Shown here: in pieces, positions 1 through 64,000 of the stretch
How the letters are laid out: every line of letters begins with the position of its first letter
How positions within the stretch are numbered: position 1 is the stretch's first letter
From: an uncultured Alphaproteobacteria bacterium
GTDB taxonomy: Bacteria > Pseudomonadota > Alphaproteobacteria > HIMB59
Assembly: GCA_902521485.1 (NCBI GenBank)
Contig: CABYRQ010000001.1
Span: 248,001 to 312,000 of the forward strand
Direction of reading: 5' to 3'
DNA: 64,000 nt
Notes under the pieces: model-generated
What the model was told of the DNA's origin: nothing
Databases searched by the model: none
The model's input: only the letters and a program-made list of their open reading frames with translations
Program-made: the position numbers and the translations under genes

Positions 1-165
1 TGCATCAAAAGACTCAAAAAGAATTTTTTTAGACTCAGACGCCATTCCATTGCCACCAAAGTTATGCCATAACCCTATTGACAAGACAGGTAGTTTTAAA
101 CCACTATCACCACAGTTTCTATAATGCATTTTTTGATAGCGATTTTTGTCTGAAATATATGTCAT
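1..165 (-). CDS. Aldo/keto reductase, YghZ/L-glyceraldehyde-3-phosphate reductase-like (partial, N-terminus only)
   Basis: Only the first 55 codons lie inside the window; the rest runs off the left edge. The peptide begins MTYISDKNRY and continues with GLKLPVLSIGLWHNFG, the N-terminal strand of the YghZ/AKR14 branch of aldo/keto reductases, which reduce small aldehydes with NADPH. The ATG at 165 overlaps the stop of the upstream ribokinase gene by 4 bases (ATGA), so the two are translationally coupled and belong to one operon with fucU and rbsK. The catalytic Asp-Tyr-Lys-His residues lie outside the window, so activity cannot be judged. The family call rests on the motif alone but is distinctive. 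Confidence 0.8.
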   Translation of the reverse strand, partial: MTYISDKNRYQKMHYRNCGDSGLKLPVLSIGLWHNFGGNGMASESKKILFESFDA

Positions 166-1073
166 TTATAAAGTAATTCCTCTTTGTATGGCATCGAATT
201 TGCTGCTCCCTCCCTTGTAACAGAAACACCTGCCACAAGATTAGCAAACTCAATAGCTTCTTTGTAGTTTTTATTTTGTGAGATTGCCACACTTAGAGCC
301 CCATTAAAAGCATCTCCCGCACCTGTTGTGTCAACTACTGGTTTTTTTAGATTTGAAGCAGGTACTATAAACTCCTCTTTATTGTTTTTAAAATAACAAC
401 CATTTTCTCCAAGTGTAATAATTATATTCTTTATCCCTTTGTCTAAAAAAAAACTTCCTGCTTTTTTACAGTCTTCCTCATTTTTAATTGATTGACCGTA
501 ATAAAAACTTGCCTCCGTTTCATTGGGGGTAAAAAAATCAAAATATTGAAAGTTATCATTAGTTATTTCACTGGCGGGTGCTGGATTTAGAATTGTTGTA
601 CAATTAAAATTTTTCGCTTTCTTTAGAGCATAGAGTGTTACCTCTTTTGGTGTCTCTAACTGAGTTAAAAAAACATTAGAAGACTCAATTATATTTAACT
701 TTGAGTCGATTAAATTTTCATCAATTGTACCAGCAGCTCCTGGAACAACATTTATTGCATTTTGCCCAGTTTTTTCATTAATCAATATACCTGCAGCCCC
801 AGTTGACTCATTTTCAGAGATAACCAAACCATCATAATTTATTTTATCTCTCTTGTATAAAGAGATTGCAAGATCGGCATAGCTATCTTTACCTACTTTA
901 CTTATAAATGATACATTACCTCCTGCTCTAGCTGCTGCTATTGCTTGGTTAGACCCTTTACCACCTGGTCCGATGATGTATTTTTTTCCTAATATGGTTT
1001 GACCTGGTATTGGAATATCATTTGCAAAAAAACACAGATCTGCAACGAATATCCCAAATACACAAATACTCAA
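162..1073 (-). CDS. rbsK: Ribokinase-type PfkB sugar kinase
   Basis: Phosphorylates ribose or a related sugar at the expense of ATP in the cytoplasm. PfkB signatures are clear: GPGGKGSNQAIAAARAGG near the N-terminus and DTTGAGDAFNGA near the C-terminus, whose Asp is the catalytic base. The length of about 300 residues is normal. I place the start at the TTG at 1073, which overlaps the stop of the mutarotase gene as TTGA and gives an N-terminus (SICVFGIFVADL) like other ribokinases. A TTG at 1088 would add five residues. Pairing with an RbsD/FucU mutarotase and an aldo/keto reductase suggests a pentose or deoxy-sugar operon. The true sugar is not determined by sequence. Confidence 0.85.
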   Translation of the reverse strand: MSICVFGIFVADLCFFANDIPIPGQTILGKKYIIGPGGKGSNQAIAAARAGGNVSFISKVGKDSYADLAISLYKRDKINYDGLVISENESTGAAGILINEKTGQNAINVVPGAAGTIDENLIDSKLNIIESSNVFLTQLETPKEVTLYALKKAKNFNCTTILNPAPASEITNDNFQYFDFFTPNETEASFYYGQSIKNEEDCKKAGSFFLDKGIKNIIITLGENGCYFKNNKEEFIVPASNLKKPVVDTTGAGDAFNGALSVAISQNKNYKEAIEFANLVAGVSVTREGAANSMPYKEELLYK

Positions 1074-1528
1074 TGATCTAGTACCCAAACAGTACCATCA
1101 GGTTTAACAACTCCTTTAGTTAAGATAAAGCATCCAAATGGTCTGGTTTCGTTTGTTGTTATTATGGCAAATGCCTTTTTGGCTTCATCATAAAATTTAA
1201 ACCTTTCAATAGATGAAATTTTCCAATGCTCTCCTGAGATTTTCTTAGTTATGTCAATTATTTCTTGATGAACTTCATTTAATTGATCTGGATTTCCATC
1301 AATTTCCATCCTTTGAATAGGAGAGTCGACAAAGCTATCTAGAGGAAATATGGAGAGTATAGCCTCGGCAGCTCTTGCAGCATTTACACCATCAATACGA
1401 TGAACTCTGGAGTTCATCGAATAGGCGGGAAAATTTGAGTCACATAAAATTAATTTATCTCCATGTCCCATCGCTCTTAAAGTATGCAAAACCTCTGGAC
1501 TAAGAATTGGATCAATTTTAATAAGCAT
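1070..1528 (-). CDS. fucU: RbsD/FucU family sugar mutarotase
   Basis: A 152-residue protein with the FucU/RbsD start pattern LSPEVLHTLRAMGHGDKLILCDSNFPA, cited here in two parts: LSPEVLHTLRAMGHGD, then LILCDSNFPA. The His of the GHGD segment and the following Asp are the conserved catalytic positions. The family interconverts alpha and beta anomers of fucose or the pyranose/furanose forms of ribose, feeding the right anomer to a kinase. It is followed directly by the ribokinase gene (coupled TTGA), so it probably supplies that enzyme. The length fits FucU (about 140-150) rather than the shorter RbsD. Which sugar it handles is inference. Confidence 0.85.
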   Translation of the reverse strand: MLIKIDPILSPEVLHTLRAMGHGDKLILCDSNFPAYSMNSRVHRIDGVNAARAAEAILSIFPLDSFVDSPIQRMEIDGNPDQLNEVHQEIIDITKKISGEHWKISSIERFKFYDEAKKAFAIITTNETRPFGCFILTKGVVKPDGTVWVLDH

Positions 1529-1567
1529 ATAACATAGAACTAAATTAATTCGTTAAATTCAACTTAA

Positions 1568-2584
1568 TTAATTAATCTTTACTGGTTTGGATCTTAGTTT
1601 TCCGACAGTCTCTAGCTCTGCTTTTCTACATAACTTTGGAGGGAGACCTTTATTTATTAGTTTTAAATCTTCAAACACTATTTCACCCATTTCATAAAAG
1701 ACAGACTCTAGAGCTCCCGCTCTGTGTGCTGAGAAAAGAATATTTTTAGATTTACGTATGGGATCATTTTTTTTTACTGGCTCCTCAGGAAATACATCTG
1801 TTGCAACTTTGATTTTTCTTTTTTTTGAAATTTTTAGTAGGTCTTTAAAATTCACTACATTAGCCCTACTTAGAATTAGTAAACAAGAATTTTGTTTCAT
1901 CAGACTCAGTAGCTTTTTATCAATCATATGTTTATTTTTTGTTGTGATAGAACTAAGAACATATATCACATCTGATTTTTTAAATATTTCATTAAGAGAA
2001 TTAATTTTACAATTATTATCCTCAAGCAACTTGCTTGGAAGCCAAGGGTCGTATGCAAGAAAATTATTTGTGAATGGCTCTAACAAGGGTTTTAACTTTT
2101 TGGCTAGATCTCCAAAACCAATAAAGCTGACAGTGTTATTCTGCAATAAACTGGCATTCATATTACTTTCCAATCCATATTTTTCTTTATTATTAATAAA
2201 ATCTATATGTGATTGATGAATTTCCCTCTTGAGAGATAAAGTAAAACCAACTGCAATTTCAGCAACTGTTTGAGCAAAAACAGGAGCAGTGGAGAGAACA
2301 TAGATACCATTTCTAAAACAATACTCATAATCCATATTGTCCATGAAGTTGCTCTCAACATTGAATATAGCTTTAAGTTTTGCAGCCTTTTTTAAAATTG
2401 AATTTGGAAGGTCAGGTTGTCCAATTATAAAATCTGCTTTTGATATATTGTTTTGATAAAAATTTTTTTTATTTTTTATTGGAGCGTTAATAAGTTTGAA
2501 ATTTTTTTTTAAATAAACAAGCTTATCTTTAGAGAAAATAAGATCCATTTGTCTTGGAAAAGGATCAACAATTATTGTTTTCAT
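1568..2584 (-). CDS. D-isomer-specific 2-hydroxyacid dehydrogenase
   Basis: NAD(P)-dependent oxidoreductase of the D-3-phosphoglycerate dehydrogenase/glyoxylate reductase superfamily, 338 residues. The nucleotide-binding glycine motif is GFGDLA near residue 155. The catalytic triad residues are visible as Arg in SRANVVNFKDLL, Glu in DVFPEEP and His in SAHRAG. The substrate is unknown; sugar-acid oxidation or hydroxypyruvate reduction is plausible from the sugar context. The gene stands alone, divergent from the lyxose isomerase operon. A TATAAT box ends exactly 6 nt before the ATG, so the mRNA is probably leaderless. The basic, Lys/Asn-rich composition matches the AT-rich genome. Confidence 0.8.
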   Translation of the reverse strand: MKTIIVDPFPRQMDLIFSKDKLVYLKKNFKLINAPIKNKKNFYQNNISKADFIIGQPDLPNSILKKAAKLKAIFNVESNFMDNMDYEYCFRNGIYVLSTAPVFAQTVAEIAVGFTLSLKREIHQSHIDFINNKEKYGLESNMNASLLQNNTVSFIGFGDLAKKLKPLLEPFTNNFLAYDPWLPSKLLEDNNCKINSLNEIFKKSDVIYVLSSITTKNKHMIDKKLLSLMKQNSCLLILSRANVVNFKDLLKISKKRKIKVATDVFPEEPVKKNDPIRKSKNILFSAHRAGALESVFYEMGEIVFEDLKLINKGLPPKLCRKAELETVGKLRSKPVKIN

Positions 2585-2590
2585 TACTTG

Positions 2591-2596
2591 ATTATA
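2591..2596 (-). promoter_or_regulatory. -10 box of a leaderless promoter for the 2-hydroxyacid dehydrogenase gene
   Basis: The perfect hexamer TATAAT on the minus strand is followed by six bases (CAAGTA) and then the ATG at 2584. Transcription normally starts about 7 nt after the -10 box, so it would begin at or next to the start codon. No Shine-Dalgarno sequence can fit. Confidence 0.6.
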
Positions 2597-2630
2597 TCAA
2601 TTATTTATTTTTTTGATAATCTAAGTTGAA

Positions 2631-3296
2631 ATGAAAAGATCTGAAATAAATGCTGCAATATCTGAAGCTAAAGATATGATAGATAGATATTCGTGGGTTC
2701 TACCTAAATGGGGCTATTGGTCTAAAGAAGAGTACAACAATAATCCTGACCTAAAAAATTATTTAAAAAATCATCAAATGGGCTGGGATGTTACTGATTT
2801 TGGTAAAGGCGAATTTGAAAAAAAAGGTATCACCTTGTTTTGTATAAGGAATGGAATACAGGGTAATAATGATGACAAGCCCTATGCAGAAAAGTTATTG
2901 TTTATGAGAGAAGGTCAAGAAATTCCTTTTCATAGCCATAAGGTAAAACTAGAAGATATAATTAATAGGGGAGGCGGGGAATTAGTAATTGAATTTTTAG
3001 AAGTCGACTCAAATCAAATTGAATTAAACTCTAAAATTGATGTTCTTGTTGATGGTGAAATAGTTTCCGTTGCACCAAGAGAACCCTTAATTTTAAAAAG
3101 AGGTCAGAGCGTCACTGTTGAAAGAAACATATATCATAAATTTTACTCTGCTGAGGGTTCAGGAATGGTTATGGCAGGAGAGGTTTCTCAAGTCAACGAT
3201 GATAATAAAGATAACTATTTTTTAGAAAGTGTGGGAAGGTTTACTGAAGTTGAAGAAGATGAAGTTGCGATACATCCTCTCTGGAATGAAATATAA
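2631..3296 (+). CDS. D-lyxose ketol-isomerase (YdaE/DUF1498-type cupin)
   Basis: Interconverts D-lyxose and D-xylulose (or D-mannose and D-fructose) in characterised relatives. The 221-residue protein has the family's N-terminal helix (MKRSEINAAISEAKDMI), the metal-binding cupin motif PFHSHKVKLEDIINRGGG with two His and a Glu, and a late ligand His in RNIYHKF. Length and motif order match the family. It overlaps the following PfkB kinase by one base (TAATG), so isomerisation followed by phosphorylation is the likely logic. A GATAAT box at 2615-2620 lies 10 nt before the ATG and is the probable promoter, leaving almost no leader. Confidence 0.85.
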   Translation: MKRSEINAAISEAKDMIDRYSWVLPKWGYWSKEEYNNNPDLKNYLKNHQMGWDVTDFGKGEFEKKGITLFCIRNGIQGNNDDKPYAEKLLFMREGQEIPFHSHKVKLEDIINRGGGELVIEFLEVDSNQIELNSKIDVLVDGEIVSVAPREPLILKRGQSVTVERNIYHKFYSAEGSGMVMAGEVSQVNDDNKDNYFLESVGRFTEVEEDEVAIHPLWNEI

Positions 3297-4273
3297 TGCA
3301 AAGAGGTATAATTGGCCTTGGAATGTGGTGTGTAGATACCACATACAAAATAGATAATTTACCTGATAGAGGTAAATTAGAAGCAATTTCTAATACTTTT
3401 CAATGCGTAGGTGGAGGTCCATCAAATGTTTTGACGGATTTAAATTCTTTAGGATTTAAACATCCAATGTACGCAATGGGATCAATTGGACTTGATACAG
3501 ATGCATCAATTATAAAAAAACATTGTAGAGAAAATAAAATAGAGACTAAATATTTAATTGTATCAAAGCAAATTTCTACTTCTCATACCGTTTGTATGTT
3601 TGAAAAACAAAAAGAAAGAACTTTTTTATATTATCCAGGGGCAAACAGCTTACTTGATAAAAAACATTTTAAAATTAACCAATTAAAAATTTCACCTAAA
3701 GTTCTTTATGTCGGATATATTACACTATTAGGTAAATTGGACAAATTTGATGTTGACAAAAAAACTCGTCTATCAAAAGTTTTAAAAAAAGCTAAAAGTA
3801 AAAATGTGATAACAGTTTTAGATTTAGTTTCAAATAAGCACCCTAAATATAAAAATATTATTGAAAGCTCATTGCCATTCACCGATTATTTGCTTTTGAA
3901 TGAAATTGAAGCAGAGATACTATTTGATAAAAAAATTTACGACTTCAATAAAAAACTTAATCAAAAAATCTTAATCAAGTTAATCAGTAAAGTTTTCAAA
4001 AAGGGTATTATTAGAGGAGTTGTTATTCATAGTCCAACTGAGTCGCTCTATTTTGATAGATCAAAAAAAATTTACACTAAATCAAAGGTTTTACCAAAAA
4101 GCAGGGTAATAAATTCAGTTGGAGCTGGAGATGCTTTTTGTGCAGCATTTATATTTGGAATACATGAAAATTGGGACATAAAAAAAACTCTCAAAAAAGC
4201 TCATGCAGCTGGGACATCTATGATGAAAGTTAATGCCTCTTCTGGAAATTTACCCAATATATCTAAATTATAA
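3296..4273 (+). CDS. PfkB-family sugar kinase, probably for a ketose
   Basis: ATP-dependent carbohydrate kinase of 325 residues. Visible motifs are the glycine-rich VGGGPSNVLTDLNSLGF near residue 38 and the C-terminal SVGAGDAFCAAFIFG, which contains the catalytic Asp. It overlaps the D-lyxose isomerase stop by one base and must share its transcript. Its 3' end overlaps the opposing aldolase-like gene by 6 bases. The product of a lyxose isomerase is D-xylulose, so this kinase may make a xylulose phosphate. With the neighbouring class I aldolase a 1-phosphate route is conceivable, but PfkB specificity cannot be read from sequence. Confidence 0.75.
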   Translation: MQRGIIGLGMWCVDTTYKIDNLPDRGKLEAISNTFQCVGGGPSNVLTDLNSLGFKHPMYAMGSIGLDTDASIIKKHCRENKIETKYLIVSKQISTSHTVCMFEKQKERTFLYYPGANSLLDKKHFKINQLKISPKVLYVGYITLLGKLDKFDVDKKTRLSKVLKKAKSKNVITVLDLVSNKHPKYKNIIESSLPFTDYLLLNEIEAEILFDKKIYDFNKKLNQKILIKLISKVFKKGIIRGVVIHSPTESLYFDRSKKIYTKSKVLPKSRVINSVGAGDAFCAAFIFGIHENWDIKKTLKKAHAAGTSMMKVNASSGNLPNISKL

Positions 4274-5260
4274 TTTTAAAACTTTTTCAGTGATCTCAAG
4301 GTCTTTTAAAAGTTTCCTGTCGGGTATGAGTTTATTTTTCTTTAATTCAGAATGGTAAAGTTTTACAGCATCCTTAGGTTTAATGTTACTTTCAACAACT
4401 TCTCTCATAATTTTTACTAATAAGATAGGATCTTCAGCTAAGTTAATTTTTCTCCCAAACAAAGCTACTTTTGCACCATATTGACTGGCTTTTTTAATTA
4501 ATTCAAAACAATCTCTTGTCGTGCCCTTGCTACCCCCAAGAATACCAACAATAAGATTTTCAGGATCGAAGCTGGCTAGCTCCTCCATTGCTTTTGGACC
4601 ATTGTAAGCTATTTTCAAAAAAAGAGGTCTCTCATCCTTAGTTTGCCCAGCTATTGCTTTTATAATGCAATCGTTAATGTAATCACCCATTTGTCTTATG
4701 TTCATATTTAGATCAATCGGGGAATTAAATACTTCTAAAAAATGTTTAAATTTATATTTAGAAGCCTCAATTCTATATTCTTTATAGGCATTTAACATTG
4801 CAAGGTCATAGTCAACATTATTAGAAAATGTTATAGAAAATAAACCAAGATTAACTAATCTACTTACTTTGTTTATTTGAGCAGACCGAAAAGGTCTAGG
4901 ATTAGTTTTTCTATAATTTCCATTTCTCATCAGCCAGATATCAGTCGTATCATTCATTCTAATAGCAGGTGTAATACTTGAATTTTTAAATAAATTTCTT
5001 TTTACAAGATCTTCACCAACTGATGCAGACATCAGCATAATATCTACTAAATTAGATTTAGTCATCGATATCATTGCATTTTTGTAATCTACTAGATTTT
5101 TATATCCTTTTAGTACTTTTCCATTTTCATTTCTTTTTGATCCAGGTGTTGTGATACCCATTGCTAGATCGCCATCTTTAGCATCTGCTATAATGAAGTC
5201 TCTTGGAGAATATTTATTATTTTTTATTCTAAGAATTTTTTGATCTAAAGACTTTTTCAT
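4268..5260 (-). CDS. Class I aldolase-like TIM-barrel protein (DeoC/LacD/FbaB superfamily)
   Basis: A 330-residue alpha/beta-barrel protein. The N-terminal strand has DFIIADAKDGDLAMGIT. A lysine in PLFLKIAYNG sits where the Schiff-base lysine of DhnA/LacD-type aldolases lies, and the C-terminal strands GILGGSKGTTRDCFEL and VALFGRKINLAEDP resemble the phosphate-binding GGSK and GR segments of FbaB. I infer cleavage or condensation of a phosphorylated sugar, but the substrate is unknown. It converges on the PfkB kinase (6-base overlap of the 3' ends) and is divergent from xylulokinase, so it may act in the same pentose pathway. The superfamily is fairly sure; the reaction is not. Confidence 0.6.
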   Translation of the reverse strand: MKKSLDQKILRIKNNKYSPRDFIIADAKDGDLAMGITTPGSKRNENGKVLKGYKNLVDYKNAMISMTKSNLVDIMLMSASVGEDLVKRNLFKNSSITPAIRMNDTTDIWLMRNGNYRKTNPRPFRSAQINKVSRLVNLGLFSITFSNNVDYDLAMLNAYKEYRIEASKYKFKHFLEVFNSPIDLNMNIRQMGDYINDCIIKAIAGQTKDERPLFLKIAYNGPKAMEELASFDPENLIVGILGGSKGTTRDCFELIKKASQYGAKVALFGRKINLAEDPILLVKIMREVVESNIKPKDAVKLYHSELKKNKLIPDRKLLKDLEITEKVLKL

Positions 5261-5266
5261 AATTTG

Positions 5267-5314
5267 ATTATACTCAATTCTAAAAATAGAAAATAGTTTT
5301 ATTCTCTATATAAT
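5267..5314. promoter_or_regulatory. Divergent pair of leaderless promoters, aldolase-like gene and xylB
   Basis: The 60-bp divergent gap holds two perfect TATAAT boxes: minus strand at 5267-5272, six bases (CAAATT) from the ATG at 5260, and plus strand at 5309-5314, six bases (ATAAAA) from the ATG at 5321. Both predict transcription starting at the initiation codon. No Shine-Dalgarno sequence is present for either gene. Confidence 0.6.
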
Positions 5315-5320
5315 ATAAAA

Positions 5321-6775
5321 ATGTATTTAGGTATTGATCTTGGTACTTCTTCGATGAAGTGTTTGCTACTTGGAGAAGAACAAGAAATTTTGTTTAGTGT
5401 AAATAGCGAAGATATACCACTGTCCACTCCTCAAAATGGCTGGTCAGAACAAGATCCATCATTTTGGATAAAAGCATTAGATCAGTGTATCAAACAAATT
5501 GTTTTGAAATTTGATTTATCTCAGATCAAAGCTGTATCTTTTTCCGGACATATGCATGGTGCAACTTGTATTGATAAAAATTATAAGGTCATAAGGCCAT
5601 GCATACTTTGGAATGATACACGTAGTTTTAAGCAGTGCAGTCAAATTATGGCTGACGAGACTGTTATGGATATAGCTGGAAATATAGCAATGCCTGGTTT
5701 TACATCACCAAAAATCTTATGGATGAAAGAACACGAAAGTAAAAATTTTAATTCAATTGCAAAGGTTTTATTGCCGAAAGACTATTTAAGGTTTTATTTA
5801 ACAGGAGAGTTTTTTAGTGATTTGTCAGACGCAGCAGGCACTTATTGGTTAGATGTAAAAAATAGAACTTGGTCTAATAAACTTTTAGACATCGGCTCAA
5901 TGGATATCTCGCAAATGCCTAAAACTTGTGAGGGTACCGATCAAACAGGTGTAATAAAAAAAGAGATTGCAGAAAGATATGGCTTTAATAACTCTTGCAA
6001 AGTATTTGGTGGAGCAGGAGATAATGCTGCCGCCGCTGTTGGATTAGGGCTTTACCAAGAGGGAAATGCTTCATTATCTTTAGGTACTTCTGGTGTAATT
6101 TTTGGCTCAACAAAAAATTTTTTAAAAAATTATGATGATGCGATACATTCCTTTTGCCACTGCTTACCAGAAACATGGCATCTCATGTCAGTAATGCTCT
6201 CTTGTACCTCAAATGTTAATTGGTTTATAAATAATTTTAATTCATCAATTGATGAGATTAATAAAGTGTTAAGTTCTGTTTTAAATAATTTTTCAGATAT
6301 AAATAGATACCCTTATTATCTTCCTTATCTCACAGGTGAAAGAACCCCAATTAATGACCCTCATATAAGAGCAAGTTTTCACGAAATGGGTATTGACACT
6401 CATCGAGATACATTAATATATAGTTTAATAGAAGGTATTTCTTTTGGTTTATATGATAATTATTCTTCCTTAGTTAAGACAGGTATAAAGTTAGATAACA
6501 TCTTTGTAATAGGAGGTGGTTCTAAAAATGATAGCTGGATACAAATACTTGCTTCATTGATGGAGAGAGATTTATCTATAACGGATGCTTCAGATACAAT
6601 GGCTGCTTTTGGGGCTGCTAGAATAGCATTTCTTGGTTACAATAATTTAAAACCAAGTGAAGCCCTTAGTCTTCCAAAAGTCAAAAAAATTATAGGCAAG
6701 AATGAAATTCAAACGGATATTTTAAAAGACAGATTTTTAAGGTGGAAAAGCTTTTATTTAGGAAAAAATGTCTAG
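5321..6775 (+). CDS. xylB: Xylulokinase (FGGY family)
   Basis: Phosphorylates D-xylulose to D-xylulose 5-phosphate for the pentose phosphate pathway. The 484-residue protein starts MYLGIDLGTSSMKCLLL (ATP phosphate-1 motif), followed by NGWSEQDPSFW, KAVSFSGHMHGA and RPCILWNDTRS, which are XylB hallmarks. The catalytic Asp region is GGAGDNAAAAVGLG and the adenosine motif is VIGGGSKNDSWIQ. It overlaps frcK by 8 bases. With the lyxose isomerase and an importer nearby it completes a D-lyxose/D-xylulose entry into central metabolism. A -10 box 6 nt before the ATG predicts a leaderless message. Confidence 0.9.
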   Translation: MYLGIDLGTSSMKCLLLGEEQEILFSVNSEDIPLSTPQNGWSEQDPSFWIKALDQCIKQIVLKFDLSQIKAVSFSGHMHGATCIDKNYKVIRPCILWNDTRSFKQCSQIMADETVMDIAGNIAMPGFTSPKILWMKEHESKNFNSIAKVLLPKDYLRFYLTGEFFSDLSDAAGTYWLDVKNRTWSNKLLDIGSMDISQMPKTCEGTDQTGVIKKEIAERYGFNNSCKVFGGAGDNAAAAVGLGLYQEGNASLSLGTSGVIFGSTKNFLKNYDDAIHSFCHCLPETWHLMSVMLSCTSNVNWFINNFNSSIDEINKVLSSVLNNFSDINRYPYYLPYLTGERTPINDPHIRASFHEMGIDTHRDTLIYSLIEGISFGLYDNYSSLVKTGIKLDNIFVIGGGSKNDSWIQILASLMERDLSITDASDTMAAFGAARIAFLGYNNLKPSEALSLPKVKKIIGKNEIQTDILKDRFLRWKSFYLGKNV

Positions 6776-7406
6776 TAACCAAAGAATAGAATTCCCTGAA
6801 TTAGTAAACAAAATACTAGAAAATGTTATTAAAATTAATCAAAGTCGTTATTTTATTGCAATTGCAGGAGCGCCAGCATCTGGAAAAAGCACAATATCTG
6901 AAAAATTAAAGTCCGAACTAATATCTAAAAACCACAAATCAAGTGTTCTTCAAATGGATGGTTTCCATCTAGATAATAATATTCTTGAGAAAAAAAAATT
7001 GATTGAGAGAAAAGGGGCACCAGAAACATTTGATGTACTAAGTTTATTAAATTGTTTATTAAGATTAAAAAATGAGGGTGAAGTAATTGTTCCTATCTTC
7101 GATAGATCATTAGAACTATCAAGATCATCTGCATTAGTCATATCTGAGAATACAAAAATTATAATAGTAGAGGGTAATTATTTATTGCTTGATCAAGAAC
7201 CATGGAGAAAAATTCATAATTTTTTTGACACAACTATAATGATTGATTGTAATAAAGATATTTTAGAAAAAAGATTAATTGAAAGATGGGAGAGTTATGG
7301 GCTATCTAATGATCAAATTAAAAATAAAGTTTATAAAAATGATCTTCCAAATGGATTAAATGTTATTAGTAAAAGTATTTCTGCTGAATTTAATTTAATA
7401 AACTAA
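6768..7406 (+). CDS. frcK: FrcK-like P-loop kinase (uridine kinase/phosphoribulokinase-like)
   Basis: A 212-residue nucleotide/sugar kinase of the PRK/URK superfamily, like the kinase encoded beside the fructose importer genes of Sinorhizobium. The Walker A motif GAPASGKST lies near residue 34. LQMDGFHLDN carries the conserved Asp, and IIIVEGNYLLLDQEPW is the typical Walker B-region strand of this subfamily. It overlaps xylB by 8 bases. In rhizobial frcBCAK the kinase gene follows frcA in the same direction; here it converges with frcA and the two stop codons overlap by 4 bases. The phosphorylated substrate of FrcK is not firmly established in the family. Confidence 0.75.
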   Translation: MSSNQRIEFPELVNKILENVIKINQSRYFIAIAGAPASGKSTISEKLKSELISKNHKSSVLQMDGFHLDNNILEKKKLIERKGAPETFDVLSLLNCLLRLKNEGEVIVPIFDRSLELSRSSALVISENTKIIIVEGNYLLLDQEPWRKIHNFFDTTIMIDCNKDILEKRLIERWESYGLSNDQIKNKVYKNDLPNGLNVISKSISAEFNLIN

Positions 7407-8167
7407 TCTTGAGGTGGTTGCTTAGCACCTGTCATATATGCGACAGCATCAGACATTTCATGTTTCTTTGGGTCAATTACACATAATCGGGTTCCAAGTC
7501 TATGAATATGTATTCTATCAGCTACTTCAAACACATGAGGCATGTTATGAGAAATTAATATGATGGGAATTCCTCTAGACCTCACCTCACCGATTAATTC
7601 TAAAACTCTTCTACTTTCTTTGACACCTAGAGCGGCAGTAGGCTCATCCATAATAACGACTTTAGTTCCAAATGATGTTGCTCTTGCAACCGCAACACCT
7701 TGCCGTTGACCTCCAGACAATGTTTCAACTAATTGATTTATATTTTGTATGGTTAATAGACCAAGATCAGACAGTCGTTTTCTAGCTTCATCTGCCATTG
7801 CTTTTTTATCTAAAAATTTTAAAAAACTACCCATAAAGCCTTTTTGTCTAATTTCTCTTCCTAAAAACATATTATCAGTGATTGATAAAGCAGGTGAAAG
7901 TGCAAGGTTCTGATAAACAGTTTCGATACCTAATTTTCTTGCTTCTATGGGTGATGTAAAAGTAACTTTATTTCCATCAAGCAATATTTCACCACTATCA
8001 GGTATAACAGCACCACATAACACCTTAATTAGTGTAGATTTTCCAGCACCATTGTCTCCAATTACTCCCAAAACCTCACCTGGATAAAGCTCTAAATCAG
8101 CACTATCGAGTGCAACAACTTTACCGTATTTTTTTGACAACTTATTTGCTACTAGCACTGGCTGCAT
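7403..8167 (-). CDS. frcA: Fructose-type ABC importer ATP-binding protein FrcA
   Basis: ATPase of a CUT2 sugar importer with a single nucleotide-binding domain of 254 residues. Walker A is GDNGAGKST, the signature is LSGGQRQGVAVARA, Walker B is VVIMDEPTAALG and the switch His is in ILISHNM. I choose the ATG at 8165-8167, which overlaps the permease stop by one base (TAATG). An upstream ATG at 8245 would add 26 residues that only translate the end of the permease gene. Single-domain ATPases are typical of the Frc branch, whereas most CUT2 systems have a double domain. It follows frcB and frcC in one operon. Confidence 0.85.
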   Translation of the reverse strand: MQPVLVANKLSKKYGKVVALDSADLELYPGEVLGVIGDNGAGKSTLIKVLCGAVIPDSGEILLDGNKVTFTSPIEARKLGIETVYQNLALSPALSITDNMFLGREIRQKGFMGSFLKFLDKKAMADEARKRLSDLGLLTIQNINQLVETLSGGQRQGVAVARATSFGTKVVIMDEPTAALGVKESRRVLELIGEVRSRGIPIILISHNMPHVFEVADRIHIHRLGTRLCVIDPKKHEMSDAVAYMTGAKQPPQD

Positions 8168-9261
8168 TATGCTGAGACCTTTCTTATCCATTGATCTATT
8201 CCAACAGCTACTATAATAAGACAACCTAAAGCAAATCTTTGCCACAATACATCAAGACCTGCTATGGACAGACCTGAGCTAAATACACCCACAATCAAAG
8301 CTCCAAATAAAGATCCAATTATAGTGCCCCTTCCACCAAAAAGAGATGTTCCACCTATCACAACAGCTGTGATGGAGTCTAAGTTACCCTCATAAAAAGA
8401 TGTTGGAGAAACTGAACCAACTCTACCTATGGAAACCCATGCTCCAATAGCAACAACAAGACCAGCAACAGCATAAATTGAAACTAACATCCTATCAGTT
8501 CTAATACCTGATAACTCAGCAGCCTCCTTATCATCGCCAATTGCGTAAACATGCCTCCCCCAAGCAGTTTTATTGAGTAAAAACCAGAGAAAAACGAAAA
8601 TACCAATCATGAGGAACGCACCGTAAGTGAATACAAAACCCCCAAGATTTATTCTCTCACCCCAAAAGTGCAGAAGAGGAGCATTTACTTCAATATCGGA
8701 GCTTCTAATAGATTGAGATCCAGTAAAGAATATTACTAGTGCAAAAAATATATTCCAAGTTCCTAAAGTAACTATAAACGGAGGCAATCTTAAGCGGGTT
8801 ACCAGTAACCCATTGAAAGCACCTGTTGCAATACCAGAGATAAACCCTACTGCTATTGCTGGGAGGGTTGGAACTCCCATTTCAACAGAAAGCTTACCCA
8901 TAAATACTGATGCTAAAACCATCATTGCAGCAACACTTAAATCAATTCCAGCAGTTAATATTATTAGAGTTTGAGCTGCTGCAAGAATACCGACAATTGT
9001 AACTTGTTGTACAATCAGAGATAAATTAAAAGCAGAGAAAAATTTTCCTCCAGCTATGAAACCAAATGCAATAACGCTTAATATTAAAATAATTACTGGA
9101 ACTATTGTTGGATTACCGTGAAGAAAATGTTGAATTTTTTTTAGTGTAGTTTGTTCACCTAAATCAAAAGAGTGATGATCTTGATCTTTTTCACCTATAT
9201 CAGTTGTGAATTTAGGTTGATCTTTTAGATCTTTGGAAATGTCATCAGAAACTTTATTCAT
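8167..9261 (-). CDS. frcC: Fructose-type ABC importer permease FrcC
   Basis: Inner-membrane permease of the BPD_transp_2 (CUT2) family, 364 residues, forming a homodimer in the family. A charged cytoplasmic N-terminus of about 50 residues precedes the first membrane helix. Conserved motifs are LIILTAGIDLSVAAMMVLAS, LRLPPFIVTLGTW, VYAIGDDKEAAELSGI and AVVIGGTSLFGGRGTIIG. It lies between frcB and frcA and overlaps frcA by one base. A 58-bp gap with a strong hairpin separates it from frcB. Substrates in the characterised Frc system are fructose, mannose and ribose; this is transferred by homology. Confidence 0.85.
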   Translation of the reverse strand: MNKVSDDISKDLKDQPKFTTDIGEKDQDHHSFDLGEQTTLKKIQHFLHGNPTIVPVIILILSVIAFGFIAGGKFFSAFNLSLIVQQVTIVGILAAAQTLIILTAGIDLSVAAMMVLASVFMGKLSVEMGVPTLPAIAVGFISGIATGAFNGLLVTRLRLPPFIVTLGTWNIFFALVIFFTGSQSIRSSDIEVNAPLLHFWGERINLGGFVFTYGAFLMIGIFVFLWFLLNKTAWGRHVYAIGDDKEAAELSGIRTDRMLVSIYAVAGLVVAIGAWVSIGRVGSVSPTSFYEGNLDSITAVVIGGTSLFGGRGTIIGSLFGALIVGVFSSGLSIAGLDVLWQRFALGCLIIVAVGIDQWIRKVSA

Positions 9262-9277
9262 TTAAAAATATCATGAC

Positions 9278-9303
9278 TTCAGGGCAGAATAATCTGCCCT
9301 GAA
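9278..9303 (-). promoter_or_regulatory. Intercistronic stem-loop between frcB and frcC
   Basis: A perfect 11-bp inverted repeat (TTCAGGGCAGA and its complement) with a 4-base loop fills the 58-bp gap after the binding-protein gene. There is no clean T-run on the minus-strand side, so it looks like an mRNA-stabilising or partial-termination hairpin of the kind that raises binding-protein expression above that of the membrane components. Confidence 0.7.
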
Positions 9304-9319
9304 TAATAAAATTATTGGA

Positions 9320-10354
9320 TTAACCCCAACATCTATCCATACCTTCTTTGACACTAATTGACGGAACTCCACTAGCAGCATCATCTGTAACTAAGTTCAC
9401 ACCAGTGTTAAAGAAGTCAAGACCTGGAGTATTTTCAGGCTTTGAACCATCTTCAGCCCAAGCTTTAATAGCCTCAACACCAAGTGAAGCCATTAATAAT
9501 GGGTATTGCTGAGATGTAGCACCTATAATTCCTCTTTCAACGTCAGCTACACCTGGGCAACCTCCGTCAACTGAAGCAATAAGAACACTTCCATCATCTT
9601 TTCCAACTGCTTTTAATGCCTCATAAGCACCAACAGCTGCTGGTTCATTGATAGTGTACACAACGTTAATGTCTGGGTCTTTTTGTAGACATTTTTCCAT
9701 TGCAGTTCTTCCACCTTCTTCGTTACCGTTTGTAACTTCATTACAGATAATTCTTGGATCATCTTCATCTCCCCATCTGGAAACATCTTTTACATCGATT
9801 CCAAATCCAGTTAAGAAACCTTGATCTCTAAGAACACCAACAGAAGGTTGACTCTCGTTAAGGTCTAACATTGCAATTTTGGCGTTAGCAGCATCTGCTC
9901 CTAACTTTGCAGCAACCCATGCTCCACCTAATTCACCTGCCTTGAAGTTATCAGTTGCAAAAGTAGAGTCTGCAGCTGTAATTGGCTCTAGTGGAGTGTC
10001 AAGAGCAATGACTAGTAAACCATTGTCTTGAGCATTTTTTAATGGAGTAACAATAGCTTTTGTGTCTGATGCAGCAATTAAAATACCTTTTGCACCTGAA
10101 GCAATACAAGTCTCAATAGCTCTTACTTGAGTCTCGTGGTCACCATCAACTTTACCCGCAAAGAATGATAATTTGACACCTAATTCATTAGCTCTCGCTT
10201 CTGCTCCCTCTTTCATTTTAACAAAGAAAGGATTGATGTCTGTTTTTGTAATTAAGCAAGCTTCAACAGCATGGCTTCCTGCTTTTGCTGGCATAGTAGC
10301 AAAAGTAAAAGCAACAGCCATAAGTGAAGCTAGAACTAGAGATAATTTTCTCAT
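9320..10354 (-). CDS. frcB: Fructose-type ABC importer periplasmic binding protein FrcB
   Basis: Periplasmic type I solute-binding protein, 344 residues. A signal peptide ([19 protein letters not shown] onward, cleavage after AKA near residue 25) precedes [20 protein letters not shown], a sequence close to known FrcB proteins. It has paired Cys residues (ACLI, ETCIAS, IICNE, EKCLQ, GGCPG, DRCWG), as in the Frc branch. The start is fixed by a perfect AGGAGGA ribosome-binding site 7 nt upstream. It is the first gene of the frcB-frcC-frcA operon and is followed by a hairpin. The ligand is probably fructose or a related sugar. Confidence 0.85.
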
Positions 10355-10430
10355 AGTTATTTCCTCCTATATATAGTCTTAAATACAATATCTCATTGAC
10401 ACTATAACTTGCTAGTTAAATTTTAAATTT

Positions 10431-11906
10431 TTACTCTTGATTTTTTACGAAATGTTTATCCACAATCTCTTTCCAATTTGCATATGACTGTTTGATAACG
10501 TTATTAGTATTTGGTTTTATAACTGCCTTTTTTACTTTGAAATCCCTTAAATCCTCTAAATTTTTTATGTTATTGAAATGCTGCATTCCAAAAAGAAGAG
10601 CTCCGTACGAGGACATTTCCTCAAGTTCAGGGATGCTTAAATCAATTTCTAACAAGTCACTAATGATTTGGAGGAAAAATTTATTTTTAACCATCCCTCC
10701 GTCGATGGATAGATTATTTAATTCCATGTTTTGAGTTTTTTTCATGAATTCGAGATAAACAACCATTTGATATGCTACAGACTCAAGACCTGCTCTGATT
10801 AAGTGATTAGTATTAGTTGAAGCACTAATTCCAAAGAAGGCTGCTCTGGCCTCAGAGTTCCAATATGGTGGGCCTAAACCTGAAAACGCAGGAATTAAAT
10901 ATACTCCATTGTTATCTTTTTCTTTTTTAGAAAAAATCTCACTTTCTTCAACTGTCTTAATTAATCCTAAATTATTTTTTAACCAAGAAATTGTTCCTCC
11001 CGCATAGGAATTTAAACATTCGAGTGCATAGATATTTTTATTTTCATGAGTGAATGCAATAGAAGTAAGCGATTTTTCATCAATAAACATTTTATTACCA
11101 ATATTTGTTTGAATATTAAAACCTGTACCTGTAGTTATTTTAGTATCTCCTTTGTTGAAACAAAAATTTGCAAATAATGATGCTTGTGCATCACCAGCTA
11201 CTCCAATGATGGGTATTATTTTATTAAAAATTTTATTAAAATTACTCTCTCCAAAGATATTTGAACTATTAATAACTTTTGGAAGCTTAATTTTTTTTAT
11301 ATCAAAAATATTTAATAATTCTTGATCCCATTCATTAGTTAAACAATTAAATAAAAGAGTTCTTGATGCATTTGTTGTGTCCGAAACATATGATTTCATA
11401 TTAGTAAGCCTATAAATTAAATACGTTTCAATTGTTCCAAATAGTATTTCTCCATTATCAATTTTTCTTCTTATTTCTTCTTTTTCATCATAAATCCATT
11501 TTAATTTACTACCTGAAAAAAAAGTATTTGGTTTTAAGCCTGTTTTGCTGATGATCTTTGTTCTCTTTGAGACATCGTTTAAAATTTTTTCACATATACT
11601 TTGACCTCTGGTACATTGCCATACAATAGCGTTATGTAAGGGTTTCCCATCTTTTTCGTTGAATAATGTAAAAGTTTCTCTTTGGTTTGTGATGCTGATA
11701 AATTTTGGATTTGGTAATATCTCTGAAGCTTTTTGTACTAATTCTAATAAATTCTGATAAATCTCCTCTAGGTCATGTTCAATGTAACCTTCCTGAGTAA
11801 CTATTTGGGAGTGATCTTTTTGAAATTTTTTTAATATTTCTAATTTTTCATCGAATACTAAAACTGTTGTAGATGAAGTGCTTGAGTCAACAGTGATATA
11901 ACTCAT
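10431..11906 (-). CDS. FGGY-family kinase, glycerol-kinase-like
   Basis: ATP-dependent polyol/ketose kinase of 491 residues. It shows the glycerol-kinase style SITNQRETFTLFN and AIVWQCTRG segments, the FGGY phosphate motif TTGTGFNIQTNIGN, and the adenosine-binding SIDGGMVKNKFFLQ. The Asp of GVAGDAQASLFAN is the catalytic base. Its ATG overlaps the C-terminal transketolase gene as ATGA, so the three minus-strand genes (tktN, tktC, kinase) form one unit. With two SDR dehydrogenases and an importer across the divergent promoter, I infer that it phosphorylates a ketose made from an imported polyol, not necessarily glycerol. Confidence 0.75.
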   Translation of the reverse strand: MSYITVDSSTSSTTVLVFDEKLEILKKFQKDHSQIVTQEGYIEHDLEEIYQNLLELVQKASEILPNPKFISITNQRETFTLFNEKDGKPLHNAIVWQCTRGQSICEKILNDVSKRTKIISKTGLKPNTFFSGSKLKWIYDEKEEIRRKIDNGEILFGTIETYLIYRLTNMKSYVSDTTNASRTLLFNCLTNEWDQELLNIFDIKKIKLPKVINSSNIFGESNFNKIFNKIIPIIGVAGDAQASLFANFCFNKGDTKITTGTGFNIQTNIGNKMFIDEKSLTSIAFTHENKNIYALECLNSYAGGTISWLKNNLGLIKTVEESEIFSKKEKDNNGVYLIPAFSGLGPPYWNSEARAAFFGISASTNTNHLIRAGLESVAYQMVVYLEFMKKTQNMELNNLSIDGGMVKNKFFLQIISDLLEIDLSIPELEEMSSYGALLFGMQHFNNIKNLEDLRDFKVKKAVIKPNTNNVIKQSYANWKEIVDKHFVKNQE

Positions 11907-12850
11907 TGGTTGAGTAAAGATTTAGATATGTCAGAAATTTTTTCTGGACTCATGTCATAATGATCTAATACATCAGCTTGAGAGCCATTGATCATATATT
12001 CATCAGGTATGCCTAAAATTTTAAATTTTGTATTATATCCTGCTTGTGAAATAAGGCTTGCACAACACTCGCCAAGTCCACCATATATACTATGTTCCTC
12101 GACTGAAATTAAACAGTTAGTTTTTTTAATTGATTTTATTAATGCATCCTCATCAAAAGGCTTTATGGTGTGCATACTAATGACTTCTGCATTTACTCCA
12201 TCTTCTTTAAGTATCCTACTTGCTAAAAAAGCTCTTTGAACAGTTTCACCTGTTCCAATAATCGTTATATCATTTCCTTCACATATAATAGAAGCTTTAC
12301 CTATCTCAAAATTAGAGCCTTTTTTATGAAGATTGATCATTGGTTTTTTTCCATACCTTATATATAGAGGTTTATTAAAAGATACAGCTCTTCTGATAAC
12401 TTCAGATGCTTCAAAATTATCAGCCGGCGAGACAATGGTCAGGTTATTTATCGTTCGCAATACTGCATAATCATGTAAAGAATGATGAGTAGAGCCAAGT
12501 TGGCCATAGCTTATTCCAGCACTTATTCCTACTAAAGTTACGGGTTGATCTGAGTAAGCTACATCATTTTTAATTTGTTCTAAAGATCTAGCTGTTAGAA
12601 AACTAGCAGGAGAAACGCCAAAGACAATTTTGCCTCCAGCTGCAAGCCCAGAACACACACCAACTAAATTTTGTTCAGCAATACCAACCTCTATAATTTG
12701 ATCTGGTAATTCTTTTCCAAAAGGTACAATCTTTCCTGATCCCCTCGAGTCACTTGTTACAACAATAAGATTACTATTTTTTTTACCTTCCTCTAAAAGA
12801 GTTTCTCCAAATATTTCTAAATTTGCTTTGCCTGTAGTAATTTCACTCAT
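11903..12850 (-). CDS. Transketolase C-terminal subunit (split transketolase)
   Basis: Pyrimidine-binding plus C-terminal domains of transketolase, 315 residues. The segment QIIEVGIAEQNLVGVCSGLA contains the conserved Glu that activates the TPP aminopyrimidine, and YGQLGSTHHSLHDYAVLR is typical of split transketolases. It overlaps the N-terminal half by 8 bases and the kinase by 4. Together the two subunits move two-carbon units between ketose and aldose phosphates. Such split pairs are often encoded in sugar or polyol catabolic loci and may have a dedicated substrate. The family is certain; the substrate is not. Confidence 0.88.
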   Translation of the reverse strand: MSEITTGKANLEIFGETLLEEGKKNSNLIVVTSDSRGSGKIVPFGKELPDQIIEVGIAEQNLVGVCSGLAAGGKIVFGVSPASFLTARSLEQIKNDVAYSDQPVTLVGISAGISYGQLGSTHHSLHDYAVLRTINNLTIVSPADNFEASEVIRRAVSFNKPLYIRYGKKPMINLHKKGSNFEIGKASIICEGNDITIIGTGETVQRAFLASRILKEDGVNAEVISMHTIKPFDEDALIKSIKKTNCLISVEEHSIYGGLGECCASLISQAGYNTKFKILGIPDEYMINGSQADVLDHYDMSPEKISDISKSLLNQ

Positions 12851-13676
12851 AAGATTTTAATTGACTTTCTAGTTCTAAATTAGCTTTTTCAAATTCTTCT
12901 TTTGATGGAACTTTGTGATGCCAACTTATTTGATTTTCAATAAAGCTTACACCTGAACCTTTGACAGTATTTGCAATGATAACATTTGGTATGTTTGTTT
13001 TAAATGGTACTTCTTCCAAAGCACTTATTAACTCCTCGATATTATTTCCATCAATTTCCTTAACGTTAAAACCAAATGATAGAAATTTTTCATTCAAAGG
13101 TTCTATTGGATTAACATCCTCAGTTTTTCCAGTTATTTGAAGTTTATTTCTATCTACAATTACTACAAGATTATCAAGTTTGTACTTATGTGCAGTACTG
13201 CACGCTTCCCAAACAGAGCCTTCAGATAATTCTCCATCACCTAGAAGTGTATAAATCTTAAAATTTTCTTTATTAAGTTTTTGAGCTATAGCTAAACCAA
13301 CAGCAACTGAAAGACCATGGCCAAGAGCTCCGGTATTGTGTTCAATGCCAGGTACTTTTTTTGTAGGATGCCCAATAAAATGAGAATTAAAATTATTTAA
13401 AGTATTAAGTTCTTCTCTTGAAAAAAATCCTTGGTCACACAAAACTGTATATAGAGCCTCAACTGAGTGCCCTTTACTTTGTATGTATCTATTTCTGTTT
13501 TTTGTGGCAAAATTTTTTGGGGTAATTTCTAAAAAATTATTATAGAGCACATTTAATATATCAACACATGACAAGCTACCTCCAGTATGCCCAGCACCAG
13601 AATTATAAATAATTTCTAAAACTGTTTTTCTGTACTCAAGAGATTTTTTTTCTAAATAATCAGTATTCTTAGCCAT
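12843..13676 (-). CDS. Transketolase N-terminal subunit (split transketolase)
   Basis: TPP pyrophosphate-binding half of transketolase, 277 residues. Motifs are GAGHTGGSLSCVDILN, the HNTGALGHGLSVAVGLA segment with catalytic His residues, and the TPP motif GDGELSEGSVWEA followed by the distal Asn of VDRNKLQ. It is the first gene of the tktN-tktC-kinase unit. A TATAAT box at 13696-13701 lies 19 nt before the ATG. The divergent partner across 87 bp is the SBP of the polyol-type importer, so both sides are probably controlled together. Confidence 0.88.
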   Translation of the reverse strand: MAKNTDYLEKKSLEYRKTVLEIIYNSGAGHTGGSLSCVDILNVLYNNFLEITPKNFATKNRNRYIQSKGHSVEALYTVLCDQGFFSREELNTLNNFNSHFIGHPTKKVPGIEHNTGALGHGLSVAVGLAIAQKLNKENFKIYTLLGDGELSEGSVWEACSTAHKYKLDNLVVIVDRNKLQITGKTEDVNPIEPLNEKFLSFGFNVKEIDGNNIEELISALEEVPFKTNIPNVIIANTVKGSGVSFIENQISWHHKVPSKEEFEKANLELESQLKSYE

Positions 13677-13763
13677 TTTTTTTTATCTTTGTAATATTAT
13701 AATGCATTCATTGCATATTAAAGCAATATCCATTAGTCTTAATGTATAAGGAGGAGGAATAAG

Positions 13764-14714
13764 ATGAGAAAAACATTTCTTAAAATATTTACTCTATTTG
13801 CATTTGGTCTTTCTACGCTTATAAGTGGAAATGCCATTGCTCACGATAGTAAGGGATATACTATCGGTTTCGCAGCTGCGAACTTGCAAGCTGACTTTTT
13901 CAATTTTATCAAAGAGTCAGTTGAAGCAGAAACCAGTAGACTTGGACACAAGGCAATTGTTGTAGACTCTGGTGGAGATGACGCAAAACAAGTTAGTCAG
14001 ATTGAAGATTTACTTGTAAAGCAAATCGATGCTTTAATACTAATCATATCCGGTAATACTGACGGTAACGCTCAAATTAGAAAAGCTAAGGAGGCTGGAA
14101 TACCAGTTATAACAGTTGATAGAAATACAACTAACCCTCCTGGTGACTCTTTTATAGCTTCTGACAGTGAAGTTGCTGCATATGAAATGGGTATGTGGGT
14201 TGCAGAACAAACTGGTGGTAAGGGCATTGTTGGAGTTATTCAAGGACAGCTTGGATCTACTCCTGAAATTGCCAGAGACACTGGATTTGAAAATGCTATT
14301 GCTCAATTTCCAGACCTAAACACTGTTGAAAAACAAGCAAGTAAAATGTGGAGTAGAGACGAAGGTGTTTCTATTGCTCAAGACTTGTTAACTAGAAATC
14401 CTGAGATCACTGTCCTTTTTGGAAGGTGTGATGCTCTTGCACAAGGTGCTGCTCAGGCAGCTAAGGCAATGGGTAGAGATGATATTCTAGTTGTTGGTTT
14501 TGATGGTGACAGAGCTGCTCTTCAAGATTTAAAAAATAATAATACTTTATTAGCAGCTACAATGACTCAACAAACATTAACGATAGGAAGAAATGCTGTA
14601 AGATTTGCTATTGATGCTATCGAAGGCAGATATATTCCAAGTGAAATGTTGTACGGATCTACATTAACAACACCTGAAAACGTAGATCAGTTCATTGGCG
14701 ATGGTCATCCATAA
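13764..14714 (+). CDS. CUT2 ABC importer periplasmic sugar/polyol-binding protein (RbsB-like)
   Basis: Periplasmic type I binding protein, 316 residues, with a signal peptide cleaved after AIA near residue 26. The mature protein begins with the RbsB-like strand YTIGFAAANLQADFF. Ligand-pocket segments are SGGDDAKQVSQIEDLL, VITVDRN and VVGFDGDRAALQ. A strong AAGGAGGAGG site precedes the ATG. It heads an operon with ATPase, SDR, permease and a second SDR. Two alcohol dehydrogenases, a FGGY kinase and a transketolase around it point to a polyol (pentitol or tetritol class). The ligand itself is inferred from context only. Confidence 0.8.
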   Translation: MRKTFLKIFTLFAFGLSTLISGNAIAHDSKGYTIGFAAANLQADFFNFIKESVEAETSRLGHKAIVVDSGGDDAKQVSQIEDLLVKQIDALILIISGNTDGNAQIRKAKEAGIPVITVDRNTTNPPGDSFIASDSEVAAYEMGMWVAEQTGGKGIVGVIQGQLGSTPEIARDTGFENAIAQFPDLNTVEKQASKMWSRDEGVSIAQDLLTRNPEITVLFGRCDALAQGAAQAAKAMGRDDILVVGFDGDRAALQDLKNNNTLLAATMTQQTLTIGRNAVRFAIDAIEGRYIPSEMLYGSTLTTPENVDQFIGDGHP

Positions 14715-14751
14715 TTAAATTTATAAAATAATTTTTATATAAGTTATTTTA

Positions 14752-16239
14752 ATGAGCGATCATCTCGGGCTTGAAGTCAAAAAAGTCTCAAAAAGCTATG
14801 GCACAGCCAAAGTTTTAAATGAGGTTTCTTTTGAAGTGAGGCCTGGAGAGGTGATCGCTCTTCTTGGTGAAAATGGGGCAGGAAAATCAACAATTTCATC
14901 AATTATAGCAGGTTCAGTTAATCATGACTCAGGCACTATGACTTGGAAGGGTCAAGATTACAACCCATCATCTCCAGGCAATGCAATTCAAAAAGGTATT
15001 GGTTTAATACACCAAGAGACAAGGCTTTTAAAGGAACTGTCAGTTGCAGAAAATGTATTTGTTGGAAGGATGATCACAAAAAACGGAATTGTAGATTTTA
15101 ATACAATGAATTCTCTTGCTAGTGAGCAATTAAAAAGATTAGGTTTAGAGATATCGCCTAAACAACTTGTCAAAAACCTTAAAATGTCAGCTCAGCAGCA
15201 GATTGAAATAGCAAAAGCACTGACATTAAACTCTGAATTGCTTATTCTTGATGAGCCTACCTCTTCACTTGGGGAGTCAGAAACAAATTTTCTTTTTGAC
15301 AAAATAAGACAACTTAAAAAAGAGGGCGTATCCTTCATATATATTAGTCATAGATTAGAAGAAATTGAGCAAATAGCTGATAAAATTATTGTGCTTAGAG
15401 ATGGTAATTTAGTTTCCTCATATGATAACGCTAACATTGCAATAAATAAAATTGTACATGATATGGTCGGAAGAGATGTCGATAGAATATTTCCAACAAT
15501 AGAAAATGAATCTACCACTGAGACACTTAGAGTTGAAAATTTGAATTCGATTGATGGAAGTTTCGAAAATATTAATTTTTCAGTTAATAAAGGAGAAATA
15601 TTCGGTATAGCTGGTCTTGTTGGGGCTGGTAGAACTGAATTAGTAAGAGCAATCTGCGGAGCGGATATGATTACATCTGGGAAAATATTTGTTGATAATA
15701 ATGAAATAAATATAAGTTCACCTCAAGATGCAATTAAAAATGGAATTGTGATGGTGCCTGAGGATAGGAAAAGCCTTGGTTTGTTACTCGAGCAATCAAA
15801 CTCTCAAAACATATCTATAGCTAATTTTGATGTTTTTTTAAAATCAGGTTGGGTTTCACCTGAAAAAATAAAAAATTTTTCAAAGAAAGGTATTGAATTA
15901 ATGGGTGTCAAAGGAAGTGTTGATCAAAACGCTAACGAATTATCTGGTGGCAATCAACAAAAACTCCTTATATCGAAATGGATATCAAGAAAGCCCAAAG
16001 TATTAATTTTTGACGAGCCAACAAGAGGTATAGACGTTGGAGCAAGACACTCAATTTATCAAGTTATGAAACAATTATCAGAGAGTGGAATATCAATTAT
16101 TGTTGTAAGCTCTGATTTAGAGGAAGTAGTGGGTTTATCACATAGAATGTTAATACTAAGTAGAGGTGTTCAAAAAAATATACTGACAAACAGTGATAAC
16201 ATTTCTAGAGTTGAGATAATGAAACAGGCAACTAATTAA
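14752..16239 (+). CDS. CUT2 ABC importer ATP-binding protein, double domain (RbsA-like)
   Basis: Cytoplasmic ATPase of 495 residues with two nucleotide-binding domains. The first has Walker A GENGAGKST, signature LKMSAQQQIEIAKAL (replacing LSGGQ) and Walker B LLILDEPTSSLG. The second has the degenerate Walker A GLVGAGRTE, the canonical LSGGNQQK and VLIFDEPTRGIDVGAR. This asymmetry is usual in RbsA/XylG/MglA proteins. It follows the SBP after 37 bp without a visible hairpin, and its stop overlaps the SDR start by one base (TAATG). Confidence 0.85.
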   Translation: MSDHLGLEVKKVSKSYGTAKVLNEVSFEVRPGEVIALLGENGAGKSTISSIIAGSVNHDSGTMTWKGQDYNPSSPGNAIQKGIGLIHQETRLLKELSVAENVFVGRMITKNGIVDFNTMNSLASEQLKRLGLEISPKQLVKNLKMSAQQQIEIAKALTLNSELLILDEPTSSLGESETNFLFDKIRQLKKEGVSFIYISHRLEEIEQIADKIIVLRDGNLVSSYDNANIAINKIVHDMVGRDVDRIFPTIENESTTETLRVENLNSIDGSFENINFSVNKGEIFGIAGLVGAGRTELVRAICGADMITSGKIFVDNNEINISSPQDAIKNGIVMVPEDRKSLGLLLEQSNSQNISIANFDVFLKSGWVSPEKIKNFSKKGIELMGVKGSVDQNANELSGGNQQKLLISKWISRKPKVLIFDEPTRGIDVGARHSIYQVMKQLSESGISIIVVSSDLEEVVGLSHRMLILSRGVQKNILTNSDNISRVEIMKQATN

Positions 16240-17024
16240 TGCAAAGATTTGAGGGAAAAACAGTAATTATTACTGGATCTGGTAGAGGTATTGGTAAAGA
16301 AATAGCATTAAGGTTTGCAAAAGAAAAAGCTAATGTTGTTCTTTCATCCAATGAGGCTCTTGTAAATGATACTTGCAAACAGTTTAAAGACATGGGTTAT
16401 GAGGCTTCATCTTTTGAAGCGGATGTAGTTGATAAATCAAATGTAAGGGAGCTATTCGATTTCGCAGAAAAAAAATATGGAGAGGTAAATATATCTGTTC
16501 ATAATGCTGGTGTAATTACAATTGCAAAAGTTGAGGATTTAACTGAAAAGGAATGGGATTTTAATTTAGATGTTAACACAAAAGGTGTTTTTCTTTGCTG
16601 CCAGCAAGCGATTATGAAGATGAGGAAAAATAAAAAGGGAGGAAGCATAATTAATATGGCTTCTGGTCAAGCAAGGGATGGCTTTATATATACACCTCAC
16701 TATGCAGCTAGTAAATTTGGAGTTATGGGCCTCACTCAAAGCTTAGCAAAAGAAGTCGCAACAGAAAGTATAAACATAAATGCAATTTGCCCAGGTATAA
16801 TAGATACTGACATGTGGGCGTACAACGACTCCAAATGGGGAGAAATTTTAGGAGGTTATAAAAAAGGTGAGCTCATGAATAGTTGGGTTCAGCAGAATGT
16901 TCCTATGAAAAGAGTTGGAACTGGACAAGACGTAGCTGCATTAGTATCTTTTTTAGCATCTGATGACGCTAACTATATAACTGGTCAAACTATAAATGTT
17001 GATGGAGGATTAATAATGTCCTAA
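16239..17024 (+). CDS. SDR-family polyol/sugar dehydrogenase
   Basis: Classical short-chain dehydrogenase of 261 residues. It shows the cofactor motif TGSGRGIG, the HNAG strand, the catalytic Ser in NMASGQ, the YAASK Tyr/Lys pair and the C-terminal GQTINVDGGLIMS. It is inserted between the ATPase and permease genes of the importer and overlaps the ATPase by one base, which ties it firmly to the imported compound. Oxidation of a polyol to a ketose is the likely reaction. Sorbitol/galactitol-type SDRs look alike, so the specific substrate is open. Confidence 0.8.
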   Translation: MQRFEGKTVIITGSGRGIGKEIALRFAKEKANVVLSSNEALVNDTCKQFKDMGYEASSFEADVVDKSNVRELFDFAEKKYGEVNISVHNAGVITIAKVEDLTEKEWDFNLDVNTKGVFLCCQQAIMKMRKNKKGGSIINMASGQARDGFIYTPHYAASKFGVMGLTQSLAKEVATESININAICPGIIDTDMWAYNDSKWGEILGGYKKGELMNSWVQQNVPMKRVGTGQDVAALVSFLASDDANYITGQTINVDGGLIMS

Positions 17025-17044
17025 ATCAATGAGGATTTAATAAA

Positions 17045-18001
17045 ATGGAAAATATAATTAATTTTACAAAGAGAGTTTTTAGAGGCACCCAAGGAACATT
17101 TTTGGGTTTAATTGTTTTAACAATATTTTTTTCCCTAGCTTCGCCCTATTTCTTTTCTGCTAGAAATTTTATTAACATACTGGACCAAGTAACGGTTTTG
17201 GGAATTATGGCCCTCGGTATGACGGCAGTGATTATAATCGGAGGAATTGATCTATCGGTAGGTTCTATTCTTGCATTATCAATGATGGTAACTGGTTGGG
17301 TTTGGGATGCCTTTGGTGTCCCTTTACATTATGCATGCCTAATTGGGATATTCATAGGTTCAATTGCTGGATTAATTAACGGTCTACTTGTCTCATATTT
17401 GAAACTCCCCGCATTTATAGCCACTTTGGCTATGCTTTCTGCTGCCCGAGGCTTGGCTAATATCTTTACTGATGGAAAGCAAATTTATGGTTTCCCAGAA
17501 TGGCTTACCAACTTATCTGTTGTAAGACACTTTGGTTTCATTCCTGTAACAATGTTAGTCTTTATTTTTTTAACAATATTATGTTGGTTTTTACTAAAAT
17601 ATAGAAAAGAGGGAAGAAATCTCTATGCAATTGGCGGTAATCCAGAAGTAGCAAGATTATCTGGTATAAATGTTAAGGGAACAACAGTTGTTGTTTATAC
17701 TATTTCAGGTTTTCTAAGTGGAATAGCTGGAATTTTACTTACTGCCAGGTTAAATACCTGTGTCCCTCAAGCAGGATTTACATATGAGCTTGATGTCATC
17801 GCAGCAGTCGTAATTGGCGGTGCCAGTCTAAATGGCGGAGTTGGAGGTATTGCAGGAACAATTGTTGGCGTTTTTATCATAGGTGTTTTAAGAAATGGTC
17901 TTAACCTTCTAGGGTTCTCTCCATTCGTTCAAGGAGTTGTCATAGGTGCAGTTATTGTTTTTGCTGTTGCCTTAGATACTTTCAAGAAAAAAGAAAGATA
18001 A
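17045..18001 (+). CDS. CUT2 ABC importer permease (RbsC-like)
   Basis: Inner-membrane permease of 318 residues, normal for RbsC-type proteins. Conserved motifs are AVIIIGGIDLSVGSILALSM, LKLPAFIATLAMLSAARGLA, NLYAIGGNPEVARLSGI and AVVIGGASLNGGVGGIAGT. It works with the binding protein at 13764 and the double ATPase at 14752. The gene sits between two SDR genes, so uptake and oxidation of the substrate are made from one transcript. Confidence 0.85.
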   Translation: MENIINFTKRVFRGTQGTFLGLIVLTIFFSLASPYFFSARNFINILDQVTVLGIMALGMTAVIIIGGIDLSVGSILALSMMVTGWVWDAFGVPLHYACLIGIFIGSIAGLINGLLVSYLKLPAFIATLAMLSAARGLANIFTDGKQIYGFPEWLTNLSVVRHFGFIPVTMLVFIFLTILCWFLLKYRKEGRNLYAIGGNPEVARLSGINVKGTTVVVYTISGFLSGIAGILLTARLNTCVPQAGFTYELDVIAAVVIGGASLNGGVGGIAGTIVGVFIIGVLRNGLNLLGFSPFVQGVVIGAVIVFAVALDTFKKKER

Positions 18002-18007
18002 TCATAT

Positions 18008-18787
18008 TTGGATTTTAAAGCTTTATTTAATCTAAAAGACAAAGTTGTTTTCATTACTGGCGGTGGGAGAGGGATTGGCCAGAGTCTTGCAAATGGTTTT
18101 TATAATTGCGGAGCAAATGTTTCAATATGCGATCAAAATGAAGAAGGAATGAACGAAACAGAAACTATTTTAAAAGAAAGTGAGATCAAAGATCAAAATT
18201 TTATTAAAAGTATAGTTGACGTAAGAGATAAAAAAAGTATTGCAGAAGCAATTTTTAAAACTGAAAAAGAACTCGGTCCAATAGAGGTTGCAATTAATTG
18301 TGCTGGAATTGCAAATGCAAATCCAGCTGAGGAGATGACACAAGATCAGTGGCAAAATATGTTCGATATAAATTTATCTGGTGTTTTCTATTCTTGCCAA
18401 GAAGAGGCAAAAACAATGATCAAGAGAAATAAAGGTTCAATAATTAACATTGCATCAATGTCTGGAATAATTGTAAACAGAGGACTTAAGCAAGTACATT
18501 ATAACTCCTCAAAAGCTGGCGTTATTCATTTGACAAAAAGCCTGGCAATGGATTGGGTTGAATATGGAATAAGAGTAAACTCCATTAGCCCAGGATACAC
18601 AAAAACACCCATGAACTTAAGACCAGAAATGGTTGATCAAGTAAAGCTTTTCGAAAGCGGTACTCCTATGAATCGTATGGCCGATCCTGATGAGATTGTT
18701 GGTCCCGCAATATTTTTAGCAACTGAGGCATCTTCATTTTGCACAGGTATAGACTTAGTTGTTGATGGTGGCTTTACTTGTTGGTAG
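18008..18787 (+). CDS. SDR-family dehydrogenase
   Basis: Short-chain dehydrogenase, 259 residues, with TGGGRGIG, NCAGI, the catalytic Ser in NIASMSG, YNSSK and the terminal DLVVDGGFTCW. The start is a TTG seven bases after the permease stop; no closer ATG fits, since the next Met (GMNE) lies beyond the cofactor motif. The protein resembles D-arabinitol/mannitol-type SDRs by its overall pattern. As the second dehydrogenase of the operon it may act on a different hydroxyl or on an epimer. It ends 12 bp from the opposing TIM-barrel gene. Confidence 0.78.
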   Translation: MDFKALFNLKDKVVFITGGGRGIGQSLANGFYNCGANVSICDQNEEGMNETETILKESEIKDQNFIKSIVDVRDKKSIAEAIFKTEKELGPIEVAINCAGIANANPAEEMTQDQWQNMFDINLSGVFYSCQEEAKTMIKRNKGSIINIASMSGIIVNRGLKQVHYNSSKAGVIHLTKSLAMDWVEYGIRVNSISPGYTKTPMNLRPEMVDQVKLFESGTPMNRMADPDEIVGPAIFLATEASSFCTGIDLVVDGGFTCW

Positions 18788-18799
18788 TAAAGAAATTTG

Positions 18800-19786
18800 T
18801 TATTTAGCTAAATGTTTATAAAGAGCTTTTTGAGCAATTTTTAAGGCAGCCATAGCATCATGATTTGCTTGAGCTTTTGTTAATGCTTCAATGTCTAAAT
18901 CATCTAGGGCTTTATCAACAGCTTTTAAAAAATCTATAGCCATATTTGCCATTACCACACTATCTTCTCTAAATGGAAACTGATCCAGTTGCCAAACACC
19001 CTGCCAATTATTTTTTCTTAGAACATAAAAAAATTCAAAAAGCTCTATGGGGTGAAGACTGCCAGCTAGAAGATCATCGTCCCATGATCTAAAGTTATCA
19101 TTAACATCCATTCCAAATAGCCTACCATAATCAATAGCTAATTGAGCTGAGTCAGCTGCTGACTCTCCACCGTAAATTGCATGACCAAAATCGAGAAGAA
19201 GACCAATGTTAGGAAGGCCAATTTTTTCAATACCAAGAATAGTTCTGGAAACAGAGTCATAACTCATTTTCACTCTCGGTTCTCTTGGTTTATATTCTAT
19301 AACAAAGTTTAAATCAGGATTTTCACTTGCTAAATTTCCTACGCCATCCATTGAATTCTTCCATAAAGACTTATGATCAACTTGAAATGGATAGTCCCAT
19401 CCGTCCTGTCCAGGCCAAAGTTTTACATATTTTGCATCAAAAAATCTTACAGCTTCACATGATTGAGTAATAAGCTCGTGTGCTCTTTTTCTCACACCTG
19501 GATCTGGATTTGTAAATGCACCTTTTGAAAATTGTCTTGTGTATATTTCAGGAGTGATACCAATTACTTTAAGATTAGCTTTGTCGAGAGCATCTTTTAT
19601 CTGTTCATTTGAATAACTTCCTCCAAAATATGGAAAATTAAGATCTACATAAGAAAGATCTTTTACTTGTCCAGCTAGCTCTATCGCGTCAAGTACACTT
19701 CTTGGTTCGCCATATCCATCTGTAGCGTATCTATCAAGATAAGTTGCAAAATGCCAAATACCTGCTCCAAATTCTTGTTTACCCAT
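18800..19786 (-). CDS. Xylose-isomerase-like TIM barrel, related to RhaI L-rhamnose isomerase
   Basis: Sugar isomerase/epimerase-type barrel of 328 residues. Metal-ligand strands typical of the Pseudomonas-type rhamnose isomerase family are visible: [10 protein letters not shown] (Glu), [14 protein letters not shown] (Asp, His), [18 protein letters not shown] (Asp cluster) and the [11 protein letters not shown] strand. It probably interconverts an aldose and ketose with a divalent metal, but the sugar may not be rhamnose. It faces the divergent importer at 19996-23384 across 209 bp, and I infer that it acts on the sugar taken up by that system. Confidence 0.7.
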
Positions 19787-19868
19787 ATTTATATTTTCTA
19801 TTATTTATTAAAATTTATCTATTTATTAATTCAATCGTTTCTTGGCTTATATGTATGACAAATTCAAA

Positions 19869-19924
19869 GTCAAAATACAGATTAAATTAGATATTTTGAC
19901 GCAAATGCCTAAAAAACATAGATT
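19869..19924 (+). promoter_or_regulatory. Promoter with overlapping inverted repeat upstream of the third importer SBP
   Basis: A 9-bp perfect inverted repeat, GTCAAAATA (19869-19877) and TATTTTGAC (19892-19900), is separated by 14 bp. The right arm overlaps a good -35 box (TTGACG, 19896-19901), which is followed after 17 bp by TAGATT (19919-19924). Transcription would start near 19931, about 65 nt before the SBP. The repeat could be an operator. The 209-bp gap shows nothing else that I can identify. Confidence 0.5.
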
Positions 19925-19995
19925 TCTCCTCACATTTATTTGGATTTACTTTCAAAATTGATTATCATGCACTCGTTAAAACTAAGGAGGAATTT

Positions 19996-20898
19996 ATGAG
20001 AAAAATAATTCTTACAATTCTTGTATCATTTTTATCTCTTTCCGCATTTGCTGAAAGATATGTAATGGTAACACACGGTGAGGGTAAAGACCCTTTCTGG
20101 CCTGTTGTGCAAAAAGGTGGTGAAGATGCTGCTAGACACGTAGGTGCAGACTTTGAATATATCTTCAACCCTTCAGGCGATATGGGCGACATGGCAAAAT
20201 CAATTGCTGCTGCAGCTGCAACTCAGCCTGATGGAATGGTTGTTTCACTTCCAGACCCTGAAGCATTAGGTCAAGCTATTAAAGACGCAGTTGCTGCTGG
20301 TATTCCAGTTATTACTATGAACTCAGGTCTTGAGTCATCTGCTTCTCTTGGCGCATTAATGCACGTTGGTCAGCCTGAATACCTTGCTGGTCAATCTGCT
20401 GGTGCAAGAGCAAAAGCAGAAGGTGCTACAAAAGCTCTTTGCATGATTCAAGAAGCTTACAACACAGCTTTGACAGATAGATGTGGTGGTTACGGTGAAG
20501 CTATTCCTACTGAATTAGTAGATAGCTCAAACGATCCTGCTACTATCCCAACAAGAGCTGCTGCTGGTTTACAAGCAAACCCAGATGTTGATGCAGTATT
20601 ATCTGTTGGTCCGCATGTTTGTGTTGGAGTTCAACAGGCTATCGATGAGTTAGGTATGTCAGTACACCACTCTTGTTTTGACTTGAGCCCACCTGTTATG
20701 GACTTAATCAATGAGGGTAAAGTTGCTTTCACAATTGACCAACAACAACGTCTACAAGGTTATATGCCTGTTGTAGTATTACACTTATACAACAACGGTG
20801 CTGGCCTTTTACCTGGTGCAAACATTCCATCAGGTCCAGGATTTGTTGACAAGTCAAATGCTTCATCAGTTGCTGCTTTAGCAGGTATTGATAGATAG
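19996..20898 (+). CDS. CUT2 ABC importer periplasmic sugar-binding protein
   Basis: Periplasmic binding protein of 300 residues with a short signal peptide (cleavage after AFA, residue 19). The mature start is ERYVMVTHGEGKDPFWPVV, a type I sugar-binding fold pattern. The sequence is unusually rich in Ala and in GCT/GCA codons compared with its neighbours, as expected for a highly expressed secreted protein. Cys residues in LCMIQEAY, DRCGGY, HVCVGV and HSCFDL could form disulfides. AAGGAGGAA lies 7 nt before the ATG. A strong terminator-like hairpin follows. The ligand is unknown. Confidence 0.8.
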   Translation: MRKIILTILVSFLSLSAFAERYVMVTHGEGKDPFWPVVQKGGEDAARHVGADFEYIFNPSGDMGDMAKSIAAAAATQPDGMVVSLPDPEALGQAIKDAVAAGIPVITMNSGLESSASLGALMHVGQPEYLAGQSAGARAKAEGATKALCMIQEAYNTALTDRCGGYGEAIPTELVDSSNDPATIPTRAAAGLQANPDVDAVLSVGPHVCVGVQQAIDELGMSVHHSCFDLSPPVMDLINEGKVAFTIDQQQRLQGYMPVVVLHLYNNGAGLLPGANIPSGPGFVDKSNASSVAALAGIDR

Positions 20899-20917
20899 CA
20901 TAATCTTATAAATCTTG

Positions 20918-20949
20918 AAAAGTGGGTAGTAAACTACCCACTTTTTTTA
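20918..20949 (+). terminator. Rho-independent terminator/attenuator after the SBP gene
   Basis: A 12-bp stem (AAAAGTGGGTAG with its complement) and TAAA loop are followed by a run of T. It lies between the SBP and its permease, so it probably lets only part of the transcription continue into the membrane genes. Confidence 0.85.
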
Positions 20950-21003
20950 TATTTAAGTAAAATTAAACTGAATAATCTTTATTAAAATTATATAAATTAA
21001 ATC

Positions 21004-22593
21004 ATGGCTACTACATCAACTCCCCAAAGAAAAGAGTCTGATAGGCACCAAAAGAAAACCTGGCTTACCACACTGGTTTCAAGACCAGAAATTGGACCTA
21101 TTGGAGTTATGCTTCTTTTATTTGGAATGCTTGGCTATTTCTCCATCCCTGCTGGTGAAATGTCTTGGAACCCTTTTACCGGTGAGGGTTTTAATGCACT
21201 AGGTATTAGAAACTTTCTAAGAGTTATATCTCAACTTGGAATCATAGCAATTGGTGCTGGGCTTTTAATAATTGCTGGTGAGTTTGACTTATCTATTGGA
21301 TCTATGATTGGTTTTGCAGGAGCCTGTATGGCAATGATTTTAAGATGGGGTTTTTCATTTATTGTGCCCTACATATCTTTCGAGGGAGGTTTCCACATAG
21401 AATTTTATACTGTTTTCCACATTGCTGATGTTTCCCCAATACTAGCAATATTTATTACCTTATGTTTCACACTTTTTTTTGGATGGATACAAGGTACCAT
21501 TGTAGTTAGATCAGGCTTACCTTCTTTCATCGTTACACTTGGTGGATTATTTTTTTTAAGAGGACTTACAGAAGTTTCTCTTCGCTCTTTCAATCATAGA
21601 CCAGATCAAGCTAAGGGCGCTACAACAGTTACAGAAATCCCAGATATTAAAAATATTGTAAATGTTCCCGGACATGGTGAAATGGTTCGTGAAAAAGCAA
21701 AAGCTCTTCCAGAAGCTGACCTTGTATCTTTAGCTCAAACATTACCAGCAGATACAGTAGCAGCAATAACTGAAAGACTCGAATATACATATCAAAGGGT
21801 AGCAGATGCCAAAACTCAAATTTTGGTGGATAAAGGTACCAAGCCTTTGCAAGAAGCTCTAGCAAATGCTCAGGCTACTGGAAACGATTATATGGTTGGG
21901 ATGATACAAGAAAAAATTGCTAACTTTCAAATTGATCCTGTTGTTGCAAAAACTGTCACAGATGTTGATATAGCAAGGGTTTATATAGATTCATTGTACT
22001 CAGCTCAACCTGTCGCTAACTTTTTTGGTGGAGATATTTTAGAGCCTGTATTTGATTGGCTATATTTTCCAATTGATTGGAATACCAATAATTTTGGAAA
22101 CCAATTTGCTCCAGGGCTGTACTCCTGTGTAATGATTTGGCTTATTATAGCCATAATCTGTTATGTTGTTCTAAGTAGAACACAGGCTGGTAACTGGATT
22201 TATTCTACTGGTGGAAACTTAAGTGCTGCTAAAGCTAATGGTGTGCCCACAGATAAAGTTAAAGTATCTCTATTCATGTTTTCTGCTTTTTGTGCGACTG
22301 TATTTGCAACTTGCCAAGTTTTCGAGGTCAATACTGCAGATGCAGCTAAAGGTAATTTAAAAGAATTAGAGGCAATTGCTGCTGCTGTTATTGGCGGTGT
22401 TGTACTAACAGGTGGCTTTGGAACAATTTTAGGTATATGTGTTGGTGCATTTATTTTTGGAATAGCAAAAGAGGCTTTTTTCTATATCCCAGGAATCGAT
22501 GGATCATTTTATAGAGTATTTTTAGGTTTAGTGATCATAGCCTCTGCGCTAACAAATGAAAATATCCGAAAAAGAATTATAGGTAGTATATAA
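21004..22593 (+). CDS. CUT2 ABC importer permease with a large extra loop
   Basis: BPD_transp_2 permease of 529 residues, about 180 longer than usual. The membrane core is recognisable: GLLIIAGEFDLSIGSMIGFA, SGLPSFIVTLGGLFFLRG, WIYSTGGNLSAAKANG and AVIGGVVLTGGFGTILG. An insertion at about residues 198-370 (DNA 21595-22114) lies between the RGLTE helix and the next membrane segment, on what should be the periplasmic side. Residues 225-330 of it are charged and helix-like with few hydrophobic stretches. The insertion is in frame with no sign of frameshift. It may help recruit the binding protein. The stop overlaps the ATPase start by one base. Confidence 0.8.
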   Translation: MATTSTPQRKESDRHQKKTWLTTLVSRPEIGPIGVMLLLFGMLGYFSIPAGEMSWNPFTGEGFNALGIRNFLRVISQLGIIAIGAGLLIIAGEFDLSIGSMIGFAGACMAMILRWGFSFIVPYISFEGGFHIEFYTVFHIADVSPILAIFITLCFTLFFGWIQGTIVVRSGLPSFIVTLGGLFFLRGLTEVSLRSFNHRPDQAKGATTVTEIPDIKNIVNVPGHGEMVREKAKALPEADLVSLAQTLPADTVAAITERLEYTYQRVADAKTQILVDKGTKPLQEALANAQATGNDYMVGMIQEKIANFQIDPVVAKTVTDVDIARVYIDSLYSAQPVANFFGGDILEPVFDWLYFPIDWNTNNFGNQFAPGLYSCVMIWLIIAIICYVVLSRTQAGNWIYSTGGNLSAAKANGVPTDKVKVSLFMFSAFCATVFATCQVFEVNTADAAKGNLKELEAIAAAVIGGVVLTGGFGTILGICVGAFIFGIAKEAFFYIPGIDGSFYRVFLGLVIIASALTNENIRKRIIGSI

Positions 22594-23384
22594 TGAGTCA
22601 AGACGATCAAGCTCCATTTATTGAGATTACAAATTTAGTTAAAAAGTTTGGTACATTCACAGCACTGAATGGTGTCTCCTTAAATGTTTTGCCTGGAGAG
22701 GTTCATGCACTTCTTGGTGATAATGGTGCCGGAAAATCAACTCTAATAAAAGTTTTATCAGGTGTTCACAAACCTACATCTGGTGTGATTAAAGTTGATG
22801 GAAACGAAGTGAAATTTGGATCCCCAAGAGAAGCAACAAGTGCAGGCATAGGAACTGTTTACCAAGATTTAGCATTGAACGCACTTACATCGGTTACTAG
22901 AAACTTTTTTTTGGGTAATGAGTTAAAAAAAGGCCCAGGACCTCTTGGAATATTAGATTTTAAAAATATGAATGAAATTACTATAGCTGAGATGGGCAAG
23001 ATAGGAATAAATATCTCTGATCCGACTCAGTTAGTAGGTACGATGTCTGGAGGACAGAGACAAACTTTGGCGATTGCTAGAGCGATATATTTTGGAGCTA
23101 AAATATTAATCTTGGATGAGCCAACATCAGCTCTTGGACAAAAACAACAAATGGAAGTTTTAAAAACTATTAAAAAGGTTCAACAATTAGGGAATATCGC
23201 AATTATTTTGATTACTCACAATGAAATCCATGCGAGGCTAATAGCTGATCGATTCACATTCTTAAGCTTGGGTGAAGTAATAGGATCTGGAAAGTCTTCA
23301 GAATTAGGCGGAGATGATGTTAAGCGTTTAATGGCTGGCGGCGCTCAAATAGGTGATCTAGCTAAAGAGCTTGAAGCCGTATAA
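22593..23384 (+). CDS. CUT2 ABC importer ATP-binding protein, single domain
   Basis: ATPase of 263 residues with Walker A GDNGAGKST, signature MSGGQRQTLAIARA, Walker B ILILDEPTSALG and switch His in ILITHNE. Like FrcA, it has only one nucleotide-binding domain and must act as a homodimer. It overlaps the permease by one base and completes the SBP-permease-ATPase importer. The ATPase ends 9 bp from the opposing aldolase gene, with no terminator in between. Confidence 0.85.
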   Translation: MSQDDQAPFIEITNLVKKFGTFTALNGVSLNVLPGEVHALLGDNGAGKSTLIKVLSGVHKPTSGVIKVDGNEVKFGSPREATSAGIGTVYQDLALNALTSVTRNFFLGNELKKGPGPLGILDFKNMNEITIAEMGKIGINISDPTQLVGTMSGGQRQTLAIARAIYFGAKILILDEPTSALGQKQQMEVLKTIKKVQQLGNIAIILITHNEIHARLIADRFTFLSLGEVIGSGKSSELGGDDVKRLMAGGAQIGDLAKELEAV

Positions 23385-23392
23385 TATTATTA

Positions 23393-24214
23393 CTAGTAAG
23401 AGCTAGGATTATTATCTTTATCAGACTCATCGTGGTTTTGATTAGTAAGCTCTTTAAATTTTCTTACATGAGCTGCTGCTGCGCCTGATAACAACCTTAC
23501 ATCATTAGTAATTGTAACAAGATCAAAACCCCATTCGGAAGCCTTGGCAGCGTATTCCGGAGTCCCACAATGAAGACATGCTACTTTTCCATGCTTATGA
23601 GCAATTTCTAAAATTTTCTTTTTAGATTCAATCATCTCAGGTTCTTTTCGATCAAACCCTGGTACTAATTTTCCTTGATTAAGTCCTATTGTTAAATCTG
23701 CTGTGCCAATATAAAGTCCATCAAGACCAGGAGTGGATGCTATGTCATCAAGATTATCAAATGCTTCTTGAGTTTCTATCATAGCTAAACAAAAAGTTCC
23801 CTCATTTGACTCGTAAAAATAATTTGAACTAACTGAAAAGTTAGCTCTCGTTGGACCAAAACTTCTGATACCCATTGGTGGATATTTACAATCTTGAACA
23901 AGTTTTTGCGCTTGCTCTTTATTATTAATCATAGGGCATATTATTCCCAATGCTCCTGCATCCATGACTTTTGATATTACTGCGTGATCTAGTCCTGAAA
24001 CTCTACAGATTGGAGTGACACCACTATTTCTAATACTTTGCAACATTGTAAACAAATCACTAAAGCCAATCATCCCATGTTGATAGTCAATGGTCAGGGC
24101 GTCATAACCCTGCTCAGACATAATTTCAGCAGTAAAAGTATTGGGTATCGATAAAAAGCTATTAAGAACCACCTCTTTTTTTTGCCATTTAGTTTTTACT
24201 TTATTTTCAATCAT
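23393..24214 (-). CDS. HpcH/HpaI-family aldolase
   Basis: Class II pyruvate-type aldolase, 273 residues. It has the catalytic His/Asp strand LTIDYQHGMIGF, the phosphate/carboxylate-binding GIRSFGPTRAN, the metal-ligand Glu in MIETQEAFDNLDDI and the Asp in IGTADLTIGL. Family members cleave 2-keto-3-deoxy sugar acids or 4-hydroxy-2-oxo acids to pyruvate (or glyoxylate) and an aldehyde. The C-terminal tail (about 20 residues, Asn/Asp/Ser-rich) is extra. Context suggests sugar-acid breakdown linked to the adjacent importer or isomerase, but the substrate is not determined. Confidence 0.8.
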   Translation of the reverse strand: MIENKVKTKWQKKEVVLNSFLSIPNTFTAEIMSEQGYDALTIDYQHGMIGFSDLFTMLQSIRNSGVTPICRVSGLDHAVISKVMDAGALGIICPMINNKEQAQKLVQDCKYPPMGIRSFGPTRANFSVSSNYFYESNEGTFCLAMIETQEAFDNLDDIASTPGLDGLYIGTADLTIGLNQGKLVPGFDRKEPEMIESKKKILEIAHKHGKVACLHCGTPEYAAKASEWGFDLVTITNDVRLLSGAAAAHVRKFKELTNQNHDESDKDNNPSSY

Positions 24215-24289
24215 TGAGTGTTAGATACCAAAATTATTTAAAAAAATAATTATAACAATTATTTATTATTCATTAATAAATGCATAAAT

Positions 24290-25294
24290 TTAATCAATAT
24301 TCTCCATCCTCCCACTTCTGACAGATTTATAGGCAGTTTCTGCTAAGAGAAGTGCTCTTCTTCCGTCCTCAAAGCCAACAGATACAGGCTTTTTTTCCAA
24401 AATTGTTTCGACAAATGAGCTTATTGAATTCATATAGGACTCCTGATATCTCTCAATAAAAAAATTTAAATAGGGCTCACTCTTATCAACAAACTCTGAA
24501 TTGTATTTTTTCAATTCATGTGGCTTTCTATTTTCAGATATAACCATCCCTTTACTTCCAAACAACTCAACTCTTTGATCGTATCCATAAGTTGCTGATC
24601 TAGAGTTGTTTATGTGACATTGTTTCCCCGAGGCTGTTTCCATTATAATCATCAAGGTGTCACTATCATTTAATTCAGATTTTATTTTTGGATCTATTAA
24701 AGCATTAGAGATTGCAAAAACTTTAACTGGCTCTTCACCAAGCATAAAACGGGCTAAATCAAAATCATGAATTGTCATATCTCTAAATTGTCCACCAGAC
24801 ACTTTTAAATAATCCCAACTTGGCAGACCTGGATCTCTAGATGTAATCAGACATTGATGAAGCTCACCAATTTCACCATTAATATAAGATTTTTTTGCAG
24901 CCTGATGACCAGGGTCAAATCTTCTATTAAAGCCTAATTGGATTGGAACTTTATTACCTTCAAGTCTTTTTGAAAACTCATTGACTTTTTTAATATCGAG
25001 ATCAATAGGTTTCTCACACAAAACAGGTTTTTTTGATGCAACAGATCTCTCTATGAAATCAATATGTGTATTTGTAGGGGAAGATATAAGAACAGCATCA
25101 ATATCATTATTGTTAAAAATATCATCAACATTTTCCACAGCACGTACGTTTAAATCATTTGATACTTTTTTTGCAAATTCTTCATTTGGGTCATAAATGC
25201 ATACTAAATTTGTCTGTTCATGGAGTTGAATATTCTTAGCATGCATTTGGCCAATTCGCCCGCATCCAATAACTGCAATGCTAACTTTTTTCAT
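24290..25294 (-). CDS. iolG: Inositol 2-dehydrogenase (Gfo/Idh/MocA family)
   Basis: Oxidises myo-inositol to 2-keto-myo-inositol (scyllo-inosose) with NAD. The 334-residue protein has the Rossmann motif VIGCGRIGQMHAKN, the catalytic-Lys strand PVLCEKPID, LGFNRRFDPGHQAAK and the DMTIHDFDLARFML helix with the conserved Asp/His, all characteristic of IolG. It is divergent from iolE across 116 bp that contain a 17-bp palindrome and -10 boxes on both strands. TATAAT at 25303-25308 is 8 nt before the ATG, so the leader is at most 1-2 nt. Presence of iolE, iolB, iolC and iolJ nearby supports the call. Confidence 0.88.
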   Translation of the reverse strand: MKKVSIAVIGCGRIGQMHAKNIQLHEQTNLVCIYDPNEEFAKKVSNDLNVRAVENVDDIFNNNDIDAVLISSPTNTHIDFIERSVASKKPVLCEKPIDLDIKKVNEFSKRLEGNKVPIQLGFNRRFDPGHQAAKKSYINGEIGELHQCLITSRDPGLPSWDYLKVSGGQFRDMTIHDFDLARFMLGEEPVKVFAISNALIDPKIKSELNDSDTLMIIMETASGKQCHINNSRSATYGYDQRVELFGSKGMVISENRKPHELKKYNSEFVDKSEPYLNFFIERYQESYMNSISSFVETILEKKPVSVGFEDGRRALLLAETAYKSVRSGRMENID

Positions 25295-25302
25295 ATTACA
25301 GA

Positions 25303-25308
25303 ATTATA
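25303..25308 (-). promoter_or_regulatory. -10 box for iolG (near-leaderless)
   Basis: A perfect TATAAT on the minus strand lies 8 nt before the iolG ATG. The palindrome centred at 25345 is 37 bp upstream of its first base. Confidence 0.5.
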
Positions 25309-25336
25309 GTATTCTTAAAATTTTAGAAATAAAAAA

Positions 25337-25353
25337 AAATTCATTTTGAATAA
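25337..25353. promoter_or_regulatory. Putative inositol-regulon operator, site 1 (iolG/iolE)
   Basis: AAATTCATTTTGAATAA matches the ATATTCA-N3-TGAATAT palindrome at the core ATTCA-TTT-TGAAT. Its centre (25345) lies 41 bp upstream of the first base of the iolE -10 box (25386-25391) and 37 bp upstream of the iolG one. Two better copies occur at 28854 and 33648. Confidence 0.6.
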
Positions 25354-25385
25354 AATTTAAGTATTCTTTAAAAGGTTTATTTATC

Positions 25386-25391
25386 TATAAT
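25386..25391 (+). promoter_or_regulatory. -10 box for iolE
   Basis: A perfect TATAAT lies 19 nt before the ATG, followed by AGGAGGGG as ribosome-binding site. No good -35 box is seen, which fits a promoter needing an activator bound at the upstream palindrome. Confidence 0.5.
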
Positions 25392-25410
25392 CTATTCATA
25401 GGAGGGGTTT

Positions 25411-26322
25411 ATGAAAGCAAAATTGGGAATAGCGCCTATAGCATGGTCCAATGATGATTTACCTGAACTTGGAGGAGAGACTTCTTTGGATACCTGCCTT
25501 AGTGAGTCAAAACTTGCTGGATTTACAGGTGTGGAAACTGGTGGAAAATTTCCAAAAACTCCTGAAAAACTTGGTCCGATTTTAAAAAATCACCAACTAT
25601 ACTTGGCATCAGGGTGGTATTCAGGAACTGTGCTAGATAATGACCTAGAAAATGAGAAAGATAAAGTTCTTCAACAACTCACTCTCTTCAGAGACCTAGG
25701 CGCAGCTGTTTTAGCATATGGAGAAACATCTGGAACTATCCAAAATATTAGACAAGCTCCATTAAACACAAAAAGAAAAATACATAGTGAGGACTTTAAA
25801 GAGTATGGAAGAAAACTAACATTATTTGCAGAATTTTGTGCAGATTTTGGTGTGCCAATTTCATTTCATCATCACATGGGTACAGCGATTGAGACTGAGG
25901 ATGAGCTTGATAAATTGATGAACCACACAGGTGAGGCAGTAAAAATCTTATTTGATACAGGCCATATGACCTTTGCAGGAGGCAACTCTTTGAGAGTAAT
26001 AAATAAATATGCAAAAAGAATAAATCACTTTCATGCTAAAGACATTCGCTCTAAGGTTGTAAATGATTTAGATCGATCAAAAAAAAGTTTTTTAGATTTT
26101 GTGTTAGAAGGGGCTTTCACAGTACCTGGAGATGGAAATATTAATTTCAAGGAAGTAGTTGAGGCATTATCAAATAATAATTACGAGGGATGGTTCATTG
26201 TCGAGGCAGAGCAAGATCCAGCCAAAGCAAACCCATTTGAATATGCTAAAATTGGAAATAAAGAACTTGTAGAGTGTTTAAGTATGTATGGATATGAAAT
26301 AGAGGATTATATAGATGAATAG
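25411..26322 (+). CDS. iolE: Inosose dehydratase
   Basis: Dehydrates 2-keto-myo-inositol to 3D-(3,5/4)-trihydroxycyclohexane-1,2-dione. The 303-residue xylose-isomerase-like barrel starts with the IolE hallmark GIAPIAWSNDDLPELGG. Further motifs are FTGVETGGKFP, PISFHHHMGTAIET, ILFDTGHMTFAGG, NHFHAKDIRS and WFIVEAEQDP, which supply the metal-binding Glu, Asp, His and Glu. It starts after AGGAGGGG and overlaps the following SDR gene by 8 bases. The -10 box and palindrome upstream tie it to the regulon of the wHTH-SBP protein. Confidence 0.9.
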   Translation: MKAKLGIAPIAWSNDDLPELGGETSLDTCLSESKLAGFTGVETGGKFPKTPEKLGPILKNHQLYLASGWYSGTVLDNDLENEKDKVLQQLTLFRDLGAAVLAYGETSGTIQNIRQAPLNTKRKIHSEDFKEYGRKLTLFAEFCADFGVPISFHHHMGTAIETEDELDKLMNHTGEAVKILFDTGHMTFAGGNSLRVINKYAKRINHFHAKDIRSKVVNDLDRSKKSFLDFVLEGAFTVPGDGNINFKEVVEALSNNNYEGWFIVEAEQDPAKANPFEYAKIGNKELVECLSMYGYEIEDYIDE

Positions 26323-27136
26323 TATTAAGGGAAAGTTTGCACTAGTGACTGGAGGAACACAAGGTTTAGGAGCAGCAATTGCGAAAAATTTTGCCGATAG
26401 CGGAGCCGAAGGTGTTGTCACAATTGGCAGAAAAGAAGATAAAGGAAATCAGGTAGCAAAAAAAATTCAAGATGAAACTGGATGTAAAGTAATTTTTGTA
26501 AAAACAGACCTTGGAGAGGTCCATGAGTGTAGAAATGCAGTTTCAGTTGCCAAACAAGAATTTGGGAGATTGGATGTTCTTGTAAACGCTGCCGGTATTA
26601 CTGATAGGGGAGATATTGTTAATACGAGCGAAGAACTGTTTGATAAAATGATTGGCACCAACTTAAAAGGCCCTTATTTTCTGATACAAGATACAGTGAA
26701 AATTATGATTGACAAAAACATAGAGGGTTCAATTATTAATATTGGATCTGTGGCAGCTATGACTGGCCAACCATTCATATCAACTTATTGTGTATCAAAA
26801 GGGGCACTTGCAACATTAACAAGGAATACAGCATTCGCTTTGTTAAAAAATAAAATTAGAGTTAATCAGTTAAATATTGGTTGGATGGCTTCAGATGGAG
26901 AACATGAGATACAAACAAAATATCATGGTGCCTCAGAAGATTGGTTAGAAGATGCTGGTAAAGCTCAACCATTTGGAAGGTTGCTTGATCCAAAAGAGGT
27001 AGCTAAGGCAGTTACATTTTTAGCATCTGATGACTCAGGTATGATGACAGGTTCTGTTGTGAACTTTGATCAGTCAGTATGGGGAGGATATCCTTTTGCA
27101 CCTCCTCAGCCTGCAGAAAAAATGGAAATAAAATAA
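26315..27136 (+). CDS. SDR-family oxidoreductase in the inositol locus
   Basis: Short-chain dehydrogenase of 273 residues with TGGTQGLG, NAAGITDRG, the catalytic Ser in NIGSVAAM and YCVSK. The C-terminus (DQSVWGGYPFAPPQP) is longer than usual and is probably subunit- or substrate-specific. It overlaps iolE by 8 bases, so it is made with IolE and probably acts on an inositol isomer or a keto-inositol. SDRs of this type accompany iol genes in other alphaproteobacteria, but the reaction is not known to me. It ends one base from the opposing regulator gene. Confidence 0.75.
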   Translation: MNSIKGKFALVTGGTQGLGAAIAKNFADSGAEGVVTIGRKEDKGNQVAKKIQDETGCKVIFVKTDLGEVHECRNAVSVAKQEFGRLDVLVNAAGITDRGDIVNTSEELFDKMIGTNLKGPYFLIQDTVKIMIDKNIEGSIINIGSVAAMTGQPFISTYCVSKGALATLTRNTAFALLKNKIRVNQLNIGWMASDGEHEIQTKYHGASEDWLEDAGKAQPFGRLLDPKEVAKAVTFLASDDSGMMTGSVVNFDQSVWGGYPFAPPQPAEKMEIK

Positions 27137-27137
27137 T

Positions 27138-28823
27138 TTAGTTTAAATATTTTTCAGCACTTTGTTGACAACTCTTTAATGTAGTCTCCAAATCCTTATT
27201 CAAAAAAATATACTCATAAATTTTATGACCAACATCTTCTATAATATTTGAATAGGTTGGTAGAGGGTATCTTGCCCATTCTATAATTTTTTCCTCCTTT
27301 TCCATTTTATCAATTTCATTAAATATTGGACTTAAAGCTCTCACTTCAGGATCATTAACGACACTAAAAACGGGAGATGATAAACTGCCATGCTCTATAT
27401 AATATTTTATAAATTCAGGAGAGACAAAATTTCGAATATTTTTCATAACAAAAGGTATTTTTTCTGGAGAAATATTTGAGGGTATACCTAATGAAAAACC
27501 ACCTATCGGAGATACTTGAAAAGAGGAATTTCCAGCAGGTCTAGGTAAATAACCAGTTTTCTTATATGCGGGTGAAGCCTCATTTAGTTCAAACAAATGT
27601 GCTCTACTACTCCAATTCATTGCCATAGCTGATTTACCCTGACTATAATATTCAACACATTCATCATTGGAATGAGCAGATAATTCATTTGGCGAGTATA
27701 AAGTCAATTTTTTTAACATTTTAGCCGCTTCAAAAGATGCATCAGATAAAAAATTTGCCTTTAAGAGTATTTTTTCCACATCTAAATCATAAATATTTTT
27801 CCCAATATACCTAAGGTTTACATATGGTTTTCCATAATTTGCCATAGCTAAAATAAAACTAGTAGCAAGTGGTTGTCCTTTTTTAGCTGGCCAAGAAATA
27901 GGACTTTCTATCTGTTTGTCACCTTTTAATACCTCACAGGCATGGAGCAAATCCTGAAATGTTTTTGGTGGACTCAAAGCATATTTTTGAAAAATATCTG
28001 TTCTATAAAATAATAGATCAGGAATTGCTTCGATCGGTATCCCATAAAGTTTTTTATTAAAAGAACTTGATCTTACTCCTGAATAGTGAAAGTCATTCAA
28101 ATTTATACCAACATCTTTAACAAAACTATTTAATGGAAGAAGGCAATTTAATTTAGTTAACTGTCCAATCCATGGAATATTAAAAGCAACTATATCAAAT
28201 TTAGACTTTTTATTTGATGAGGAATTTTTAATTATTACATTAAGTAGTTTTTTTAAATCACCTTCAATAATAAGTTCAATTTCACAATCAAGTATATATG
28301 CAAAAAAATCAATATTCTTATTTATCACTTTAAATGTCGGATTATCATTGGCAAGAAAGTTAATTTTTTTGTATTTTTTATTTTGATTTATTATAACATT
28401 TGGTGCAGGTATGATATTTCCCGCAGAAAGAGAAGTTCCAAAAAAATAATTATCATTAAAATCACTATAACCTAAGTTCAAGGCCACTTCTTTTTTGATT
28501 GAAAGTAAATAATCCGTGAATTCTTTAATGAGATTATTACTTGGATGTATAGAAAACGATTTACCTGATTTTGTTTTTGATCTTTGTATTAATTTTTTTT
28601 CTTGAATAAGTTTTTTTACTCTTCTCAAACCAGTTGCAAATGGCAAACCTGATGCCTGGATGATACTCGTAGTAGTGGTAATTTTATTGTCTAGATGGTT
28701 GATAATAACATAAGAAAAAATATTCCAATCAGCGTCAATTGTTTTAATTGAAATAGATCTGTTAAATAAAAGTCTTGTTTTATCAACAAATTTTAAAAGA
28801 GTGGTAATCTCGTTTCTATTCAT
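27138..28823 (-). CDS. Winged-helix regulator fused to a MalE-type (family 1) solute-binding domain
   Basis: A 561-residue protein with no signal peptide, hence cytoplasmic. Residues about 31-110 form a MarR-like winged helix: TTTSIIQASGLPFATGLRRV as helix-turn-helix and KKLIQRSKTKSGKSFSIHP as wing. Residues about 150-560 read as a complete family 1 extracellular solute-binding protein: VIINQNKKYKKINFLANDN, IPIEAIPDLLFYRTDIFQKY, PPKTFQDLLHACEVLKG, VEYYSQGKSAMAMNWSSRA and GGFSLGIPSNISPEKIPFV. Transport-type proteins of this class are normally secreted. The combination suggests a ligand-sensing transcription factor. It is divergent from an importer SBP, with a palindrome between them. The -10 boxes place the palindrome over the promoter of its own gene, consistent with autoregulation. 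Confidence 0.75.
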   Translation of the reverse strand: MNRNEITTLLKFVDKTRLLFNRSISIKTIDADWNIFSYVIINHLDNKITTTTSIIQASGLPFATGLRRVKKLIQEKKLIQRSKTKSGKSFSIHPSNNLIKEFTDYLLSIKKEVALNLGYSDFNDNYFFGTSLSAGNIIPAPNVIINQNKKYKKINFLANDNPTFKVINKNIDFFAYILDCEIELIIEGDLKKLLNVIIKNSSSNKKSKFDIVAFNIPWIGQLTKLNCLLPLNSFVKDVGINLNDFHYSGVRSSSFNKKLYGIPIEAIPDLLFYRTDIFQKYALSPPKTFQDLLHACEVLKGDKQIESPISWPAKKGQPLATSFILAMANYGKPYVNLRYIGKNIYDLDVEKILLKANFLSDASFEAAKMLKKLTLYSPNELSAHSNDECVEYYSQGKSAMAMNWSSRAHLFELNEASPAYKKTGYLPRPAGNSSFQVSPIGGFSLGIPSNISPEKIPFVMKNIRNFVSPEFIKYYIEHGSLSSPVFSVVNDPEVRALSPIFNEIDKMEKEEKIIEWARYPLPTYSNIIEDVGHKIYEYIFLNKDLETTLKSCQQSAEKYLN

Positions 28824-28831
28824 TTAAAGGT

Positions 28832-28842
28832 ATTATATTATA
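28832..28842 (-). promoter_or_regulatory. Overlapping -10 boxes for the wHTH-SBP regulator gene
   Basis: Two overlapping TATAAT hexamers (28832-28837 and 28837-28842, minus strand) lie 8 and 13 nt before the ATG at 28823. The palindrome centred at 28862 is only 20-25 bp upstream of their first bases, covering the -35 region, a repressor-like position. Confidence 0.45.
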
Positions 28843-28853
28843 AATTCATTAAA

Positions 28854-28870
28854 ATATTCAATTTGAATAT
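28854..28870. promoter_or_regulatory. Putative inositol-regulon operator, site 2 (regulator/importer)
   Basis: ATATTCAATTTGAATAT is a perfect 7-3-7 palindrome between the regulator gene and the importer SBP gene. Its centre (28862) is 39 bp upstream of the first base of a GATAAT -10 box at 28901-28906 for the importer. It matches site 3 at 16 of 17 positions. Confidence 0.65.
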
Positions 28871-28873
28871 ATT

Positions 28874-28888
28874 AGAGATTAAATCTCT
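28874..28888. promoter_or_regulatory. Second palindrome beside operator site 2
   Basis: AGAGATT-A-AATCTCT is a perfect 15-bp palindrome three bases after the operator-like element and 12 bp before the GATAAT box. It has no counterpart at sites 1 or 3, so it may bind a different protein or be chance in AT-rich DNA. Confidence 0.35.
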
Positions 28889-28935
28889 TAATAAATCGTA
28901 GATAATTTCTTCAAAGGATATTTAGGAGGATCAAT

Positions 28936-29979
28936 ATGAACAAACTAATAAAAGTATTAGCTGTTCTAATGTGCTTTTCTTTCGGTTCAGCTAAAGCAGT
29001 TGAAATCGTGTCTTTTAATGCTGCGTCATCCGAAGCTTATGTTGGTGCGTTCGTTAAAGGTATTAAAGCTACAGCAGAGCAATATGGCTATGACATTACT
29101 GTTTTTGAAAACAACTATAACCAAGCAGAGCAAAACCAACAAGTAGAACAATACTTGTCAAGTGGTGCACTACCTGATGTATTTATTTGGTGGCCACCTG
29201 ATGCTGTTGCAGGTTTAGGTTCGTTAAGAAAGCTTGCTAAAACTGGAGTACCAGTTTTAAAAATCAATCAGTTACCTAATGAGCAAGATAAAGCATTCAT
29301 CTTTGGATATGCCGGACCAGATGATAGTCTTCGCGCTTATAACGCGGGTGAGATGATGGTTAAAGCTATGAAGATGAAACAAGCTGCTGGTGGAGATGGA
29401 TATAATGTAATTGCATTATCATATCCTCACTCTTACGGTGGATATGGCTTATCAATCAATGCTTTTAAACAAGCTATCGCTGGAACTGACTTAAATCTTA
29501 TCGGTGACATCGGTGAGGGATTTGGACAGGCTAACGGTTATAAAGGTGCAGCTAAGCTTATAGCTAAAGTTAAAGATCAGGGAATTCATTTCGTATATGG
29601 TATGGACGATGCGATCTTAACTGGTGGTATTAAGGCTTTAGAAGAAGCTGGTTATAATGTTGACTGGTATGCAGGTACTGGCAAAAGTGGCAGTGTAGAT
29701 AGTGATGCTGTCATTACAGTTGGTACTGTGTGTAACGGTGATAAGCAGATGATTACTGATGGAAAGCAATTTGGTACTACTCTACAGTCACCTCTTCATG
29801 AAGGTCAATTAGCTATAGCTCTTGTTAAAGAGTATATGGAGAACGGTAAGCTAGCAAACTACATTAACTTTACACCTAACCCTTCAGTGACTGGTGCCAC
29901 TATGGACTTCACAGCACTTAGAGGTTTTGATGGTAAGTTGTACGGTATCAACGAGCTTTGCTCAGGTGCTTGGGACTAA
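28936..29979 (+). CDS. CUT2 ABC importer periplasmic binding protein, probably for an inositol
   Basis: Periplasmic type I binding protein of 347 residues with a signal peptide cleaved after AKA (residue 21). The mature start is VEIVSFNAASSEAYVGAFVK. TTTAGGAGG precedes the ATG. It heads the importer operon SBP-ATPase-permease-permease, which carries a copy of the palindrome shared with iolE and with the iolCBJ operon. I therefore infer an inositol or a derivative as ligand, although the sequence alone does not show this. A terminator-like hairpin follows the gene, as for other binding-protein genes here. Confidence 0.78.
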   Translation: MNKLIKVLAVLMCFSFGSAKAVEIVSFNAASSEAYVGAFVKGIKATAEQYGYDITVFENNYNQAEQNQQVEQYLSSGALPDVFIWWPPDAVAGLGSLRKLAKTGVPVLKINQLPNEQDKAFIFGYAGPDDSLRAYNAGEMMVKAMKMKQAAGGDGYNVIALSYPHSYGGYGLSINAFKQAIAGTDLNLIGDIGEGFGQANGYKGAAKLIAKVKDQGIHFVYGMDDAILTGGIKALEEAGYNVDWYAGTGKSGSVDSDAVITVGTVCNGDKQMITDGKQFGTTLQSPLHEGQLAIALVKEYMENGKLANYINFTPNPSVTGATMDFTALRGFDGKLYGINELCSGAWD

Positions 29980-30006
29980 GTTTTAGTCTTTTCATAAAAA
30001 TTTTTA

Positions 30007-30035
30007 CACACAGGGAGCTATCCCTGTGTGTTTTT
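30007..30035 (+). terminator. Rho-independent terminator/attenuator after the importer SBP gene
   Basis: A 10-bp perfect stem (CACACAGGGA and its complement), GCTA loop and five T. It separates the SBP from its ATPase, so it should reduce expression of the downstream membrane genes. Confidence 0.85.
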
Positions 30036-30068
30036 AATAAATAAAAAAGGTGTACAATCTCTTTTAAT

Positions 30069-31577
30069 ATGTCCACAAATCCAATTCTTAAAATTTCAAA
30101 TGTTTCTCGGACTTTTGGAGCTATACAGGCTCTAAAAGAAGCAAATTTTGAGATAAATGAAGGTGAAATTATGGGACTAGTTGGAGAAAATGGAGCTGGT
30201 AAATCAACTCTTGTAAAAATTATAAGTGGATTTGACCCTGGTTTTAAGGGCAGCTATCAAATCAATAATAAAGAAGTAAAATTTGAAACGCCTTCACAAG
30301 CTGAGGAGTCTGGAATTGCTATTGCTCAACAAGAATTAAGCTTGATTCCTAATATGTCAGTTGCAGAAAATATTTTTCTTACTGGAGCTAAAGTAAAAAA
30401 ATTTGCCACTCTTAATACATTGGCAAAGATGGCACGCCCATATCTTGACCAAGTTGGATTAACTGAAGTAGACCCAACTACTAGAATAAATTTATTATCT
30501 GTTGGTGAACAACATTTGGTAGAAGTAGCTAGATTAATTTCGAGAGAAGCAAAAATTTTAATTTTAGATGAGCCTACAGCTGCGTTGGGTGAAGCAGAGA
30601 GTCGAAGAATTTTAGAAATGGTTGAGCGTCTTGCAGCAAATGGTAAATCAATAATATATGTAAGTCATAGACTGGACGAAATTTTTAAGATTACAAAAAG
30701 AATAACAATATTAAGAGATGGAGTAAGTCAAGGTATTCAAGAAACTAAAGATATTGATGTAAATAAACTAGTTGAAATTATGCTTGGAAGAGAATTGGCG
30801 AATATGTTCCCATCAAAAGCTGACCATATAAGTGATGATCCAAAATTAGAAGTAAAAGAACTTTGGCCTGATGGCGTTTTAGAGCCGGTTAGTTTTTCAG
30901 CTTTTAAGGGAGAGATACTTGGACTCTCTGGGCAACTTGGTAGTGGAGCAGGTGAAGTATTAGCCTCAATAGCAGGTGCACTTCAATCTAGATCAGGTTC
31001 ACTCACTTTGAACGGTGAAACCTTTTTACCCAAATCACCAAGTCACGCTATAAAGAAAAAAATTGCATATTGCTCCTCCGATAGAAAAAAAGATGGTCTT
31101 TTTCTTGGACGTCCAATATTTGAGAATTTAACCTCCCCAGCACTTGGTGCTATATCAAAATATGGTTTTAACTTTGGCAGTTCTGAGGATAATTATTCCA
31201 GAAATTTAGCAAAAGAGTTTTTAATTGATGTCAAAAGAATGCACGATGAGTCAGGTCTTTTAAGTGGCGGAAATCAACAAAAAGTAGCATTAGGAAAATG
31301 GCTTTCAATTAAGCCCGATGTATTGCTTGTGAATGAGCCGACAAGAGGTGTTGATGTTGGTGCTAAATCAGAGATATATCAAAGAATGAGAGAATTAGCA
31401 GCAAGAGGAATTACTATTATTTTTGCCTCTACTGATATCCAAGAAATCACGTATCTACCTGACAGGGTGATTACATTTTATAGAGGAATGATGATTGATG
31501 AACACCGATTAGAAAAAATTAAAACACCTGTTATTCTTAAAGAGATTACTGATCCATTTAACGAGACAAACCTATGA
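30069..31577 (+). CDS. CUT2 ABC importer ATP-binding protein, double domain
   Basis: ATPase of 502 residues with two domains. The first has GENGAGKST, LLSVGEQHLVEVARL as a variant signature, and ILILDEPTAALG. The second has the degenerate GQLGSGAGEVLAS, the canonical LSGGNQQKVALGKW and VLLVNEPTRGVDVGAK, where the Walker B Asp has become Asn. Such asymmetry is usual for the RbsA group, though the Asn is less common. It overlaps the first permease by 4 bases (ATGA). The start ATG lies 33 bp after the attenuator hairpin, with no strong Shine-Dalgarno sequence. Confidence 0.85.
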   Translation: MSTNPILKISNVSRTFGAIQALKEANFEINEGEIMGLVGENGAGKSTLVKIISGFDPGFKGSYQINNKEVKFETPSQAEESGIAIAQQELSLIPNMSVAENIFLTGAKVKKFATLNTLAKMARPYLDQVGLTEVDPTTRINLLSVGEQHLVEVARLISREAKILILDEPTAALGEAESRRILEMVERLAANGKSIIYVSHRLDEIFKITKRITILRDGVSQGIQETKDIDVNKLVEIMLGRELANMFPSKADHISDDPKLEVKELWPDGVLEPVSFSAFKGEILGLSGQLGSGAGEVLASIAGALQSRSGSLTLNGETFLPKSPSHAIKKKIAYCSSDRKKDGLFLGRPIFENLTSPALGAISKYGFNFGSSEDNYSRNLAKEFLIDVKRMHDESGLLSGGNQQKVALGKWLSIKPDVLLVNEPTRGVDVGAKSEIYQRMRELAARGITIIFASTDIQEITYLPDRVITFYRGMMIDEHRLEKIKTPVILKEITDPFNETNL

Positions 31578-32614
31578 GTGCTATCATCGAAAATAATCAA
31601 TTACCTTTTTCTGCAAAATTTTTGCAATTCTATAAGGATCGCACACTTCTTGCTATTTTATTGTCACTTTTTGCTGTGATGTTTATATATGGAATTTTTT
31701 TCACAGAAAATTACTTAACAATAACCAATTTTAAAGCAATTATCAGAGATGCAGCACTATATGGCATTATGGCTATAGGACTTACATTTGTAACTTTGTC
31801 AGGAAATTTTTTTTTATTGTCATTAAAAGAAACAGCATCAATTTGTGGTGTTACGTTTGCTATGGGTATGGCTACTGGTTTTGGATCACCGGATCTTGCA
31901 GGAAACTTTTTAGTTTCACTATTAGCTGCTTTAACAGTAGGTGTCGTAAGTGGAGTAATACAAGGATATTTTGTTGGAATGGGAGGCAACCCAATTGTAG
32001 TAACATTAGGTGGAGCAGGCATCTTATATGGTATTGGTGCATGGTGGAGTGATAACCTTGTAATAAACTTTACTAGGCCTCATGATGCAGAATGGCTAGG
32101 GACTGGTTCTTTTTTAGGTCTTCCTAGTATTACATGGTCATTTATTCTAATAGCCATTGCTGCTGAAATAGTTTTAAGACATACAAATTTTGGAAGGAAA
32201 GTTTATTTAGTCGGAGCAAACAAAGCTGCTGGAAAAGCCACTGGTCATGAAAATTTTTCCATGGCAATAATAGTTTTTACAATTTGTTCTGTTTGCTGTG
32301 CTTTTGTTGCAGTGGCTTTTGTTGCTCAAATGGATAGTGCTCAATCTAATTATTTTTCTGCAGAATTTGGATCTTCAGGTGATATGACAATACTCGTTAT
32401 AGCAACTGTCATGGTTGGTGGAAATTCAATAATGGGCGGTTATGGATCTACTTTAAGAACTAGTTTGGGAGCAATTTTTATTGCTATGGTTGATAATATG
32501 ATGGTTTTACAAGGATTTAATAGTGGACCTAGAATAGTTGGTGTGGGCTTAATGATCGTGTTTAGCATCATAGTTTTTGGTTTATTTGCTAAAGGAAGTA
32601 GGGCTCAGGAATAA
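31574..32614 (+). CDS. CUT2 ABC importer permease, first subunit
   Basis: Membrane permease of 346 residues of the BPD_transp_2 family. Motifs are GLTFVTLSGNFFLLSLKETA (a divergent version of the GIDLSVG loop), VGMGGNPIVVTLGGAGI, VYLVGANKAAGKATG and MVGGNSIMGGYGSTLRT. It overlaps the ATPase gene by 4 bases and the second permease by one base. Two different permease genes imply a heterodimeric channel. The loss of the usual DLS sequence in this subunit, kept in the second one, supports asymmetric roles. Confidence 0.8.
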   Translation: MSAIIENNQLPFSAKFLQFYKDRTLLAILLSLFAVMFIYGIFFTENYLTITNFKAIIRDAALYGIMAIGLTFVTLSGNFFLLSLKETASICGVTFAMGMATGFGSPDLAGNFLVSLLAALTVGVVSGVIQGYFVGMGGNPIVVTLGGAGILYGIGAWWSDNLVINFTRPHDAEWLGTGSFLGLPSITWSFILIAIAAEIVLRHTNFGRKVYLVGANKAAGKATGHENFSMAIIVFTICSVCCAFVAVAFVAQMDSAQSNYFSAEFGSSGDMTILVIATVMVGGNSIMGGYGSTLRTSLGAIFIAMVDNMMVLQGFNSGPRIVGVGLMIVFSIIVFGLFAKGSRAQE

Positions 32615-33648
32615 TGGAAAATTTTTTAAAAAAGATTACAAAAGATGTGGATCTCTCTTTTGCAATCTTATTATCATTTTGTGTTTATGTATTCTTTGCA
32701 ATTAATATAGAGGTTTTCTTTAGTCACAATATCAGTTTCGCTATTCTTGAAAGGTTTGCAGTTTTGGGCCTTGTAGGTTTAGCATTAACAATTTGTATAA
32801 TTGCTGGAGAAATTGATTTATCAATTGGGTCTAACGCGGCCCTGTGCGCTGTGATAGTTGTAAAATTAACAGACCCCTTAGGCGCCCCATTAGCGATGAT
32901 TATAGGACTTTCAGTTTCAACTCTAATTGGTGCAACACAAGGTTTTGTTATAGCTTTCATAAGAATAAGAGCGATTGTGATTACAGTTGGTACACTAATG
33001 TTGCTTAGAGGCGTGGCTTTACTAATTGCTGAAGAAAAAACAGTTATGTTAACTGATTTTAGAGTTCCTGATTTTATTACTACTAAAGTTTTAATGTATT
33101 TTTCACCTGCTAGCCTAACGGTTATCTTCATATTCATTTGTGTAGGAATTTTTATGCGTTACACAAAATATGGAAGAGAAATATATGCGATCGGTGGAGC
33201 AAGAAAAGAAGCACTCACTGCAGGTATACCTTTAAGACGCCCAATGATTATAGCCTTTGCGCTGTCAGGTTTTTGTGCTGGTTTTGCTGGAACTGTAATT
33301 GGTTTGAAATCAGGAACGGCTCAAGGTTTAGGACTGCAATACCTTCTTTTAGCAGGAACTGTTGCAGCTTTTGTTGGAGGTGTGAGTATACTAGGAGGAA
33401 AGGGTGGTGTTTTAGGAGCTGCTATCGGAGCTTTAACAGTTAATTTTTTAAATACTGGTCTCGTATTTTATGCACTTCAGGTTCATTTTGTTCAATTATT
33501 CACATCAGTGCTTTTGGTTATCGTTATAGTTTTTCAAACTATGTCTAGGGTATTTGACTCGCGGCAAGCTAGGAAAAGTCTGCTTGCCACAATTGATGAA
33601 CGAAAAACATCTTTGCTGGAAAAAAAGAGATCGGCTTTAGGTAGATAA
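32614..33648 (+). CDS. CUT2 ABC importer permease, second subunit
   Basis: Membrane permease of 344 residues with the canonical CUT2 segments LTICIIAGEIDLSIGSNAAL, RIRAIVITVGTLMLLRGVA, IYAIGGARKEALTAGIP and AFVGGVSILGGKGGVLG. It overlaps the first permease by one base and ends the importer operon. Its TAA stop touches the palindrome of operator site 3, so the following operon has its own regulated promoter immediately after this gene. Confidence 0.82.
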   Translation: MENFLKKITKDVDLSFAILLSFCVYVFFAINIEVFFSHNISFAILERFAVLGLVGLALTICIIAGEIDLSIGSNAALCAVIVVKLTDPLGAPLAMIIGLSVSTLIGATQGFVIAFIRIRAIVITVGTLMLLRGVALLIAEEKTVMLTDFRVPDFITTKVLMYFSPASLTVIFIFICVGIFMRYTKYGREIYAIGGARKEALTAGIPLRRPMIIAFALSGFCAGFAGTVIGLKSGTAQGLGLQYLLLAGTVAAFVGGVSILGGKGGVLGAAIGALTVNFLNTGLVFYALQVHFVQLFTSVLLVIVIVFQTMSRVFDSRQARKSLLATIDERKTSLLEKKRSALGR

Positions 33649-33664
33649 TATTCATTTTGAATAT
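33648..33664. promoter_or_regulatory. Putative inositol-regulon operator, site 3 (SDR-to-galM operon)
   Basis: ATATTCATTTTGAATAT is a 7-3-7 palindrome directly after the permease stop codon. Its centre (33656) is 39 bp upstream of the first base of the TATAAT box at 33695-33700, the same spacing as site 2. Confidence 0.65.
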
Positions 33665-33694
33665 ATTTGAAGTCAGTAATTTAATTACATATTA

Positions 33695-33700
33695 TATAAT
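33695..33700 (+). promoter_or_regulatory. -10 box for the SDR-to-galM operon
   Basis: A perfect TATAAT 17 nt before the SDR start, followed by a GGAGGG ribosome-binding site. No good -35 box is seen at the expected place. Confidence 0.5.
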
Positions 33701-33717
33701 ATAGTTGGAGGGAATTT

Positions 33718-34521
33718 ATGGATAAAGAGAGACTAAAAGGGAAAAATGTCCTTATTACAGGTGCTGCTCAGGGCATGGGTGCTGCAGTAGGAGAGCACTT
33801 TGCTGCCCAAGGAGCCAAAATTTGTCTAACAGATGTCAACCTTGACGGTTGTAAAGAGGTTGAAGAGAGAATTAGGTCAGCTGGAGGTGAGGCTATTTCA
33901 TGTAAAGTAGACGTGCGAAATCGTGAAGATCACGTAGCTGCTGTAAAAGCAACAGTTGAAAATTTTGGTAGTCTAAATGTTTCTATAAATAATGCTGGAG
34001 TAAACAAACCACTCTTCTTCATGGATATTACTGAGGAAAATTATGATTTTATTATGGATATAAATGTTCGAGGTGCTCTTTTAGGTATGCAAGAACAAGC
34101 CCGACAAATGATTAAACAAGGTAAACAAAAAGAACCATATAAAATTATTCATGTAGCTTCTATTTTATCCAGAGAAACTTTTGATGATGTTGTGGTTTAT
34201 GGAATGAGCAAACATGCCATAGCAGCTCTGATAAAAGGTGGTGCAAAAAGTTTAGTTGAGCATGGCATTACCGTTAATGGATATGGCCCTGGCGTAGTAA
34301 GAACAGAGCTATGGGAGCAATTAGATAAAGATTTAGTTGCAATTGGAAAATTTGACAAACCCGGAGAGTCAATGGACTCAATTGCAGAGAATATGATTTT
34401 GATGAAGAGGTATTCTTATCCTGAAGACGTAGTGGGCACAGCATCTTTTTTAGCGTCTAGTGAGTCTGATTACATGACAGGACAAATACTTATGATTGAT
34501 GGAGGGATGGTAATTCAATAA
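33718..34521 (+). CDS. SDR-family oxidoreductase, first gene of the large inositol operon
   Basis: Short-chain dehydrogenase of 267 residues with TGAAQGMG, NNAGVNKP, a catalytic Ser in HVASILSR, YGMSK and MIDGGMVIQ. GGAGGG lies 7 nt before the ATG. It is followed directly by the M24-like gene with no gap. The promoter carries the operator-like palindrome, so it belongs to the inositol regulon. It probably oxidises an inositol isomer or a ring intermediate; the exact step is unknown. It is the third SDR-type or Gfo-type dehydrogenase of the regulon, suggesting that more than one inositol stereoisomer is used. Confidence 0.75.
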   Translation: MDKERLKGKNVLITGAAQGMGAAVGEHFAAQGAKICLTDVNLDGCKEVEERIRSAGGEAISCKVDVRNREDHVAAVKATVENFGSLNVSINNAGVNKPLFFMDITEENYDFIMDINVRGALLGMQEQARQMIKQGKQKEPYKIIHVASILSRETFDDVVVYGMSKHAIAALIKGGAKSLVEHGITVNGYGPGVVRTELWEQLDKDLVAIGKFDKPGESMDSIAENMILMKRYSYPEDVVGTASFLASSESDYMTGQILMIDGGMVIQ

Positions 34522-35811
34522 ATGAGTGAACCTTCAATCATAAAACCTGAAGATATAAATCCAAATTACGATTGGCATAGAAGAGTGCCTTCTCATGGAA
34601 GGACAAATGTAGATTATGAAGAGAGAATTAATTTTCCTAGACTTCACAAATATCGACTAGGAAGAGCCAGAGAAGCTCTAAAAAATTCAAAAGCCGGTTC
34701 ACTCCTTTGTTTTGATAACAACAACATCCGATATCTCACAAGCACAGTTATTGGAGAGTGGTCAAGAGACAAAATATGTAGATATTCTCTATTAGCTCAA
34801 GATCATGATCCCGTGCTGTGGGATTTCGGTTCAGCGGCTAAACATCACCAATTATTTTCGCCTTGGCTTCCAAAAGAAAATTGGAAGGCAGGAATGGTAG
34901 GCCTGAGGGGTACGGTGCATCCTGATGCAGGATTAATGAAAAATGCCGCAAAAGAAATAAAGTCAATGTTAAATGAAAAGGGACTGGCAAATGAACCTGT
35001 AGGTGTGGATCTTGTTGAGCCAGCAATGATGTTTGCTCTTCAAGCAGAGGGTTTAGAGATAATTGACGGACAGCAAATTCTTCTTGAAGCCAGGGAAATA
35101 AAATCAAGAGATGAGCTAATGTTATTAAACCAGGCTGCATCGATGGTTGATGCAACTTATCATCAAATTTATGAGACTATGAAGCCAGGCGTTAGTGAAG
35201 CTCAAATAGTTGCTAATGCAAATAAGCTTTTATACGAACTTGGTTCGGATGATGTCGAGGCAATAAATGCCATTTCAGGTGAAAGATGTAATCCGCATCC
35301 ACATAATTTTACAGATAGAATTTTTAGACCTGGTGATCAAGCTTTCTTTGACATACTTCAATCTTATATGGGCTACAGGACCTGTTATTATAGAACCTTC
35401 AATATTGGAAGAGCATCAGACTCTCAAAATGATGCCTACAAGCAGTGTCGAGAGTGGCTAGACAAAGCCATTGAACTTGTAAAACCTGGAGTATCTACAG
35501 ATAAAATTGCATCAGTATGGCCGAAGGCTGAGGAATTTGGTTTTGCAAATGAAATGTCAGCATTCGCATTACAGTTTGGACATGGTTTAGGTTTGGCAAT
35601 TCATGAAAGACCAATAATCAGTAGATTGGTTTCAATGGACTCACCTGATGAAATTAAAGAAGGAATGGTTTTTGCTCTTGAAACCTATTGTCCTGCAAAA
35701 GATGGTTATTCTGCTGCGCGAATTGAAGAAGAATTGATTGTTACAGATAAAGGATGCCAAGTAATTTCCTTGTTCCCTGCTGAAGATCTACCTATTGCTA
35801 ATAAATATTAA
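34522..35811 (+). CDS. M24 (creatinase/aminopeptidase P-like) family protein with an altered metal site
   Basis: A 429-residue protein with an N-terminal creatinase-type domain (about 35-190) and a C-terminal pita-bread domain (about 195-425). Aligned by eye to the M24 ligand pattern, Asp277 (FFDILQ), His354 (FGHGLG), Glu387 (ALETY) and Glu402 (RIEEEL) are kept. The second metal Asp, normally in a HSDITRT-like segment, is Cys288 (RTCYYRT). A normal dinuclear peptidase site is therefore unlikely. M24 members also include creatinase and the DMSP lyase DddP, so a non-peptidase reaction is plausible. It lies between an SDR and a TPP enzyme in the inositol operon and overlaps the E1 alpha gene by one base. 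Confidence 0.7.
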   Translation: MSEPSIIKPEDINPNYDWHRRVPSHGRTNVDYEERINFPRLHKYRLGRAREALKNSKAGSLLCFDNNNIRYLTSTVIGEWSRDKICRYSLLAQDHDPVLWDFGSAAKHHQLFSPWLPKENWKAGMVGLRGTVHPDAGLMKNAAKEIKSMLNEKGLANEPVGVDLVEPAMMFALQAEGLEIIDGQQILLEAREIKSRDELMLLNQAASMVDATYHQIYETMKPGVSEAQIVANANKLLYELGSDDVEAINAISGERCNPHPHNFTDRIFRPGDQAFFDILQSYMGYRTCYYRTFNIGRASDSQNDAYKQCREWLDKAIELVKPGVSTDKIASVWPKAEEFGFANEMSAFALQFGHGLGLAIHERPIISRLVSMDSPDEIKEGMVFALETYCPAKDGYSAARIEEELIVTDKGCQVISLFPAEDLPIANKY

Positions 35812-36815
35812 TGGTAGATAAATTAAATGACGATATAGGAGAAGAGAAAAGACTTCAATTATGGGAAATGATGCTGAAATTAAGGTTAGTCGAAAAAAAA
35901 GCATATGATCTTTTTCTTCAAAATCTTATCAAAGGTACTAGCCATTTAGCTCTGGGTCAGGAAGCTATTGCAGGTGCCTTTGGAGTCGCCTTGAAACAAG
36001 GCGATTATACATTTTGCACATACCGTGGGCACGCACATACACTCGCAAGAGGATCCTCAATCGAAGGAGTTTTAGGAGAATTAATGGGTAGACAGTGTGG
36101 CTTGATGAAAGGTAAAGGAGGATCCATGCATCTTACAGATGTAGATAAAGGAGTTATGGGTTCATATGCTATTATAGGTGCTCATTTAACTATTGCCAAT
36201 GGAACTGCTTTGGCGTCAAAATATAATAAAACAAATGAGGTAAGCGTTTGCTTTTTTGGAGACGGTACTACGAATATCGGAGCATTCCATGAGGCATTGA
36301 ACATGGCAAAAATATGGAATTTACCCATAGTGTTTGTTTGTGAAAATAATTTATATATGGAATATACACCAATTCATGAAGTTACTGCTGTTGAGCACCC
36401 AGCTGCTGATAGAGCGGGTGCATACGATTTAGATAAAATTATTGTGGACGGAAATGATGCTGATGAAATGCTTAGAACAGCAGAAAAAGCTATTGCAAAA
36501 GCGAGAGAGGGTAAAGGTCCAAGTTTAATTGAAGCCAAGACTTATCGACATAGTGGGCATTCAAGAGCTGACCCAGGTAAGTACAGACCTGATGAGGAAG
36601 TAAAAGATTGGATGGAAAACAAAGACCCAATAAAAAATTATAGAGCAAAGTTATTAGATTTTAATATCAATGAAAAAATAATTTCTGAAATTGAGGAGAA
36701 AATTAAAGATCAAGTTGAAAAAGCAACTGAAATTTCCATGGCTTCTCCAATTCCGGAAATTAAAGAAATATATACTGATGTATGGGCTAATGGAGGTTCT
36801 GAGTGGCACAATTAA
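35811..36815 (+). CDS. 2-oxoacid/acetoin dehydrogenase-type E1 alpha subunit (TPP-dependent)
   Basis: Alpha subunit of a TPP-dependent E1, 334 residues. The TPP/Mg motif is GDGTTNIGAFHEALNMA ending in CENN, and TYRGHAHTLARG and KGKGGSMHL are signatures shared by pyruvate and acetoin dehydrogenase E1 alpha. The phosphorylation-loop region reads YRHSGHSRADPGKYR. It overlaps the M24-like gene by one base and the beta subunit by 13. E1 alpha of acetoin dehydrogenases cleaves acyloins and 1,2-diones. In this operon, where iolD is not seen, a role on a keto-inositol-derived compound is possible but unproven. Confidence 0.85.
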   Translation: MVDKLNDDIGEEKRLQLWEMMLKLRLVEKKAYDLFLQNLIKGTSHLALGQEAIAGAFGVALKQGDYTFCTYRGHAHTLARGSSIEGVLGELMGRQCGLMKGKGGSMHLTDVDKGVMGSYAIIGAHLTIANGTALASKYNKTNEVSVCFFGDGTTNIGAFHEALNMAKIWNLPIVFVCENNLYMEYTPIHEVTAVEHPAADRAGAYDLDKIIVDGNDADEMLRTAEKAIAKAREGKGPSLIEAKTYRHSGHSRADPGKYRPDEEVKDWMENKDPIKNYRAKLLDFNINEKIISEIEEKIKDQVEKATEISMASPIPEIKEIYTDVWANGGSEWHN

Positions 36816-37786
36816 CATACAGAGCAAGTGTTTCACTCGCTATAGCTCAATCCATGAGAAAAGATCAAAAAGTCTTTTTTATTGGTGAAGACGTAGGTGC
36901 TGCGGGCGGAGTATTTAAAGCGACGGTTGGTCTTTTAGAGGAGTTTGGAAAAGAGAGAGTCATGGATGCACCAATTTCAGAACAGGCGATTTTAGGTGCA
37001 GCTATGGGCGCAGCAATGACAGGCTTAAGACCAATAGCAGAAATAATGTTTTCAGATTTTTTAGCTGTTTGTTGGGATATTGTCGCAAATCAAATTGCTA
37101 AAACTAGATATATGTCAGATGGCCAAATCAACATTCCATTAGTCATTAGGACTGCAAATGGCGGAGGATCAAAATTTGGTGCACAACATTCTCAAAGTTT
37201 AGAGAATTGGTCTATGATGATACCAGGTTTAAAAGTAGTTGCACCAAGCTGCCCTAGTGATGTGTTGGGTTTGATGGATAGCGCTGTAAAGGACCCTGAT
37301 CCCGTTATATTTTATGAACATAAATCACTTTATGCATTTAAAGAAGAAATTGAACAAACTGATATATCCATTCCTATCGGGGAAGCTAATACGCTTCACG
37401 AGGGAAAAGATATTACTATTATTGGTTTAGCTTTAATGGCACAAAGAGCAAAAGAGGCTGCATTAATTTTGAAAGACAAACATGATATTAATGCAAAGGT
37501 AATCGATCTGAGATCTCTGGTGCCCCTAGATTTACAAACAATAAAAAAATCTGTAATCGAGACTGGTCATGTCTTGACAGTAGAAGAAAATCCAAGACTT
37601 TGTGGATGGGGAGCGGAAATATCATCTTTAATCTCAGAACATTGTTTTAAAAATTTAAAAGGTCCTGTCACTAGAGTAACTACACCACATGTACCATTAC
37701 CAAGTGCCGACATACTCGAAGATAATACAATTCCATCAGTGGAACTTATTGTAAATGAGGTTATAAAAAAACTAAAAGGAGAATAA
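36803..37786 (+). CDS. 2-oxoacid/acetoin dehydrogenase-type E1 beta subunit
   Basis: Beta subunit of the same E1, 327 residues. The conserved Glu of IGEDVGAAGGVFKAT, the RVMDAPISEQAILGAAMGAA segment and ADILEDNTIPSVELI at the C-terminus are typical. The domains are the pyrimidine-binding half and the transketolase C-terminal half. It starts 13 bases inside the alpha gene and ends two bases before the lipoyl-domain gene. Alpha and beta should form an alpha2-beta2 heterotetramer. No E2 catalytic or E3 gene is visible in the window, so reducing equivalents must be handled elsewhere or the complex is atypical. Confidence 0.87.
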   Translation: MAQLTYRASVSLAIAQSMRKDQKVFFIGEDVGAAGGVFKATVGLLEEFGKERVMDAPISEQAILGAAMGAAMTGLRPIAEIMFSDFLAVCWDIVANQIAKTRYMSDGQINIPLVIRTANGGGSKFGAQHSQSLENWSMMIPGLKVVAPSCPSDVLGLMDSAVKDPDPVIFYEHKSLYAFKEEIEQTDISIPIGEANTLHEGKDITIIGLALMAQRAKEAALILKDKHDINAKVIDLRSLVPLDLQTIKKSVIETGHVLTVEENPRLCGWGAEISSLISEHCFKNLKGPVTRVTTPHVPLPSADILEDNTIPSVELIVNEVIKKLKGE

Positions 37787-37788
37787 TT

Positions 37789-38016
37789 ATGGAAATAATA
37801 ATGCCATCCCTTGGAGAAACTGTTGACGAGGGAAAAGTAGTAAAGTGGCTTAAAAAAGTTGGAGATGAAATTAAAGAGGGAGATATCCTTTGCGAAGTTG
37901 AGACTGATAAGACAGCTGCTGAGATACCTTCAACAGTTAATGGAAAATTAACACAGATAATTGCACAAGAAGGAGATACGATCCCTGTAGGTGGTAAAAT
38001 TGCCACTGTAGAATAA
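37789..38016 (+). CDS. Stand-alone lipoyl-domain protein
   Basis: A 75-residue protein that is one lipoyl domain and nothing else. It starts MEIIMPSLGETVDEGKVVKW and carries the attachment lysine in VETDKTAAEIPS. There is no peripheral-subunit-binding or acyltransferase domain, unlike normal E2 subunits of about 400 residues. A stop codon ends it cleanly (GGKIATVE), and the next ATG 25 bp later belongs to an aldehyde dehydrogenase, so it is not a frameshifted E2. AAAGGAGAA precedes the ATG. It probably accepts an acyl group from the adjacent E1, acting as a free carrier. Confidence 0.85.
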   Translation: MEIIMPSLGETVDEGKVVKWLKKVGDEIKEGDILCEVETDKTAAEIPSTVNGKLTQIIAQEGDTIPVGGKIATVE

Positions 38017-38040
38017 GAATTAAAACTGTTATAAATATTT

Positions 38041-39498
38041 ATGGAAATTAAAGACTCAAAATTTTATAGAGATAAGTGCTTCATTAACGGTGAATGGGTT
38101 AATGCCGACTCAGGTGAGACAATATCTGTTAACAATCCAGCTAACTTGAAAGAGATCGGCACAGTACCTAAGTGCGGAACATCTGAAACTAGAAATGCTA
38201 TAGAAGCTGCAAATAATGCTTGGCCTGAATGGAGGGCAAAATCTGCACGTCAAAGATCAGAAATACTCAGAAAATGGTTTGATTTAATGATTGAAAATAA
38301 AGAGGAATTAGCTCAAATCATGACAGTTGAACAAGGAAAACCAATAAATGAGTCACGTGGAGAAATAGGCTATGGAGCCTCTTTTGTAGAATGGTTCTCA
38401 GAAGAAGCCAAGAGGGTTTATGGAGATACAATTCCAGATCCCATGACCGATCGAAGAATTGTTGTTTTGAAGCAACCAGTTGGTGTAGTGGCATCCATTA
38501 CACCATGGAATTTTCCAAATGCTATGATTACAAGAAAATGTGCACCAGCTTTAGCTGTTGGGTGCCCAGTTGTAATTAAACCAGCAAGTCAAACTCCTTA
38601 TTCTGCACTTGCACTAGCTGTTTTGGCTGAGGAGGCAGGCTTTCCAAAAGGTACTTTAAATGTAATTACAGGAAAGGCCTCTGAAATCGGAGAGGAATTA
38701 GCCACAAACCCAATTGTTAGAAAATTATCTTTTACAGGTTCAACAGAAATTGGAAAAATACTTTTACAGAAATGCTCTGGAACTGTAAAGAAAGTCTCAA
38801 TGGAACTTGGTGGTCACGCACCCTTCATTGTATTTAATGATGCAAATATTGATGATGCAGTTGCCGGTGCAATCCAAAGCAAATTTAGAAATACTGGACA
38901 AACTTGTGTTTGTGCAAATAGAATTTATGTCCAAGAAAAAGTTCATGATGAGTTCTGTTCAAAATTTGTTGATGCTGTTTCTAAAATAAAAGTAGGAGAT
39001 GGTTTAAATGAGGAAAATGCCTCTGGACCCATGATTGATGAGCATTCTTTAAGTAAAGTAGAGGAGCACGTCCAAGATGCATTACAATATGGGGCAAAAG
39101 TTGCAATTGGTGGATCTAAGCATTCTTTGGGAATGAACTTTTATCAGCCTACAATCCTAACTGAAGTCGCACCAGAAGCGAAAATTACAACTGAAGAAAC
39201 ATTTGGACCAGTGGCTCCAATTTACAAATTTAAAGATGAAAGAGAAGTAATCAAACTTGCAAATAACTCACCATATGGACTTGCATCCTATTTTTATTCC
39301 AGAGATATCGGAAGAATATGGAGAGTTGCTGAGGCACTTGAATACGGTATGGTTGGAGTCAATACTGGATTAACTTCAAAAGCAGAGGCACCATTTGGAG
39401 GAATAAAAGAGTCTGGTCTTGGCAGAGAAGGCTCAAAGTATGGAATTGATGATTTTATTGAAATAAAATACATCAATATGTGCGGCCTAGATAAATAA
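38041..39498 (+). CDS. NAD(P)-dependent aldehyde dehydrogenase, succinate-semialdehyde dehydrogenase-like
   Basis: Aldehyde dehydrogenase of 485 residues. Visible motifs are TPWNFPNAMITRKCAPAL, the cofactor loop FTGSTEIGK, the catalytic Glu in SMELGGHAPF and the catalytic Cys in NTGQTCVCANR. FVEWFSEEAKRVYGDTIP is characteristic of the GabD/SSADH group, not of methylmalonate-semialdehyde dehydrogenase (IolA). In the inositol operon it may oxidise malonate semialdehyde or another aldehyde to an acid, which would replace IolA; this is inference. A TATAAA box 5 nt before the ATG hints at an internal leaderless promoter. Confidence 0.85.
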   Translation: MEIKDSKFYRDKCFINGEWVNADSGETISVNNPANLKEIGTVPKCGTSETRNAIEAANNAWPEWRAKSARQRSEILRKWFDLMIENKEELAQIMTVEQGKPINESRGEIGYGASFVEWFSEEAKRVYGDTIPDPMTDRRIVVLKQPVGVVASITPWNFPNAMITRKCAPALAVGCPVVIKPASQTPYSALALAVLAEEAGFPKGTLNVITGKASEIGEELATNPIVRKLSFTGSTEIGKILLQKCSGTVKKVSMELGGHAPFIVFNDANIDDAVAGAIQSKFRNTGQTCVCANRIYVQEKVHDEFCSKFVDAVSKIKVGDGLNEENASGPMIDEHSLSKVEEHVQDALQYGAKVAIGGSKHSLGMNFYQPTILTEVAPEAKITTEETFGPVAPIYKFKDEREVIKLANNSPYGLASYFYSRDIGRIWRVAEALEYGMVGVNTGLTSKAEAPFGGIKESGLGREGSKYGIDDFIEIKYINMCGLDK

Positions 39499-39507
39499 TT
39501 CATATTT

Positions 39508-40665
39508 ATGAACAAAGTCTTTAATGTTGGCTTAATAGGATGTGGTCATATTTCTGAAACATATTTTAGAGGACATGATTATTTTAATAATTTTCGCATA
39601 ATTAAATGTGCTGATATTAATCATGAAAATTCTAAAAAATGTGCCGAAACTTATAATATAAACTCTTGTTCCGTTGATGAAATATTAAATGATATTGAAG
39701 TCGATATTATTTTAAATTTAACTATTCCAAAGGCTCATTACGAGGTAGCAAAAAATTCGCTGGAGAGCGGTAAACATGTTTATAGTGAGAAACCAATGGC
39801 TGTAAATTTTTTAGATGGTGAAAATCTCTTAAAATTATCTAAAAGTAAAAACTTATACATTGGCAATGCTCCTGATACTTTTTTAGGTGGTGGAATTCAA
39901 AAATCTATTGAATTAATAAACGATAATAAAATTGGAAATGTTCGGCTTGGAAATGCTATTTTTGCTTATCCAGGAGTTCAATCTTATCATCCCAATCCTG
40001 AACCGTGGTTTGCAAATAATGAAGGTGGCCCAGTTATAGATATGGGACCATACTATTTAACAGCTTTAGTAAATTTACTTGGCCCTGCTAAAAGTGTTCA
40101 TGGTATTTCTACCAAAGTTTTCGATAAAAGAGTGATAGGCATAGGTCCAAAAAAAGATCAGGAGTTTGATGTGGAATGTCAAACTAGCTATTTAGTTAAT
40201 TTAGAATTTCATAATGGGGCTCTAATTCAAATAACTTTATCGTTTGATGTTGTAGCTCACCAACGTAATCACATAGAGCTTTACGGCGATAAAGGTTCTA
40301 TGATTGTGCCTGATCCAAATATGTTTGGAGGCTCAGTATACACAAGTACTGATGATAGTGGTGTTTGGCAAGAGCACAAAACTGATGATATGCCCCTTGG
40401 TAAAATTAATATTACATCTCATAGCGGTAGGGCTAATGAGTCGCCAACTAATGCGAACTACCGTGGTGTCGGATTAGCTGAAATGGCATACTGTATTGAT
40501 AATGAACTTGAACACAGATGTAGCGGAGAATTATCGTTACACGTTTTGGATATTATTCAATCAACAATGAAAGCAGCAGACACCAAAACACCCCAAGAGA
40601 TAAAGACTACTTTTAAGAAGGCAGATTATTTTTCACTAGAGGAAATACAAAAAATTCTTAAGTAA
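39508..40665 (+). CDS. Gfo/Idh/MocA-family oxidoreductase
   Basis: NAD(P)-dependent oxidoreductase of 385 residues. It has the Rossmann start VGLIGCGHISETYFRG, the catalytic Lys strand HVYSEKPMAV and the helix GGPVIDMGPYYLTALVNLLG, where Asp/Tyr replace the IolG His pattern. It is longer than IolG and belongs to a different branch, likely for another inositol isomer (for example scyllo) or a derived sugar. It lies between the aldehyde dehydrogenase and iolC with 9- and 34-bp gaps, so it is part of the same operon. The exact substrate cannot be read from sequence. Confidence 0.8.
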   Translation: MNKVFNVGLIGCGHISETYFRGHDYFNNFRIIKCADINHENSKKCAETYNINSCSVDEILNDIEVDIILNLTIPKAHYEVAKNSLESGKHVYSEKPMAVNFLDGENLLKLSKSKNLYIGNAPDTFLGGGIQKSIELINDNKIGNVRLGNAIFAYPGVQSYHPNPEPWFANNEGGPVIDMGPYYLTALVNLLGPAKSVHGISTKVFDKRVIGIGPKKDQEFDVECQTSYLVNLEFHNGALIQITLSFDVVAHQRNHIELYGDKGSMIVPDPNMFGGSVYTSTDDSGVWQEHKTDDMPLGKINITSHSGRANESPTNANYRGVGLAEMAYCIDNELEHRCSGELSLHVLDIIQSTMKAADTKTPQEIKTTFKKADYFSLEEIQKILK

Positions 40666-40699
40666 TTACAATAATTCCTCTAGACTTAATTTTCATTAA

Positions 40700-41662
40700 A
40701 TGAAATTTGATAATACAAAAAAAATTCTTGTAATAGGGAGAGCAGGATTAGATATTTATCCAGAGCCACCCGGTACAAAAATCTCCGATGTAAATAACTT
40801 TTCTTCTCATTTAGGGGGCTCGGCGGCAAATACTTGTGTTGCTCTATCGAACTTGGGTGTCAGCACTGATTTACTTACTTGTATATCTGACGATGCAATC
40901 GGAGAATACATAATTAACAAACTTAATGAATTCAAAGTTGGTGTAGTACACTGCAGAAAAGTCAATAAATCATTTCAAACACAAATAGCTGTTGTTGAAA
41001 CTATTTTAAACAATAACCAATCTATTCTTTACAGAAGTAATCCTTGTGATCTGCAACTTAATAAGGAGGATATTAATAAAATTAATTTCAATAATTACTC
41101 TGCTGTATTTATCTCTGGAACTGCGCTTTCTGGAGAACCTTCAAGGAATGCTGTTTTTGTTGCCTCAAAACTAACTTCAGATCTCAAGATACCATTAATA
41201 ATCGACCTTGATTATCGGCCTTACAACTGGGAGTCTGATACAATCAAATCTGATGTTTACAAGGAAATTATGAATGAAATGGATATTATCATTGGAAACG
41301 ATTTAGAATTTAATGTGGCTGATAATTCAACAAATGGACTTGAATTAGCAAAAGTGTATATTAAAAAAAAACCATCAGTGATTATCTATAAAATGGGCGA
41401 AGAGGGATCCAAAGTATTTACTAAAGAAAATGAGAGCCAATACGGGACATTTAATGTCGAAGCTATTAAACCTACCGGTGCAGGCGACGCATTCAATGGA
41501 GGTTTTATAAGTTCCCTATACAATGGCCTTAGTTTAGAGGATGCAGTAATTCGGGGTTCCGCAAATGCTGCAATAGTTGTAACAAGAGTAGGATGTTCCT
41601 CAGCTATGCCCAATAATCAGGAATTAGAAAAATTTATTAACCAAAATCAAAAGGAGTTATAG
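40700..41662 (+). CDS. iolC: 5-dehydro-2-deoxygluconokinase
   Basis: PfkB-family kinase of 320 residues that phosphorylates 5-dehydro-2-deoxy-D-gluconate in inositol catabolism. Motifs are the early GRAGLDIYPEPPGT typical of IolC, LGGSAANTCVALSNLGV, IDLDYRPYNWES, and the catalytic PTGAGDAFNGGF. It is directly followed by iolB (stop and start adjacent) and iolJ, which settles the function. The AAGGAG ahead of iolB lies within its last codons. Confidence 0.9.
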   Translation: MKFDNTKKILVIGRAGLDIYPEPPGTKISDVNNFSSHLGGSAANTCVALSNLGVSTDLLTCISDDAIGEYIINKLNEFKVGVVHCRKVNKSFQTQIAVVETILNNNQSILYRSNPCDLQLNKEDINKINFNNYSAVFISGTALSGEPSRNAVFVASKLTSDLKIPLIIDLDYRPYNWESDTIKSDVYKEIMNEMDIIIGNDLEFNVADNSTNGLELAKVYIKKKPSVIIYKMGEEGSKVFTKENESQYGTFNVEAIKPTGAGDAFNGGFISSLYNGLSLEDAVIRGSANAAIVVTRVGCSSAMPNNQELEKFINQNQKEL

Positions 41663-42505
41663 ATGCACATCCCTTATTCAGATAATAAAAATCAAGCTTT
41701 ATTTGGAGAAACAAATAAAACAGTACCTTTAGTTTATTTTAATATTATCAATTTAAAAAAAGGTGAGTCCTATGAATACCAACTATCAAAACATGAAAGT
41801 AGCGTAGTTCCAGCAACAGGTATCGTCGAGATTACCGTGGAGGATAATAAGTTAGGACAGATTGGAAAAAGAACAACTGACGTATGGGATGGTGAACCCG
41901 AGGGTAGTTATATTCCTACAAATTCAAAATGTAAAATTACTTGTTTATCTGACTCCTCTGAGTGTTTCATAGCTGGTGGAATTTATGAAAAAAAATTAGA
42001 GCCATTTCTTGTTTTAAAAGAAGAACTAGATGTTGTTCAATACGGCTCAGACGATACTAAAACTCACAGAAAAATTAAACATATCTTAGGTGCGAAACAT
42101 CATGATCAAGTTGGTCGATTATTAGTAAATGAATTATATACTGTTGGCGCTGGAGGGTGGTCAGGCTTCCCTCCTCACAAACACGACACAGATGATCTCC
42201 CTCAAGAAACTCGTCATGATGAAGTTTATAATTATCGATTTAAACCAGGACATGGTTTTGGTGTTCAAATTATGCAATTAGAAGATGAAAAAGAGGGTCA
42301 CGGTTATCAACTTTTTAATGGCTCTACTATTGCAATTAATAAAGGATATCATCCATGTGTGGTTGCCCCAGGATATGAGATGTATTATTTTACAATCCTA
42401 GTAGGTCTTTCTCAAAGATCACTTATTCAATCTTTCCAAAAAACTCATGCTTACCAATTAGAAACAATCCCAGGTATTAAGGATATGATAGCAAAATATA
42501 AATGA
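41663..42505 (+). CDS. iolB: 5-deoxy-glucuronate isomerase
   Basis: Cupin-type isomerase of 280 residues that converts 5-deoxy-D-glucuronate to 5-dehydro-2-deoxy-D-gluconate. The metal site is seen in GGWSGFPPHKHDTDDLPQET, with two His and an acidic residue, plus the late KGYHPCVVAPGYEMYYF strand. Length fits IolB (about 270). It abuts iolC and overlaps iolJ by 4 bases (ATGA). Its presence implies that 5-deoxyglucuronate, the product of the IolD ring opening, is made in the cell even though iolD is not in this window. Confidence 0.9.
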   Translation: MHIPYSDNKNQALFGETNKTVPLVYFNIINLKKGESYEYQLSKHESSVVPATGIVEITVEDNKLGQIGKRTTDVWDGEPEGSYIPTNSKCKITCLSDSSECFIAGGIYEKKLEPFLVLKEELDVVQYGSDDTKTHRKIKHILGAKHHDQVGRLLVNELYTVGAGGWSGFPPHKHDTDDLPQETRHDEVYNYRFKPGHGFGVQIMQLEDEKEGHGYQLFNGSTIAINKGYHPCVVAPGYEMYYFTILVGLSQRSLIQSFQKTHAYQLETIPGIKDMIAKYK

Positions 42506-43332
42506 CGATAGCTAGCCTCTCAGAAGTTTTACAAGAAGCAAAAAAAAATAATTATGCCGTTGCAGGATTAGTAGTATTAGGTTGGGAAGATGCAAGATGT
42601 TATGCAGAAACAGCCGAAGAGCTCAAGGTACCTGTCATTCTTCAAGCAGGACCAGGTTGTAGAGCAAATACACCTTTACCAGTTTTAGGTAAAATGTTTA
42701 GATACTTGGCTGAGCAATCATCTAGTCCAATAGTTTGTCATTTAGATCATGGCTATACGAAAGAAGAGTGTTTACAGGCAATTGACAATGGATTCACATC
42801 TGTAATGTTTGATGGATCCAAGCTTTCACTTAATGAAAACGTTGATAAAACAAGTGAAATCGTTGAATTAGCTCATAAACAAAATATTTCCGTTGAGGGA
42901 GAAATTGGATTTGTTGGTTACAATGATGGTGCTAAGTCACAAAGCACAGATCCAGAGGAAGCGAAGACATTTGCTGAATTAACCAAATGTGATGCAATGG
43001 CCATCAGTGCAGGAAACGTACACTTACAGACAAATAAATCCTCTTCTATTGATATGCAAGTCATAAGGAAGATAGAAACCTTAACCGAAGTACCATTGGT
43101 GCTTCACGGAAGTAGCGGTATCGACGATACACTTAAAAGAACGATAGCAAATACAACGAATGTTTGTAAGTTTAATATCGGCACTGAACTTAGAAAAACT
43201 TTCGGCGATACTTTAAGAGAGGAAATTGCAAAAGATCCAAATACTTATGACCGTATTAAATTAATCAATTCAACTATTCCAAGATTAAAAGAAGTAACAA
43301 AAAAAGTTTTAGAGAATATTTCAAAAATTTAA
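42502..43332 (+). CDS. iolJ: Class II aldolase, 6-phospho-5-dehydro-2-deoxy-D-gluconate aldolase type
   Basis: Zinc-dependent aldolase of the fructose-bisphosphate aldolase class II family, 276 residues. Metal and catalytic residues are in VCHLDHGYTKEE, EGEIGFVG, MAISAGNVHL and VLHGSSGI; the phosphate-binding loop is NIGTELRKT. In the IolJ branch it splits the phosphorylated deoxy-ketogluconate to dihydroxyacetone phosphate and malonate semialdehyde. Position after iolC and iolB supports IolJ over FbaA. It lacks some regions of FbaA, as short GatY/IolJ-type proteins do. Confidence 0.85.
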   Translation: MTIASLSEVLQEAKKNNYAVAGLVVLGWEDARCYAETAEELKVPVILQAGPGCRANTPLPVLGKMFRYLAEQSSSPIVCHLDHGYTKEECLQAIDNGFTSVMFDGSKLSLNENVDKTSEIVELAHKQNISVEGEIGFVGYNDGAKSQSTDPEEAKTFAELTKCDAMAISAGNVHLQTNKSSSIDMQVIRKIETLTEVPLVLHGSSGIDDTLKRTIANTTNVCKFNIGTELRKTFGDTLREEIAKDPNTYDRIKLINSTIPRLKEVTKKVLENISKI

Positions 43333-43347
43333 TCGTTCATGATTAAA
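43328..43347 (+). promoter_or_regulatory. Small inverted repeat around the galM start
   Basis: A 7-bp inverted repeat (TTTAATC and GATTAAA, 6-base loop) spans the iolJ stop and the galM ATG. It could affect translational coupling. It is weak and AT-rich. Confidence 0.3.
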
Positions 43348-44292
43348 TCGCACACAATTGAAAATAAGTTTTTAAGAGTTAAGACTCTCAATATTGGTGC
43401 AACATTATTTGAAGTTTTTTATAAAAAGAAAAAAATCAATTTAATTCTAAATTTAGGAAATATCTCATCATATAAAAATAATAAAAATTACTTAGGCGCT
43501 ACATGTGGCAGGTATGCAAATAGAATAAAAAAAGCTCAATTCCAGATCAAAGGAGTAAAGTACAAATTAACTAGAAATGAGGGAAAAAATATACTACATG
43601 GTGGTAAAAAAGGGTTTGACTCAAAAATTTGGCAAGTTAAGAGCTTCTCCAAATCTCATATTAGCTATTATTGTATATCACCAGATAAAGATCAGGGTTT
43701 TCCAGGAGAATTATATTCCAGTTGTGATTACTCAATTGCAAATTCGACTCTCAAAATCAATATAAGTGCACAAACATCAAAAACTACTCACGTTAATTTG
43801 GTAAATCACGCCTATTGGAATTTAGATAAAATTAAAAAAGATATTTTTGATCACCACGTCCAAATCAATTCAAATCATTACTTAGAAAATGATAGAGAAA
43901 ATATACCTACTGGTAGGGTAATGAATGTAAAAGGAACACGTTTTGATTTTAAGAAATCAACTAGGATACGCGATAAATTTACTAATAAATTCAAGGGATT
44001 TGATGAAAATTTCATCATAAAAAAAAATTCTAAGTTTGCAGCTAAAATACAATCACCAAAAAGCAATATATCCCTAAAAATTTTTTCAAATCAACCTGGA
44101 GTTCAATTTTATACTGGTCAGCATTTAAAATATTCCAGTAATCGTATTAAAATTAAAAAATATCAAGGTATGTGTTTTGAAACTCAGGGTTTTCCAAACG
44201 CACCCAATAATCGAAAATTTCCTTCAACACAATTAAACCCATCACAAATTTATAAACATCAAATGAAGTTTGAAATTGGAGAAATTAAATAA
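43339..44292 (+). CDS. galM: Aldose 1-epimerase (galactose mutarotase family)
   Basis: Mutarotase of 317 residues. The catalytic His lies in HVNLVNHAYWNLD and the catalytic Glu in MCFETQGFPNAPN. GATCGRYANRI and NEGKNILHGGKKGFD are family signatures. It lies 6 bp after iolJ and ends the inositol operon, where it probably equilibrates an anomer of a cyclic sugar intermediate or of another sugar used by the cell. The 3' end directly abuts the opposing DUF4340 gene with no spacer, so a bidirectional terminator is not visible. Confidence 0.85.
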   Translation: MIKSHTIENKFLRVKTLNIGATLFEVFYKKKKINLILNLGNISSYKNNKNYLGATCGRYANRIKKAQFQIKGVKYKLTRNEGKNILHGGKKGFDSKIWQVKSFSKSHISYYCISPDKDQGFPGELYSSCDYSIANSTLKINISAQTSKTTHVNLVNHAYWNLDKIKKDIFDHHVQINSNHYLENDRENIPTGRVMNVKGTRFDFKKSTRIRDKFTNKFKGFDENFIIKKNSKFAAKIQSPKSNISLKIFSNQPGVQFYTGQHLKYSSNRIKIKKYQGMCFETQGFPNAPNNRKFPSTQLNPSQIYKHQMKFEIGEIK

Positions 44293-45297
44293 TTATTCAG
44301 TTTTTTCTCTTAATTTTATATTCAATGTATCAAAAAATATTTGAGGAACGCTAAAAGCAAAATTATTTAAAAAAGCAACCGAACTAACTTGTATTTGATT
44401 TCCATCTAGCAATGGATCTATAAACTTTGATATTTGAACTTTATCATCGACATAATTCCAATCAAAAGTAGCGTGAACACCTTTACCCTCAATATCGTAA
44501 AGATTTACAAAAATTATAGTTCCATTATTGAGTGTAAACCTAGCTTTTAAATCTGGAGAGTTAGGTAATTCTGTCTTAAGTATAAAGCCATTATGTTGAA
44601 GATCAGTTAATATATTTTGAGCATCAATAATTTTATCATTATCAATTTCATTAAATTGAGAGGTCAAATTTGCGTGTTCTAGCTCTCCTTCTTTGACACT
44701 TAAGTTAATCATATTTTGATTATAAATTTGAATTGATTGAATTTGAGATTTACCAATATTTATTAAATCGGTGGGCACCCAGTAGAAATCAGATACATCG
44801 GCGGTTAAGTTTGTTGAAACCAAATAAGATTGATTAGACTCAGGAGTCTTTATGTAAGATCCTGGGATATTATAATTATAAATTCCAATATCTAGTGAAT
44901 ACAATACTACATCGTCTTCAGATTTTAATATTAATTGCATTTTATTTTCATCGTCTAGACCCAATTTGTATAAAAGATCTTCACGATTAGTTTTAGCATC
45001 TAAAATATTTGCTTCACGAAGTTGAATAAAAAACCTACTTAAAAGCTCAGTATTTGCCGGAAAATTATTTGAGCTTGAAATAAGCCATTGATTATCAATG
45101 ATTTCAATAACAGATTTTCCATTTTGATTAGAAAATTCAATGTATGCTATTTCTGGTAAAACATCATCAAAACTAGGAAATAATACTTCAGATGATGATT
45201 TGTTAGAGATATTTTTGCCATCAAAATACATACCAAGGGCAATAATTAAAAATCCAAAAGATAGTAAAACCAATATTTTTAAATTTTTAATATACAT
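44293..45297 (-). CDS. DUF4340-type membrane-anchored protein of a Gld-like ABC cluster
   Basis: A 334-residue protein with one N-terminal membrane segment (ILVLLSFGFLIIALGMYF) and an external beta-rich domain. The pattern of two repeats, each with a VIEIIDNQWLISS-type strand pair, matches DUF4340. Such genes commonly follow GldA/GldF/GldG-like ABC genes. Its function is not established; the context suggests a role with the ABC complex at the cell envelope. It begins directly after the GldG-like gene, with no spacer, in a four-gene operon. Confidence 0.7.
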   Translation of the reverse strand: MYIKNLKILVLLSFGFLIIALGMYFDGKNISNKSSSEVLFPSFDDVLPEIAYIEFSNQNGKSVIEIIDNQWLISSSNNFPANTELLSRFFIQLREANILDAKTNREDLLYKLGLDDENKMQLILKSEDDVVLYSLDIGIYNYNIPGSYIKTPESNQSYLVSTNLTADVSDFYWVPTDLINIGKSQIQSIQIYNQNMINLSVKEGELEHANLTSQFNEIDNDKIIDAQNILTDLQHNGFILKTELPNSPDLKARFTLNNGTIIFVNLYDIEGKGVHATFDWNYVDDKVQISKFIDPLLDGNQIQVSSVAFLNNFAFSVPQIFFDTLNIKLREKTE

Positions 45298-47133
45298 TTA
45301 TCTGCTTTTTCTTTTTCTGATACCGAGTTGTCTTGGAATAAAAAACATTAGTAGAATTAAAAGAACAGGTATTAAAAAAGTATTTAATATGTTTATTTGA
45401 TTTGCTAATCGATCTATGTCTTTACTTAAATTTCTTCTAACTTCTCTTAGTTGTTTACGAGTATTTTCTACTTGTAATTGAAAATTTGCTAATTCCATTA
45501 ATTGTTTATCAGATAAATTGACACTTTCTACATCTCTACCGCCTGATAAATTTTGAATTTGATTTAATGTATTATCAAGTTGAGCTTGTAATTGCTGTTC
45601 TTGTCCTAGATACATCTGTTCTGCTTCTGCTTGAAGTTTTTGAACTACAACAAACGGTCTAAATGGAGCTTCTTTGTTTCTAAGATCAATAAATTCATCA
45701 TAACCTGTCATTGAGTCAAACACATTTGTAACTAAACTTCCATTATCAGATGTCGCCTCTATTACATTGGTATCTAAAAACTTTTGAATTCTTGCCCAAA
45801 AGGCATTTCTTATAAAATCAGCGTCACTAAAAACTACCACATTTATATTTTTTGAGGATATTTCTAAATGATTATCATTTTTAAATTCAAAATCATTAAA
45901 ATTACTTTTTGCGATACCACTTAATTTTACACCAAAGTCATAGCTAATACCTGTTGGCTGAAAATTATTAATGAGCTTAATTGGATCATGGACCTCTTTC
46001 ATAGGTAGATCCATTGTTACCTCACTGGAGGACATAATAGGAGTGTAAGAAATTTCACTTTCATCATTTAATGGGGAAAGACCACCTGGAGACACAAGTC
46101 TAATTAAAGATAAACCGTCTCCAATTTCTTCAGCTTGATTAATGAACTGTCCTCTGACTTCAGGCCAATTCAATTTCAACATAGTTTGCAAAGATGTATT
46201 TTCAGTTATGTTTTGTTGTGTTTGCAGTCTTGTGGCTTGAGCACCATCTAAAATAACATTGCTATTATAGTTAATATTGAGGGTTTTTAAGACGTTTTCT
46301 AAATTTGATGATTTATTTGAATGGTCATTTTTCTCAAAAAATGGATCAACAAAAATAACTGATTTTCCCCCATTCAAGATAAATTGTTCAACCGCATATT
46401 CAGTTTTGTCACTAATGTCAGAGGGGTGATAAACTATTAATAAATCTATACCTTCAAAACTCTCTACGTCTGTGTCTAAAAACTCAAAATCATAAAAATA
46501 ACTAAGCTCCTCAAGTATCGTATATTCTCCTTGTCCAAGTTGATTATTTGGCATCATTGGTGGTGTAGTGTCCACCCATGATAAAAAACCAATCATTGGT
46601 TTTTTTGATCTATTAAGTTTGTATACAATGTCAGTCAATTGTTTTTCTAATGTGCCAGCTTTTGAGGGATCAAAAAAGGGAACAGTTTCTATGTCATCTG
46701 TTGTATTTGAAGCAATTAATCCAAAATATACTTTGGACCCTTCTTGATCTATAGGAAAACCCTGCACACCATATCTATTTACATAATCTTCATCATCTGA
46801 ATAAGGCTCTGGTTCAATAAAGTTTAATTCAATTTTACCTAAAGCTAGATCTGAATATCTGTTTAATAGACCTTGAACTTGATTAGCGTAATTTTGAATA
46901 ATTGGAATATTTTTAGACAAGTCTCTGCTATATACAAAATTAATTTTTATTGGCTCTTCTATTTCGTCTATAACTCTCTTAGTACCACTTGAAAGAGTAA
47001 AAGTTTTGGTAGAGGTAAAATCAACTCCCAAATTAAAATTGATTTTTTGGATTATAAAATTAAAGGACAAAAATAAAATAACAGTGCTTAGTATAGAAAC
47101 TATAAGATAGTTTTTTTGTAAAAATTTATTCAT
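45298..47133 (-). CDS. GldG-like ABC transporter auxiliary protein
   Basis: A 611-residue membrane protein with an N-terminal membrane helix (near residues 8-28), a large periplasmic GldG/ABC_transp_aux domain (for example MIGFLSWVDTTPPMMP and LLIVYHPSDIS), a coiled-coil rich in Gln/Glu near residues 495-580, and a C-terminal helix (FLIPVLLILLMFFIP). I start it at the ATG at 47131-47133, which overlaps the permease stop by one base (TAATG). A longer reading frame adds 14 residues inside the permease gene. The role is unknown in non-gliding bacteria; it is thought to be an envelope ABC system. Confidence 0.8.
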   Translation of the reverse strand: MNKFLQKNYLIVSILSTVILFLSFNFIIQKINFNLGVDFTSTKTFTLSSGTKRVIDEIEEPIKINFVYSRDLSKNIPIIQNYANQVQGLLNRYSDLALGKIELNFIEPEPYSDDEDYVNRYGVQGFPIDQEGSKVYFGLIASNTTDDIETVPFFDPSKAGTLEKQLTDIVYKLNRSKKPMIGFLSWVDTTPPMMPNNQLGQGEYTILEELSYFYDFEFLDTDVESFEGIDLLIVYHPSDISDKTEYAVEQFILNGGKSVIFVDPFFEKNDHSNKSSNLENVLKTLNINYNSNVILDGAQATRLQTQQNITENTSLQTMLKLNWPEVRGQFINQAEEIGDGLSLIRLVSPGGLSPLNDESEISYTPIMSSSEVTMDLPMKEVHDPIKLINNFQPTGISYDFGVKLSGIAKSNFNDFEFKNDNHLEISSKNINVVVFSDADFIRNAFWARIQKFLDTNVIEATSDNGSLVTNVFDSMTGYDEFIDLRNKEAPFRPFVVVQKLQAEAEQMYLGQEQQLQAQLDNTLNQIQNLSGGRDVESVNLSDKQLMELANFQLQVENTRKQLREVRRNLSKDIDRLANQINILNTFLIPVLLILLMFFIPRQLGIRKRKSR

Positions 47134-47852
47134 TAGTCTCGATTTAAAAATTTTATAATTGTTAAATAATTCCATAGAGCAATAAAGGATAAAAAGAAAA
47201 ACAATCCTTTAATTGAGAAAAAACCTGTTTGGATACTTGAGAAGTGAGTCAAAAAGCTAAAACTAGAAATGAGTTCCACTATTTCAATAGGTAAAATCCC
47301 AGTTATAAAATTAATCATAAGAGGAAACCCACTTATGGTGAAAAGGAATGAGACTAAAATAGATAAAATAAAGGCAATTATTTGATTGTTAGTTAACGAA
47401 GAAAAGAAAATTCCAAGAGAGACATAAGCACCTGCCATGATAATAACCCCAAGATATTGGCCAATAATTACAAGGTTATCAGGGTTTCCAAGATAATTTA
47501 CTGTTATCCAAATAGGAAAGGTCAAAACAACAGAGAATACAACAAAAGCCCAAGTTGCAAAAAATTTACTCAACACTATCTTCCACAAAGGAATTGGCAA
47601 AGTCATTAATAATTCAATAGTACCGAGTCTTTTTTCCTCGGACCAACTCTTCATAGTAACTGCAGAGACAAAGAAAATAAAAACCCATGGAATAAAACTA
47701 AAAAAAACCGTTAAGTCTGCAACTCCTGAGGAGAAAAATGAGCCAAAATAAAATGTTAAGGACATAGAGGTCAAAATAAATATTGCAGTAAAAATATAGG
47801 CGACAGGAGTAATAAAATATAATTTAAGTTCTCTTTTAATTAATGCCAACAT
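47133..47852 (-). CDS. ABC-2-type permease, GldF-like
   Basis: A 239-residue membrane protein with about six membrane helices. The start MLALIKRELKLYFITPVAYI and the conserved WSEEKRLGTIELLMTLPIPL loop are typical of ABC-2/GldF permeases. It overlaps the ATPase by one base and the GldG-like gene by one base. With these it forms an ABC complex that exports or moves something at the envelope. The substrate is unknown. Confidence 0.82.
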   Translation of the reverse strand: MLALIKRELKLYFITPVAYIFTAIFILTSMSLTFYFGSFFSSGVADLTVFFSFIPWVFIFFVSAVTMKSWSEEKRLGTIELLMTLPIPLWKIVLSKFFATWAFVVFSVVLTFPIWITVNYLGNPDNLVIIGQYLGVIIMAGAYVSLGIFFSSLTNNQIIAFILSILVSFLFTISGFPLMINFITGILPIEIVELISSFSFLTHFSSIQTGFFSIKGLFFFLSFIALWNYLTIIKFLNRD

Positions 47853-48553
47853 TAGCTTACTAACTTTCTAAATTTTTCATCTAAGGATTTACCAATTTTT
47901 TTCTTAAGCTGTGATGGAGTTCCCTCAAAGACTTTTTGTCCATCATTAATAATAAGACACTTATTGCAAACCTCAGGAACTTCATCAAGAATATGTGTAG
48001 AAATTATAATTGCTTTTGTTTTAGATAATTTTTTTATTAATTTTCTTACTTCAAACTTTTGAAGGGGATCTAATCCATCAGTTGGCTCATCTAAGATCAG
48101 TAATTTGGGATTATGAATAAGAGCCTGTGCTATTCCAACACGTCTTTTAAAACCTTTTGATAAAGTTTCAATAGGAACATCTTTTACTTCATCTAATTGC
48201 AGATCATTAATTACTTTTTTTATTGCTGCTTTTGAGTTTTTTATATTTCTTACCTGGCAAACGTAGTCTAGGTAAAGATATGGTGAAAAGTCCAAATAAA
48301 GTGGAACACCTTCAGGTAAGTAGCCAATCATTGACTTTGTGTAAATGGGATCTATTTCAATGTCCTTATTGTTTATGATAACGTTTCCACTGTCAGATTT
48401 AAGATAACCTGTTATTACCCTCATGGAAGTTGTTTTGCCAGCACCATTAGGTCCAAGGAACCCCATCACATCACCAACTTTGACCTCAAAAGAGAGTTTA
48501 TTAATGGCAGTAAAATCGCCAAAATTTTTAGAAATATCTATTACACTTAACAT
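47852..48553 (-). CDS. ABC transporter ATP-binding protein, GldA-like
   Basis: ATPase of 233 residues with Walker A GPNGAGKTT, signature LSKGFKRRVGIAQAL, Walker B LLILDEPTDGLD and switch His in IISTHIL. It is the first gene of the ATPase-permease-GldG-DUF4340 unit. The ABC-2 type architecture suggests an exporter-like function, different from the sugar importers in the rest of the window. A TAATAT box lies about 6 nt before the ATG, a weaker case of the leaderless pattern seen elsewhere. Confidence 0.85.
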   Translation of the reverse strand: MLSVIDISKNFGDFTAINKLSFEVKVGDVMGFLGPNGAGKTTSMRVITGYLKSDSGNVIINNKDIEIDPIYTKSMIGYLPEGVPLYLDFSPYLYLDYVCQVRNIKNSKAAIKKVINDLQLDEVKDVPIETLSKGFKRRVGIAQALIHNPKLLILDEPTDGLDPLQKFEVRKLIKKLSKTKAIIISTHILDEVPEVCNKCLIINDGQKVFEGTPSQLKKKIGKSLDEKFRKLVS

Positions 48554-48627
48554 TTTTTCATATTATTTAGTTTAAAATCTCAATAATTCAAGATGATAAA
48601 TTTACCATCTCTTATCAGATGAAGTTT

Positions 48628-49791
48628 TTACCATGCAGACCTATAAATATCAAAAGCATCTTTTTCAGATATTTCTCTTGGGTTATTGATTAGTAATCGG
48701 GTTTGTTTCATAGCATCTCTAGCCATTGTTTCGCATGCAGTTTCAGGGATGTCGAGATCTCTTAATCTTTGTTCTAAACCTAATTCACTTGATAGATCTG
48801 ACAACTTTTCAATGAATTTTGAAGAAATATCTTGAGTACTGGTGCTTGTATCAATATCTGGAAAAACAATTGGGGCTATTTCACTGTACAGTTTTGATGC
48901 ATTTTGATCAGATATATTAAATCTTAACACATATGGCAGGACAAGTGCGTTGGAAAGACCGTGAGGAACATGATAAGTGCCTCCAATCGGATATGCTAAA
49001 GCATGAACGCCAGCAACTGGAGAGTTTCCAAAGGAGACACCTGCTAACATAGAGCCAACAAGCATATTTGATCTTGCTTCAATATCCTTTCCGTTAATGA
49101 CAGCTTGTCTTATAGAACTACCTAAAAGCTTCAATGCTTCCTTTGCAAGTGTTTGGGAGATCAAATTATTGTTCACACTTTTTGAAGCATAAGACTCTAT
49201 CGCATGGACCATTGCATCAATACCGGTAGCAGCAGTAATGTGAGGGGGAAGACCGAGTGTTAATGATGGATCAAGAATTGCAAGGTCTGGAAGTATAATA
49301 GGAGAGGAAACTCCTTTTTTTTCTAAATCTTCTTGTGTGATAATAGAAATCGGAGTTACTTCAGAACCAGTACCAGAAGTTGTTGGGTAAAGTGCAAGAG
49401 GGAGCCTAGGCCCTTTAGCATTAGCCACTCCCCAAGCTTCATGAATATTTTCTTTTGAGCCAATCAAAAGTGCAGTTAATTTCGATACGTCCATTGATGA
49501 TCCACCACCAAATCCAATTACACCTGTTGCATCAAAATCTCTTCCTTGTTGTACACAACTCATAAGTGTTTTTATAGATGGGTCAGCTTCAACATTATCA
49601 AAAATTAAAATTTCAGAGTATTTTTGAAGCTCAGTAATTGTTTTTTCGTGTAACCCAATTTTTACTAAACCCGGATCAGTTACAAATAGTATTTTGTTAC
49701 CAAGTTTTTTAGAAACTTCCTCTGCTGTGCCTACTGAATAGTCACTTCCAAATCTTATTCCAGGAGTAGTGTTGAATTGAAACGCTTTCAC
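48628..49791 (-). CDS. Iron-containing alcohol dehydrogenase family protein
   Basis: Fe-ADH-type oxidoreductase of 387 residues. NAD-binding is seen in VIGFGGGSSMDVSK and TTSGTGSEVTP. Metal ligands are Asp and His in GIDAMVHAIESY and the two His of HALAYPIGGTYHVPHGLSN. It reduces aldehydes or oxidises alcohols; maleylacetate reductase is the other branch. The start is GTG, with TATATT exactly 6 nt upstream, so the mRNA is probably leaderless. It is monocistronic and divergent from an orphan ParA gene. Confidence 0.82.
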   Translation of the reverse strand: MKAFQFNTTPGIRFGSDYSVGTAEEVSKKLGNKILFVTDPGLVKIGLHEKTITELQKYSEILIFDNVEADPSIKTLMSCVQQGRDFDATGVIGFGGGSSMDVSKLTALLIGSKENIHEAWGVANAKGPRLPLALYPTTSGTGSEVTPISIITQEDLEKKGVSSPIILPDLAILDPSLTLGLPPHITAATGIDAMVHAIESYASKSVNNNLISQTLAKEALKLLGSSIRQAVINGKDIEARSNMLVGSMLAGVSFGNSPVAGVHALAYPIGGTYHVPHGLSNALVLPYVLRFNISDQNASKLYSEIAPIVFPDIDTSTSTQDISSKFIEKLSDLSSELGLEQRLRDLDIPETACETMARDAMKQTRLLINNPREISEKDAFDIYRSAW

Positions 49792-49797
49792 GATAGC

Positions 49798-49803
49798 AAT
49801 ATA
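49798..49803 (-). promoter_or_regulatory. -10 box of a leaderless promoter for the Fe-ADH gene
   Basis: TATATT on the minus strand, then six bases (GCTATC), then the GTG start at 49791. Confidence 0.5.
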
Positions 49804-49908
49804 GATGATATGAGGTTTATTTCCTATATAATTTTACCAAACCTATTCTAAGCACCTATCAACCCACAACTTTTTTTTAATAAGGCTTTCTTAAGAGTTT
49901 TTTATTTT

Positions 49909-49914
49909 TATACT
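49909..49914 (+). promoter_or_regulatory. -10 box of a leaderless promoter for the ParA-like gene
   Basis: TATACT, then six bases (TAAATT), then the GTG start at 49921. The rest of the 129-bp gap shows no other clear signal. Confidence 0.5.
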
Positions 49915-49920
49915 TAAATT

Positions 49921-50559
49921 GTGTCTAAGGTTATTACTATCGCTCAACAAAAAGGAGGCTCTGGAAAAACCACTATAGCTGCAAATTTAGCTGCTGTTTA
50001 TTCTTTAAAAAATAATTTATCCACGACATTACTCGACACAGACCCTCAAGGCAGTTTAGGTAAGTGGTTTCTTACCAGAAATGAAAAACTTAAAAATAAA
50101 AATATGATTCAGTTTAAAACAGCAAGCCTCTGGGGCGCACAGTATGAGGCTAAAACGCTTAAAGAAAAATCTGATTTAGTAATAATTGATACTCCTCCCA
50201 AAATTGACGCTGATGGAAGACCAGCAATTGAAATAGCTGACCTTGTCATTATACCGATATCTCCCTCTCAAGTGGATTTTTGGGCCACGGAGTCCATAAT
50301 TGAATTAGCGAAAAGAGAAAAAAGAGAGATATTAATACTCATTAATAGAGCAAATGCAAAATCTAAACTTATTCAAGAAGCACATAAATTTGTTAATAAA
50401 ATGAATGTTAAAAAAGCAAAGACGATTTTGGGTAATAGACAAATATTTGTATCAACTATGGGATTAGGGTTAACAGTAGTAGAAAAACAAAGAACTGGAA
50501 AAGGGTGTTTAGAAATGTTGGCTCTAGCAAAAGAGATACAGTCATTCTTGAAATTTTAA
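49921..50559 (+). CDS. ParA/MinD-like ATPase, orphan
   Basis: P-loop ATPase of 212 residues, short like orphan ParA proteins. The deviant Walker A motif QQKGGSGKTT, the LLDTDPQGSLGKW strand and the LVIIDTPPKID Walker B strand are clear. No ParB gene lies nearby, so it is not an obvious chromosome-partition pair. Orphan ParAs position other cargos such as chemosensory clusters or carboxysomes. The next gene encodes a small hypothetical protein only 15 bp downstream and could be its partner. The start is GTG with a -10 box 6 nt upstream. Confidence 0.8.
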   Translation: MSKVITIAQQKGGSGKTTIAANLAAVYSLKNNLSTTLLDTDPQGSLGKWFLTRNEKLKNKNMIQFKTASLWGAQYEAKTLKEKSDLVIIDTPPKIDADGRPAIEIADLVIIPISPSQVDFWATESIIELAKREKREILILINRANAKSKLIQEAHKFVNKMNVKKAKTILGNRQIFVSTMGLGLTVVEKQRTGKGCLEMLALAKEIQSFLKF

Positions 50560-50574
50560 ATTTTAATAAATTAT

Positions 50575-51024
50575 ATGAATGAAGAAATAGATAATGAACA
50601 ACTCCATGACATATGCTCAAGATTATTGAAAGGTTTTATTAATTGGATTGAAATAAATGATAATAAAGAAAAAGCATCAATTCTCGATAATGCATTCCAA
50701 TTTAAAACATCTATCCTAGAACAAGATAAATCAACACTTCAAAAAAAATACTTTATATCACCACAGAATTTATCAAAAAAAGAAGCTGATGTTCTCTTAC
50801 TACAGTGGAAAGATACTTTTTCCACATTAGTTAATTCAAATGTCGATAGACTATCAAAGGACTCTTTTAAGATATGGTTTTTAAGCTTAGCATCATATTC
50901 GATCCCAGAATTAGAAAAGGATGCAAACGAACTATGGTCAAAACTTTTAGAGGGTGTTGAATATTGTCATAAATTTTCTATCAAAGATGTTCCATATCCG
51001 CTCAACACTATTTCAAAGAACTAA
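50575..51024 (+). CDS. Hypothetical protein, possible ParA partner
   Basis: I do not recognise this 149-residue protein. It is acidic to neutral, predicted all-helical, with no signal peptide or membrane segment, and has a Trp-containing middle (ADVLLLQWKDTFSTLVN). It lies 15 bp after the orphan ParA gene and 4 bp before the next start, so it is probably co-transcribed with both. Codon use is normal for the window. Confidence 0.6.
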   Translation: MNEEIDNEQLHDICSRLLKGFINWIEINDNKEKASILDNAFQFKTSILEQDKSTLQKKYFISPQNLSKKEADVLLLQWKDTFSTLVNSNVDRLSKDSFKIWFLSLASYSIPELEKDANELWSKLLEGVEYCHKFSIKDVPYPLNTISKN

Positions 51025-51028
51025 ATCA

Positions 51029-51631
51029 ATGTTAAAATTCCTTATGTTTAAGACATTATTCACGGTAAGCATGTTTTTTTGTTTGAATGCACAATCAATT
51101 GAGCTTTTTGGTTATAAATTGTACGAGGACATTCTTAGGTATGAAAATGATGGAAGAATAAAATTAAAGAAAGGTAATATTGAGAGCATTTCTATTAAAG
51201 AGGACAACGTACTAATAGCAAACAAATATCTTACTGAATACACATTAAAATCAACAAAAACAGGAAATATTTATGAAATTCATGGCTCAAATAACCAATT
51301 ACAACTCAGTCCTGTTGAGTGCCTTGACATTCAAGATAGCTTTATTAATTCATTTCAAAAGAAAAACACTGAGTTATTTCAAACTGAAGTTAAACAATTT
51401 CCAAATAAACTTAAAAGTAAAACAACCTGGGAAATTTATCTTAGCAATAAATCTAATAGTAGTGAGTTAATTTTCTCAGTTACTTGTGATTATAGCTTTA
51501 ATAATAGGAGAATGGATATAATTTTAACTGATAGTGCTTATTTGAGTAATGAAAATTCGAACTATGAAAATTTACTTGATGAAAATAAAGAAAATATTTC
51601 AAAAGAAGAAATTGATACTAGTGGAATTTAG
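51029..51631 (+). CDS. Hypothetical exported protein
   Basis: I do not recognise the family. From the ATG at 51029 (200 residues) the protein starts with a signal-peptide-like stretch (MLKFLMFKTLFTVSMFFCL, cleavage probably after NAQS) followed by IELFGYKLYEDILRYEND, a mixed strand/helix domain with two Cys (VECLD, VTCDY). The longer frame from 50954 would overlap the previous gene and bury the signal, so I prefer 51029. It overlaps the opposing 75-residue gene at the 3' ends by 14 bases. Confidence 0.6.
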   Translation: MLKFLMFKTLFTVSMFFCLNAQSIELFGYKLYEDILRYENDGRIKLKKGNIESISIKEDNVLIANKYLTEYTLKSTKTGNIYEIHGSNNQLQLSPVECLDIQDSFINSFQKKNTELFQTEVKQFPNKLKSKTTWEIYLSNKSNSSELIFSVTCDYSFNNRRMDIILTDSAYLSNENSNYENLLDENKENISKEEIDTSGI

Positions 51632-51845
51632 TAACTAGAGATAACATATTAATAATTATATAAGACTTTATTTCTGATTTCAGCTGATCATAAGTTTCAG
51701 GTAATTTATCACTAAGCTGGAAAGCAAAGTCTATAATTTCATAAGCTTCATCTTTCGTCAAATAAATCTCATTACATAAGTCATGGGCAAGTTTTTCTCT
51801 TATTAATATTAAAGAAGCTATTGATCTCTTTTGTTTTTTTTTCAA
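51618..51845 (-). CDS. Small hypothetical protein
   Basis: A 75-residue protein I do not recognise. It has a basic N-terminus (MKKKQKRSIASLILIREKLA) and is predicted helical (YLTKDEAYEIIDFAFQLSD). It starts one base after the stop of the secreted protein gene upstream on the same strand, which supports it being real and co-expressed. Its 3' end overlaps the convergent gene at 51029-51631. Being short and uncharacterised, it could still be spurious. Confidence 0.45.
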   Translation of the reverse strand: MKKKQKRSIASLILIREKLAHDLCNEIYLTKDEAYEIIDFAFQLSDKLPETYDQLKSEIKSYIIINMLSLVTKFH

Positions 51846-51846
51846 A

Positions 51847-52395
51847 CTATTTTTTTGTTGGTTTCTTAAGTTTCATTCCGGTTCCTCCAAGTTGCATGCC
51901 ACCAGAACCTTTACACAAACTTTTCTTTTCTTTGTCACACTTTTCTATCTTTTTCTCTTTTTTTTCTTCTTTTTTGACAACCTCTTTTTCTTCTTTCTTT
52001 TCTTCTGATTTTACTTCTTGATTTACAATTTTTGTATCTGAGGAAGGCTCAACATTTTGAACTGTGTTGACAGATCCAACCTGAATATTGGAGAGCATTT
52101 CTAATATTTGATCTTGTTTTGATAGTTTATCTTTCTGTTTTGCCTTCCAAGATTTTGGAAGTTTTAAATCGATACAACTCTCAGAACCGCAAAAAAGAAC
52201 ATCCCCAGTTTCATTATCAAATAAAAAACCACCGCAATTTTCAACACCTTTTTGAGTACAATTTGGGATGTGCATCTCATACTCTGCATTTAAATTCAGC
52301 GATAATAATGGCAAACTTAAAAGAATTACAAAAATATATCTCATCAACTTATAATGTATCATTTGTAGAAAAAATTTTCTAAATCTTTTATTCAT
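51847..52395 (-). CDS. Hypothetical exported protein with Lys/Glu-rich region and Cys pairs
   Basis: A 182-residue protein with an N-terminal hydrophobic stretch (residues about 18-37, YIFVILLSLPLLSLNLNAEY) that looks like a signal peptide with a long basic lead. The mature N-terminal part has Cys residues in PNCTQ, ENCGG, LFCGSESCID. A Lys/Glu-rich coiled region (about 128-155) follows, then CDKEKKSLCKGSGG and a Gly/Lys-rich tail. GGAGAGAG before the ATG at 52395 supports this start, which overlaps the GST gene by 8 bases. I do not know the family. Confidence 0.55.
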   Translation of the reverse strand: MNKRFRKFFLQMIHYKLMRYIFVILLSLPLLSLNLNAEYEMHIPNCTQKGVENCGGFLFDNETGDVLFCGSESCIDLKLPKSWKAKQKDKLSKQDQILEMLSNIQVGSVNTVQNVEPSSDTKIVNQEVKSEEKKEEKEVVKKEEKKEKKIEKCDKEKKSLCKGSGGMQLGGTGMKLKKPTKK

Positions 52396-53002
52396 ACTTA
52401 AAACTCTCTCCAGGTAAGGTTGATTTCATAAAATCATTCTTGGTAATATTTTCTAACCATTTTTTTAATTTAGTATTATTTTCTCCCCAAGCATCAGTAA
52501 ATCTAAAAGATGTATAGTCTAATGCACAGGCAACAGATATTTGATCAATCGTTAACTTGTCAGTCACGAACTCATCATATTTTTTTTCAATCCAATCAAT
52601 TGATCTTAAAATTTTTTTCTCATATCGTTCTATAGATTTATGTCTTTGCTCTAATTCTGGTATAGCTGACATTTCTATATAACGATTAACTGCATTTTCC
52701 ATAATTCCATTTGAAACACTTATCATTGTCATACTTTCCCAATAACGATCTTTTGGATATATAGAGTCTTTTTTTGAAATACTATCAAAGTACAAACAAA
52801 TATTATCACTGTCTGTGATCGTTTTATCACCAACTATTAAAGTAGGAACTTGTCTTAATGGATTAAATTCATCTAGAAATCTTGATTTATAAATATTTAT
52901 TTTTTCTTCTTTATGAGCAACGTCTAATACAAGAGCAGATACTTTACATTTTCTTCCAAAAGGAGACGTAGGCCCATTATATAAAAGTGGAGTATCTGTC
53001 AT
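52388..53002 (-). CDS. Glutathione S-transferase family protein
   Basis: A 204-residue GST-fold protein. The N-terminal thioredoxin-like domain starts LLYNGPTSPFGRKCKVSAL and has the cis-Pro and glutathione-contacting segment RQVPTLIVGDKTITDSDNIC (residues about 50-70). The C-terminal helical domain has QISVACALDYTSFRF. It directly follows the BCCP-like gene and probably belongs to the carboxylase operon, although a link between a GST and lactam breakdown is not obvious. Confidence 0.8.
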   Translation of the reverse strand: MTDTPLLYNGPTSPFGRKCKVSALVLDVAHKEEKINIYKSRFLDEFNPLRQVPTLIVGDKTITDSDNICLYFDSISKKDSIYPKDRYWESMTMISVSNGIMENAVNRYIEMSAIPELEQRHKSIERYEKKILRSIDWIEKKYDEFVTDKLTIDQISVACALDYTSFRFTDAWGENNTKLKKWLENITKNDFMKSTLPGESFKYE

Positions 53003-53221
53003 TTAATCAATGATTATAGCAACAGTGCCAGGGCTTACACCCTCCTGGTCGTTCCTAATGTTAACTTGAGTTATCGTTCCACTAACTGGAGCGTTATGAT
53101 TGACCTCTGATTTCATAACTTCCATAATAAATAATATATCCCCCTCACTTACTTCATCACCAACTTCAACTAAAACTTTCCATATGTTACCTGGAACTGA
53201 CGTTAAAACTTCTGTAGACAT
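53003..53221 (-). CDS. Biotin carboxyl carrier protein-like domain
   Basis: A 72-residue biotinyl domain protein with the attachment Lys in FIMEVMKSEVNHNAP, a variant of the usual AMKM. It lies directly after the AHS2 gene and before the GST gene. The biotin carboxylase partner is encoded at 59347 on the other strand. With AHS1/AHS2 and LamB/YcsF it should carry carboxyl groups in a biotin-dependent carboxylase acting on an amide or lactam. It is a single domain, not fused to the carboxylase, unlike in urea carboxylase. Confidence 0.85.
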   Translation of the reverse strand: MSTEVLTSVPGNIWKVLVEVGDEVSEGDILFIMEVMKSEVNHNAPVSGTITQVNIRNDQEGVSPGTVAIIID

Positions 53222-53222
53222 A

Positions 53223-54191
53223 TTATATAATACTTCCCATTGAGCAGATGGAGGTTTGTTCTGATCTCATTTCCTGTGCCTCTTGAACAGTTATTTCTTT
53301 AAACTTAAATTTTTCATTTGGTTTAGCTTGTCCTAATTTCCAAAAAGAGGCTGATGGAACAGTAAAAGGTACAATAAACCCACCCATACTTGGTCCATCA
53401 TTTACAAGTATTATTGGAGTTTGACCCGCCAAATTAATACCACCAATTGGGTAGCCCTGATCTATAATATTTGAAGGTTCATAACCATGTTCAGGAGATT
53501 TATTTGTGGCTTTTTCTGTAAAACTTAAAGTGGGTCCATCCAACCTAAATCCAGTTCGATCACTTCTTGCTTGAAGTTTCCACTCTGCTTTTAGAAAAGT
53601 ATCATATCCTTCATCGTCAAGCCAATCATCATTTGGTCCCCGAACAACCTCAATTTCCCAAATACCACTATTGCTGATCTCTGGAATTGAGTCAGATCTA
53701 ATTTTTCTGCCGATCTTCCCATTTGCTTGACCTAAAGGAATTCTTTGACCGTCTTTCAAAGCATGTCCATCAATGCCGCCAACGCCAGCTTTGTGAAAAG
53801 TTGATTGAGAGTTTAGCCATTTTTCTGACTCAATGCCCCCAGCAAAAGACACATAAGATCTTGCACCAGATACTGTGAAATCCATTTCAAGAGTTTGTCC
53901 AGATTTTATTAAAACACTCTCCCACATAGGAATAGAATTACCATTTATTTTAGGCTGCATATCTGCTCCACAGACCGCAATAACGTGATCTTTTTCAAAT
54001 TTTAAAGTTGGACCAGTGTACTGACACTCAAGTGCTGCAAAACTCTCTTCATTACCTACAAGTAAATTGGCAAGTCGAAAAGACCAACTATCCATTGGCC
54101 CTGAGGGAGGAAACCCTTGGTTAAGATAACCAACTCTCCCAGGATAATCTTGCACTGATGTTTCTAGTCCTTGTTTAATAACTTCAAACAT
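53223..54191 (-). CDS. pxpC: Biotin-dependent carboxyltransferase / 5-oxoprolinase subunit C family (AHS2)
   Basis: A 322-residue AHS2/KipA domain protein. Typical segments are GLETSVQDYPGRVGYLNQG, FPPSGPMDSWSFRLANLLVG, YVSFAGGIE, and the late ITVQEAQEM. In PxpABC it forms the 5-oxoprolinase with PxpB and PxpA; in urea carboxylases AHS1/AHS2 form the carboxyltransferase. The biotin carboxylase and carrier in this locus favour the carboxylase version. It abuts the AHS1 gene. Confidence 0.85.
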   Translation of the reverse strand: MFEVIKQGLETSVQDYPGRVGYLNQGFPPSGPMDSWSFRLANLLVGNEESFAALECQYTGPTLKFEKDHVIAVCGADMQPKINGNSIPMWESVLIKSGQTLEMDFTVSGARSYVSFAGGIESEKWLNSQSTFHKAGVGGIDGHALKDGQRIPLGQANGKIGRKIRSDSIPEISNSGIWEIEVVRGPNDDWLDDEGYDTFLKAEWKLQARSDRTGFRLDGPTLSFTEKATNKSPEHGYEPSNIIDQGYPIGGINLAGQTPIILVNDGPSMGGFIVPFTVPSASFWKLGQAKPNEKFKFKEITVQEAQEMRSEQTSICSMGSII

Positions 54192-55454
54192 CTAAAACTT
54201 CTTATTATAATCTAGTTTAGACAACCAGTTTTTATATTTTTTGATGGAAAATTTATGCTCTTCAATTAAATCATATCGATATGATTTATCTTCGACTTTT
54301 TTTTCAATCATTTCAAACTCATCATAATCACAAGGCACAAATTTAATTCTATCTCCTGGCCTAAATAGACAAATACTATCTTTGAAAACATCAAAATTCT
54401 TGTCAGGATCCCAAATGGGTACAGGGGTTCTGCCAAAAATTTGATAACCTCCAGGTAGCCTATCAGGATAAATAGCTGTGGACGATCCTCCCATGCCTAC
54501 GGTTCCTTTTGGTGTCCATGTTCTAGGTGGGTTATACTTTGGAGCGGTTAATTTGCACCTAGGGTCAAGAGGCATTGTAAATGGTAAACCAGGCCAAAAA
54601 CCAAGCGAAGCCACCCAATACTCAGTTCCAGAGTGAACTCTAACAAAATGATTAACATCATCTAATTGATTTAATTCTGTAATGAACTCAGGATCTGGCT
54701 TTTTCATTGTGATTTTAGCTATATAGTCTTCAATTGCTTCTTTAGTCCATTTGTCAAGATAGACAGTTGGGAAATGAAAAAGTCTGCTATTTACAACTGT
54801 ATCATCATTATCTTTCATATCTTTAAGCAATGATTTCAATTCATTAATTAAATCTTGATAGCCGATATCATCTGGATTGTAATGAACTATCATCGAGGCA
54901 AAACATGGGAGCGTTTCGTAAACTCCCTTTATGTTTGCTGTCTTAATTAAGTTTGATAGCCCCTGAGCTTTAAAGTTCAATTCTAAATTCATCACATTAC
55001 CAAATTCTATTAATAAATATTTATCACCACCTGGTAAAAACTTTGGCTCAGGGTAAATTCCCTGAAATATCTCTGAGGTTTTATCTTTTGTATTCTTTGA
55101 AACTAAATTGGGATAAGAGCCATCCTCGTTTATATGTTTTTTTACAGAGAGTTTACTTACATTTAATTTAGGTTGAGAAATATTATGAGGGTACATATTT
55201 TTGAAACTAGCATAATCATCAACATCGAGTTGAGAGAATAAAATATCATCAAGTTTTTTTGATTTATCTTGAGATAAATGACTCTCTAAATTTTCAAATT
55301 TTGAAATCTCGTGATTTAAATAATTAAATTTGATGTTATTGTTTTCTTGTTGCGATGAACCTATCTTATTTTTTTTTAATAACTCATCTTTAGGATTGGT
55401 TAAATCTATTTTCTGAAATAAATCTAAATCTGTATTTTTATATTCTTGAACCAT
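54192..55454 (-). CDS. pxpB: AHS1/PxpB-family carboxyltransferase subunit with a long N-terminal extension
   Basis: A 420-residue protein. The AHS1/KipI core begins near residue 138 (PGGDKYLLIEFGNVMNLEL) and contains the catalytic-type GSTEYWVASLGFWPGLPF-like segment (HSGTEYWVASLGFWPGLPF) and PGGYQIFGRTPVPIWDPD. The first about 138 residues are an Asn/Lys/Asp-rich, low-complexity extension that the family normally lacks; it reads in frame from an ATG 5 bp after the ATPase stop. The extension could be a linker or a docking segment for the other subunits. Confidence 0.8.
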   Translation of the reverse strand: MVQEYKNTDLDLFQKIDLTNPKDELLKKNKIGSSQQENNNIKFNYLNHEISKFENLESHLSQDKSKKLDDILFSQLDVDDYASFKNMYPHNISQPKLNVSKLSVKKHINEDGSYPNLVSKNTKDKTSEIFQGIYPEPKFLPGGDKYLLIEFGNVMNLELNFKAQGLSNLIKTANIKGVYETLPCFASMIVHYNPDDIGYQDLINELKSLLKDMKDNDDTVVNSRLFHFPTVYLDKWTKEAIEDYIAKITMKKPDPEFITELNQLDDVNHFVRVHSGTEYWVASLGFWPGLPFTMPLDPRCKLTAPKYNPPRTWTPKGTVGMGGSSTAIYPDRLPGGYQIFGRTPVPIWDPDKNFDVFKDSICLFRPGDRIKFVPCDYDEFEMIEKKVEDKSYRYDLIEEHKFSIKKYKNWLSKLDYNKKF

Positions 55455-55459
55455 TGAGT

Positions 55460-57241
55460 TTAAAAATATTTAACTTTAATTTTTTCATTGCTCTTAGGTT
55501 TATCTGTAAAATCTACTACTTTGACATTTGTAGGCACTGTCGGTTTAATAATTTTATTTTGAATTTCTGGATTATTATTAGCTTTGTGATCAGAATTTTG
55601 CCTAGTTGATAAATTATTATTAGATTTCTTTTGAGTATGACCAAACATTCCTTCAAGGATAGTATTTGGATTGATATCCTCTTTCTCAAATGTCTCAAAT
55701 ATACTCCCATCCCTAAAAACTAAAACTCGATGACATAGTCCTATAAATTCCTCGAGTTCACTTGATAGAAATATCGCTGTACCACCTTCATTTACAAAAA
55801 TTCTTAAGTGTTTATATAAGTCTCGCTTTGCGCCAACATCAATACCTCTCGCTGGATCGTTAAGTATCAGTATTTTTGGAGTTGTTGTGAAAGCTCTGGC
55901 AATCATGACTTTTTGCTGATTTCCTCCACTCAATGAGGTAATTAGATTATTCTTTGGACCTGTTTTAATACTTAATCTTTCTACTTCCCAATCAAAAATA
56001 CCGTTTAATTCCATCCATTTAATAAATCCAATAAATCCACCAGATGTTTTAGCTTGTTTTCCTTTATATAAGGGTATCACCATATTTTCATATATGCTCA
56101 TGTTAGGAAAAATACCCTCTTTTTTTCTATCCCCAGATACGTATCCAACTCCACTTTTCTTTGCATCTAACAAGCTATTTACAGTTGTGTAATCTTTCTT
56201 TGTTCTTTCTCGTTCCTCATCAGACTGTTTGACAATTACTTCTCCGCTAAGTGGTTGATCAATACCTGCCAGAGCCTTAACAAAATTATCTTGTCCTTGT
56301 CCATCAAGTCCTGTGACTCCAAGTATCTCACCTTTTGGTAGGTCAAAGTTAATAAAATCTCCATTGTCCCAAACTTTTAAATCTTTAGCAGATAAAACTA
56401 TTTCATCTGAGATTGAGTTTGGAGGTGTAGCTTTTATTTCTGATGCTGTAGAAAATTTTTTATCACCCGTCATTAGTCCGAGAAGATTTTTTTCAGTAAT
56501 TTCATCTCCTGCTAAAACTCCAACATCAACACCATCTCTCATAACCGTTGCTCTATCGCTTATTCTAACTAACTCTGCAATTCTGTGGGTTACTATAAAA
56601 ATTGCTGCACCTTGATCTCTTAATGTTCTCATTTTTGCAAAAAGTCTCTCTGTAGAGTCAAAATCGAGCGCAGCTGATGACTCATCTAAAATTAGTACTT
56701 TAGGATTTCTTAAAAATGCTCTACCAATAGTTATCCAAGCTTTCATACCAAGCGATAATTGACTTGCTATTGTATATGGATCGACAAATTCACCGGATAG
56801 CTCTAACATTATGGAGGCAGCTTTTTCAACCCTATCTCGATGTGCTAATTTTTTCCCAAAAAAAGAGTCATATCCAATAAATAAATTTTCATAAACAGTA
56901 GCCTCTTCAGCTATCATCACTTCTTGAAAAACTGTTGCTATACCAATTCTTTGGGCCTCAATTGGGGAATTAGGTGAATGCCCCATAATAGATACTTTTC
57001 CTTTATCTAAAGGTAAAACTCCTGAGATAACCTTTGCCAATGTGCTTTTACCACATCCATTACCACCAACAATGGCGTGAATTTCACCAAAGTTAGCTTT
57101 GAAATTAACTCCGTTTAAGGCTTTTGTTACACCAAAGGATTTTGATGCATCTTGAACATAGATATCTCCTCCGACTTTAGAGGAGCTAGACAGTGCCCCA
57201 TTCCCGTTTGGGGCACTGTCCAAAGTTTTTTCTTCATTCAT
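55460..57241 (-). CDS. CUT2 ABC importer ATP-binding protein, double domain with extended C-terminus
   Basis: ATPase of 593 residues. The first domain has Walker A GGNGCGKST, the altered signature LSLGMKAWITIGRA and Walker B VLILDESSAALD. The second has a degenerate Walker A GLDGQGQDN, the canonical LSGGNQQKVMIARA and the altered Walker B ILILNDPARGIDVGAK, where the usual Asp-Glu reads Asn-Asp. Residues about 535-593 form an Asn/Lys-rich tail not typical of RbsA. A 12-bp hairpin lies within codons about 7-18. The gene follows the binding protein and precedes the AHS genes, so transport and carboxylase are co-expressed. Confidence 0.82.
   Translation of the reverse strand: MNEEKTLDSAPNGNGALSSSSKVGGDIYVQDASKSFGVTKALNGVNFKANFGEIHAIVGGNGCGKSTLAKVISGVLPLDKGKVSIMGHSPNSPIEAQRIGIATVFQEVMIAEEATVYENLFIGYDSFFGKKLAHRDRVEKAASIMLELSGEFVDPYTIASQLSLGMKAWITIGRAFLRNPKVLILDESSAALDFDSTERLFAKMRTLRDQGAAIFIVTHRIAELVRISDRATVMRDGVDVGVLAGDEITEKNLLGLMTGDKKFSTASEIKATPPNSISDEIVLSAKDLKVWDNGDFINFDLPKGEILGVTGLDGQGQDNFVKALAGIDQPLSGEVIVKQSDEERERTKKDYTTVNSLLDAKKSGVGYVSGDRKKEGIFPNMSIYENMVIPLYKGKQAKTSGGFIGFIKWMELNGIFDWEVERLSIKTGPKNNLITSLSGGNQQKVMIARAFTTTPKILILNDPARGIDVGAKRDLYKHLRIFVNEGGTAIFLSSELEEFIGLCHRVLVFRDGSIFETFEKEDINPNTILEGMFGHTQKKSNNNLSTRQNSDHKANNNPEIQNKIIKPTVPTNVKVVDFTDKPKSNEKIKVKYF
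57189..57220 (-). promoter_or_regulatory. Strong stem-loop inside the 5' end of the ATPase coding region
   Basis: A perfect 12-bp inverted repeat (GACAGTGCCCCA and its complement) with an 8-base loop, starting about 20 nt after the ATPase ATG. It codes for a linker-like N-terminus (DSAPNGNGALSS). Its position right after the binding-protein gene matches the hairpins in the other importer operons. Confidence 0.7.
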
Positions 57242-57256
57242 TAATTACTTAAATTA

Positions 57257-58417
57257 TTAAAGTAATGCTTCTCCACGATCGAAGAAATTATTCAGGTATT
57301 CATCACTTGCCCAGTTTTCAATTCCAACAGTTCTAAACTCACTTGAGTTTCTGTCACAATCCTCAGGAACAAAAGACTGAATAGTCTCAACATCTTCTTC
57401 ATATGGAGGAACTAAGATAGACTGGATTTTAAGACCCTGACCATACATAGTTCTTAAAAGAACATTCATTGCAAACTCTGCATCATCTCCTGGAGGCCAT
57501 GCATAGACCGCTCTATCGATAAAGTCTGGATTATTTCTCCAATAGCAGAATGCACCAATTTCTCCACCCAAAGCCATAGGCACCATTGGTCTTCCAGATG
57601 ATTCTAGAGCGTTAAGTGCTCCGGACTCTCCTGAAGACTGAACAGCAAATCCGTCAACTTCAATTGTATTAGCTGATAACCACTTTTGAAGTTCAGCTTG
57701 AGCAATTTGTGGTGTCCACATGTGTGCAATTTCAGCAACAACTGTAATATCTGGATATTCTGCAAATCCATCTAGCATACCTTGGTGCTGTGAGTCAGAT
57801 GCTGATGTTCCAGGAATTCCTTCCATAATAACAACATTACCTTCACCACCAATAGTTTCTGCTAACCATTGTGCAATATAATATCCGGTTAATTTATAGT
57901 TAACAGATGTACTGATAGCATATTCTGAAGTTAAGTATCCTGTCATTGATGCAGTAGGAACACCTTTTCCGTACGCATACTCAATAGTTGGATTTAATGC
58001 AACAGGATTTGAGCAACAGACTATTAATCCGTCAACTCCTTGATCAGTTAACTGTCTCATTTGTTGAATTTGAACCGCGTCTTTTAGGTTAGATTGTGTA
58101 ACAACGATATCATTAAGAATACCTGCTGCTTTCATTTTTGGTAAATAGTCACCGTACAATCTCTCCATCACACCTTTTCTCCATAGATTACCTGCGTAAG
58201 AACTTGCATAACCGATAGTCCAAGGAAGTGGTCTATCACTTTTCCAATTTCTGTATACACTTTCACCAAGAGGTTGGTTAGGATCCATAAAGTCAGGATT
58301 ATAAACGAAGTCTCTAATATCAGCTGGAATTTCGTCTAAGATGTCAGCATTTAAGTTACCTGCGACACCGACAAAACTAACAGCTAAAATAGCTATGAAC
58401 TTTTTAAGCAATGTCAT
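57257..58417 (-). CDS. CUT2-associated periplasmic substrate-binding protein
   Basis: Periplasmic binding protein of 386 residues. I start it at the ATG at 58415-58417, preceded by AAGGAGGA and followed by a good signal peptide (MTLLKKFIAILAVSFVGVAG, cleavage after NLNA). A longer frame to 58498 adds 27 residues with no signal character. The mature protein is larger than RbsB. It has PWTIGYASSYAGNLWRKGVM at the start of the type I fold, LIVCCSNPVALNPTIEYA and VVIMEGIPGTSASDSQHQ. Its genomic link to an amide/lactam-type carboxylase suggests a ligand other than a simple sugar. Confidence 0.8.
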   Translation of the reverse strand: MTLLKKFIAILAVSFVGVAGNLNADILDEIPADIRDFVYNPDFMDPNQPLGESVYRNWKSDRPLPWTIGYASSYAGNLWRKGVMERLYGDYLPKMKAAGILNDIVVTQSNLKDAVQIQQMRQLTDQGVDGLIVCCSNPVALNPTIEYAYGKGVPTASMTGYLTSEYAISTSVNYKLTGYYIAQWLAETIGGEGNVVIMEGIPGTSASDSQHQGMLDGFAEYPDITVVAEIAHMWTPQIAQAELQKWLSANTIEVDGFAVQSSGESGALNALESSGRPMVPMALGGEIGAFCYWRNNPDFIDRAVYAWPPGDDAEFAMNVLLRTMYGQGLKIQSILVPPYEEDVETIQSFVPEDCDRNSSEFRTVGIENWASDEYLNNFFDRGEALL

Positions 58418-58496
58418 AGTTTTATCCTCCTTACTTATATATAAGTGTCTATAATAATACCTATATTCTGAAAAATATAAGCAAAATTGTTCCAAC

Positions 58497-58517
58497 ATGT
58501 GGAAAAGATTTTCACAT
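58497..58517. promoter_or_regulatory. Palindromic operator-like site between the SBP and pxpA-like genes
   Basis: A 21-bp near-perfect palindrome (arms ATGTGGAAA and TTTTCACAT around AGA) lies in the 147-bp divergent gap, 80 bp from the SBP start and 48 bp from the pxpA-like start. Its TGTG...CACA ends resemble GntR/LacI-type operators. No matching regulator is in the window. Confidence 0.5.
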
Positions 58518-58564
58518 AAAAGCCTGATTTTCTGTAAATTATAAATGAGAGGAATTAATTATTC

Positions 58565-59350
58565 ATGGTCGATTTGAATTGTGATATGGGTGAGGGTTTT
58601 GGTATTTACTCCTTCGCAGATGACGAAGAAATAATGCCTTATATTGATGCTGCTAATGTAGCCTGTGGGTTTCACGCCTCAGACCCAAACACAATGAGGA
58701 AAACTGTCGAGCTTGCAAAAAAATATGATGTGAAAGTTGGATCACACCCTGCCTATCCTGATTTAGTGGGATTTGGAAGAAGGCCGATGAAAATGAAGCG
58801 TGATGAAATCAAAAATCTTGTGATGTATCAAACTGGTGCGATCAAAGCCTTTCTAGATGAGTATGGAATGCCATTAAACCATATCAAACCTCATGGGTCT
58901 TTATATGGTGTCTCTGCGAAAGAGGAAGATGTGGCTCATGGAATTGCTGACGCAGCTGAAATTTTTAATGTTGGTATTTTCGGAATGGTTAATACCTTTC
59001 ACGAAAAAGTATACAAAGAAAGAGGGGTAAAATTTTACGGAGAATTTTACTCTGACTTGGAATATGATGAAACAGGTTATTTGGTTATCGCCAAGGGTCG
59101 AAATAAATATTATCCAACTGATAGAGCTGTGGAGCGTTGTTTAAGAGCTATGAATGAAAATAAAGTTAAAACTGTTCAAGGAAATGATGTGGTTGTGGGA
59201 TGTGAAACAATTTGTGTCCATTCTGACACTCCTAATGCTGTAGAAATCTTAAAGGCTCTGAGAGAAAAAATTTCCTCTGATAAAAAAATTCCACAAAAAA
59301 CTTCAAATGGCAATCATACCAAAATGCCTTACATCGTTGATAAGAAATGA
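58565..59350 (+). CDS. pxpA: LamB/YcsF family, 5-oxoprolinase subunit A-like
   Basis: A 261-residue protein with the family start VDLNCDMGEGFGIYSFADDE, the DAANVACGFHASDP and GSHPAYPDLVGFGRRPM segments and IKPHGSLYG, which include the conserved Asp/His metal-site residues. Together with AHS1/AHS2 it makes the ATP-dependent lactam hydrolase in PxpABC. Here it is in an operon with a biotin carboxylase, so it probably hydrolyses the carboxylated lactam or amide. The last residues overlap the carboxylase start by 4 bases (ATGA). Confidence 0.87.
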   Translation: MVDLNCDMGEGFGIYSFADDEEIMPYIDAANVACGFHASDPNTMRKTVELAKKYDVKVGSHPAYPDLVGFGRRPMKMKRDEIKNLVMYQTGAIKAFLDEYGMPLNHIKPHGSLYGVSAKEEDVAHGIADAAEIFNVGIFGMVNTFHEKVYKERGVKFYGEFYSDLEYDETGYLVIAKGRNKYYPTDRAVERCLRAMNENKVKTVQGNDVVVGCETICVHSDTPNAVEILKALREKISSDKKIPQKTSNGNHTKMPYIVDKK

Positions 59351-60849
59351 AAAAAATTTTAATTGCTAATCGCGGTGAAATAGCAAATAGAATTATAAAA
59401 AGTTGTAAAATATTAGGTCACAAATCTGTAGCTGTTTATTCAGATGCAGACAAGAATTCAAAGCATGTAAGACTATCTGACGAGTCTTATTATATAGGAC
59501 CTAGTAAAGCTCAGGAAAGTTATCTTTCTTACAATAAGATTTTAGAAATAGCTACAAAATCAAATGTGGATGCTATTCATCCTGGTTTTGGTTTTTTGTC
59601 AGAAAACGACATTTTTGCTCAAGAGGTCATAGACAGAGGTTTCACATGGATTGGCCCAAAACCAAAATCAATAAAGTCAATGGGAAATAAGGATATTGCT
59701 CGTGAATTAGCCCTAAATTCCAATATTCCTATATGTCCAGGTATAAATAATGTTCACAAATTAAGTGATGAACAACTTAAGACAAAATGTGAAGCAATAG
59801 GTTACCCTTTACTTGTAAAATCAAGTGCTGGTGGTGGGGGGATAGGCATGAGCGTCGTCCAAAATTTTAGAGACCTAGCTAATGCAATTGAAAAAACTAG
59901 TAATCTTGCTGCAAAATCTTTTGGTAACGGAGATATTTTTATTGAGAAATTTATTACCAACGCCCGACATATTGAAATACAAGTTTTTGGATTTGGTGCA
60001 AAAGGATCTGTCCATCTGTTTGAAAGAGATTGCTCTATGCAAAGAAGATATCAAAAGATAATTGAGGAGTCTCCGGCACCAGAAGTAGATAGGGAATTAA
60101 TTAACAATATGGCTCAAGCCGCTGTAAAATTATCTTCTGATGTAAAATACGAAGGAGCAGGTACTGTAGAGTTTATATATGACGTCCAAGAAATGAAATA
60201 TTATTTTCTTGAGATGAATACAAGAATTCAAGTTGAGCATCCTGTTACAGAGCTAGTGACAAACAATGATTTAATTTCCATGCAAATAAATTTTGCTTTT
60301 AATAGAAAAAATAAATTTTTAAATCAAAATAAAATTAAAACTTATGGACATTCAATTGAATGCAGAGTCTACGCAGAGGACCCTTCTCAAAATTTCTTAC
60401 CATCTCCAGGGAAAATAACCAAATTAAAATTTCCTAAAATACCAAATGGCATAAGATTAGATTGGGGATACGATGAAAGAGATGAAGTAAGTTTCTATTA
60501 TGATCCGATGATAGGAAAAATTATATCTCACGACTTAATTCGAGACGATGCTATATCCAAATTAATAAAGTTTTTAGAAGGCACCCAGATTGAGGGCATT
60601 AAGACAAACATTCCCTTTTTAATTTGTCTTCTCAAAGACAAAAACTTCATAGAAGGTAAACACAATACTAAATATATCGAAAATAATTTAAACACTCTTA
60701 TCAGTAAGACATCTTTTACAAATGGTTTTACTAAAAATATTGATTTGGACTCAAGGAGAATTAAAATTGTTGAAACAGACAAGCTTAAAGTAGTTCATGG
60801 AAGATCGCAGTCTGACAGAGGGGGTATCAAAGTCGTATATTTTGACTAA
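59347..60849 (+). CDS. Biotin carboxylase subunit (AccC-like)
   Basis: ATP-grasp biotin carboxylase of 500 residues. It has the N-terminal KILIANRGEIANRIIKSC, HPGFGFLSEN, the glycine-rich ATP loop SSAGGGGIGMSVV, the FLEMNTRIQVEHPVTE catalytic stretch and a typical C-terminal domain. The extra 50 residues over AccC are at the C-terminus. No malonyl/propionyl-type carboxyltransferase is present; the AHS1/AHS2 pair is the likely partner, with the 72-residue carrier. It is followed by the permease gene after 5 bp. Confidence 0.88.
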   Translation: MKKILIANRGEIANRIIKSCKILGHKSVAVYSDADKNSKHVRLSDESYYIGPSKAQESYLSYNKILEIATKSNVDAIHPGFGFLSENDIFAQEVIDRGFTWIGPKPKSIKSMGNKDIARELALNSNIPICPGINNVHKLSDEQLKTKCEAIGYPLLVKSSAGGGGIGMSVVQNFRDLANAIEKTSNLAAKSFGNGDIFIEKFITNARHIEIQVFGFGAKGSVHLFERDCSMQRRYQKIIEESPAPEVDRELINNMAQAAVKLSSDVKYEGAGTVEFIYDVQEMKYYFLEMNTRIQVEHPVTELVTNNDLISMQINFAFNRKNKFLNQNKIKTYGHSIECRVYAEDPSQNFLPSPGKITKLKFPKIPNGIRLDWGYDERDEVSFYYDPMIGKIISHDLIRDDAISKLIKFLEGTQIEGIKTNIPFLICLLKDKNFIEGKHNTKYIENNLNTLISKTSFTNGFTKNIDLDSRRIKIVETDKLKVVHGRSQSDRGGIKVVYFD

Positions 60850-60854
60850 TTATA

Positions 60855-63128
60855 ATGGTTAATCAACTTGTAGCAGCAATAAAACCCTCTCAAATTCCAG
60901 GTTCTGATCCTCAGTCAACAAAATACTTAATCGTCCCAATATTTATATTTTTTGCCCTAATGATTTTTGCAATGATTAGAGGACCACAAATTATCTCAGG
61001 TTCGGGTATTGGAACTGCAATTATGGTTTCAACACCCCTTATTCTTGCTACTTATGCTCTTACCGCGTTAGCTTTAGCCGGCAGAGTTACAGTCGATTTA
61101 TCAATAGGGCCGCTTATTGGGTTTATAAATGTAACGACAATACAACTTTATGCTGCAGGCTATATTCAATCGCCAGTTGCATATTTTATATGTGCTCTTG
61201 CAATAGGAGTAATTTACCAATTTCTTTATGCCTTAATCGTAATTTTTATAAGAGTTCAACCAATAATAGTTGCCTTAAGTATGTTTCTTGCTTTTTCTGG
61301 TATAAATTTAGTTATTTTACCAAGACCAGGAGGAAGAGCACCTGATTGGATGTTATCATGGAGTGCTGGAACTGAGGTAGTACAACCCACACTAATACTT
61401 TTAATTTTCTCTACACTTATTTGGTACGCACTAACTCATACTGCTTACTGGCAACATTTAAAATTAATGGGTTCAGATGAAAAGTCTGCTTACACAAGTG
61501 GAGTGAGAATTTACGTTGTAAGAATTGGTGCTCATATTATTGGTGGAGTATACGCTGCACTCGCAGCTATTGCATTTACAGGTTTAATTGGTTCCGGAGA
61601 CCCAACTCAAGGTACTACTTATACATTGATGGCAGTTACAGCACTTGTATTAGGCGGGTCAAGTTTAATTGGTGGAAGAGGTGGTGCGTTCGGAGCTATT
61701 CTAGGTTCAGTTAACATTTATTTGATAAATTTTATTCTATCAACTTTCAGGTTTGAAAGATTTCAAAGTTTCGTTACAGACTTATCATACGGAGCGGTAT
61801 TGGTGGCTTCTCTTTTAATACTTATTGCACTTCCCTATATTCAAAAAGCATTTAAAAATTTATCAGTTTTTGTATTTTTTATTATTGGAACATTAAGTGC
61901 TGCTGCTGTTCAAATTCATATGAAATTTGATCAAGTCACTAGAGGTACTGTGGGAGGTTTTGGAGGTAAATCTAAAGATGCTGAGATTTTTGAAAAAGCT
62001 CTTGAATCTGGAAGTGATTGTCTAATTACAGGTAAAGCATGCGCCGAGGGTGGAAATTCTACAGTGTGGATGTTTATTGCTATTGGAATAGCAGCCTTGA
62101 TTTATCTTGTTTATTTACTTGTTAAACATAGAGACGGGCCAACAGTGTCTTTTATTATTGCAGCAATTGTAATTTTCTTTGGTTGTGTTTGGAGTGGCAC
62201 AAGAGAGGCTTATTTTGTTAACGCTGATTTAGGCACCAACTTACAATATATTTTAAATTACGCTCCTCAGTATTTTACATCTGAATATCTAAGAGTTGGT
62301 GCAGGGCTGCCCGACTTTTCATCTTCTTCGAGTGCTTTGGTTGGCCTCGCTTACGCTATCGCAACTTTAGGAGGAATAGTTTTCTTTACATCTGCGATAG
62401 TAATAATTGCTATGCCAAAATTTAGAAAAGAAATCAAAACACAAACATTGGTATTATTTGCAATAGCAATATCTTTTGTTGTATTTGCTGCAATATCTTA
62501 TTACGGAATTGAGTCAAATAGACAGAGTTTCTTCGGTATAGATGGATACGCTGTAATACTAATTTTATTTTTACTTTTTTTACTCACGGCACCAACTCTT
62601 TTCTCGAATATAAATTTGAATAATGTTTTCATTATTTTCCTCGGTGTATTAGCAATACTCGCTGTTTACTTTTTAGCTTCACCTTCTGGAACCATTATTA
62701 CTGATGATGGAAGTAAGTTTTACTCTCCAATTATTACAGAATTAATTGTTGGCGATACATCATCAATAAACTATACGAGACCTATCCGTGGTGAATTCAT
62801 AACAAGTGATTTAACCTGGCTTAAAGAAGCAGCTCTAATTATATTTGCAATATTTGTATTTCAATTTTTTACATATTTAACTATGGGAGCAAAAATATCA
62901 TTTGCTAGATTCAGACCTTACATTGCTATTTTAAGCATAGCTGCATTAACATGGTCTGCGATGTTTTTTGCAATTGGATACCCTTATTGGAAAATGATTT
63001 TAATTACAGCAATTGGAATAGCCATTTCGCCTCTGGTATGGCAAGCGTTTAGCGTTTATAAGATAAAATTAAAATCTCAAGAAGGACTTGAAAAATGGGG
63101 AGGTCTATCAGAAGATAGAAAAGTTTAG
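60855..63128 (+). CDS. Oversized CUT2-type ABC permease (757 residues)
   Basis: The N-terminal half (about residues 1-340) is a BPD_transp_2 permease: LTALALAGRVTVDLSIGPLI, IRVQPIIVALSMFLAFSGIN, LMGSDEKSAYTSGVR and LVLGGSSLIGGRGGAFGA. The C-terminal half (about 341-757) adds roughly nine or ten membrane helices and periplasmic loops with no motif I recognise (for example GGKSKDAEIFEKALESGSDC and ASPSGTIITDDGSKFYSP). The frame is open throughout, so it is a real extension rather than a misjoined ORF. It should pair with the permease starting at 63132. Confidence 0.8.
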   Translation: MVNQLVAAIKPSQIPGSDPQSTKYLIVPIFIFFALMIFAMIRGPQIISGSGIGTAIMVSTPLILATYALTALALAGRVTVDLSIGPLIGFINVTTIQLYAAGYIQSPVAYFICALAIGVIYQFLYALIVIFIRVQPIIVALSMFLAFSGINLVILPRPGGRAPDWMLSWSAGTEVVQPTLILLIFSTLIWYALTHTAYWQHLKLMGSDEKSAYTSGVRIYVVRIGAHIIGGVYAALAAIAFTGLIGSGDPTQGTTYTLMAVTALVLGGSSLIGGRGGAFGAILGSVNIYLINFILSTFRFERFQSFVTDLSYGAVLVASLLILIALPYIQKAFKNLSVFVFFIIGTLSAAAVQIHMKFDQVTRGTVGGFGGKSKDAEIFEKALESGSDCLITGKACAEGGNSTVWMFIAIGIAALIYLVYLLVKHRDGPTVSFIIAAIVIFFGCVWSGTREAYFVNADLGTNLQYILNYAPQYFTSEYLRVGAGLPDFSSSSSALVGLAYAIATLGGIVFFTSAIVIIAMPKFRKEIKTQTLVLFAIAISFVVFAAISYYGIESNRQSFFGIDGYAVILILFLLFLLTAPTLFSNINLNNVFIIFLGVLAILAVYFLASPSGTIITDDGSKFYSPIITELIVGDTSSINYTRPIRGEFITSDLTWLKEAALIIFAIFVFQFFTYLTMGAKISFARFRPYIAILSIAALTWSAMFFAIGYPYWKMILITAIGIAISPLVWQAFSVYKIKLKSQEGLEKWGGLSEDRKV

Positions 63129-63131
63129 TAA

Positions 63132-64000
63132 ATGGAGAAAAGAACTCATAATTTTTTAAAAGGACTTGGAATACTTTTTGCTGTTGCAGCTGGGATAGGT
63201 ACCGCAGTTCTTGGTTATGTAGACAGGACTGATTGGATACAGGTTGCATTTTACTCCGTAGCTGTTGTTGCCATTATTCTTTGGGGATGGCATTTTTTCT
63301 TAGTTAGATGGTCTTATCGATCTTTAGTAAAGGAGGATGGATCTCAACCTCCTGAGTCTACTGAAAATACAAGTAAAAGAAGCCTTTTTTGGGACCTTAT
63401 TGCAAAGAACTGGATAGCTGTTACAGGATTTTTACTTCTTTTAGGTCTTTTTATACTACTATGTTTCTTGGTACCCGGGTTCTTCTCAGGTAGAACAGTC
63501 GTATCAGCAATCATACTATTAGGTTTCTTAATCTTAGCATTTCTTGCATACAAATTTTTAAACATTAATAAGAGCGTGATAATAGGAGTCGCCGTGCTAG
63601 TTGGTCTTTTTATAATAGGGTCAGTTTCTATTGATGGCTTCTTATCATTACAAAATATTAAATCCATGTTAGTTTTTGCTTCTTTTTTAGGGCTTGCAAC
63701 TATTGGACAAACATTAGTTGTGATGTTAGGCGGCCTAGATTTATCAATACCATTTTTAATTGGCGCAACTAATTTAGGATTAATGTCACTTATTTCACTT
63801 GGAGTCCCTCCTTGGCTTGCGTTTATAGTTATTCTTGCTTTTGGTACGATTGTCGGGCTTTTCAATGGTTTGATAAGTTTTAATCTCCAAGGACAATCAT
63901 TAATAGTCACGCTTGGAGTTGGGTTTATGGTAGTAGGCGGAGTACAGATATTGGTGTCACTACCTACAGTTACAGGTGGAACTGTGTTTGGTGTAGTTCC
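63132..64000 (+). CDS. Second CUT2-type ABC permease, cut by the right edge
   Basis: An open frame runs without a stop from the ATG at 63132, three bases after the previous stop, to the window end, giving at least 289 residues. The first about 190 residues form extra membrane segments that normal permeases lack (GLGILFAVAAGIGTAVLGYV, NWIAVTGFLLLLGLFILLCF). The BPD_transp_2 core then begins: LATIGQTLVVMLGGLDLSIP, GLFNGLISFNLQGQSLIVTL. It is the partner of the 757-residue permease, with both subunits oversized. Confidence 0.8.
   Translation, partial: MEKRTHNFLKGLGILFAVAAGIGTAVLGYVDRTDWIQVAFYSVAVVAIILWGWHFFLVRWSYRSLVKEDGSQPPESTENTSKRSLFWDLIAKNWIAVTGFLLLLGLFILLCFLVPGFFSGRTVVSAIILLGFLILAFLAYKFLNINKSVIIGVAVLVGLFIIGSVSIDGFLSLQNIKSMLVFASFLGLATIGQTLVVMLGGLDLSIPFLIGATNLGLMSLISLGVPPWLAFIVILAFGTIVGLFNGLISFNLQGQSLIVTLGVGFMVVGGVQILVSLPTVTGGTVFGVV

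Follow-up and report, generated by a model that had tools for sequence, protein, structure and literature searches.

Regulators of the LysR type combine a winged helix-turn-helix (wHTH) with an effector domain of the type II binding-protein fold. As described in a preprint (PMC13060122), SgrR of E. coli and DsvR (Vca0578) of V. cholerae are transcription factors with an N-terminal helix-turn-helix (HTH) and a C-terminal SBP_bac_5 domain, and SgrR regulates sugar-stress genes as well as repressing its own expression. The window analysed here, a whole stretch of 64,000 nucleotides from a HIMB59-type alphaproteobacterial genome, encodes a protein of similar layout, hereafter called REG (a working label for the 561-aa ORF 28823-27138 on the minus strand; Table 1), its closest functional analogues being SgrR and DsvR. 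As far as that preprint describes them, both resemble REG in joining an N-terminal HTH to a C-terminal solute-binding domain in a (for REG, predicted) transcription factor, but their C-terminal domain belongs to SBP_bac_5 and that of REG to SBP_bac_1, and synteny and lineage differ too. The SgrR_N domain (PF12793) was absent from REG in the Pfam search and was matched by one of 19 REG family members (E = 0.16), while SBP_bac_5 had no match in REG at E ≤ 10 and did not rank in the 25 families that the 19 members matched most often. As both defining domains fail, REG falls outside the SgrR family.

REG resembles LysR-type regulators in its wHTH followed by a type II-fold domain, in its position divergent from the putative target operon, and in a promoter layout that would be compatible with self-repression plus activation. 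It differs from them in its sensor, a full-size family-1 solute-binding protein (SBP) of ~410 residues, and the LysR domains HTH_1 and LysR_substrate were found neither in REG (Pfam) nor among the 25 families most matched by the family members. A type II sensor within a regulator had been considered unusual in the original prediction, a view that does not hold beside LysR and, in the preprint's account, SgrR and DsvR; the unusual part of REG is the SBP family (family 1), not the type II fold. An exact-word search of the open-access literature found no relevant description of HTH-SBP_bac_1 fusions.

Table 1. Features of the REG locus and of related loci. Positions refer to the window unless a locus is named.
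Feature	Position	Strand	Details and evidence
Inositol genes by REG	24290..27136		iolG 24290-25294 (-), iolE 25411-26322 (+), SDR 26315-27136 (+)
Third operator (predicted) AAATTCATTTTGAATAA	25337..25353		between divergent iolG and iolE; fourth-best matrix site in window
REG (regulator gene)	27138..28823	-	561 aa, ATG start; single ORF in relatives too
REG sensor domain (family-1 solute-binding, MalE-type)	27141..28376	-	residues 150-561; Pfam, PDB, family profile
REG linker	28377..28487	-	residues ~113-149; between both domain profiles, variable in family alignment
REG winged-helix DNA-binding domain (predicted)	28488..28823	-	residues 1-112, core ~31-95; family profile and Pfam/PDB matches
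Promoter-like TTGAAT-18-TATAAT for REG	28832..28861	-	consensus scan 10/12; -35 hexamer inside operator
Main operator (predicted) ATATTCAATTTGAATAT	28854..28870		perfect 17-bp palindrome, REG/importer divergent promoter
Second palindrome AGAGATTAAATCTCT	28874..28888		present in window
-10-like TAGATAAT for importer operon	28899..28906	+	~40 bp from operator centre; by eye
CUT2-type sugar importer	28936..33648	+	binding protein 28936-29979, ATPase 30069-31577, permeases 31574-32614 and 32614-33648; Pfam
Second operator (predicted) ATATTCATTTTGAATAT	33648..33664		upstream of SDR/M24/E1 genes; second-best matrix site in window
Catabolic genes	33718..39498	+	SDR 33718, M24-family 34522, E1 alpha 35811, E1 beta 36803, succinate-semialdehyde-DH-like (SSADH-like) 38041; Pfam/NCBIfam
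Further inositol-type genes	40700..43332	+	iolC-like 40700, iolB-like 41663, class II aldolase 42502; NCBIfam
Variant palindrome TCCG-nnn-CGGA	L059 5838, L061 5830, L062 5922, L106 6657		divergent promoter

The ORF was recovered at the coordinates given for it originally, and lies on the minus strand with an ATG start. Its C-terminal part matched Pfam SBP_bac_1 (E = 2.4e-19, residues 201-450, 70.9 bits against a cut-off of 26) and SBP_bac_8 (5.5e-17, residues 205-492), and SBP_bac_1 was matched by all 19 family members at E ≤ 1. Sequence matches in the PDB included the trehalose/maltose-binding protein (TMBP) 1eu8 (5.1e-16), MalE3 6dtq (6.5e-11, from residue 166) and SmoF 7nbz (2.3e-10), and the family C-domain profile spanned REG residues 150-561, in agreement with the complete family 1 protein proposed for residues ~150-560. 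What REG shares with MalE, TMBP (1eu8) and SmoF is the C-terminal domain, which the Pfam and PDB sequence matches clearly assign to family 1; unlike them, it is fused to a wHTH, has no visible signal peptide, and adjoins a CUT2-like importer that possesses its own Peripla_BP_4 receptor (Pfam). This receptor has a type I fold, so the REG sensor is not a copy of it.

No signal peptide was visible in REG on the basis of N-terminal conservation and hydropathy: the conserved winged-helix N-terminus starts at residue 1 across the family, and the maximum 15-aa hydropathy within the first 50 residues was 0.77, which supports the absence claimed earlier. Signal peptides were present, as judged by eye, in all 24 unfused relatives examined; hydropathy alone failed to split the fused and unfused groups, with high values for the fusions L059 (2.07) and L118 (2.5, over-extended ORF).

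Within the sensor domain, W218, P263, R274, D276, G441-G442 and P448 were invariant in all 32 family members, and with W311 included the set was kept in 30-32 of the 32. In the 1eu8 alignment, REG residues N215, W404 and F443 fell on D70, W257 and W295, which we take to be the sugar contacts of TMBP. As polar and aromatic pocket positions are kept in this way, the ligand pocket seems functional. These residues also bear on the reading that REG binds DNA but carries its sensor domain as a passive dimerisation or protein-protein module, not as a small-molecule receptor. Contacts of this kind occur in the maltose system, where the importer component MalK binds MalT, and the REG-adjoining importer has a receptor of another family, so that a further receptor would not have to recognise the ligand of the first. 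A passive module fits poorly with the near-complete retention of the conserved residues (W311 included) and with the alignment of aromatic and polar positions with the TMBP contacts, and we consider it unlikely.

The evidence for the N-terminal domain came mainly from the family. A Pfam search with REG alone gave no HTH match up to E = 10, and the NCBIfam match of REG to TcaR/MarR was weak and far under the cut-off (E = 0.0067, residues 3-85). Among the 19 family members (alignment A2; alignment A4 comprised 18 of these, the near-duplicate L040 being left out), 11 matched MarR_2 at E ≤ 1 (best E 2.3e-4), with 15.5-21.5 bits in the five matches shown (8 members scanned) against a cut-off of 27, and one, a distant Paraburkholderia REG, passed the cut-off of HTH_IclR (2.2e-7, 31 bits against 22). 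The N-terminal family profile searched against the PDB matched TubR best (1.3e-4), followed by a MarR/SlyA protein (0.0019). About 110 N-terminal residues were conserved across orders, with H43, R67 and P94 invariant in 32 of 32 members and T64 in 31. In an AlphaFold prediction of residues 1-118 (10 sequences), the succession of helices and two short paired strands fit a winged helix, though the pLDDT of 49 was too low to rely on, and full-length REG reached a pLDDT of 35 with a shallow alignment of 16 near-identical sequences.

The winged helix is thus convincing because of the family-level matches, the match of REG itself being weak. The MarR-like character attributed to it was seen in family-level matches (MarR_2, with the listed scores under its cut-off, HTH_IclR, TubR, MarR/SlyA), and REG alone remained under the curated cut-offs. 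REG resembles MarR and IclR regulators in that its N-terminal family profile matches their HTH, and differs from them in the SBP that forms its C-terminal part and in its own scores under their cut-offs. The two domains, both assigned by profile, would place a DNA-binding and a ligand domain in one chain, as in one-component winged-helix transcription factors.

Within the family group of REG's own genome, 52 genomes of one genus whose records presumably represent marine single cells, 28 had a match to REG at E ≤ 1e-30, as did 9 of the 10 that were at least 90% complete; several copies were truncated by contig ends. Thirty-four plasmid records, from Rhodobacterales, Rhizobiales, Azospirillaceae and Burkholderiales, matched REG along at least 80% of its length (22.5-33.2% identity), and none of the viral contigs scanned had a REG relative. 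The plasmid relatives were annotated as 'extracellular solute-binding protein' (26 of 34), 'periplasmic component' (one) or 'hypothetical protein' (one), with six lacking a feature or annotation, and none was annotated as a regulator. REG relatives are widespread and, on their predicted function, misnamed. Full-length fusions were detected in 9 of 386 genomes sampled from the class and 7 of 397 sampled from the phylum (G000 and G196 in both), including one from outside the Alphaproteobacteria (G547). With at most three candidates scored per genome, the full-length fusions had E ≤ 3.6e-191 and the unfused SBPs E ≥ 1.6e-61 in these two samples. Nothing lay between, and a secreted, unfused form in close relatives, which had been named as an observation that would speak against the prediction, was not found in them. 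In the C-domain tree, which carried long-branch and composition warnings and included fusion domains cut with extra N-terminal residues (L107, L065), a branch (98/97) parted the 32 fusions from the 24 unfused SBPs, a grouping such as a single origin would give.

The names given to the relatives, the SBP_bac_1 match and the weakness of REG's own HTH match would all suit an ordinary periplasmic binding protein with a misplaced start codon, its N-terminal extension being merely winged-helix-like. This reading conflicts with the conservation of ~110 N-terminal residues across orders (H43, R67 and P94 among them), with the wHTH profile matches, with the lack of a visible signal peptide in REG compared to the 24 unfused relatives, and with the conserved palindromes adjoining the gene (see below), and is regarded as extremely improbable. 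A fused protein that stays in the cytoplasm is the reading retained here.

Two variants of the gene were observed. The G041 genome encoded a second REG paralogue (~41% identical; L108 11261-12961) a few genes away, directly upstream of the SDR operon and adjoining the second operator, in this one genome. In G015, a 146-aa ORF (L115 7400-7840), some kb from CUT1-type importer genes, resembled the N-terminal winged helix of REG alone (45-47% identity), and is possibly a DNA-binding-domain-only relative or a remnant.

REG sits between the iolG/iolE/SDR genes and the divergent CUT2 importer, which bears out the inositol-region setting beside an importer described originally. The iolG and iolE assignments were above the NCBIfam cut-offs (9e-120 and 3.2e-118), while the iolC-like and iolB-like genes scored under the curated ones (295.6 against 300 bits and 156 against 205, respectively). 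In Rhodobacterales, the importer receptor gene is divergent from REG and is followed by SDR, M24, E1 alpha, E1 beta, E2 and SSADH genes, an order found in Marinovum, Tritonibacter, Pacificitalea, strain SC52, Phaeobacter and others; the HIMB59-type and Rhodobacterales loci thus harbor the same kinds of genes beside REG at ~30% protein identity. In the Rhodobacterales plasmids viewed, no gene annotated iol was present within 7 kb of the REG cluster. The Rhodobacterales importer receptor was matched at E ≤ 1e-40 in 19 plasmid records, 12 of them from closely related Phaeobacter, and these coincide with the 19 top-ranked plasmid records for REG; an importer cluster lacking REG, which could have served as a control, did not turn up on plasmids. 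The window's own importer receptor had no plasmid match at E ≤ 1e-30.

Elsewhere the neighbours changed. Another REG subgroup adjoined varying sets of genes encoding a 2,3-butanediol dehydrogenase, YciI, Gfo/Idh, a Zn-dehydrogenase, an intradiol dioxygenase and a maleylacetate reductase. The Agrobacterium REG lay among Gfo/Idh, sugar-phosphate-isomerase-like and two importers' genes, and the Paraburkholderia REG was divergent from genes for a sugar receptor and an isomerase-like protein and from iolG. We infer that polyol/cyclitol catabolism is the theme shared by these neighbourhoods. The structure nearest to the Rhodobacterales importer receptor was 2ioy, followed by the CUT2 receptors 5hko, 4rs3 and 4rsm, which presumably have polyol ligands; the nearest solved relatives of the window's receptor were ribose-binding proteins (2fn9, weakly), which does not point to inositol. 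From the gene setting, an inositol-derived ligand for REG is plausible.

Several further observations concern the enzymes and intergenic regions of the window. The absence of IolD and its replacement by the E1 genes was considered and rejected, as an above-cut-off IolD match lay elsewhere in the genome (C1:148470); such matches were present in six of seven genomes. The E1 alpha/beta genes (35811-37786) and the SSADH-like gene form a conserved catabolic set by the importer in both HIMB59-type and Rhodobacterales loci. The M24-family protein (34522-35811) matched the 'Peptidase M24' structures 4s00, 4rzy and 4b28, which we take to be DddP DMSP lyases, over residues ~37-421 of 429, and also matched prolidases over its C-terminal half; it may be a pathway lyase or hydrolase rather than a peptidase. 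After the inositol region, 45298-48553 encoded an ABC pair resembling GldA/GldF, together with a 625-aa protein that had no NCBIfam match at E ≤ 1e-40. A stem-loop of 11 pairs with a T-run at 30006-30031, between the importer receptor and ATPase genes, is perhaps an attenuating terminator that raises receptor expression; such stem-loops were no more numerous over the region than expected by chance.

The palindrome at 28854, suggested earlier as a binding site, proved real and conserved. Its 15-bp core TATTCAAWTTGAATA was exact in nine of the ten HIMB59-type loci and had one mismatch in L126, the form common to these loci being TATTCAA-W-TTGAATA, and relatives with a 62-77% identical REG had kept the palindrome while its surroundings had changed. 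The core WATTCAAWTTGAATW occurred without mismatch at a single place per genome, always this promoter (six of six genomes). Allowing one mismatch, it was found at 11-21 places per genome, most of them outside the cluster, compared to 2-5 for a backward control; the window-wide count at three mismatches was not above chance (3 found, 2.07 expected). The ten main operators alone were then used to train a matrix for ranking sites, so that the main site is best by construction and the SDR and iol sites serve as tests. The site before the SDR operon was present in all ten loci, several of which are closely related and hence not independent, and ranked second in nine and third in L109. The iolG/iolE site was in the top four in five of the nine loci with both genes (window, L109, L110, L127, L128) and outside the top seven in the other four (L111, L125, L126, L129). 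Related palindromes thus lie at two or three promoters, and the one at 28854 is likely the operator of REG. The neighbouring palindrome AGAGATTAAATCTCT was rejected as an operator candidate; it is probably none, because it was not conserved in the four relatives compared.

In more distant loci, the palindrome took the form TATCCA-nnn-TGGATA (Rhodobacterales), and in several of them two palindromes were spaced 20-21 bp apart. In 16 loci, the promoter regions (5,946 bp) contained 25 instances of the pattern TYCANNNTGRA and the remaining 252,169 bp contained 22; dinucleotide-shuffled versions of these promoter regions had 0.65 on average (maximum 3 in 300). Three of these loci (L118, L057, L060) had no in-region site, and the L060 site, between REG and the next operon, was counted as elsewhere. 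A matrix trained on 20 HIMB59 sites placed the TATCCAnnnTGGATA-like promoter site above every other site of its 15-19 kb locus in 17 of 26 distant loci, second in L054 and L059, and third or lower in L060, L062, L063, L106, L065, L103 and L121. For L107 and L064, the divergent promoter of the cluster was used instead of the REG-adjoining one, a choice made after TYCANNNTGRA sites had been seen there; without these two loci, the site ranked first in 15 of 24. Region edges were set from an estimated REG start in L102, L104, L116, L118 and others, as the ORFs extend upstream, some regions take in the first REG codons, and L057/L058 and L102/L105 are close relatives, so not all loci are independent.

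A mostly rhizobial subgroup, lying near intradiol dioxygenase/maleylacetate reductase-type clusters, possessed TCCG-nnn-CGGA in four of five divergent promoters, with no other match anywhere in these four loci of 15-17 kb. This pattern was composed after the loci had been viewed in the matrix ranking. L063 lacked this variant, and L064, of the same clade, kept the ordinary type. The operator form of the subgroup is probably TATCCG-nnn-CGGATA, and the variant suggests a recognition change within the REG family.

Palindromes of this AT-rich type resemble the sites of several regulator families, and the one-mismatch copies elsewhere in the genomes would likewise agree with a regulator encoded elsewhere, REG being a mere neighbour. 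The motif nevertheless accompanies REG across differing neighbourhoods and plasmids, and all 19 plasmid records with the importer receptor have REG. Moreover, REG was the sole regulator among the identified genes of the conserved cluster (some ORFs were unlabelled), and an RpiR-type HTH_6 protein was found in none of seven genomes. Control by another regulator is accordingly judged very unlikely, and REG itself is taken as the protein that would bind these sites.

The arrangement of the divergent promoter (Table 1) suggests self-repression together with activation of the importer. The REG promoter is a lead only, because TTGAAT-18-TATAAT-type sites were no commoner over the region than in shuffles (35 against 34.4). 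On the importer side, TAGATAMT was present in the aligned promoters of eight of ten loci (not L109 and L126).

Taken as a whole, the comparative data make it highly probable that REG is a cytoplasmic one-component factor with a palindrome-binding head and a sensor for a polyol, a cyclitol or an intermediate, which controls the importer, the catabolic operon and, in some genomes, iol genes. The C-terminal domain would derive from a secreted family-1 (MalE-type) binding protein that lost its signal peptide, and the winged helix would bind palindromes of the form TATTCAA-W-TTGAATA, presumably as a REG dimer. Inside the cell, the C-terminal domain would bind a small polyol or cyclitol or a catabolic intermediate, and its Venus-flytrap closure could be passed to the DNA-binding head, changing DNA binding or the contact with RNA polymerase. 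The genes under REG control would be those of the divergent CUT2 importer, those of the SDR/M24/E1/SSADH operon and, in part of the HIMB59-type genomes, iolG/iolE. The logic may be LysR-like, with REG repressing itself from an operator over its own -35 and activating the importer from an operator at about -50.

A broader interpretation is offered tentatively, as one that may well prove wrong. The REG family could represent a distinct, mis-annotated class of one-component regulators that arose from one fusion of a winged helix with a secreted MalE-type protein, acts in a LysR-like manner, and relies on a fold unlike that of the importer's receptor to sense a polyol/cyclitol or inosose in the cytoplasm. 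In the streamlined HIMB59-type bacteria, where no RpiR-type IolR was found, it might have taken over the local control of inositol genes.

If the preferred reading is true, proteins deposited in databases as 'extracellular solute-binding protein' would be transcription factors, and sugar/polyol-uptake regulons would thus have been overlooked in marine and plant-associated bacteria. The predicted operator and the enzyme cluster make the regulator claim directly testable. Since MalE-type pockets are well understood, the family could also yield modular polyol/cyclitol biosensors. It would further offer a clear-cut example of how a receptor for transport became a sensor for gene control, comparable to SgrR but drawn from another SBP family.
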